DNA from: a virus
IMG/VR virus record: IMGVR_UViG_3300044684_000192
Coordinates: 1 to 21,029 of that record
DNA length: 21,029 bases
Strand: one strand, 5' to 3'
Shown: positions 1 to 21,029 of the stretch, piece by piece
Layout of the letters: every line of letters starts with the position of its first letter
How positions within the stretch are numbered: position 1 is the stretch's first letter
The notes under the pieces: generated by a model
Databases searched by the model: none
What the model saw: only the letters and a program-made list of their open reading frames with translations
Told to the model about the DNA's origin: nothing
Position numbers and translations under genes: made by a program

Positions 1-2
1 GC

Positions 3-554
3 ATTCGCAACATCTACAACGTCGAGTCCAAGGGCAATACCAACGGCGTCAACATCACCGGCGTCCACATCGGATGCTCTGGGCTTCTGCAGGGTGAAGG
101 CTGGGTGTCGGGCAACGTCGGCATCAACATAGCCCCTACCGCCCACGGCTCCACGGACGCTGCTTTTGCTTCTGGGTATGAGAAGCCGCGCGACAACGAC
201 TTCCGCGTCAATGTCTTCTACGACACGGTAACTGCAAACAATACCTTCTGCCTCCGTGTGACGGCGCCGAGCAGCGGCAACACCGCGGGCTGGTTGAAGG
301 TTGGTGGCCGGGTTCACGTCAACGCTGCCTCGGCGGTCGGCTACGGTTCTGCCTTCCAGGGCACTCCCTCAAAGCTCCTGGTCGATGACCTCACCGTCGT
401 TGGGCCGTCGTCGAACTTCCAACCATTCAACCACTCGGCGGCGGACGCTACGGCGGGTTGCCGCGTGCGTGGTCTTCGGACCTACCCGGCTCCACCTGCG
501 CTCACCACGAACTGGACGTCGGAAGACACCGGCCCGTACACCTTGCCTGCCTGA
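3..554 (+). CDS. Tailspike-like / beta-helix phage protein, C-terminal part (5' end off the window)
   Basis: The reading frame is open to the left edge, so only the last 183 residues are present; the GTG at 105 is internal and there is no reason to start there. The visible part is rich in Gly, Asn, Thr, Ser and Val with short hydrophobic strands, and the first segment has the repetitive strand-turn look of a right-handed parallel beta-helix. That pattern is common in phage tailspikes and receptor-binding proteins, which form trimers on the tail and bind or degrade surface polysaccharide. No catalytic motif can be recognised in this fragment. It is followed after 12 bases by a gene with a good ribosome site and belongs to the same late transcription unit. 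The fold is inferred from composition only; another beta-rich virion protein is possible. Confidence 0.5.
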   Translation: MRNIYNVESKGNTNGVNITGVHIGCSGLLQGEGWVSGNVGINIAPTAHGSTDAAFASGYEKPRDNDFRVNVFYDTVTANNTFCLRVTAPSSGNTAGWLKVGGRVHVNAASAVGYGSAFQGTPSKLLVDDLTVVGPSSNFQPFNHSAADATAGCRVRGLRTYPAPPALTTNWTSEDTGPYTLPA

Positions 555-566
555 TAGGAGAGCGCC

Positions 567-1076
567 ATGAAGCAGCTGCCCAACCTGACGTTTTTCGAAA
601 GTCTCTGCGGCTTTACGGTGCCGTCGCCCCTGTCGGCGTGGCACGTGCCCGGGTGCTGCTACACGACAGGCACCGAGACCGTGCTGGACGGCAACCAGGG
701 CATCGCTACGCCGAGCGGGTGCCTGTTCAACGTATGCCTGTCGTGCGCACCCAAGTCGGACGGCTCTCCGGCCAGCGGGACCGTGCTGGTCCAGCTCTAC
801 CGCGTCGATGCGTTCTCTTCGGTGAACGCGACCGCGCTGGAGCAGACCGCCGGCTTCCAGGTGATCGCGCAGCGCACCGTCTCGGTGTGCAGCACCGGCA
901 TCACCCATCCGCCGTCGTCGCTCCAGCCGGCGGAAGTGGCTCTGCTCGGCCTCGCCACCGGGTCGAACAAGGGTGGCGTCACCTACGGTGTTCGCTTCAT
1001 GAACGACCCGAACTGTCCGAGCTTCAAGGACCTTCGCGTGATCGAGTGGAGCGCCAAGCTCTGCCCGGCGCCCTGA
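567..1076 (+). CDS. Cysteine-rich phage protein of unknown function
   Basis: A 169-residue protein with start ATG at 567, preceded by TAGGAG at a suitable distance. I do not recognise the family. It has nine cysteines, including a Cys-Cys pair near residue 33 and a cluster around residues 53-60, and it alternates short hydrophobic stretches with Gly/Ser/Thr/Pro turns, which suggests a compact beta protein. There is no transmembrane segment and no convincing signal peptide. It sits between a tailspike-like gene and the capsid assembly genes, so a minor virion component or an accessory to the spike is the natural guess. The metal or disulfide role of the cysteines is unknown. Confidence 0.6.
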   Translation: MKQLPNLTFFESLCGFTVPSPLSAWHVPGCCYTTGTETVLDGNQGIATPSGCLFNVCLSCAPKSDGSPASGTVLVQLYRVDAFSSVNATALEQTAGFQVIAQRTVSVCSTGITHPPSSLQPAEVALLGLATGSNKGGVTYGVRFMNDPNCPSFKDLRVIEWSAKLCPAP

Positions 1077-1117
1077 CGGTACCCATACCACCGCAAAGCG
1101 CTCCCACACTGCGTCGC

Positions 1118-1465
1118 ATGGGCGATTCAGACCCGAGCGACCTCGCTGGACAAGAGCAGAGCCGAATCGAGCGCAACAAGCGCGACAAGCTGGCAACGCT
1201 CCAGGAGGTCGAGGACCTGAAGTGGCTCATGTCGAGCAAGAGGGGGCGCCGCATTGTGTGGCGTCAGCTCGCGCGGGCGGGGGTGTTCCAGTCCACGTTC
1301 CACGTCACCGCGATGGTGATGTCGTTCAACGAGGGCCGGCGCAACCAAGGCAACGCGCTCCTGGCGGACGTCTTGGAGCATTGCCCCGACCGGTTCCTCG
1401 AAATGCTGACGGAGCATCGAAAGCATGACGACCGAGACGCTGATGAACGGGGCCCAAACAACTGA
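1118..1465 (+). CDS. Bbp19 family phage protein
   Basis: A 115-residue protein. The frame is open far upstream, but that upstream part overlaps the preceding gene and reads as Arg/Pro-rich shadow sequence, so I place the start at the ATG at 1118 (MGDSDPSDLAG). The core has the family pattern I associate with Bbp19 of Bordetella phage BPP-1: WLMSSKRGRRIVWRQLARAG, then GVFQSTF and FNEGRRNQG, then a LLADVLE helix. The family is small, helical and found beside portal/scaffold genes in BPP-1-like podophages; its precise role is not known to me. The 3' end overlaps the scaffold gene by 41 bases, suggesting coupled translation. There is no clear ribosome site before 1118. The short gap in front of it carries a 12-base motif that recurs upstream of the alpA-like gene. 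Confidence 0.75.
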   Translation: MGDSDPSDLAGQEQSRIERNKRDKLATLQEVEDLKWLMSSKRGRRIVWRQLARAGVFQSTFHVTAMVMSFNEGRRNQGNALLADVLEHCPDRFLEMLTEHRKHDDRDADERGPNN

Positions 1466-2105
1466 CGCCGCCGCATCGGACGCTGCTGCCACGACGGAGA
1501 CCACGGCTCCCGCGCAAACGAGCGCGACGCCAGCCACCACCGAACCGGGCAGCCAGAACCAGCAGACGAACGACACGACCGCGCTGGGCGACAAGCCTGC
1601 AGCGGAAGCGAAGCCCGACGACCAAGCCAAGCCCGCAGGCGCCCCGGAGAAATACGAGGCGTTCAAGCTGGACGACGGTGCACTCAGCGCCGACGAAGTG
1701 GCCGCGGTCGAAAAGCTCGCGCGAGACCTGAACCTGCCGCAGGACGCTGCGCAGAAGCTGGCCGAAGCCCGCGCCGCGGACAAGGCTGCAGCCGAAGCCA
1801 GCAGCGCGGCAAAGCTCCAGGACGCGCGCGCTCAGTGGGTCAGCGACGTGAAGGCGGACAAGGAGATCGGCGGCGACAAGCTGGCCGAGAACCTGTCCGT
1901 GGCCAAGAAGGGCCTGCAGCTCGCAGACCCGAAAGGCGAGCTCGCCGAGCTGCTGGAAAGCACCGGGTTCGGTGACCACCCGGAGGTGATCCGGGCGTTC
2001 CACCGGATCGGCACCGCAATCAGCGAAGACCGCTTCGTGCCGGCCAAGGGGACGCCTTCGGCGCCCAAGGACGCCGCGTCGCGGCTGTACCCGAATCAGC
2101 AATGA
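1425..2105 (+). CDS. Capsid assembly scaffolding-like protein
   Basis: A 226-residue protein. The first 70 residues are low complexity and rich in Ala, Thr, Gln and Pro (probably disordered); the rest is strongly helical and charged, including an Ala/Glu/Lys-rich coil at about residues 105-135. This composition, the size and the position directly before the major capsid gene are typical of internal scaffolding proteins of podophages such as T7 gp9 and P22 gp8. Such proteins drive procapsid assembly and curvature and are then released. Two blocks (about residues 78-115 and 165-196) resemble the scaffold-like protein at 18826-19455, most clearly around STGFGDHPEVIRAFHRIG. Start ATG 1425 lies inside the preceding gene, with GGAG just upstream. 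The assignment rests on context and composition, not on a catalytic or diagnostic motif. Confidence 0.7.
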   Translation: MTTETLMNGAQTTDAAASDAAATTETTAPAQTSATPATTEPGSQNQQTNDTTALGDKPAAEAKPDDQAKPAGAPEKYEAFKLDDGALSADEVAAVEKLARDLNLPQDAAQKLAEARAADKAAAEASSAAKLQDARAQWVSDVKADKEIGGDKLAENLSVAKKGLQLADPKGELAELLESTGFGDHPEVIRAFHRIGTAISEDRFVPAKGTPSAPKDAASRLYPNQQ

Positions 2106-2119
2106 GAGGAGCCTGAGCA

Positions 2120-3145
2120 ATGGCAACGCTTTCCACCACCGCACTCACGCTGGCCGATTGGGCGAAGCGTGTTGACCCCGATGGCAAGATCCCGACGATC
2201 GCGGAACTGCTGTCGCAGACCAACGAGGTGCTCGAGGACGCAATGTTCGTCGAGGGCAACCTGCCGACCGGTCACCGCGTCATCATCCGTACCGGCCTGC
2301 CGACCGTCTACTGGCGTTCGATCAACCAGGGCGTGCCGCGCAGCAAGTCGACCACCGCGCAGGTGGACGAGTCGTGCGGCATGCTGGAAGCCTACGCTGC
2401 CGTCGACCGCGACCTGGCGATGCTCAACGGCAACACCGCCGCCTTCCGCCTGAGCGAGGACCGCGCCTTCCTGGAGGCGATGAACCAGACCCAGGCCGGC
2501 ACGCTGTTCTACGGCAACCCGGCCACCGACGTCCGCCAGTACCTGGGCCTGTCGGCCCGCTACGGCGCGATCAGCGGCGCCGGCAACGCGCAGAACATCC
2601 TCGACGCGGGCGGCACCGGCTCGTCCAACACCTCCGTGTGGCTGGTGGTCTGGGGTGACAACTCCGTCTTCTGCACCTTCCCGAAGGGTTCGAAGGCCGG
2701 TCTGCTGCACGAGGACGACGGCGAGCTGACCATCTACGACTCGAACAACAACCCGTACAAGGCGCTGCAGACCCACTACCAGTGGAAGAACGGCCTGGTC
2801 GTCAAGGATTGGCGCTATGTCGTGCGCATCGCCAACCTCGACACATCGGTCTTCGCGGGCCTGTCCGGCACGCAGGCGACCACCGCCGTCGCGACCAACA
2901 TCCTGCACATGCTGACCCGTGCGCTGGACCGCATCCCGAACCTCGGCATGGGCCGCGCCGCGTTCTACATGAACCGCTCGGTCTACAGCCTGCTGCGCCG
3001 GATCGCGATGGAAAAGTCGGTCGCCGCCCTGGCGCTGCAGACCGGTCTGAACCAGTTCGGCACGCCGGCCAACTGGGCGACCTTCGAAGGTGTGCCGCTG
3101 CGTCGCGTCGACCAGCTGCTGAACACCGAGTCCCGCGTGGTCTGA
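2120..3145 (+). CDS. Major capsid protein (BPP-1-like podophage)
   Basis: A 341-residue protein with start ATG 2120 and AGAGGAG upstream. It begins with a typical N-terminal arm (MATLSTTALTLADWAKRVDP) and continues with E-loop-like and core segments of the HK97-fold capsid proteins seen in BPP-1 and related podophages, such as PTVYWRSINQGVPRSKS and the region GKIPTIAELLSQTNEVLEDA. The family forms the icosahedral shell. Position agrees: scaffold immediately upstream, capsid cement protein immediately downstream. No protease or cleavage site is evident. This is the only major capsid gene in the window; the second set of capsid-related genes near 19-20 kb has none. Confidence 0.93.
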   Translation: MATLSTTALTLADWAKRVDPDGKIPTIAELLSQTNEVLEDAMFVEGNLPTGHRVIIRTGLPTVYWRSINQGVPRSKSTTAQVDESCGMLEAYAAVDRDLAMLNGNTAAFRLSEDRAFLEAMNQTQAGTLFYGNPATDVRQYLGLSARYGAISGAGNAQNILDAGGTGSSNTSVWLVVWGDNSVFCTFPKGSKAGLLHEDDGELTIYDSNNNPYKALQTHYQWKNGLVVKDWRYVVRIANLDTSVFAGLSGTQATTAVATNILHMLTRALDRIPNLGMGRAAFYMNRSVYSLLRRIAMEKSVAALALQTGLNQFGTPANWATFEGVPLRRVDQLLNTESRVV

Positions 3146-3165
3146 ACCTGAAGGAGAACTCCACC

Positions 3166-3609
3166 ATGTACGCAGACGCACTCCTGAGCCTCTCCTCGAC
3201 TCAGACGGTCACGGGCACCAACACGTCGGTGACCTCGTCCAACACGGTCGACCAGCTGGTCGCGACCGACATCGGAGAGGGCAACCACCTGATGGGCCGC
3301 TTCGAGGTGGGCACCGCCTTCGCGGGCCTGACGACCCTCGAAATGCAGATCATCGCAGCCGACGACGCTGCGCTGAGCTCCAACGTCACGGTGATCGGCA
3401 CCACCGGCGCCATCGCCCTGGCGGCCCTGACCGCCGGCGCCCGCTTCGTGTGCGAGATCAACCCTCGCATCGGGTCGAAGGGCCAACGCTACCTCGGCGC
3501 GCGCTACGTGATCGTGGGCGCGGGCAGCGCCGGTACGATCACGGCCGACATTGGCCTGGGCATCCAGGACGGCCAGAAGTTCTACCCCACCGGTATCACG
3601 GTGATCTAA
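3166..3609 (+). CDS. Bbp16 family capsid cement protein
   Basis: A 147-residue protein. The frame extends upstream into the capsid gene, but the ATG at 3166 is preceded by AAGGAG and gives the expected start (MYADALLSLSSTQTVTG). It matches the cement protein family named after Bbp16 of phage BPP-1: beta-rich, with conserved segments FAGLTTLEMQI, LTAGARF and GQRYLGARYVIVG and a closing IQDGQ. Known members trimerise on the outside of the capsid shell and stabilise it. The gene follows the major capsid gene by 20 bases. A paralogue of exactly the same length lies at 19473-19916, and the two share most of these motifs. Confidence 0.9.
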   Translation: MYADALLSLSSTQTVTGTNTSVTSSNTVDQLVATDIGEGNHLMGRFEVGTAFAGLTTLEMQIIAADDAALSSNVTVIGTTGAIALAALTAGARFVCEINPRIGSKGQRYLGARYVIVGAGSAGTITADIGLGIQDGQKFYPTGITVI

Positions 3610-3619
3610 AGGAGCCGAC

Positions 3620-3925
3620 ATGCCCAAGTACCGTGTGCTCACGAAGTCGTTCATCGACAACCACCTCCGCGAGGAGGGCGACGTCGTCGACTACGACGGC
3701 TACCCGAGCGACAACCTGGAGCCGCTGGACGACGAAGGTCGTGCCAAGCAGAAGGAAGGCGTGAAGGTCGCCAAGCAGGCGATGCAGCAACTGATCAAGG
3801 AGACCCAGCCGCTGATGGGTCCGGGCGGCGCTCCGTTCGATCAGGACGGCTTCGCCAAGGCGGTCGCGAAGGCGATCGTCGACGCAGTGGCGGCCACCAA
3901 CAAGGCCGACAGTCCGCTGACCTGA
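3620..3925 (+). CDS. Small phage protein following the capsid cement gene
   Basis: A 101-residue acidic protein, start ATG 3620 with AAAGGAG upstream. The first 50 residues are the conserved part, MPKYRVLTKSFIDNHLREEG then DVVDYDGYPSDNLEPLDDEG, and look like a small beta domain that might be a virion assembly or head-completion element. The rest is a helical tail with variable sequence. The same N-terminal domain occurs at 19928-20197 directly after the second cement gene, so the pair cement + this protein travels together, which suggests a joint function at the capsid. I know no biochemical function for it. A strong terminator hairpin follows 25 bases after the stop. Confidence 0.75.
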   Translation: MPKYRVLTKSFIDNHLREEGDVVDYDGYPSDNLEPLDDEGRAKQKEGVKVAKQAMQQLIKETQPLMGPGGAPFDQDGFAKAVAKAIVDAVAATNKADSPLT

Positions 3926-3949
3926 CGAGGAGTTTTCGTCGAGTGGCCT

Positions 3950-3973
3950 GGGCCGCCTTGTGCGGCCCTTTTT
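3950..3973 (+). terminator. Rho-independent terminator between head and tail genes
   Basis: A 7-bp GC-only stem (GGGCCGC / GCGGCCC) with a 5-base loop is followed directly by TTTTT. It lies in the 61-base gap after the capsid/cement genes and 14 bases before the tail gene start. Inside a late operon it probably attenuates rather than stops transcription, lowering tail gene expression relative to capsid genes. Confidence 0.8.
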
Positions 3974-3986
3974 CCAGGGGTAGGCG

Positions 3987-4685
3987 ATGGCATCGGAAGT
4001 CGACATCTGCAACGACGCACTGGCGATGCTCGGGGACGAGGCGACCGTCGCCAGCATCGACCCGCCGGAAGGCAGCGCTCAGGCCGACCACTGCGCGCGC
4101 TTCTACCCCAAGGCGCGCGACGCGCTGCTCGAGATGCACCAGTGGGGCTTCGCCACCGTGCGCGTCGCGCTGCCGCTGCTCACCGCGGGCGTGACGCCGT
4201 CCACCTGGCAGTACGCCTACGTGGCGCCGCCAGATGCGTTGAACCTGATCGCGGTGCTGGACCCGGCCGCGGCCGACGACTACAGCGTTCCGATCGGGCC
4301 GTACGCCATCACCAGCGCGTTGTCGTCCCTGGACGTGGTCGCGGTGCCCACCGGCATCGGCCTTTACACCCCGCAGCCGTTCGTGGCCGAAACCCTGTCG
4401 GACGGGCAACAAGTCATCTTCACCAACCAGGCCAATGCGGTGCTGCGCTACACGCGCAGCATCAGCGACCCGACGCAGTTCTCGCCGCTGTTCGCTGAAG
4501 GCCTGACGATCCTGCTGGCGTCCAAGCTGGCCGGCCCGGTGCTCAAGGGCTCCGAAGGGCGCCAAGTGGCGACCGAACTGCGCAAGGAGTTCGTGGAGGT
4601 GTGGCTGCCGCGCGCGGTCGAGTCCGACGCGAACCAGCGCTACCTGCAGGCCGCCCAGCAAACCCCCTGGATCACGGGGCGCTGA
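3987..4685 (+). CDS. Tail tubular protein A-like / head-tail connector protein
   Basis: A 232-residue protein, start ATG 3987 (MASEVDICNDALAMLGDEAT). The opening motif (E/S-x-x-x-I-C-N-x-A-L-x-x-L-G), the early cysteine pair and the ARFYPKARDALLEMHQWGFA segment are characteristic of the tail tubular protein A / gp11-type adaptor family of T7-like and BPP-1-like podophages. These proteins form a ring under the portal that joins the head to the tail nozzle. The length is close to the family norm. The stop codon abuts the ATG of the next gene, so translation is probably coupled. Gene order (adaptor then nozzle) is as expected. Confidence 0.85.
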   Translation: MASEVDICNDALAMLGDEATVASIDPPEGSAQADHCARFYPKARDALLEMHQWGFATVRVALPLLTAGVTPSTWQYAYVAPPDALNLIAVLDPAAADDYSVPIGPYAITSALSSLDVVAVPTGIGLYTPQPFVAETLSDGQQVIFTNQANAVLRYTRSISDPTQFSPLFAEGLTILLASKLAGPVLKGSEGRQVATELRKEFVEVWLPRAVESDANQRYLQAAQQTPWITGR

Positions 4686-6893
4686 ATGCCGATCACCCGC
4701 ACCTACGCGCGATCGTTCTCGGGCGGCGAGGTCTCGCCCGAGTTCTGGGGCCAGATCAGCGACGCGAAGTTTCAGACCGGCCTGGCGACCTGCCGCAATT
4801 TCGAGGTGCTGCCGCACGGACCCGCGCGCAACCGCGCTGGCTTCGGCTACGTGCACACCGCGAAGTACAGCGGCACCAAGAAATGCCGCCTGATCCCGTT
4901 CACCTTCAGCACCGTCCAGACGATGGTGCTGGAGGTCGGTGACAAGTACATCCGGTTCCACACCCAAGGCGCGACCCTACTGGCGCCGGCCGCGGCCGCC
5001 TACGACAACGCCCACGCCTATAGCATCGGCGACCTCGCGCTGTCCGGCGGCGTGACCTACTACTGCGTCGCCGCAACCACAGGCCACGCGCCGCCGAACG
5101 CGACCTACTGGTACGCGCTGCCGGCCACCGGCGAGTATGAGATCCCGACGCCCTACCTCGAGGCGGACGTGTTCGACCTGCACTTCGTGCAGTCGGCCGA
5201 CGTGCTGACCATCGTGCACCAGAACTATGCGCCGATGGAGCTGCGCCGCTACGGCGCGACGAACTGGCAGCTGTCGACGATCCAGTTCGCGCCGACCCTG
5301 TCGCCGCCGACCGGCGTCAGCGCGACGGCGCACACCGGAACAACGCCGGGGGCGCCGACCACCATGTACTACGTGGTGACGGCTGTCAGCGCGGACGGCC
5401 TCACCGAGTCCTATGCGTCGTCGATCGTCAACTGCTCAAACAACCTGTTCGACACCGGCGCCTACAACACCATCAGCTGGAGCGCAGTGACAGGGGCCGC
5501 CCGGTACAACGTCTACCGCCAGAGCAATGGCCTGTACGGCTACATCGGGCAGACCACGACGACCAGCCTGGTCGACAACGGTGGGGGCAACGTGGTCACG
5601 CCGAACATCGGGCAGACGCCGCCCATCCAAGACGCGGTGTTCGCCGGTGCCGGCGACTACCCTGGGGCTGTCAGCTACTTCGAGCAGCGCCGCTGCTTTG
5701 CCGGCACGATCAACGCGCCGCAGACCCTGTGGATGACCGAGAGCGGCACCGAGTCGTCGATGAACTACACGCTGCCCACGCGCGACGACAACCGGGTGAA
5801 GTTCAAGGTGGTGGCGCGCGAGGCCGACACCATCCGCCACATCGTGCCTCTGCAACAAATGCTGCTGCTGACCCAGGCCGGCGAGTGGCGGGTGCAGAGC
5901 GTCAACAACGACGCGATCACGCCGTCCAGTGTGTCGGTCAAGCCGCAGAGCTACGTCGGCGCGAACAACGTCCAGCCTCTGATCGTCAACAACAACTTGG
6001 TGTACGCCGCGGCGCGCGGCGGCCATGTGCGCGAGATGGCGTACAGCTGGCAGGCCGGCGGTTACGTCACCGGCGACCTGAGCCTGCGCGCGGCGCACCT
6101 GTTCGACGGCATGACGATCGTCGACTCCGCGTTCTCCAAAGCGCCGTACCCCATCTGTTGGTTCGTCTCCAGCAACGGCAAGCTGCTGGGCCTGACCTAC
6201 GTGCCCGAGCAGCAAGTCGGCGCCTGGCACTGGCACGACACGCAGGGCACGTTCGAGGCGATCACGGTCGTCGCGGAAGGCGACGAAGACGTGCTGTATG
6301 CCGTCGTCAACCGCACGATCAACGGCGCCACGGTCCGCTACATCGAGCGCAAGCAGTCGCGCCTTTTCGCCACCCTGGCCGACTCGTTCGTCGTCGACGC
6401 CGGGCTGTCTTACAACGGCGCGCCGGCGACGGTCTTCAGCGGCCTGAACCACCTGGAGGGCGCGACCGTCAGCATCCTCGCGGACGGGGCGGTGATGCCG
6501 CAGGCCACCGTGACGGGCGGCACGGTCACGCTGAGCACGCCGGCCAGCAAGGTGACGATCGGCCTGCCCTACGACTCCGACATCCAGTTCCTGCCCATGG
6601 CATTCCTTGAGCTGCCGGGCGCGGGCCAAGGGCGGCCGAAGAACGTCAACCGGGTGTGGCTGCGGGTCTACCTGTCGAGCGGCATCTACGCTGGCCCGGA
6701 CTTCGACAACCTGGTGCCTGTGAAGCAGCGCACCACGGAGCCGTACGACTCGCCGCCGAACCTGAAGACCGAGGAGGTCGAGGTCGCGCTCAAGCCGAGC
6801 TGGGGCGACTCCGGGCAGGTGTGCATCCGTCAGCAGGACCCGCTGCCGCTGACGATCCTCAACTACAGCGCGGAAGTGGCGATCGGGGGCTGA
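4686..6893 (+). CDS. Tail nozzle / tail tubular protein B-like with inserted carbohydrate-binding-like and FN3-like segments
   Basis: A 735-residue protein starting directly after the preceding stop codon. The N-terminus (RSFSGGEVSPEFWGQISDAK and later RNFEVLPHGPARNRAGFGYV) is the signature of the podophage tail nozzle family (T7 gp12-like), a hexameric tube through which DNA leaves. Residues about 106-146 look like a small aromatic-rich carbohydrate-binding module (AYSIGDLALSGGVTYYC then PPNATYWYAL). Residues about 206-310 look like fibronectin type III repeats (PPTGVSATAH; VTAVSADGLTES; GAARYNVYR). The C-terminal 400 residues, from about GDYPGAVSYFEQRRCFAG, are the beta-propeller-like nozzle body. 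Extra domains decorating the nozzle may contact the cell surface. It is absent from the second late cluster at 18.8-21 kb. Confidence 0.87.
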   Translation: MPITRTYARSFSGGEVSPEFWGQISDAKFQTGLATCRNFEVLPHGPARNRAGFGYVHTAKYSGTKKCRLIPFTFSTVQTMVLEVGDKYIRFHTQGATLLAPAAAAYDNAHAYSIGDLALSGGVTYYCVAATTGHAPPNATYWYALPATGEYEIPTPYLEADVFDLHFVQSADVLTIVHQNYAPMELRRYGATNWQLSTIQFAPTLSPPTGVSATAHTGTTPGAPTTMYYVVTAVSADGLTESYASSIVNCSNNLFDTGAYNTISWSAVTGAARYNVYRQSNGLYGYIGQTTTTSLVDNGGGNVVTPNIGQTPPIQDAVFAGAGDYPGAVSYFEQRRCFAGTINAPQTLWMTESGTESSMNYTLPTRDDNRVKFKVVAREADTIRHIVPLQQMLLLTQAGEWRVQSVNNDAITPSSVSVKPQSYVGANNVQPLIVNNNLVYAAARGGHVREMAYSWQAGGYVTGDLSLRAAHLFDGMTIVDSAFSKAPYPICWFVSSNGKLLGLTYVPEQQVGAWHWHDTQGTFEAITVVAEGDEDVLYAVVNRTINGATVRYIERKQSRLFATLADSFVVDAGLSYNGAPATVFSGLNHLEGATVSILADGAVMPQATVTGGTVTLSTPASKVTIGLPYDSDIQFLPMAFLELPGAGQGRPKNVNRVWLRVYLSSGIYAGPDFDNLVPVKQRTTEPYDSPPNLKTEEVEVALKPSWGDSGQVCIRQQDPLPLTILNYSAEVAIGG

Positions 6894-6894
6894 C

Positions 6895-7485
6895 ATGGGA
6901 CTTTCGGCGGGTTCTCTCGCAAGCGCGTCGCTCGGCATGCAGGCGGCCGGCGCGGGGATGCAGACGGTTGGGGCGTTCAGCCAGGCGCAGGGGCAAAAGT
7001 CGCTGCTCAATTCGCAGGCCGACATGGACGAGGTGAACGCGCGGATCGCCGAGGCTTCGGCCCGGTCCGCGCTGGTGGCTGGCCAGCGCCAGCAGCAAGC
7101 CAGCCAGTTGCAGACCGCGCAAACGCTGAGCACCCAGCGCGCCAGCCTGGCGGCCAATGGCGTCGACCTGGGCACCGGCAGCGCCGCAGAAATCCAGACC
7201 ACCACCAAGATGATGGGCGAGGTCGACGCGAACACGATCGCGGCCAACGCGCTGCGGCAGGCCTGGGGGTATCGCACGCAGGCCGTCAGCTACCAAAACG
7301 ACGCACTGATGCGCCGCGCGAGTGCCGACTCGATCAGCCCCTTTATGGCTGCTACGAGCACCCTGCTGGGAAGCGCCGGCAACGTCGCCTCCAGCTGGTA
7401 CCGCTTCAGCAAGGACGGGGTGTGGAGCTCGTCGTCTCTCACGACTGGCGACTTCTCGCGCATGGACCGCGGACAGGGGGGCTGA
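6895..7485 (+). CDS. Small internal virion protein (T7 gp14-like)
   Basis: A 196-residue protein starting one base after the preceding stop codon (TGAC ATG). It is Ala/Gln/Ser rich and mostly helical, with an N-terminal Gly/Ala/Ser stretch (residues 1-35) that could insert in a membrane and a long helix over about residues 40-100 with many Gln and Ala. This is the usual appearance and genomic position of podophage internal virion or ejection proteins of the gp14 type, which form the outer-membrane pore early in DNA entry. The last 13 residues (TGDFSRMDRGQGG) reappear at the end of the unrelated 71-residue protein at 20585-20800. The function is inferred from context and composition. Confidence 0.65.
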   Translation: MGLSAGSLASASLGMQAAGAGMQTVGAFSQAQGQKSLLNSQADMDEVNARIAEASARSALVAGQRQQQASQLQTAQTLSTQRASLAANGVDLGTGSAAEIQTTTKMMGEVDANTIAANALRQAWGYRTQAVSYQNDALMRRASADSISPFMAATSTLLGSAGNVASSWYRFSKDGVWSSSSLTTGDFSRMDRGQGG

Positions 7486-7714
7486 GCAATGCCACGCGTT
7501 CCGACCTACGACGACTACCAGGTGATGCCGAACGTCGCCCCCGCGGGCGGCGTCGGCTTGCCGACGATGAACCCGCAGCTGACCGGCGGCCGGCAGCTGC
7601 AGGACCTGGGGCAAGGCATGCAGCAGGCCGGTCAGGCCGCCGGCGGCATCGCCCTGGACATGCAGGACCAGGTCAACCAGGTCCGCGTGACCGATGCGAT
7701 GAACCAGGCGCGCG
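7447..7714 (+). repeat. Long direct repeat, left copy (ejection gene start)
   Basis: About 268 bases here match 20762-21029 with three differences, all synonymous, at an offset of 13,315 bases. The repeat starts in the last codons of the gp14-like gene and continues to the window end, so the true length is unknown. It could support homologous recombination that excises or duplicates the 13.3 kb between the copies. Confidence 0.95.
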
Positions 7715-9651
7715 CAGCCGCGCTGAAACTGACGTTCGACCCGCAACAGGGCTACCAGAACCTGAAGGGTGACGCCGCGCTGACGCGCCCCAACGGGCAG
7801 GCCCTGGCCGACGAGTACGGGCAGAAGTTGCGCGACCAGCTTTCGGACATCGCCGGCAACCTAGGCAACGACCGGCAACGGCTGCTGTTCCAGCAGCAGG
7901 CCGGCGGTCTGCTGACCAGCTTCACCGGCGACGTCGAGCAGCACACGCTGCGCGAGTACATCAACTACCACGCCGAGACCAACGAGGGGGCGATCAAGCT
8001 CGAGACGAACAACGCGAAGCTGAACTGGAACAAGCCGGACCAGATCCAGCAGTCCCTGGAGCGCGTGCAGGCGGCCAACTACTCCATGGGCCAGCTGCGC
8101 GGCGACCCGGCGAACCTGATCGCGGCCAACGGTCAGGCGCTGGTGTCGAACGTGCACCGCGAGGTGATCCAGGCCGCGCTGGAGAACAGCAACCCAACCT
8201 ACGCGCTGGACTACTTCGGCCGCAACAAGGGCCAGATGACGGCCGACGACATCCTGCGCACGCAAGGCCTGGTGAACACCGCGACCTGGCAGCAGGCGAG
8301 CATGGCCGCGGTCAACGCCGCCGGCGGCGACCTGCAGCGCCAGATGGCGCCGACCGACTTCGACCGCATGGTCGACATCACGCTGGCCAGCGAGAGCGGA
8401 GGCAAGCGCTACGGGCCGGACGGCAACCTGCTAACGAGCTCGGCCGGCGCCAAGGGCGAGATGCAGGTGCTGGACGGGACCAACACCAACCCCGGCTTCG
8501 GCGTGAAGCCGGCGCAGGACAACAGCCCCCAGGAGCGCGCCCGTGTCGGCCGCGACTACCTGCAGGCGATGCTGCAGCGCTACGGCGACCCTGCCAAGGC
8601 CTGGGCCGCCTACAACGCCGGTCCCGGCAAGGTGGACGCCGCGCTGAAGGCAGCCGGCCCGGACGGCGACTGGCTGGCCCAGCTGCCCACCGAGACCGAG
8701 AACTACGTCACCCGCAACCTTAGCCAGCTGCAGACCCCGCAGCCCACGGCGCGGCCGCAGGAGTCCGACTTCGTCGCATCGGCCCTGGCCAAGCTGCCGG
8801 CCAACGCGCCGCCGCAGCTGGTCAAGCTCACCCGCGAGGCCGCGACGCAGCAGTTCGCGATCATCAACAAGTCGTTCAACGAGCAGCGCGACAACGCGGT
8901 GATGGACGCCCAGCGCGCGCTGATCCAGGCCGGCGGCGACATCACGCAGGTGGCGCCCGAGGTGCTGGCGAAGGTGCAATCGATCGCGCCCGACAAGTAC
9001 GACGACCTGATCAAGTTCGGCCGCACGATCAGCCGCGGCGAGAACCAGAGCGACCCCGCGACCTACACGGTGCTGGCATCGAATCCGGGCCTCATGGCAA
9101 AGATGGGTGATGCCGACTTCCTGATGCTGCGCAACAAGCTCAGCAACGCGGACTTCGAGCACTTCGCGCGCGAGCGCGCCGACATGCTTACCGGCACGTC
9201 TAAGAACAGCCCGATGGTCATCGACACCGAGGCGCTGAACGACGTGCTGAACAACCGCTTGCTGTCGATCGGGATCGATCCCCGCCCCAGCTCCGAAGCC
9301 GACAAGCAACGCATCGGCGAGATCCAGAAGTTCGTACGCGACGCGATCTATATTCGCCAGGGCCAGAGTGGCCAGAAGATGACACCGGTCGAGCTGGAGC
9401 AGTTCATCGACCAGCAGTTCGCCAAGTCCATAACCTTCCGCAACACGGTGTTCGGTGTCGACACGACGAAGGAAACCGTGCCCCTGCTGGGCATGAAGAT
9501 TGGGGATGTGCCAGCGGCCGACCGGCAGGCGGTCCGCGATGCGCTATTGCAACGCGGCTGGGCGGCGCCGACGGATCAGGACATCCTGAACGTCTACTGG
9601 CGCTGGAAGGCCCGTGGCGGACCACAGCCCCCTGTTCAACCGGGGGGTTAG
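7489..9651 (+). CDS. Ejection (internal virion) protein with lytic transglycosylase domain
   Basis: A 720-residue protein with start ATG 7489. Residues 1-285 are Gln/Ala-rich and helical. Residues about 290-405 are an SLT-type lytic transglycosylase domain: the probable catalytic Glu302 in TLASESGG, then SAGAKGEMQVLDGT, then the conserved AYNAGPGKVD. The C-terminal 300 residues are helical and of internal virion protein type. Such proteins travel in the head, are ejected with the DNA, and locally cut peptidoglycan to pass the genome through the cell wall. It follows the gp14-like gene by three bases and closes the late operon before a strong terminator. Its first 75 codons and the preceding 40 bases occur again, with three synonymous changes, at the right edge of the window. 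Confidence 0.88.
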   Translation: MPRVPTYDDYQVMPNVAPAGGVGLPTMNPQLTGGRQLQDLGQGMQQAGQAAGGIALDMQDQVNQVRVTDAMNQARAAALKLTFDPQQGYQNLKGDAALTRPNGQALADEYGQKLRDQLSDIAGNLGNDRQRLLFQQQAGGLLTSFTGDVEQHTLREYINYHAETNEGAIKLETNNAKLNWNKPDQIQQSLERVQAANYSMGQLRGDPANLIAANGQALVSNVHREVIQAALENSNPTYALDYFGRNKGQMTADDILRTQGLVNTATWQQASMAAVNAAGGDLQRQMAPTDFDRMVDITLASESGGKRYGPDGNLLTSSAGAKGEMQVLDGTNTNPGFGVKPAQDNSPQERARVGRDYLQAMLQRYGDPAKAWAAYNAGPGKVDAALKAAGPDGDWLAQLPTETENYVTRNLSQLQTPQPTARPQESDFVASALAKLPANAPPQLVKLTREAATQQFAIINKSFNEQRDNAVMDAQRALIQAGGDITQVAPEVLAKVQSIAPDKYDDLIKFGRTISRGENQSDPATYTVLASNPGLMAKMGDADFLMLRNKLSNADFEHFARERADMLTGTSKNSPMVIDTEALNDVLNNRLLSIGIDPRPSSEADKQRIGEIQKFVRDAIYIRQGQSGQKMTPVELEQFIDQQFAKSITFRNTVFGVDTTKETVPLLGMKIGDVPAADRQAVRDALLQRGWAAPTDQDILNVYWRWKARGGPQPPVQPGG

Positions 9652-9656
9652 CGAAC

Positions 9657-9687
9657 AACGGGCCCTTTGCGGCCCGTTTGCCTTTCT
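9657..9687 (+). terminator. Rho-independent terminator ending the late operon
   Basis: A perfect 8-bp stem (AACGGGCC / GGCCCGTT) with a six-base loop is followed by a T-rich tail (TTGCCTTTCT), starting 6 bases after the stop codon of the ejection gene. It marks the end of the structural block. Confidence 0.85.
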
Positions 9688-9706
9688 AACGCCAGTCACG
9701 CGGGTC

Positions 9707-9806
9707 GTGATTCCAAATTATGCGCTTGTGATTTCGAATGACATGGGATAGAGTCGGATCACCGACGCGCGCCAACGCTTCGGTGATCCTGACCACACCC
9801 GATCAC
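9707..9806 (+). promoter_or_regulatory. Promoter with direct-repeat and dyad operators for the accessory operon
   Basis: A candidate sigma70 promoter has -35 TTGTGA at 9726-9731, a 17-base spacer and -10 TAGAGT at 9749-9754. Just downstream, a perfect 10-bp inverted repeat (GGATCACCGA at 9756-9765 and TCGGTGATCC at 9780-9789) overlaps the expected start of transcription, with a further half-site GATCAC at 9801-9806. Upstream, GTGATTCCAAAT (9707) and GTGATTTCGAAT (9728) are direct repeats 21 bases apart, the second overlapping the -35. This is the layout of a regulated promoter. The regulator is not known; the HTH protein at 10254 is a candidate. The -10 is only a partial match to consensus. 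Confidence 0.5.
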
Positions 9807-9819
9807 TAGGAGATCGAAC

Positions 9820-10257
9820 ATGGCTACTCAGCACTCTACCTCGCTCGCGCCTGGATTCGCCGCCTATGGCGAGTGGCTGCCGCACTCCACCCAGGACGTC
9901 GAGTTCTACAAGAAGCGGTTCGGCTTTTCGACCGAGGTCGCCACCACGACGCACTTCATCGAGCGCGAGATCTACGAGTGGTCCCGCGACTCGGAACTGA
10001 GCACGGCGGAACTGGCTCGCGCCCTTGGGTGGCACCCGGCGCTGGTCCGCGCCTGTGGCCACTTCGGCGGCGACTGGCTGTTTGCGGTGGGAGAGGATGG
10101 CTTGGTGTACGCCGGGGACGTTGCAGCGCACCTGGCGCGCTGCATCTACGACGACCGCTACGCCGCTGCGTTCAACGAGTTGCGCGAGTGGGCCATCCAG
10201 CGTTGCCTCGACCGCCTGGAAGGTGGTGCGGCACCCACCAAGGAGCAACTGCAATGA
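9820..10257 (+). CDS. Hypothetical protein, first gene of the accessory operon
   Basis: A 145-residue soluble protein, start ATG 9820 with TAGGAG upstream. I do not recognise the family. It is rich in Trp, Phe and Tyr with conserved-looking segments FYKKRFGFSTEV, EIYEWSRDSELSTAELARAL and FGGDWLFAVGEDG, and it is helical towards the C-terminus (DDRYAAAFNELREWAIQRCL). The STAELARALGWHPALVRACG segment looks like a helix-turn-helix, so DNA binding is possible. The stop overlaps the ATG of the next gene (ATGA), indicating translational coupling with the HTH/coiled-coil gene. Confidence 0.7.
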   Translation: MATQHSTSLAPGFAAYGEWLPHSTQDVEFYKKRFGFSTEVATTTHFIEREIYEWSRDSELSTAELARALGWHPALVRACGHFGGDWLFAVGEDGLVYAGDVAAHLARCIYDDRYAAAFNELREWAIQRCLDRLEGGAAPTKEQLQ

Positions 10258-10748
10258 GCCTCGTGATCGACGCATTCCTGCTGGAAAAGTACGGCCCCCG
10301 TCTCGACACTGAGCAGCTGGCCGAAGTGCTCGGCACGACTGCCGGCACCATCCGCAACCAGATCAGCGCTGGGACCTTTCCGGTGAAGACCTACACGGAC
10401 GGCAACCGGCGGTTCGCCGACTACCGGGACGTGTCGGCCTTCTTCGATGAGGCCCGGATGCGCGCCGTCGCCGCGGCGCAGGCGCCGAGCTCCAGCCCGG
10501 CCGTCGCGAGGAAGCTGCCGACCAAGATGTCGCTTGAGCAGGCGGGTGCGATGATGTTGTCGCGGCTTGAGCAGGTGAGGCCGAAGACCGGCAACCTGCT
10601 CCCGTTCGACAACGCTTGGAACGGCGTGAATGCCTACCAGGCGGTGGTGAACTACACGATCGACCACCTGTGGAAGCTGATCGAGGACCAAGACCGTAGG
10701 ATCGAGGACCAGGGCCGCAGGATCGACGCGCTGGAGGCTCGCGCATAG
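10254..10748 (+). CDS. Helix-turn-helix DNA-binding protein with C-terminal coiled coil
   Basis: A 164-residue protein. Start ATG 10254 overlaps the previous stop (ATGA) and has AAGGAG upstream; longer in-frame starts lie inside the previous gene. Residues 15-60 contain a helix-turn-helix (LDTEQLAEVLGTTAGTIRNQ) followed by a beta wing (FPVKTYTDGNRRFADYRDV), the MerR/AlpA-type winged arrangement used by phage excisionases and regulators. The middle (about residues 75-130) is a linker region. The C-terminal 25 residues repeat IEDQDRRIEDQGRRID and form a short coiled coil, so it is probably a dimer. It may regulate its own operon through the dyad at 9756-9789; that is inference. Confidence 0.72.
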   Translation: MSLVIDAFLLEKYGPRLDTEQLAEVLGTTAGTIRNQISAGTFPVKTYTDGNRRFADYRDVSAFFDEARMRAVAAAQAPSSSPAVARKLPTKMSLEQAGAMMLSRLEQVRPKTGNLLPFDNAWNGVNAYQAVVNYTIDHLWKLIEDQDRRIEDQGRRIDALEARA

Positions 10749-10759
10749 GGGTGGCGCAG

Positions 10760-11116
10760 ATGGGGATGATTCTGTCCAAGGACGAGATCGCCCAGCTGAC
10801 CAGTCGAACCAGGCGAGACGCACAGGTGCTTCAGCTCAACTACCTGGGTGTGACGTACCGCGTTCGAACTGACGGAAGCATCGTGGTGCTTCGCGCGCAC
10901 GTCGAACGGCTGTTCGGTGTGACGCCTTCAACCGAAGCACCTCGGCAGCCGCCCGCGCCGTTCGTAATCGCACCCGCGGGCTCACCGGTTGATCCATCCC
11001 CATGGACTCGTGAGGCGCTGTTCGGCAGCGCGCCGAAGACGAAAGAACAGCGCGCGGGCGAACGTATCGCCAAGGCGCGCAAGAACGCGATCGCCAAGGG
11101 CTGGCGCAAGAAGTAG
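10760..11116 (+). CDS. DUF4224 domain protein
   Basis: A 118-residue basic protein. Of the candidate starts (GTG 10751, ATG 10760, ATG 10766) the ATG at 10760 is best placed behind AGGGGTGG. The N-terminal 50 residues (ILSKDEIAQLTSRTRRDAQV then YRVRTDGSIVVLRAHVERLF) match the DUF4224 pattern, a short domain frequent in phage and prophage accessory proteins, with an HTH-like first half. Biochemical function is not established to my knowledge. The middle is Pro-rich and the C-terminus strongly basic (AGERIAKARKNAIAKGWRKK), consistent with nucleic acid binding. Confidence 0.7.
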   Translation: MGMILSKDEIAQLTSRTRRDAQVLQLNYLGVTYRVRTDGSIVVLRAHVERLFGVTPSTEAPRQPPAPFVIAPAGSPVDPSPWTREALFGSAPKTKEQRAGERIAKARKNAIAKGWRKK

Positions 11117-11149
11117 GTAAACCGCGCCCATGAACAACGGGGAGGAATG

Positions 11150-11734
11150 ATGGCAGACCCTCAGTACTGCTTTCTCTACTTGGACACTTGGTGGAGCTGT
11201 CTAACGAAGGCGGAGTGGGCAGCCTGGACCACCTTTGGCGCGACGCTCCTCGGTGGGGTGGGGGCCGTCGGCGCGGTTTACGTCGCGGCCCGAGTCGCGA
11301 GGACCCAGTCAATGCTCGCGGAACAGAACCGGCGAGCAGATGCGCGAGATGATCGGCTTAGGAGCCTGACGATTTGTTGCGAAGCGGTCAAAGAGGCAAA
11401 GGCAACGGCGGCTTTGGCTTTAGAAACCCGACGGAACTCAGCCGTGTTTGACGTTGGCGCTGCGGCACGGTTCCAAGCCCTGGAAAAGACTCTCGCTGAG
11501 TGCCTCAAAGATCGTGTTGCGATCGATGCGATCGGGCCAATCACGAAGGCCAGGCAAGCGACCTCGGCGCTGATTCGCTTGTTCTACGACTCTGTGTTGG
11601 AGCGCCCTCAATTCGAGGCGCAGTGGGTGGTCTTCTTCCACGAGCTCAAAAACGCCGGTGACACTCTTGAAGCTCTTCGAGAAACTGTGACACTCGAAGT
11701 CGCCGGTGCGACTCGGAGTACCGGCGCCTCCTGA
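11150..11734 (+). CDS. Single-pass membrane protein with cytoplasmic helical domain, unknown function
   Basis: A 194-residue protein. Two ATGs are adjacent (11147 and 11150); the second has the better spacing from GGAGGA. Residues about 20-47 form one transmembrane helix (WTTFGATLLGGVGAVGAVYV), preceded by a short Trp/Cys-rich segment and followed by a charged helical region (VARTQSMLAEQNRRADARDD) typical of a stalk. The rest is helical and soluble. This arrangement is common among small host or prophage membrane proteins of unknown role, and also fits superinfection-exclusion proteins; it lacks the short length usual for a holin. AT content is a little higher than in the structural genes, consistent with separate acquisition. 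Nothing here proves a defence role. Confidence 0.65.
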   Translation: MADPQYCFLYLDTWWSCLTKAEWAAWTTFGATLLGGVGAVGAVYVAARVARTQSMLAEQNRRADARDDRLRSLTICCEAVKEAKATAALALETRRNSAVFDVGAAARFQALEKTLAECLKDRVAIDAIGPITKARQATSALIRLFYDSVLERPQFEAQWVVFFHELKNAGDTLEALRETVTLEVAGATRSTGAS

Positions 11735-11742
11735 GCTGAAGG

Positions 11743-11773
11743 AAGGGCCGGCGGCCCTTTCGGGACGCCGGCC
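11743..11773. terminator. Hairpin between convergent genes, probable bidirectional terminator
   Basis: A perfect 8-bp inverted repeat (GGCCGGCG at 11746-11753, CGCCGGCC at 11766-11773) and an overlapping 7-bp one (AAGGGCC / GGCCCTT, 3-base loop) lie between the stop codons of the convergent genes ending at 11734 (+) and 11780 (-). T-tracts on either side are short, so efficiency is uncertain. Confidence 0.5.
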
Positions 11774-11779
11774 TTCACA

Positions 11780-11893
11780 TCAGAGGTGTTTGGACAAGTA
11801 CACCAGAAGAGCCCAACCGATCCGCTCGAGCCAGCGGCCGAACTTTGCGATCTGCTCTTCGGTGAACTCCACCTCAACGGTTGCTTTGACCAT
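11780..11893 (-). CDS. Small amphipathic protein (37 residues), unknown
   Basis: A short reading frame on the minus strand: start ATG at 11893, stop at 11780. It reads MVKATVEVEFTEEQIAKFGR and then WLERIGWALLVYLSKHL. There is a good ribosome site, AAGGGA, seven bases before the ATG. It has a beta-like first ten residues, an acidic helix and a hydrophobic C-terminal helix (WALLVYL), so it may be peripheral to the membrane or a dimer. A perfect 14-base palindrome and a TATAAG -10-like box lie upstream. It is the only minus-strand gene I support. No family recognised. Confidence 0.45.
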   Translation of the reverse strand: MVKATVEVEFTEEQIAKFGRWLERIGWALLVYLSKHL

Positions 11894-11915
11894 TGGGTAA
11901 TCCCTTGGCTTCAGC

Positions 11916-11953
11916 CCCGTGCGCACGGGACGTTAATCCCGATTGAACTTATA
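11916..11953 (-). promoter_or_regulatory. Palindromic operator and -10-like box upstream of the 37-residue gene
   Basis: The perfect palindrome CCCGTGCGCACGGG occupies 11916-11929. On the minus strand it follows a TATAAG box (complement of 11948-11953; 5 of 6 matches to a -10) and precedes the ribosome site of the small gene. No convincing -35 was found, which would fit an activated promoter, or may mean the box is chance. Confidence 0.35.
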
Positions 11954-12177
11954 GAGCGCCCTGGCTGGCGCTGCCCATTGCTTATTCGAAATCACTTTGG
12001 GCGGTAGGCTCGCGCGTTCAAACACTTGGCGGAACCGCTGCGAGGGTGTCCGGGCCGAGTAGTCGGGCCGGGTCCTCGCAGGGGTAGCCTCAGCGCTTTC
12101 CTGCACTCACCTGCGGTTGCTGGCCGCACCTCCGGCTTAGCAGGCCTTTGGCGGTTACATTATGACCCGCAGATAGG

Positions 12178-12418
12178 TGGCGGACCGAATGGCGGACGGG
12201 GATCCGAATCGACCGGAGAGCTAGTATTTGCGCGGGTCTTGACAGACCCCCTTTCCGCCAGTACGCTGTGCCCGCACGATGCAATGCAGTGCAGGACAGT
12301 GACGCTAAGCAGTTGATTTGACTGCTGTTTTCTCCCTCTACAGACTGCGGCACCGTGCAATACGGTGCCAGCCACGTGCATGCGAATGCAGCACTTGCTG
12401 GCGGACAGACTGGCGGAC
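12178..12418 (+). repeat. Paired TGGCGGAC direct repeats upstream of the integrase (probable integrase arm sites)
   Basis: TGGCGGAC occurs at 12178-12185 and 12190-12197, then again at 12399-12406 and 12411-12418; both pairs have 12-base periodicity and are followed by GG. The second pair ends 11 bases before the integrase ATG. Related TGGCGG elements occur near 12025 and 12149, with a reverse copy at 12255-12260. Repeated short sites beside a tyrosine integrase gene are usually the arm sites of attP. No att core can be named because the other end of the element is outside the window. Apart from these repeats, the 12239 promoter and the small minus-strand gene, I see nothing coding in 11.9-12.43 kb. 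Confidence 0.5.
12239..12267 (+). promoter_or_regulatory. Candidate integrase promoter with a dyad over the -35
   Basis: A consensus -35 TTGACA at 12239-12244, a 17-base spacer and TACGCT (12262-12267) as a weak -10 read towards the integrase. The -35 is the loop and arm of the inverted repeat GGGTCT-TGAC-AGACCC, so a bound dimer would block polymerase. The match of the -10 is poor (3 of 6), hence modest confidence. Confidence 0.4.
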
Positions 12419-12429
12419 GGAGAACTGGA

Positions 12430-13752
12430 ATGCCAAAGCGGCGACTCCCAGCGCGCCTGCACCTGCTCACGGTGCGGCAAGTTCAGACAGCCGGCGAGGG
12501 CGACCATAGCGATGGTGGAGGGCTGATCCTCCGCGTTCGCGACGGCTCCGCCTCCTGGGTGTTCAGGTACACAGCAGCGACCGGCAAACGGCGCGAGATG
12601 GGCCTGGGGTCCGCACACCGTGCGAACCCCGCCCAGGCCGGCGAAAGCGTCGTGCAGGCCCGAGAAACGGCCGGCAAGGCGCGCGGGCAGCTGCAGCAAG
12701 GGCTCGACCCGATCGACGAACGCGAACGGCTGCGCGCGCAGCAGCGCCATGCGGTAACGGAGACCAAGGCCGCCAAGGCTCGTGACGCGCTCACCCTGGC
12801 GCGCGCCGCGCGCGACTACCACCAACGGGTGATCGAGCCCAGTCGCACCGGCAAGCACGCGGCGCAGTGGATCTCGTCCCTTGAGAACCACATCCCGCCC
12901 AGCCTCTGGCACAAGCCCGTTCACCTGGTCGAGGCGCCCGAGCTGCTGGAGGCGTTGCTGGCCATCAAGCCGCACGAGCGCGCCAGGAACCTCACGCAGG
13001 GCGACCGGGTGCTGGAAACCGTCCAGCGAGTCCGCCAAAGGCTCGACGCGGTGTTCGAGGACGCGCTGTTCCACCAGCGGTGCATGAGCAACCCCGCCGC
13101 TGCTATCAAGCGCAAGCTGCGTGAGAGCATGCCCCGGAAGCGCAAGGGGGAGTTCGCCGCGCTCCCCTATGCCGAGGCGCCAGGCCTCGTCCAGCGCTTG
13201 CGCGCCATGGACGGCATCGCGGCGCGTTGCCTCGAGTTCGGAATGCTGACGGTGGCGCGCACCGGCGAGCTGATCGAGGCCGACGAGACCGAGCTGGATC
13301 TCGACCGAGCCTTGTGGGTGATCCCCGGCGAGCGCATGAAGGCCGGCGAGGAGCACACCGTCTACCTCGGCCATCGAGCTGCCGCGATCGCTCGCGAGAT
13401 GCTCGCGCTACCGCTGCCGGACGACGCTGAGAAGCGCTGGCTGTTCCCGTCGCCGATGCTCGACGGCAAGCCGCTGAGCAATGGTGCGATGCTCGCGTTG
13501 CTCAAACGCCTGGGCGTGAACGACCGCACCACGGTGCACGGGCTGTGCCGGGCGACGTTCAGCACATGGGCCAACGAGACCGGCGCCGCGCGGCCCGACG
13601 TCATCGAGGCCTGCCTGGCCCACGAAGAGAGCAACCGCGTGCGAGCTGCATACAACCGTGCCGAGTTTGCTGCGGAGCGGCGCGCGCTGCTCGAAAAGTG
13701 GGCCGCCTTCCTGAGCGCGTCCAACGTTGTTCAGTTGCCTCGCGCCGCTTGA
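12430..13752 (+). CDS. int: Tyrosine recombinase / integrase
   Basis: A 440-residue protein. The frame opens at GTG 12355, but that extension reads through the direct repeats; ATG 12430 (MPKRRLPARLHLLTVRQVQT) with CGGAG upstream is the natural start. Residues 1-95 are the DUF4102-type N-terminal arm-binding domain (SDGGGLILRVRDGSASWVFR), about 120-225 the SAM-like core-binding domain, and 240-420 the catalytic domain. The active residues are visible: Arg277 (VARTGE), Lys304 (RMKAG), His370 and Arg374 (VHGLCRATFSTWANE, with one residue more than the usual H-x-x-R), His398 (CLAHEE) and the nucleophile Tyr408 (RAAYNRAEF). It integrates and, with an excisionase, excises the element by site-specific recombination. 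It is the first gene of the satellite-like element, 185 bases before an alpA-like gene. Confidence 0.94.
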   Translation: MPKRRLPARLHLLTVRQVQTAGEGDHSDGGGLILRVRDGSASWVFRYTAATGKRREMGLGSAHRANPAQAGESVVQARETAGKARGQLQQGLDPIDERERLRAQQRHAVTETKAAKARDALTLARAARDYHQRVIEPSRTGKHAAQWISSLENHIPPSLWHKPVHLVEAPELLEALLAIKPHERARNLTQGDRVLETVQRVRQRLDAVFEDALFHQRCMSNPAAAIKRKLRESMPRKRKGEFAALPYAEAPGLVQRLRAMDGIAARCLEFGMLTVARTGELIEADETELDLDRALWVIPGERMKAGEEHTVYLGHRAAAIAREMLALPLPDDAEKRWLFPSPMLDGKPLSNGAMLALLKRLGVNDRTTVHGLCRATFSTWANETGAARPDVIEACLAHEESNRVRAAYNRAEFAAERRALLEKWAAFLSASNVVQLPRAA

Positions 13753-13787
13753 GACGGTGCACCTAACTCGGATCCGGAGCGAGACAG

Positions 13788-13894
13788 TGCCCGGGGTGGT
13801 ACCCATACCGGCATTTGCACGCACGAGGATGCAGGGTGGTACCCATACCTGCAACGGCAAGCCGGAATATGCATGGTGCGCGTACCGGCATGCA
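13788..13894 (+). promoter_or_regulatory. Three phased dyad elements upstream of alpA
   Basis: Three units of 24-26 bases lie at 13788-13813, 13830-13853 and 13870-13894. Their centres are about 41 and 40.5 bases apart, roughly four helical turns. Each has TGC-type outer arms in inverted orientation (TGCAGG/CCTGCA in the second, TGCATG/CATGCA in the third) around a core with GTACC. The first two share GTGGTACCCATACC exactly. This looks like an operator array for cooperative binding, placed in the integrase-alpA gap. The same 12-mer GGTACCCATACC occurs at 1078-1089 in the only gap before the capsid genes. Confidence 0.55.
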
Positions 13895-13937
13895 GAACAC
13901 GCAGGATGTACGCACACGGACTGACGAGAGGACCGCA

Positions 13938-14228
13938 ATGGCAGATAGCACAACCATCCCAACCCTTCTCACGTTTGAGCAGCTGGCGAAGCACGTCTAC
14001 AACGTGTCCGTTCGTCAGCTTCGGAACATGAGCAAGGATCCCAACTTCCCGAAAGCGATCGTGCTTGGGCCGCGCACACTGCGTTACGTCAAGGCAGAGC
14101 ACGAAACCTACATCGCATCGCATTCGCGCCAGCTGGGCGAAGAGCCTAAGCAGCTCTCCGCGGCGCGAGCAGCGAAGGCCAGCGGCCGCGCTCCTGCACC
14201 GGCACCCTTCAACGGGGCGTTGGCATGA
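13938..14228 (+). CDS. AlpA-like helix-turn-helix regulator / excisionase
   Basis: A 96-residue protein, start ATG 13938 with GAGAGGA upstream; upstream in-frame sequence runs through the dyad repeats and is not coding. Residues 10-60 carry the AlpA-type winged helix: LLTFEQLAKHVYNVSVRQLR, MSKDPNFPKAIVLGPRTLRY, then AEHETYIASHSRQ. AlpA-like proteins activate the early operon or integrase of P4-like and PICI-like satellites and can serve as excisionases. The tail (residues 65-96) is Ala/Pro-rich and disordered. It follows int directly and leads an operon of overlapping genes ending with the primase, the classic int-alpA-primase order of satellites. The dyads upstream are its probable binding sites or those of another master regulator. 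Confidence 0.82.
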   Translation: MADSTTIPTLLTFEQLAKHVYNVSVRQLRNMSKDPNFPKAIVLGPRTLRYVKAEHETYIASHSRQLGEEPKQLSAARAAKASGRAPAPAPFNGALA

Positions 14229-14314
14229 ACGCACAGCACCCAACACCTCGAACCCGGCCTATGTGCCGGGTTCGTCGCTTCTGGACCTATACAACTTTTT
14301 GGTTGTACCTATGA
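14225..14314 (+). CDS. Coupled 29-residue peptide (leader-like)
   Basis: An ATG at 14225 overlaps the alpA-like stop (ATGA), and the frame ends in a TGA at 14312-14314 that overlaps the ATG of the next gene, again ATGA. The peptide starts MNAQHPTPRTRPMCRVRRF and ends in an aromatic stretch (FWTYTTFWLYL), so it is basic then hydrophobic. Two hairpins lie inside it. Its translation would carry ribosomes through the hairpins to the following start codon, which has no ribosome site of its own. Peptide function is unknown; it may act only by being translated. Confidence 0.4.
   Translation: MNAQHPTPRTRPMCRVRRFWTYTTFWLYL
14249..14307 (+). promoter_or_regulatory. Two RNA hairpins inside the coupled leader peptide
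   Basis: The first hairpin has a perfect 10-bp stem (CGAACCCGGC at 14249-14258, GCCGGGTTCG at 14265-14274) with a 6-base loop. The second has a 6-bp stem (TACAAC at 14290, GTTGTA at 14302) with loop TTTTTG and ends three bases before the next ATG at 14311. Neither has a proper T-tract after it, so they fit translational control or RNA processing better than a plain terminator. Confidence 0.5.
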
Positions 14315-14499
14315 ACGACAGCCAAGCGACCTACGCGGCAGCGCTTCGAGCTGCGAAGCTGCTCGCCGAGGCGATCGACCTCGCAACGTATCAGCAAGTC
14401 GTCGCGCTGGCTCAGCTGGCGGACACGACATATGACGACTTGCGAGATGCGGTGCGTCTGGTGCAAGACGTCGTCATCGGACCCGAGGCAGTGCGATGA
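14311..14499 (+). CDS. Small helical protein (62 residues), unknown
   Basis: Start ATG 14311, within ATGA of the leader peptide stop; upstream in-frame sequence overlaps alpA and is not convincing. The protein (MNDSQATYAAALRAAKLLAE onward) is almost entirely helical, Ala/Leu rich and acidic at the end, with no recognised motif. It ends in ATGA with the following zinc-finger-like gene. Small helical proteins in this position, between alpA and the primase, are common in satellites and often unknown. There is no ribosome site, so expression probably depends on the coupled upstream frame. Confidence 0.6.
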   Translation: MNDSQATYAAALRAAKLLAEAIDLATYQQVVALAQLADTTYDDLRDAVRLVQDVVIGPEAVR

Positions 14500-14687
14500 A
14501 CGTCCAACGCGCAACAGGACGCACCGATTGCGACCGGTGCGGCTCGGTGGCCTACCTGAACGAGCAGCGACTGTGCGCGCGGTGCGTGCAAGCCCTGCAG
14601 GCCCTCGCCAGCGGCATGCTGATCGAGCGCGCGCTCTACGCCCCAGCGACACCACCAAAAGAGGAGAAGCCCAACGATGAACCTTGA
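14496..14687 (+). CDS. Small zinc-ribbon protein
   Basis: A 63-residue protein starting in ATGA overlap with the previous gene. Two CxxC pairs (Cys12/Cys15 in CDRCG and Cys27/Cys30 in CARCV), separated by 11 residues, make a treble-clef or zinc-ribbon site. The rest is a helix and a Lys/Glu/Pro tail. Such knuckles bind DNA or RNA or mediate protein contacts; no precise family recognised. The stop overlaps the primase start by 11 bases, and the AGAGGAG that would serve the primase lies inside its last codons. Confidence 0.65.
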   Translation: MNVQRATGRTDCDRCGSVAYLNEQRLCARCVQALQALASGMLIERALYAPATPPKEEKPNDEP

Positions 14688-16845
14688 GGAATGGAACAAG
14701 GTGGTGGGAGGCACGCAAGCGCCTGCACCGACCAAAAATGGAACGGCCCGGGGCGTGTCAGCACCCCAGGCCGCGAAAGTCAAAAGCATCGAAAGCAGCG
14801 AGATCGTACAACCTGCCCAAGCCGACGACAAGGCGGCGGCGTTCATCGAGCGGGTCGTCTCGTTGCCCGCCACTGCGCCGGCGCCGCTGCGCGGGCTGCC
14901 CGGCTGGCTGGTATGGAAGGCCGAGCGCGACGGCGAGCGCGTGCGCAAGGTGCCGTACTACGCTGAAGGCGGCCGGCGGGCAGGCCTGCAAGGTGCACCC
15001 GAGGACCGCGCGCAGCTCGTGACCTTCGAGGCCGCCTGCACGGCGGCGCTTCGCAGGGGCTTCGACGGCGTCGGGCTGGCCCTCATGCCGGAGTGGGGCG
15101 TGTGCGCGCTGGACTTCGATCGATGCATCGGGGACTCGGGCGAGCTGCCCGCGGAGATCCGGGATATCGCGTCGCTCACCTATGCCGAGCGTTCGCCGAG
15201 TGGGCGAGGTGTTCGCGCCTTTGTGCGCGGCAACCTCGGAGACCACAAGGACCACGGCGAGCCCTACGGCTTCGAGGTGTTCAGCACGAAGGGCTTCGTG
15301 ACGGTCACCGGCGATCGTCTCGACCTGGTCGACATGCTCGGCAACGAGGACGTCATCGCGGACCCGCCGGCGTGCCTGCTTGCCTTGTGCGAGACGCGCT
15401 TTCGCCGCCAGGATGCTGAGGCCAGCCCGGACGCTGTGTCGGCACCGCTGGGGCTTGCCGTCGAGGACCTGCAGCGGGCGCTTGCCGTCCTCGACCCAAG
15501 CATGCCCCATGACCCGTGGCTGAGGGTAGGCATGGCCCTGCACCACGAGACGGCAGGAGAGCGGTTCGATCTCTGGGACGAATGGTCGAGCCGAGGGAAC
15601 ACCTACCCGGGCACGGAGAAGCTGCGCGAGCGGTGGGACAGCTTCGGCCGCTCCACGCGCCAGGTCACCGCCGCCTGGTTGATGCACCTGGCGAACGAGT
15701 GCGGCGCAGGCATCAACTTGGCGTCCCTCGTGGCCGACGATTTCGAGGTGATCAGCGACGCGCCTGCTATGCCGCGATCGTCCCAGCGCGAACTCAAGCA
15801 AGCTGACCAGGTTGACTTCATCGACTTCGCGCAGCTTGCGGTTGCGCCACCCCCGCCGCGGCGCTGGGTGGTCGACCAGTGGTTGCCGCGCGGCGCCGTG
15901 ACCGCACTGTTCGGCCGCGGCGGCCACGGTAAGTCCCTCGCCGCCCAGCAGCTGGCGATCGCAGTGGCCAACGGCCTTCCATGGCTTGGCTGGGCCACTA
16001 CGGGCGGGCCAGCCTTGGGCATGTTCTGCGAGGACGACGCCGACGAGCTCCTGCGACGAGCAGGCGACATCTTCGCCAGCGAGCTGCTGGAACCTGCGCA
16101 AGCCAGCGGGGGCTTGTTTCTGGACGCACGCGCCGGCAAGGTCAACACGCTGATGTCGTTCGGGCAGGACCACGTCGGGCGCCCCGAACCGCTGCTCGTC
16201 GAGTTGCGGCATCAATGCAGCCAGCTGCGGCCGGCCCTGGTGGTGCTGGACAACATCGCGCAGATGTTCGCGGGTCAGGAGAACGCGCGGGCGGAGGCCA
16301 CCCAGTTCTGCAACGCGCTGACCGCCATCGCGCGAGAGTTCGATTGCGCGGTGCTGCTGCTTGGCCACCTGGCCAAGGCCGAAGGGTCCGAGTTCAGCGG
16401 CTCAACGGCATGGGATGCGGCGGTGCGCTCGCGATTGATGCTCGAGCGGCAATCGGACGGCACGACGGTGCTGCGCAAGCTGAAGGCGAACTACTCGGAC
16501 CTGGACGAGATCCGGCTGCAGTACCGGGCGGGCTGCTTTGCGGCGCTGCCCACGGGTGCCAATGCGCCTCCGGATCTTGTCGAGGCGGTGAAACATGCGG
16601 TCGTTGAAGCAGTGCACGCGCTCACCGCCAGGCGGCAGCCTACGTCCCACAACCCGACGACTCGCAACTACCTGCCGAAGCTGATGGTTGCCGAGGGGCT
16701 CAACGAGGGCCACGGCGTCGATCTGCTTCGCTCGGCTATGGGCGCGTTGATCGACGCGGGCACGCTCATCCCGGACGCGGAGCTCTGGCGAAAGCCCGAT
16801 CGCCACATGGCAACTGGGCTTGCGTTGGCAGAGGGCGCACGATGA
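14677..16845 (+). CDS. Primase-polymerase / RepA-like helicase fusion replication protein
   Basis: A 722-residue protein, start ATG 14677 with GAGGAG upstream. Residues 1-70 are a linker. Residues about 72-230 are an archaeo-eukaryotic-type primase-polymerase domain: acidic pair in CALDFD (Asp146 and Asp148), SPSGRGVR at 173-180 and VTGDRLD at 210-216. Residues about 262-342 are a PriCT-2 domain (LRVGMALHHE; TEKLRERWDSF). Residues about 395-620 are a RepA/RecA-like ATPase: Walker A GRGGHGKS at 413-420, CEDDADELLRR at 451-461, Walker B LVVLDN at 521-526, and GHLAKAEGSEFSGSTAWD as the sensor region. The tail is a small winged-helix-like domain. It would prime and unwind the element's own DNA, like P4 alpha protein in role. 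The probable origin lies directly downstream. Confidence 0.9.
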   Translation: MNLEEWNKVVGGTQAPAPTKNGTARGVSAPQAAKVKSIESSEIVQPAQADDKAAAFIERVVSLPATAPAPLRGLPGWLVWKAERDGERVRKVPYYAEGGRRAGLQGAPEDRAQLVTFEAACTAALRRGFDGVGLALMPEWGVCALDFDRCIGDSGELPAEIRDIASLTYAERSPSGRGVRAFVRGNLGDHKDHGEPYGFEVFSTKGFVTVTGDRLDLVDMLGNEDVIADPPACLLALCETRFRRQDAEASPDAVSAPLGLAVEDLQRALAVLDPSMPHDPWLRVGMALHHETAGERFDLWDEWSSRGNTYPGTEKLRERWDSFGRSTRQVTAAWLMHLANECGAGINLASLVADDFEVISDAPAMPRSSQRELKQADQVDFIDFAQLAVAPPPPRRWVVDQWLPRGAVTALFGRGGHGKSLAAQQLAIAVANGLPWLGWATTGGPALGMFCEDDADELLRRAGDIFASELLEPAQASGGLFLDARAGKVNTLMSFGQDHVGRPEPLLVELRHQCSQLRPALVVLDNIAQMFAGQENARAEATQFCNALTAIAREFDCAVLLLGHLAKAEGSEFSGSTAWDAAVRSRLMLERQSDGTTVLRKLKANYSDLDEIRLQYRAGCFAALPTGANAPPDLVEAVKHAVVEAVHALTARRQPTSHNPTTRNYLPKLMVAEGLNEGHGVDLLRSAMGALIDAGTLIPDAELWRKPDRHMATGLALAEGAR

Positions 16846-16947
16846 GCGGCGTTGCTGCTGCGGGCTTGATGGGGCAACGCCGCATTAGCAACCCCGCAAG
16901 CCCGCGCCGTGAGGAGGCTGCTTTGCGGCGTTGTTGCTGCGGGATTG
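16846..16947 (+). repeat. Interleaved inverted repeats (pseudoknot topology) and a 23-bp direct repeat after the primase gene
   Basis: Arms GCGGCGTTGC (16846-16855) and GCAACGCCGC (16874-16883) form a perfect 10-bp stem. GCGGGCTTG (16860-16868) and CAAGCCCGC (16897-16905) form a perfect 9-bp stem whose left arm lies in the loop of the first, giving a-b-a'-b' order. The 23 bases from 16846 recur at 16925-16947 with two changes. It begins at the primase stop codon. An RNA pseudoknot, a processed small RNA, or an origin structure are all possible. Confidence 0.6.
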
Positions 16948-17145
16948 CCTGCGGGATTGGTCGAAAGGAAACCCGCAGCGCCGCAAGAAGGCGCGGCGGT
17001 GTTCCCCCCTACAAAGGGGACACCGCGCCGCCGCACTCGGTTGCCGCCGCGGGATCGTTGGCAAGCCCGCCCCTGGGCGCGCAACAAACCGCAACGCTCT
17101 GCACCGTGCGCCCGATGGGCCTGTCGCGTGTTGCACACCGCTGGC

Positions 17146-17436
17146 GAAATGTGACGCCTACGCGCGTGCGCGGGGCCAGGGAATCTCACACCCGAAAAGC
17201 ATTCGAACACCTAAAAGGCCGCGTGGTTTGCACCACCCGGCGGACAGTGCCGCCTGGCGTTGGAAATCGACACCTAAAAAGGGCGACGGCTCAGTCGAGG
17301 GCCAGCGTAGGAAATCGACAGGTGAGGACTCCCCGGGGTCGCCTGTCGGCCAATCGGCATTTTTCTGCACGCTGCGGTTTTCTGCGTGGTTCGCACGCGT
17401 GTTCGCTCCCTGCCGCTTCCGGATGTGACACCTCAA
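17146..17436 (+). other. Iteron-like repeats, probable replication origin region
   Basis: Degenerate copies of a motif around GGAAATCGACACCTAAAAGG occur at 17146-17160, 17180-17199, 17199-17218, 17262-17283, 17310-17324 and 17419-17436. The 11 bases GGAAATCGACA are identical at 17262 and 17310, and CACCTAAAA at 17209 and 17271. They fill a 690-base stretch (16846-17536) with no credible gene between the primase/helicase and the next gene, the place where P4-like satellites often keep replication sites. A 233-codon open frame crosses the stretch but has no protein-like composition. The origin role is inferred from position and repetition. Confidence 0.5.
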
Positions 17437-17536
17437 GCGTCCGCCTAACCTGCTGCAAACACACGCGTGCGGGGCTTGCGCCTTCCACGTCCGCCACTGG
17501 GTCCGCCATCGACGCGGCAGCGAGGGGGAGCGCAGC

Positions 17537-18037
17537 ATGCTGACCATCACCACCGATGCCTTCGATTCGCCGGGGCAACTGGCCGCCGCGGTGCGTCTGG
17601 CGATCGAGGGTCGACCGGGGCCTTTCGTCCCGCAGCTCATGGCTCTGTGCTGCGAGCTCATGCGAAGCGTCGCAGCGCCGCCGCGTCACGTTCCTGCGCC
17701 CCTGGTGTTGGCGCCCCAGGGCGACCGCACCTTCGCCACCGCCGGCGGCAACTGGGAGCCGCCGTCGCCGTTGCCGGCCGTGCAGCTGTTTCTTCTGGCC
17801 GCACGCCCGGACGACTGGGTGCCTCTCGATGGGGGCGTCCAGCGGCTGCCAGCGGTTCGAGCCGCGCTCAAGCGTGCCCGCGAGGGCCTGGCGCAGCTGG
17901 ACCCCCGCTTCGCGGTCGTATTCCGGACAGCCCGCACGGAGAACGCGACCGGCCTGCGGCTGCGCACGTGGCAAGGCCTGGTGATGGGGCGGCTGCGCAC
18001 GAACGGCAACACGCCGATTCGAATAACCGTCACATAG
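17537..18037 (+). CDS. Hypothetical protein of the satellite-like element
   Basis: A 166-residue protein, start ATG 17537 with GAGGGGGAG upstream. Family not recognised. It is rich in Ala, Leu, Arg and Pro; residues 10-50 are helical with two adjacent cysteines (ALCCELM), the middle is Pro/Gly rich (PAPLVLAPQGDRTFATAGGN) and the end has a basic segment (LRTWQGLVMGRLRTNGN). No membrane segment. It is the first gene after the origin-like region, 48 bases before the next gene, so it may open the late or packaging part of the element. A role in acting on the helper phage is possible but unsupported by motif. Confidence 0.65.
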   Translation: MLTITTDAFDSPGQLAAAVRLAIEGRPGPFVPQLMALCCELMRSVAAPPRHVPAPLVLAPQGDRTFATAGGNWEPPSPLPAVQLFLLAARPDDWVPLDGGVQRLPAVRAALKRAREGLAQLDPRFAVVFRTARTENATGLRLRTWQGLVMGRLRTNGNTPIRITVT

Positions 18038-18085
18038 CCGTCACTCGCTTGGCGATGCCCGGTGCCCGCGCCCACCATGCTGGGC

Positions 18086-18829
18086 ATGAGCACCAGCAAC
18101 GACATCGCGGAACAACTCGTCGCCATCGACCGGGAGATCGAGGCACAGCGGCAGACCTGCGTGAACGCTGCCGCTGCGATGGCGAAGGCACCAACGGACA
18201 AGGCCGCGCGTACAGCGCACCGCAAGGCAAGCGGGCACTTGGCCGAACTCGTCGCGGACCGGGAAGCGCTGAAGGCGGCCTTCGATCTCGCGGCTGTGGC
18301 CGACCGCGAGCAGCGCCGCGCGGAGCGCATTGAGCGCGCCAAGCAGCTATGCGAGACGGCATCTCAGGCCCAGGGTGCGCGATCGACCAAGGCATTCATG
18401 CTGGAGATCGCGCTGGCCCACTTCGTCAACGCCCTGGCCGACTGGGCTGGCGCCCAGCAGGACTTCGAAAACGCGATCGCCAACTGCGCGAGCACATTGC
18501 TCACGGACAACGCCAGGGCCGCCGGCTTCGCCGTCGATCGCCGGCGCGAGGTGGTCGAAGTGGAGGTGAACCGGGCGGCTTGGCACCGCTACAGCTTGGC
18601 CAATGAACTCGCGAAGCGCATGTTCCGCGCGTCTGCGCTCCTCGGGCACGCAGGCGCGGAACACCTGGCGGTGAAGTTCATGGGCAACCCTAACGAGCTC
18701 GAATCACTGCACCAGGCCGACGTGGAGAACGGCGCAGCTGCCGTCTTCGGCTTGCGCGACTTCGTGAACCGCTGGAGCAAGCCCCTGGTCACTGAAGAGC
18801 AGGACGGCGTCGAGGCGGCGGCGAAATGA
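18086..18829 (+). CDS. Helical protein upstream of the second scaffold gene, unknown
   Basis: I place the start at ATG 18086 (MSTSNDIAEQLVAIDREIEA), giving 247 residues; ATG 18077 and GTG 18062 are in frame and possible, and none has a strong ribosome site. The protein is almost wholly helical: residues 5-95 form long charged heptad-like helices (LAELVADREALKAAFDLAAV; DREQRRAERIERAKQLCETA), followed by a globular helical part with FMLEIALAHFVNALADWAGA. No family recognised. It is coupled by ATGA to the scaffold-like gene. Coiled-coil proteins beside scaffolds could be assembly or size-determining factors, but this is speculation from position. Confidence 0.65.
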   Translation: MSTSNDIAEQLVAIDREIEAQRQTCVNAAAAMAKAPTDKAARTAHRKASGHLAELVADREALKAAFDLAAVADREQRRAERIERAKQLCETASQAQGARSTKAFMLEIALAHFVNALADWAGAQQDFENAIANCASTLLTDNARAAGFAVDRRREVVEVEVNRAAWHRYSLANELAKRMFRASALLGHAGAEHLAVKFMGNPNELESLHQADVENGAAAVFGLRDFVNRWSKPLVTEEQDGVEAAAK

Positions 18830-19455
18830 TCGACGCCAACGTCCTCTACCCGTCCGCAACGCCGGCTGCAGCACCCGCTCCGCAAGCAGCTGCCGCTCCG
18901 GCGCCGGTGGCCGCATCGCCTGCACCGGCCGCGAGTCCAGAGACGGCGGATACGCGAGTCGATGAGCTGTACGCAGGGCCTGCAGAAGCAGCGCCGCTCG
19001 CGGTGCCGGAGAACATCCGCGCGCTGAGGAAGGCGAGCGAGTCGACAGCCGACATGCTGTACGGCGCCACAGCGGTCGACCCGGTGATTGCCGGCATCTT
19101 CGAAGGTGCGGAGCTCACAGTCCCGGAGCGCAAGGCAGCTTCGGTGGAGATGACCCGCATGGCGCGCGACGTGGGCCTCGACCAGGACGACCTGGCGGAA
19201 ATGGCGAGCCGTGCGCCGGACGTGCGGCAGCTCACGCCGGAACAAGTGGGCCGCAACCAGGCCGAGGCCGCTCGCATGCTGCGGGAGGCATTCGGCGACC
19301 AGGCCGCGCAGGCCTTGGCCGATGCGCAGAAGCTGGCCCTGCGCGATCCACGTACGGCAGCCCTGCTGGACAAAACAGGCCTGGGCAACGACCCCCAGAC
19401 CATCCTCAAGTTCGCCCGACTGGCAGTGCGTGAACGCAGCCGTGGGCGCCTCTGA
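18826..19455 (+). CDS. Scaffold-like protein of the satellite-like element
   Basis: A 209-residue protein starting in ATGA overlap with the previous gene. The first 60 residues are Ala/Pro repeats (disordered) and the rest is helical and charged. Two blocks resemble the scaffold-like protein at 1425-2105 in the same order. Residues 97-130 (MTRMARDVGLDQDDLAEMAS) match its LARDLNLPQDAAQKLAEA region. Residues 171-200 (ALRDPRTAALLDKTGLGNDP then QTILKFARLA) match its ADPKGELAELLESTGFGDHP and EVIRAFHRIG. It is followed by a second cement gene, but there is no major capsid gene in between as there is in the resident phage. An alternative scaffold acting on the helper capsid protein could change capsid size. 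Homology is judged by eye. Confidence 0.65.
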   Translation: MIDANVLYPSATPAAAPAPQAAAAPAPVAASPAPAASPETADTRVDELYAGPAEAAPLAVPENIRALRKASESTADMLYGATAVDPVIAGIFEGAELTVPERKAASVEMTRMARDVGLDQDDLAEMASRAPDVRQLTPEQVGRNQAEAARMLREAFGDQAAQALADAQKLALRDPRTAALLDKTGLGNDPQTILKFARLAVRERSRGRL

Positions 19456-19472
19456 CCTTGTAAGGAGCGACG

Positions 19473-19916
19473 ATGTTCCACGATGCACTTTTGAGCCTCT
19501 CCTCGGCTCAGACCGTCACCGGCTCAGCCGCGGTGACGTCCACCAACACGATCGATGTCGGCTCCGTGCGGGATCTCGTGGGCACTGACCCCCCGATCGT
19601 CGAGGTCTCGGTCAACACGTCCTTCGCCGGCCTGACCTCGCTGGAGGTGCAGGCCATAGCGTGCTCCGACCCTTCGCTGATGTCGAACCTCGCCGTGGTT
19701 GGTTCGTCGGGACCGATTCCTGTGGCGAGCCTTACCGCTGGCGCGCGGTTCGCCGTGGCTCTCAGTGCCCGCAATGCCCTCGCCGGTCAACGCTACCTTG
19801 GACTGCGCTACGTCATCACTGGCGTGGGCACAGCAGGCGTGGTGTCGGCGAGCCTGGCGCCGCAAATCCAGGACGGCGGACAGAAGATCGTCACGCCGAC
19901 CTTCACCATCATCTGA
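19473..19916 (+). CDS. Second Bbp16 family capsid cement protein
   Basis: A 147-residue protein, start ATG 19473 with AAGGAG upstream. It is the same length as the cement protein at 3166-3609 and shares its main motifs: DALLSLSSAQTVTGS, FAGLTSLEVQ, LTAGARF, GQRYLGLRYVITGVGTAG and IQDGGQK. The most divergent part is residues 28-50. It should therefore bind the outside of a BPP-1-type capsid as trimers. Being a diverged paralogue and not a recent copy, it may be adapted to a different capsid geometry or compete with the resident protein. It follows the scaffold-like gene by 17 bases. Confidence 0.88.
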   Translation: MFHDALLSLSSAQTVTGSAAVTSTNTIDVGSVRDLVGTDPPIVEVSVNTSFAGLTSLEVQAIACSDPSLMSNLAVVGSSGPIPVASLTAGARFAVALSARNALAGQRYLGLRYVITGVGTAGVVSASLAPQIQDGGQKIVTPTFTII

Positions 19917-19927
19917 CGGAGAGCCCT

Positions 19928-20197
19928 ATGCCCAAGTATCGAGTCCTCGAAAAGTCCTTCATCGACAACCACATCCGCGAGGCTGGCGACGTCGTCGAGT
20001 ACGACGGCTACCCCAGTGAAAACCTCGAGCCCCTGTGCGACGAAGGCCGCGCCAAGCAGGAGGAAGGCTTCAAGCTTCGCGAGCAGCAGCTTCGCGACTT
20101 GGTCGAGCAGGCGAAGCAGCCGGGCTTCTTTGTGGTCGGCGCGCGCGAGCCGAAGACGCCGCCGCCTCCCGCTCCCGATGGGCAAGGGGTGGTCTGA
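19928..20197 (+). CDS. Second copy of the small protein that follows the cement gene
   Basis: An 89-residue protein with start ATG 19928 and CGGAG upstream; longer in-frame starts overlap the cement gene. Its first 50 residues match the protein at 3620-3925 closely (MPKYRVLEKSFIDNHIREAG; DVVEYDGYPSENLEPLCDEG; RAKQEEGF). The C-terminal halves are unrelated: here a short helix and a Pro-rich end (PKTPPPPAPDG). Conservation of the cement + partner pair in both clusters argues for a shared capsid-related function of the N-terminal domain. Confidence 0.8.
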   Translation: MPKYRVLEKSFIDNHIREAGDVVEYDGYPSENLEPLCDEGRAKQEEGFKLREQQLRDLVEQAKQPGFFVVGAREPKTPPPPAPDGQGVV

Positions 20198-20209
20198 AGG
20201 GCGTCGACC

Positions 20210-20557
20210 ATGAGCACGAACCTCACCGCTGCGGTGCGTCGGCTCATGGCCGAGCATCCCAACCTCGGCCCCTTCGGGTGGCGCGACACACCCAGCCCGT
20301 TCACGCCCACAAGCGACTTCATCAACCAGGTGGCAGCAGCGGCGGACTACATCAGCCTGCGCGGGTTGCCGCTGCGATGCGGTAGCTACGCGCTCCAGCA
20401 CCTGGTCGAGGAACACAAGCGCATGTACGTGTCGAACGGTGCGCTGATCGTGGCCGCGCTCTTGGCCGGCTATCGACCTGTTCGCTACGGCAGTGGACCC
20501 AACTGCCGCTTCGAGGCGCCTGTCGCCCAGGCCGCCGCCGCCCAGGCCGCCGCCTAG
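20210..20557 (+). CDS. Hypothetical protein with Ala-rich tail
   Basis: A 115-residue protein, start ATG 20210 with GAAGGG upstream. No confident family. The core has RGLPLRCGSYALQHLVEEHK followed by RMYVSNGALIVAALLAGYRP, a helical, slightly hydrophobic segment that resembles small DNA-binding or accessory proteins of mobile elements; the end is an imperfect Ala/Gln repeat (VAQAAAAQAAA). There is no counterpart in the resident phage block at the same place, where the tail tube genes lie, so it is specific to the second cluster. Confidence 0.6.
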   Translation: MSTNLTAAVRRLMAEHPNLGPFGWRDTPSPFTPTSDFINQVAAAADYISLRGLPLRCGSYALQHLVEEHKRMYVSNGALIVAALLAGYRPVRYGSGPNCRFEAPVAQAAAAQAAA

Positions 20558-20584
20558 TTCGACAAACAAGTCAGGAGCATCCCA

Positions 20585-20800
20585 ATGGTCAACGACACGT
20601 GCCCAATAAACTGGGCCAACCCCTACTTGCAAGACGCAGCCGACTACCTGAACGGAATCGGACCGGTGGGCCTTGATTGGCACCCGAACGACGCCGCGGG
20701 GACCAAAGGCACGACGCAGCCTTCGCAGACCGACGATTCGACTGCCCCAGCCGAAGCGACCGGCGACTTCTCGCGCATGGACCGCGGACAGGGAGGCTGA
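20585..20800 (+). CDS. Chimeric 71-residue protein ending in the tail of the gp14-like protein
   Basis: Start ATG 20585 with AGGAG upstream. The first 58 residues (MVNDTCPINWANPYLQDAAD onward) are unlike the internal virion protein at 6895-7485, but the last 13 (TGDFSRMDRGQGG) are the same, and the DNA identity with the resident phage begins there and runs on through the ejection gene. This is what a recombination joint inside the 3' end of a gene would leave. The N-terminal part is acidic and Trp/Tyr containing, with no recognised motif; whether the protein is functional or only keeps the frame in order is open. Confidence 0.6.
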   Translation: MVNDTCPINWANPYLQDAADYLNGIGPVGLDWHPNDAAGTKGTTQPSQTDDSTAPAEATGDFSRMDRGQGG

Positions 20801-21029
20801 GCAATGCCACGCGTTCCGACCTACGACGACTACCAGGTGATGCCGAACGTCGCCCCCGCGGGCGGCGTCGGCCTGCCGACGATGAACCCGCAGCTGACCG
20901 GAGGCCGGCAGCTGCAGGACCTGGGGCAAGGCATGCAGCAGGCCGGTCAGGCCGCCGGCGGCATCGCCCTGGACATGCAGGACCAGGTCAACCAGGTCCG
21001 CGTGACCGATGCGATGAACCAGGCGCGCG
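20762..21029 (+). repeat. Long direct repeat, right copy (ejection gene start)
   Basis: The right copy of the repeat at 7447-7714. Three base changes in 268 (GGG/GGA, TTG/CTG, GGC/GGA codons) contrast with the strong divergence of the cement and scaffold paralogues, showing that this part was acquired or converted much later. Confidence 0.95.
20804..21029 (+). CDS. Second ejection protein gene, 5' part (runs off the window)
   Basis: The first 75 codons of a gene starting at ATG 20804. The encoded residues are identical to the first 75 of the ejection/lytic transglycosylase protein at 7489-9651; only two synonymous base changes occur within the visible coding part (Leu TTG/CTG and Gly GGC/GGA). 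The transglycosylase domain would lie beyond the right edge, so it is unknown whether the copy is complete. If it is, the element carries its own ejection protein, which is unusual for a satellite. Confidence 0.8.
   Translation, partial: MPRVPTYDDYQVMPNVAPAGGVGLPTMNPQLTGGRQLQDLGQGMQQAGQAAGGIALDMQDQVNQVRVTDAMNQAR

Follow-up and report, generated by a model that had tools for sequence, protein, structure and literature searches.

A candidate satellite of BPP-1-like podophages with its own scaffold, cement and ejection genes

Results

The window analysed is an entire virus contig of 21,029 bp. Its positions 1–7401 carry late genes of a helper-type podophage, all on the plus strand and recognised by PHROG and Pfam matches. 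The window begins with the end of a tail-fibre gene, which lies ahead of an ORF at 567–1076, a Bbp19-like gene (1118–1465), the resident scaffold (1425–2105), the major capsid gene (2120–3145), a Bbp16-type cement gene (3166–3609), its partner (3620–3925), the tail genes A (3987–4685) and B (4686–6893), and gp14 from 6895. The canonical BPP-1-like order scaffold-capsid-cement-tail is found here and in about 50 relatives, and by its gene matches this segment is a typical BPP-1-like podophage late operon. The first 201 bp of the window overlap exactly with the end of contigs L012/L013. L012 (IMG/VR contig 3300044684_000245) is the upstream half of the helper, with a repressor-like gene, primase, terminase, portal and tail fibres. 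Its tail-fibre module also contains an esterase-like protein (L012 11530–12729, recognised by eye from the sequence), and a minus-strand gene at the contig end (L012 3–539) encodes a protein in which an ATGYQGAASA-type repeat occurs many times.

The block that follows is referred to below as S1, the window satellite. It opens on the plus strand with a 720-aa ejection protein (7489–9651; endolysin-like PHROG 10475), after which no gp16-like gene is found, and continues with four small plus-strand genes that probably belong to the satellite (9820–11734), encoding proteins of 145 aa, 162 aa (HTH_17), 121 aa (DUF4224/excisionase-like) and 195 aa. A plus-strand tyrosine integrase with an arm-binding domain (12355–13752; PF13356, PF22022 and PF00589) probably has its true start near 12430, and is related to the integrase of the L075 element described below (E 5e-11, shuffle z 21.9). 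An AlpA/excisionase-like regulator (13815–14228, plus strand) matches PHROG 66 (E 4e-7), its Pfam AlpA match (E 0.025) lying below the cut-off. Between the integrase and the AlpA-like gene, two 40-bp direct repeats (78%) lie side by side (13794–13873) and are possible integrase arm sites. The plus-strand primase-helicase (14677–16845) is a mosaic: its helper-like N-terminal part (aa 63–436) is 55% identical to the L012 primase, and its satellite-like helicase part (aa 264–715) is 46% identical to the L075 primase. Two further plus-strand genes encode a 166-aa protein without family (17537–18037) and a 255-aa all-helical protein (18062–18829), a candidate assembly factor whose AlphaFold2 model is helical and mostly of low confidence. 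The unassigned ORFs of S1 matched no Pfam or PHROG family, and none of the satellite ORFs run through PADLOC was recognised as a defence gene. No tRNA-type att site was detected in 11600–12500 by Rfam or blastn, and the ends and att site of S1 were not found. IMG/VR searches for close relatives of the S1 scaffold, helical protein and primase returned nothing or the helper contig L012 only, and the S1 primase as a query of the genomes gave no match. A primase-helicase profile run against IMG/VR recovered five unrelated elements, all devoid of cement and scaffold.

At the far end of S1, positions 18826–20800 hold a compact late cluster of open plus-strand frames that departs from the canonical order. 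It reads scaffold (18826–19455; 209 aa, with an N-terminal [LF]Y motif, MIDANVLYPS, and a shortened C-terminus), Bbp16-type cement (19473–19916; 147 aa, Pfam Bbp16 E 2e-16), partner (19928–20197; 89 aa, PHROG 590), a 115-aa protein (20210–20557) without family, and a 71-aa protein (20585–20800), followed by the start of a second ejection gene (20804–21029). AlphaFold gave a low-confidence model of the 115-aa protein, and its fold was uninformative. The cement shares 49% amino acid identity with the resident cement (E 2e-41) and the partner 68% with its resident counterpart across 63 aa (E 3e-31), while the ejection product is identical to that of the resident in all 75 residues present. The scaffold resembles phage scaffolds, matching PHROG 458 (E 1e-3), the scaffold of L007 (E 1e-7) and the resident scaffold (shuffle z 8.8). 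An earlier note had described this cluster as the resident order with capsid and tail-tube genes removed. That order holds, and every ORF it named is present, intact and on the plus strand; its list of losses was too short, since the Bbp19-like gene and gp14 are absent as well, and the ejection gene that it counted as kept is represented by its start, cut by the contig end.

A homology search of 7442–20756 for capsid, portal, tail-tube and fibre genes found none, and terminase is also absent from S1. Several S1 ORFs belong to no family, which leaves some room for a capsid gene too divergent to be recognised. Such a capsid-forming element is nonetheless highly improbable: Bbp-type scaffold and cement, as found in S1, pair with a Bbp17-type capsid that is well conserved in relatives and missing here, and the cluster holds no unassigned ORF of similar size.

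Cement profiles yielded about 50 loci from viral contigs and bacterial genomes, in a search that covered roughly 1000 distinct genomes and IMG/VR. The viral loci, together with L018 and L019, show the canonical order with the capsid gene adjoining the cement gene. The other bacterial cement loci are mostly prophages with a capsid, the two exceptions being L074 and L075, both Burkholderiales chromosomes. Wider cement-profile matches in genomes proved to be prophages with a capsid or genomes already covered, and L088 (genome G139) has a weak cement match. The whole search yielded three elements of this kind: S1, S2 (in L075) and S3 (in L074).

S2 (genome G171) measures 13,856 bp and is flanked by 20-bp repeats, one of which is the 3′-end of ssrA. 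It encodes an integrase, AlpA (Pfam E 8e-10), primase, resolvase, a 188-aa protein, a 287-aa helical-looking protein, scaffold, a 135-aa protein, a small ORF, cement, TerS and TerL. A serine recombinase of invertase-like type lies within it (L075 13582–14280), none being seen in S1 or S3, and a Fic-domain protein (L075 4193–5194; PADLOC SoFic, E 2e-38) is located directly outside its att repeat. S3 (genome G050), of ~15.8 kb, splits a tRNA-Leu gene, whose halves were assigned by eye and not called by ARAGORN, next to uvrC-pgsA-tRNA-Gly-tRNA-Cys. Its genes are integrase, primase, a 314-aa helical-looking protein, cement, gp14, an HTH protein, ejection and two gp16-type pieces. Homology searches of S2 and S3 found no capsid, portal, tail-tube or fibre genes. 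A capsid search of genomes G171 and G050, run without a positive control, was empty, and no resident helper was seen there. With ~13.3, 13.9 and ~15.8 kb, respectively, an integrase, a replication gene and an incomplete virion set, S1, S2 and S3 all fall within the size and content range of satellites (about 7–20 kb); integration is seen for S2 and S3, not for S1.

The earlier note had proposed gene order in related elements as a check. S2 and S3 share with S1 the lack of capsid, portal and tail genes beside open late genes, but no one order is conserved: S1 reads scaffold-cement-partner-115 aa-71 aa-ejection, S2 scaffold, two other genes, cement-TerS-TerL, and S3 cement-gp14-ejection-gp16. 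Nor is the retained set the same everywhere, cement alone being common to all three and TerS/TerL confined to S2. S1 and S2 have in common a primase-helicase part (46–53%), the integrase and the scaffold clade. S3 shares with S1 the cement, the gene plan, a short weak primase match and weak similarity between the 255-aa and 314-aa helical proteins (shuffle z 5.1, against 0.9 for S1 and the L075 protein), a helical-looking protein standing at the equivalent position in all three elements. Placing S3 in one family with S1 and S2 is tentative, as its features in common with them are few beyond cement, a weak primase match and position. In the cement tree the placement of S1 and S3 was not resolved and S2 fell near phages L047/L049 with weak support; from this poorly resolved tree the cements look to have been captured separately by the satellites. 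The TerL of S2 is 56% identical to that of the helper, and together with the helper-like N-terminal part of the S1 primase (55%) this indicates that the satellites draw on this helper family.

Random loss of capsid and tail genes from a decaying prophage would also leave late genes of clear phage origin, and both the 71-aa protein and the scaffold, with its shortened end, could pass for remnants. Yet the retained ORFs are all open, with dN/dS of ~0.46 in the cement and ~0.35 in the partner's conserved part and no amino-acid change in the ejection start, and these values and open frames make decay unlikely. Remnants of capsid, portal and tail were not found, S2 and S3 present clean, differing subsets between att-type flanks, and the satellite scaffolds have a derived architecture in common, so that we consider decay very unlikely. 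The central idea of the earlier note, an assembly and delivery set kept intact and selectively without a capsid, is supported, the element that holds this set also encoding an integrase, an AlpA-like gene product and a primase of its own.

The derived architecture concerns a short motif. An [LFIM][YF] motif, often LYPNQ, occurs in the last 15 residues of 51 of the 52 different phage scaffolds and in the first 12 residues of none of the full-length ones, while in the two satellite scaffolds it lies near the first residue (MIDANVLYPS in S1, MSDAAAILYGN in S2) and is missing from the C-terminal end; the motif had been seen in these sequences before counting, so the count is descriptive, is no independent test and concerns two satellites only. 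The S2 scaffold has a second copy at residue 39. In a scaffold tree S1 and S2 form one clade (support 100/99) apart from 41 phage scaffolds, a support to be taken with care given their long branches and unusual composition. As far as the sequences compared go, the N-terminal [LF]Y motif of both satellite scaffolds looks new.

The 71-aa protein has NPYLQDAADYLNG at its start, followed by TGDFSRMDR. Intact phages have one or more very large genes downstream of the ejection gene; the gp16-like protein of L009 begins NPYLQDAADYVNG, and that of L008 has NPYATDAADYVNG and then, later, a GDFARMD motif. Both motifs recur in the 71-aa protein in the same order. This protein, called chimeric in the earlier note, is not simply a gp14 C-terminus, its two motifs matching the gp16-like N-terminal region. 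It seems to be a miniature of the N-terminus of a gp16-like internal protein of ~2000 aa, and looks new. A search of IMG/VR for a contig with the gp16 of the helper gave only L008 and L009. The resident gp14 has an atypical C-terminus (7402–7485, plus strand) ending in TGDFSRMDRGQGG, as the 71-aa protein does; elsewhere this stretch was found only in the L008 gp16-like protein and in 20585–20800, and the gp14 C-termini of relatives differ from it. A satellite-type end on the resident gp14, unlike those of relatives, suggests a transfer of DNA from satellite to helper.

Positions 20757–21029 repeat 7442–7714 with 98.5% identity, the copies differing at four sites. The last of these (20902) lies 127 bp ahead of the contig end, which fits a k=127 assembly graph running into a shared stretch, the assembler itself being an assumption. 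The window could be one real molecule, either a phage genome that took up a satellite through one cross-over within the ejection gene or a phage whose late module was duplicated: the 13.3-kb block is bordered by direct repeats of the start of the ejection gene, the arrangement that a single cross-over would leave, the four SNPs imply that both copies are real sequences, and the satellite-type tail of gp14 points to true recombination here. Against it, the contig stops exactly 127 bp past the last SNP, as would be expected for a k=127 graph, and the large genes that follow the ejection gene in intact relatives with enough flank are absent from the window. We regard one molecule as rather unlikely. 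The resident phage and second cluster, which the earlier note had placed side by side in one genome, were probably joined through the shared ejection gene, by recombination or by assembly. The contig end of k=127 type and the ejection gene without a gp16 after it make it possible to read S1 as a 13,315-bp circle, near the 13.9 kb of S2; both the ejection gene of S1 and the circle depend on this reading of the contig.

Discussion

Positions ~7442–20800 are best explained as a ~13.3-kb satellite of BPP-1-like (Bbp16/17-type) podophages such as the 1–7401 helper, one that replaces assembly and delivery parts; we consider this likely. As two bacterial genomes carry sister elements of the same logic, a stable parasite family is probable rather than a decaying virus.

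Helper dependence, capsid redirection or resizing and the role of the ejection parts are inferred. S1 would integrate by its own tyrosine integrase and replicate by its own primase-helicase, and would borrow capsid, portal, terminase, tail tube and fibres from the helper. Its scaffold, cement, partner and helical protein would enter the helper assembly line, the most likely outcome being that capsid assembly is redirected or biased towards satellite DNA. S1 would further supply an ejection protein and, in the 71-aa protein, a stand-in for the gp16-like N-terminus, by which the internal core may fit a smaller load or carry a satellite mark. The sister elements would follow an identical plan with other retained subsets. 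More tentatively, these elements may be an undescribed family of BPP-1-like podophage satellites in which shell size and the ejection core are controlled by a permuted scaffold, whose coat-binding peptide has shifted to the N-terminus from its C-terminal place, together with a 71-aa gp16 mimic.

The CpmB study describes a C-terminal RIIK motif in both SaPI1 CpmB and the 80alpha scaffold, which in CpmB binds coat (PMC5644958). By analogy the [LF]Y motif may bind coat too, and both systems have a satellite-encoded scaffold with a short motif common to the helper scaffold. CpmB is an alternative internal scaffold of 72 residues with RIIK near its C-terminus, whereas the satellite scaffolds here are phage-scaffold homologues of 209–270 aa with the motif at the opposite end. 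P4 Sid/Psu and PLE TcaP likewise modify the shell with satellite proteins on a borrowed coat, but Sid and TcaP are external scaffolds without helper homologues (PMC10945586, PMC11718236), in contrast to the helper-scaffold homologue and helper-type cement seen here. The cf-PICIs also carry phage-derived head genes but make their own capsids (PMC11389934), while S1–S3 lack a capsid gene.

Of the traits examined for PICI, an AlpA-like gene and a primase are present, and TerS/TerL occur in S2 only. Kapi1, the helper of the PICI EcCIMP1, is a podovirus. EcCIMP1 shares the plan of integrase, AlpA and primase and has a temperate helper, but internal ejection or cement genes are not mentioned in the portion of its description consulted (PMC11773190). 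A review notes that further satellite families have recently been proposed in marine and soil bacteria. Those aside, no satellite family like the present one was found in the open-access literature, a body that leaves most subscription journals outside.

In satellites known so far, either an unrelated or minimal scaffold alters the size of the capsid, or the element builds a capsid itself. The satellites here appear to have dropped the capsid and to retain full-length relatives of helper scaffold and cement together with internal ejection proteins, which, if true, would be another route to virion takeover. In BPP-1-type podophages, coat binding would then likely fall to the short scaffold peptide, and the 71-aa protein would serve as a natural experiment showing how much of a huge gp16-type protein, and which region, suffices for incorporation.

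Follow-up and report, generated by a model that had tools for sequence, protein, structure and literature searches.

The 21,029-base window analyzed here, which is the complete IMG/VR virus record G000, carries the start of an ejection-protein gene twice, and the question it raises is how one late gene came to stand at two places in a single record and to which elements the two copies belong.

The repeat and the end of the record

Positions 20757-21029 repeat positions 7442-7714 directly on the plus strand, at a spacing of 13,315 bases and with 4 mismatches over 273 bases (approximately 99% identity). The mismatches are limited to positions 20761, 20794, 20873 and 20902 and all four are synonymous (ACC/ACT, GGA/GGG, CTG/TTG and GGA/GGC). 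The left copy comprises the last 13 codons (stop included) of a gp14-like gene and the start of the ejection gene, whose first 75 codons encode the same protein in both copies (75/75). Upstream of 20757 identity to the left copy is lost abruptly. The initial annotation had likewise placed an abrupt start of identity within the last 13 codons of the gp14-like gene, and its count of three synonymous changes in 268 bases is obtained when counting begins at 20762. It had also described the ejection gene as fused behind a foreign N-terminus, which does not hold, since the right ejection gene has its own ATG at 20804 and the fused part is the gp14 tail only.

The right copy includes 127 bases (20903-21029) identical to 7588-7714, and the record ends exactly 127 bases past the last mismatch. 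We take 127 to be a usual largest k of the assembler behind such data. If this value applies, the record end resembles an assembly branch at which two sequence paths become indistinguishable, and the right copy therefore probably stays identical past the edge. The 127-base end probably shows only that the assembler met a repeat, and is not evidence of circularity. No exact match to a 50-base piece of this segment was found in the other viral contigs, a set from which near records may be missing.

The position of the repeat at the very end of the record could suggest that the right copy is simply the left one placed twice. An artefactual copy would be identical, however, and this explanation was rejected on the four synonymous differences; moreover, the upstream part of the 71-residue frame that ends in the right copy is joined to it in frame. 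We consider pure misassembly very improbable. The repeat is real and recent, and is best read as a late gene common to a phage and its satellite.

The left block

Positions 1-7485 (plus strand) were assigned to a BPP-1-like phage, hereafter the helper, by PHROGs and PDB matches. A fibre gene end is followed by an unnamed ORF (567-1076) and by genes identified with PHROGs as scaffold (1425-2105), major capsid protein (MCP; 2120-3145), cement (3166-3609), phrog_590 protein (3620-3925), gp11-like (3987-4685), gp12-like (4686-6893) and gp14-like (6895-7485). The capsid protein matched PDB 3j4u_A (E 2.1e-102), and the cement profile A4, which includes both copies of the window, matched 8cjz_B and 3j4u_H (E 2.9e-14 for the latter). 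The block has the capsid and cement proteins of the BPP-1 type and the corresponding gene order: in BPP-1 (AY029185.2), the source type of the late genes, scaffold, MCP, cement, gp11, gp12, gp14, gp15 and gp16 follow one another in the same way.

The 14,500-base viral contig L009 carries genes for primase, TerL, portal and fibre. Its end is identical in every letter to window positions 1-201, and it is the natural left continuation of the helper phage. None of the viral contigs could be recognised as carrying the gp16 of this helper. Among the other phage loci, the L006/L004 record (43,111 bases) has gp15 matches at both ends and is probably a circularly permuted complete genome, and L145 is a remnant with gp16, scaffold, capsid and cement genes that adjoins tRNA-Leu and an integrase fragment on the opposite strand.

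Gene context of gp15

The gp15-like gene (7489-9651, plus strand) is full length and encodes a 720-residue ejection protein with a lytic transglycosylase domain (phrog_10475; SLT domain matches in PDB). Its downstream context was compared with that of 75 phage loci having at least 2 kb past gp15, drawn from 97 stretches, a large gene being defined as an ORF of more than 300 residues starting within 300 bases of the gp15 end. Such a gene follows gp15 in all 75, and the window gp15 differs from every one of them. In the close relatives L003 and L004 the large gene encodes a gp16-like protein of about 1,880 and 2,050 residues, respectively. The window gp15 instead has a different last stretch, followed by a hairpin and then by a small regulator gene. 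The region of the gp16 start codon can be recognised by eye at the end of the window gp15, as if the operon had been cut just past it. We read the part of gp15 past 7714 as the satellite's copy or as common to both elements.

The G+C hairpin directly 3' of gp15 (9652-9690, plus strand) is terminator-like by eye only. It was not flagged in a terminator scan and the folding energy of 9640-9700 (-23.4 kcal/mol, z just -1.18) is not exceptional, so that a terminator at this position was not accepted.

The right block

The rest of the window, all on the plus strand, has the genes of a mobile element. Regulatory and accessory genes (9820-11734; Pfam, PHROGs) comprise a weak HTH gene (9820-10257), an HTH_17 gene (10251-10748), a DUF4224/excisionase-like gene (10751-11116), a domain found also in the related element S25, and a gene for a membrane-like protein with a coil (11147-11734). 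They are followed by a 620-base intergenic stretch (11735-12354), presumed to hold attP since in three integrated relatives 91-167 bases lie between att and the start of the integrase gene. Next come a tyrosine integrase (12355-13752; Pfam Arm-DNA-bind_3, Phage_int_M and Phage_integrase), an AlpA-like or excisionase-like regulator (13815-14228; phrog_66, E 3.9e-7, with Pfam AlpA below cut-off) and a primase-helicase (14677-16845; PriCT_2, AAA_25), which shares 42% of 636 aligned residues with the primase of the helper. Two uncharacterised genes (17537-18829; 166 and 247-255 residues), the second overlapping the scaffold start, precede a satellite-type scaffold homologue with an N-terminal LYPS motif (18826-19455; phrog_458, E 0.0014, and alignment, tree and motif count). 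Cement (19473-19916; phrog_427, and PDB 8cjz_B and 3j4u_H with profile A4), a phrog_590 protein (19928-20197; PHROGs), an uncharacterised protein of 115 residues (20210-20557; weak PHROG matches only, best E 0.015) and the 71-residue frame lead to the right gp15 start. A gene at a position like that of 18062-18829 recurs upstream of the scaffold in the related elements S174, S165 and G108; leave-one-out profiles recovered 0 of 5 and so did not support a common origin, the position alone being recurrent.

Protein identity between the right and left blocks is 35% for scaffold, 42% for primase, 50% for cement, 58% for the phrog_590 protein and 100% for the start of gp15. On account of this difference, the gp15 start is read from identity as the fresh exchange among the shared genes. 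That a recent exchange took place with the resident phage or one closely related to it, as the initial annotation suggested, is thereby upheld in part: the approximately 99% identity, the purely synonymous differences and the 35-58% identity of the other common genes all favour it, and the partner, rather than a second phage, is satellite-like.

Only 17 bases separate scaffold and cement in the right block, with no MCP between them. Profiles built from phage loci for MCP, portal, gp11 and gp12 match 84, 63, 88 and 93 of 97 phage stretches (some of these being cut before the genes in question). At E 0.01 none of the four matched anything in 7485-21029, and five related elements were equally negative; searching 7485-21029 for TerL, portal or tail genes also found none. 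These absences bear on another possible origin of the block, namely that it is a second, decayed BPP-1-like prophage, that the left phage truly lost gp16 and that the repeat arose by gene conversion between two resident phages, gene conversion with the resident phage having been among the readings of the initial annotation. The primase, scaffold, cement and phrog_590 homologues do stand in phage order and the gp15 starts are near-identical, as such a prophage would have them, but the short scaffold-cement gap and the missing terminase, portal and tail genes speak against it.

If closed on itself at the repeat, the right block measures 13,315 bases. Opened upstream of the integrase, it reads int, AlpA, primase, scaffold, cement, mini-gene, gp15, regulators. 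The integrase and AlpA-like genes lie on the same strand, which is the inward integrase plus AlpA arrangement of phage-inducible chromosomal islands (PICIs) provided that attP lies upstream of the integrase and with the reservation that AlpA is below the Pfam cut-off. As in Gram-negative PICIs, there is a replication zone with a primase and a late zone in which helper late genes make up a partial virion set. No Bro-type domain was seen in the Pfam results for the right block, a scan that covered all but two small genes at 14245-14687. Capsid-forming PICIs are presumably defined by an MCP of their own, and the block is not of this class, with no MCP match at E 0.01 in 7485-21029. No att site was identified in the window element; such sites were defined in its relatives S24, S174 and S53.

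Related elements in bacterial genomes

A comparison of 96 gp15 loci, 17 from bacterial genomes and 79 from viral contigs, revealed two (L024 from Castellaniella and L025 from Azonexus hydrophilus) with integrase and primase genes upstream and without MCP, portal, gp11 or gp12. L017 and L084 also appear without gp12, but their stretches begin too near gp14 to judge. Among 399 genomes of one order, gp14-family matches were present in 20 and cement-family matches in 16. Fourteen stretches examined from these matches included three new satellite-like elements (S53, S165 and S174) and two repeat views of known ones; the other nine were phage-like, a remnant, or without matches. A profile of the three satellite scaffolds (window, S165 and S174) gave five matches in the 399 genomes: two known, two new on short contigs (G108 and G401) and a weak one in a genome whose locus has a phage-type gp14 and cement pair. 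The same profile found none in 369 genomes drawn from the class, a set that held no positive control.

Seven related loci (S24, S25, S53, S165, S174, G401 and G108) are thus available in bacteria. S24 spans 15,509 bp between 20-base repeats in tRNA-Leu and S174 spans 13,836 bp between 20-base repeats at the tmRNA gene. For S53 (15,765 bp) the joined flanks restore tRNA-Leu, which three other junctions tried did not; no bounding repeat was found for S165. That the phage structural genes are likewise absent from integrated elements with clean boundaries is a further point against a decayed prophage.

Cement occurs in the window element, S53 and S174, gp14 in S24, S25, S53 and S165, and gp15 in the window element, S24, S25 and S53. 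Profile searches found no scaffold in S24, S25 or S53 and no gp15 in S174 or S165, and judged by this gene content the satellite family is loose. Scaffold, cement, one gene and gp15 stand in a row in G401, near the order of the window. TerL was found in S174 by profile and in S25 by PHROG. The satellite-like elements L153 (TerL at 7564-9132, minus strand) and L025 (17183-18985) carry a TerL of their own, that of L153 being 56% identical to the helper-type TerL. Proteins of phrog_684 (virion structural) and phrog_1145 follow gp15 in L024 (14186-16657), L025 (13986-16436) and L144 (16310-18838), and phrog_684-like genes also lie 3' of gp15 in some phage loci (L026, L027 and L103).

The scaffold motif

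The satellite scaffolds differ from those of the phages in the place of a short motif. The pattern [LM]Y[PGSA][NSTAG] was sought within the last 16 or the first 20 residues of 67 distinct phage scaffolds. It was present in the last 16 residues of 46, with [LM]Y there in 54; in the remaining 13 the end is mostly occupied by a variant (FYG, for example) or by another sequence. None of the 67 has the strict motif near the N-terminus. By contrast, all five satellite scaffolds (window, S165, S174, G108 and G401) have it in the first 20 residues and lack it at the C-terminus. The pattern was first seen in three of them and then recovered in G108 and G401, the match of G108 to the satellite-scaffold profile starting only at profile position 17. 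These five rows are few and related and may count as one event.

In a tree of 73 scaffolds those of the window, S165 and S174 stand apart from the 70 phage scaffolds on a branch with support 99/97, which carries a long-branch warning. As a single query the window scaffold found no relatives in the viral contigs. The satellite scaffolds, being a group apart in which the motif is relocated, also argue against the decayed prophage, which on all this evidence we regard as improbable.

The 71-residue protein at the right edge

The frame at 20585-20800 (plus strand) joins a motif from the gp16 N-terminus, NPYLQDAADYLNG, to a motif from the gp14 tail, GDFSRMDRGQGG. The latter forms its last 12 residues and, with the stop, matches the gp14 end; the former matches the N-terminus of the large gp16-like ejection protein of L003 and L004. 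The initial annotation had called the upstream 58 codons unrelated, which must be revised for the stretch NPYLQDAADYLNG. The pattern NPY...AADY occurs also at the gp16 N-terminus in L003 and L004, and GDFxRMD occurs in L003 gp16, the left gp14 tail and the 71-residue protein; one strand of all loci compared was scanned and held no further occurrence of either. In L003 (8819) the gp16 stretch reads GDFARMDR, which is absent from L004 gp16. The gp14 tails of the relatives L003, L005 and L006 end differently, so that the tail covered by the shared joint is an unusual one for gp14.

Origin of the joint

The record end 127 bases past the last mismatch, the gp15 context, the missing MCP, portal, gp11 and gp12, the bounded relatives, the gene order of G401 and the scaffold grouping together support a satellite. 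On these grounds the right block is probably a PICI-like element of some 13.3 kb that lives as a satellite of BPP-1-like podoviruses, and it probably exchanged its last late gene very recently with this helper. BPP-1 is a complete phage, whereas the satellite would lack MCP, gp11, gp12, gp14, gp16, portal and TerL. The exchanged unit would comprise gp15, the ribosome site in front of it and the final gp14 codons. The odd gp14 tail would be accounted for by an exchange from satellite to helper, the gp16 remnant by one in the opposite direction. The element is proposed to close on itself at the repeat (7715 to 21029), in which case 7715-9651 would be its own gp15 end, and the record would join helper and satellite through the common gene, as the result either of two paths merged in assembly or of a real crossover. 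It counts against this explanation that the right copy could run on into a helper gp16. Further points against it are that none of the contigs was recognised as holding this helper's gp16, that the scaffold profile matched 0 of 369 genomes of the class, that gene content in the family is loose and that the scaffold tree carries its long-branch warning.

A physically real joint, with the satellite lying inside the helper genome at gp15 as a cointegrate formed by homologous recombination or as a helper-embedded satellite, would be a variant of the same explanation for the satellite and a rival for the record, and in it the right gp15 would lead on to helper gp16. A single crossover would be expected to produce the order seen (helper gp14, gp15, satellite, gp15 start). 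The satellite and late genes are co-oriented, as in the helper-embedded PICIs described by Tommasini, Mageeney and Williams 2023 (PMC10111431), where homologous recombination is suggested for one tandem. On the other hand, the two repeats are 4.9 kb (left) and 8.4 kb (right) away from the integrase, which in the three relatives sits 91-167 bases from att, and this distance makes an integrase-made embedding at gp15 unlikely. The block does not show the insertion into a helper late gene, driven by an integrase beside att, that marks helper-embedded PICIs. With its length and its four mismatches the repeat does not resemble the short core of an att site, and a cointegrate would exceed the size of the helper's relatives (records of 38,850 and 43,111 bases). 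A real joint is therefore possible but doubtful, and the joining of helper and satellite in one record may well be an assembly product.

For the satellite preferred here, we propose that after induction of the helper the satellite primase would replicate the satellite, and that its scaffold and cement would compete with those of the helper, yielding heads built from helper capsid protein and probably smaller. In those heads the satellite ejection protein would replace or supplement that of the helper. Use of the helper capsid with its own scaffold, cement and ejection protein in the head is suggested by analogy with known satellites. Only tentatively do we go further and propose a distinct satellite lineage, with a scaffold of reversed polarity (LYxN moved from the C- to the N-terminus), heads of satellite size, ejection proteins of its own, including the 71-residue docking mini-protein, and repeated swaps of the gp14 tail and gp15 with the helper. 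In such a lineage the mini-protein would join docking motifs of gp16 and gp14, and the swaps would keep the satellite's parts compatible with the helper.

Relation to known satellites

The nearest report among the matches listed is that on helper-embedded PICIs (PMC10111431), in which late-gene capture is described. The Gram-negative PICIs with captured late genes share with the window element an int and AlpA-like pair, a replication gene and a late zone with captured helper genes, and their tRNA sites recur in its relatives. The differences are that the helper here is a BPP-1-like podovirus, that the late zone consists of scaffold, cement and ejection proteins and that no Bro zone was seen. 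In that paper no PICI late cluster is reported to be perfectly identical to one of a prophage, the longest match being 7243 bp at 87.5%, whereas in the window 273 bases approximately 99% identical to the helper are joined to a satellite.

According to Dokland 2019 (PMC6893505), the internal scaffold CpmB of SaPIs also has a short motif in common with the scaffold of its helper, and the two are believed to compete for one site on the capsid protein. By this analogy we infer that the LYxN motif docks to the capsid protein. The CpmB motif is C-terminal like that of its helper, whereas in the window the motif has moved to the N-terminus of a protein homologous to the phage scaffold. PLE TcaP and P4 Sid (PMC10945586) are likewise satellite proteins that resize helper heads, which was shown there and is predicted here; they are external scaffolds, and the protein in the right block is similar to the scaffold that the helper itself encodes. 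Among the matches listed from the open-access literature, judged by titles and the starts of abstracts, none described a satellite of a short-tailed phage that brings ejection proteins of its own.

If the proposed satellite is real, helper and satellite have been found together with a late gene approximately 99% identical, which would allow the origin of a captured gene to be identified and its exchange to be followed directly. It would also be a pointer to short-tailed-phage satellites equipped with ejection proteins of their own, and would raise the question whether the satellite controls the injected channel as well as the head. A sharp and testable prediction on the setting of head size would follow from the moved scaffold motif.

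Minor features

No known RNA families were found in the window at gathering score and no tRNA genes, and the search for defence genes gave a single weak match, of the HTH_17 protein to mad1. The far end of satellites often carries accessory genes. The gene at 11147-11734 is placed at the far end of the element, and its membrane-like product has no family in PHROGs, Pfam or PADLOC.
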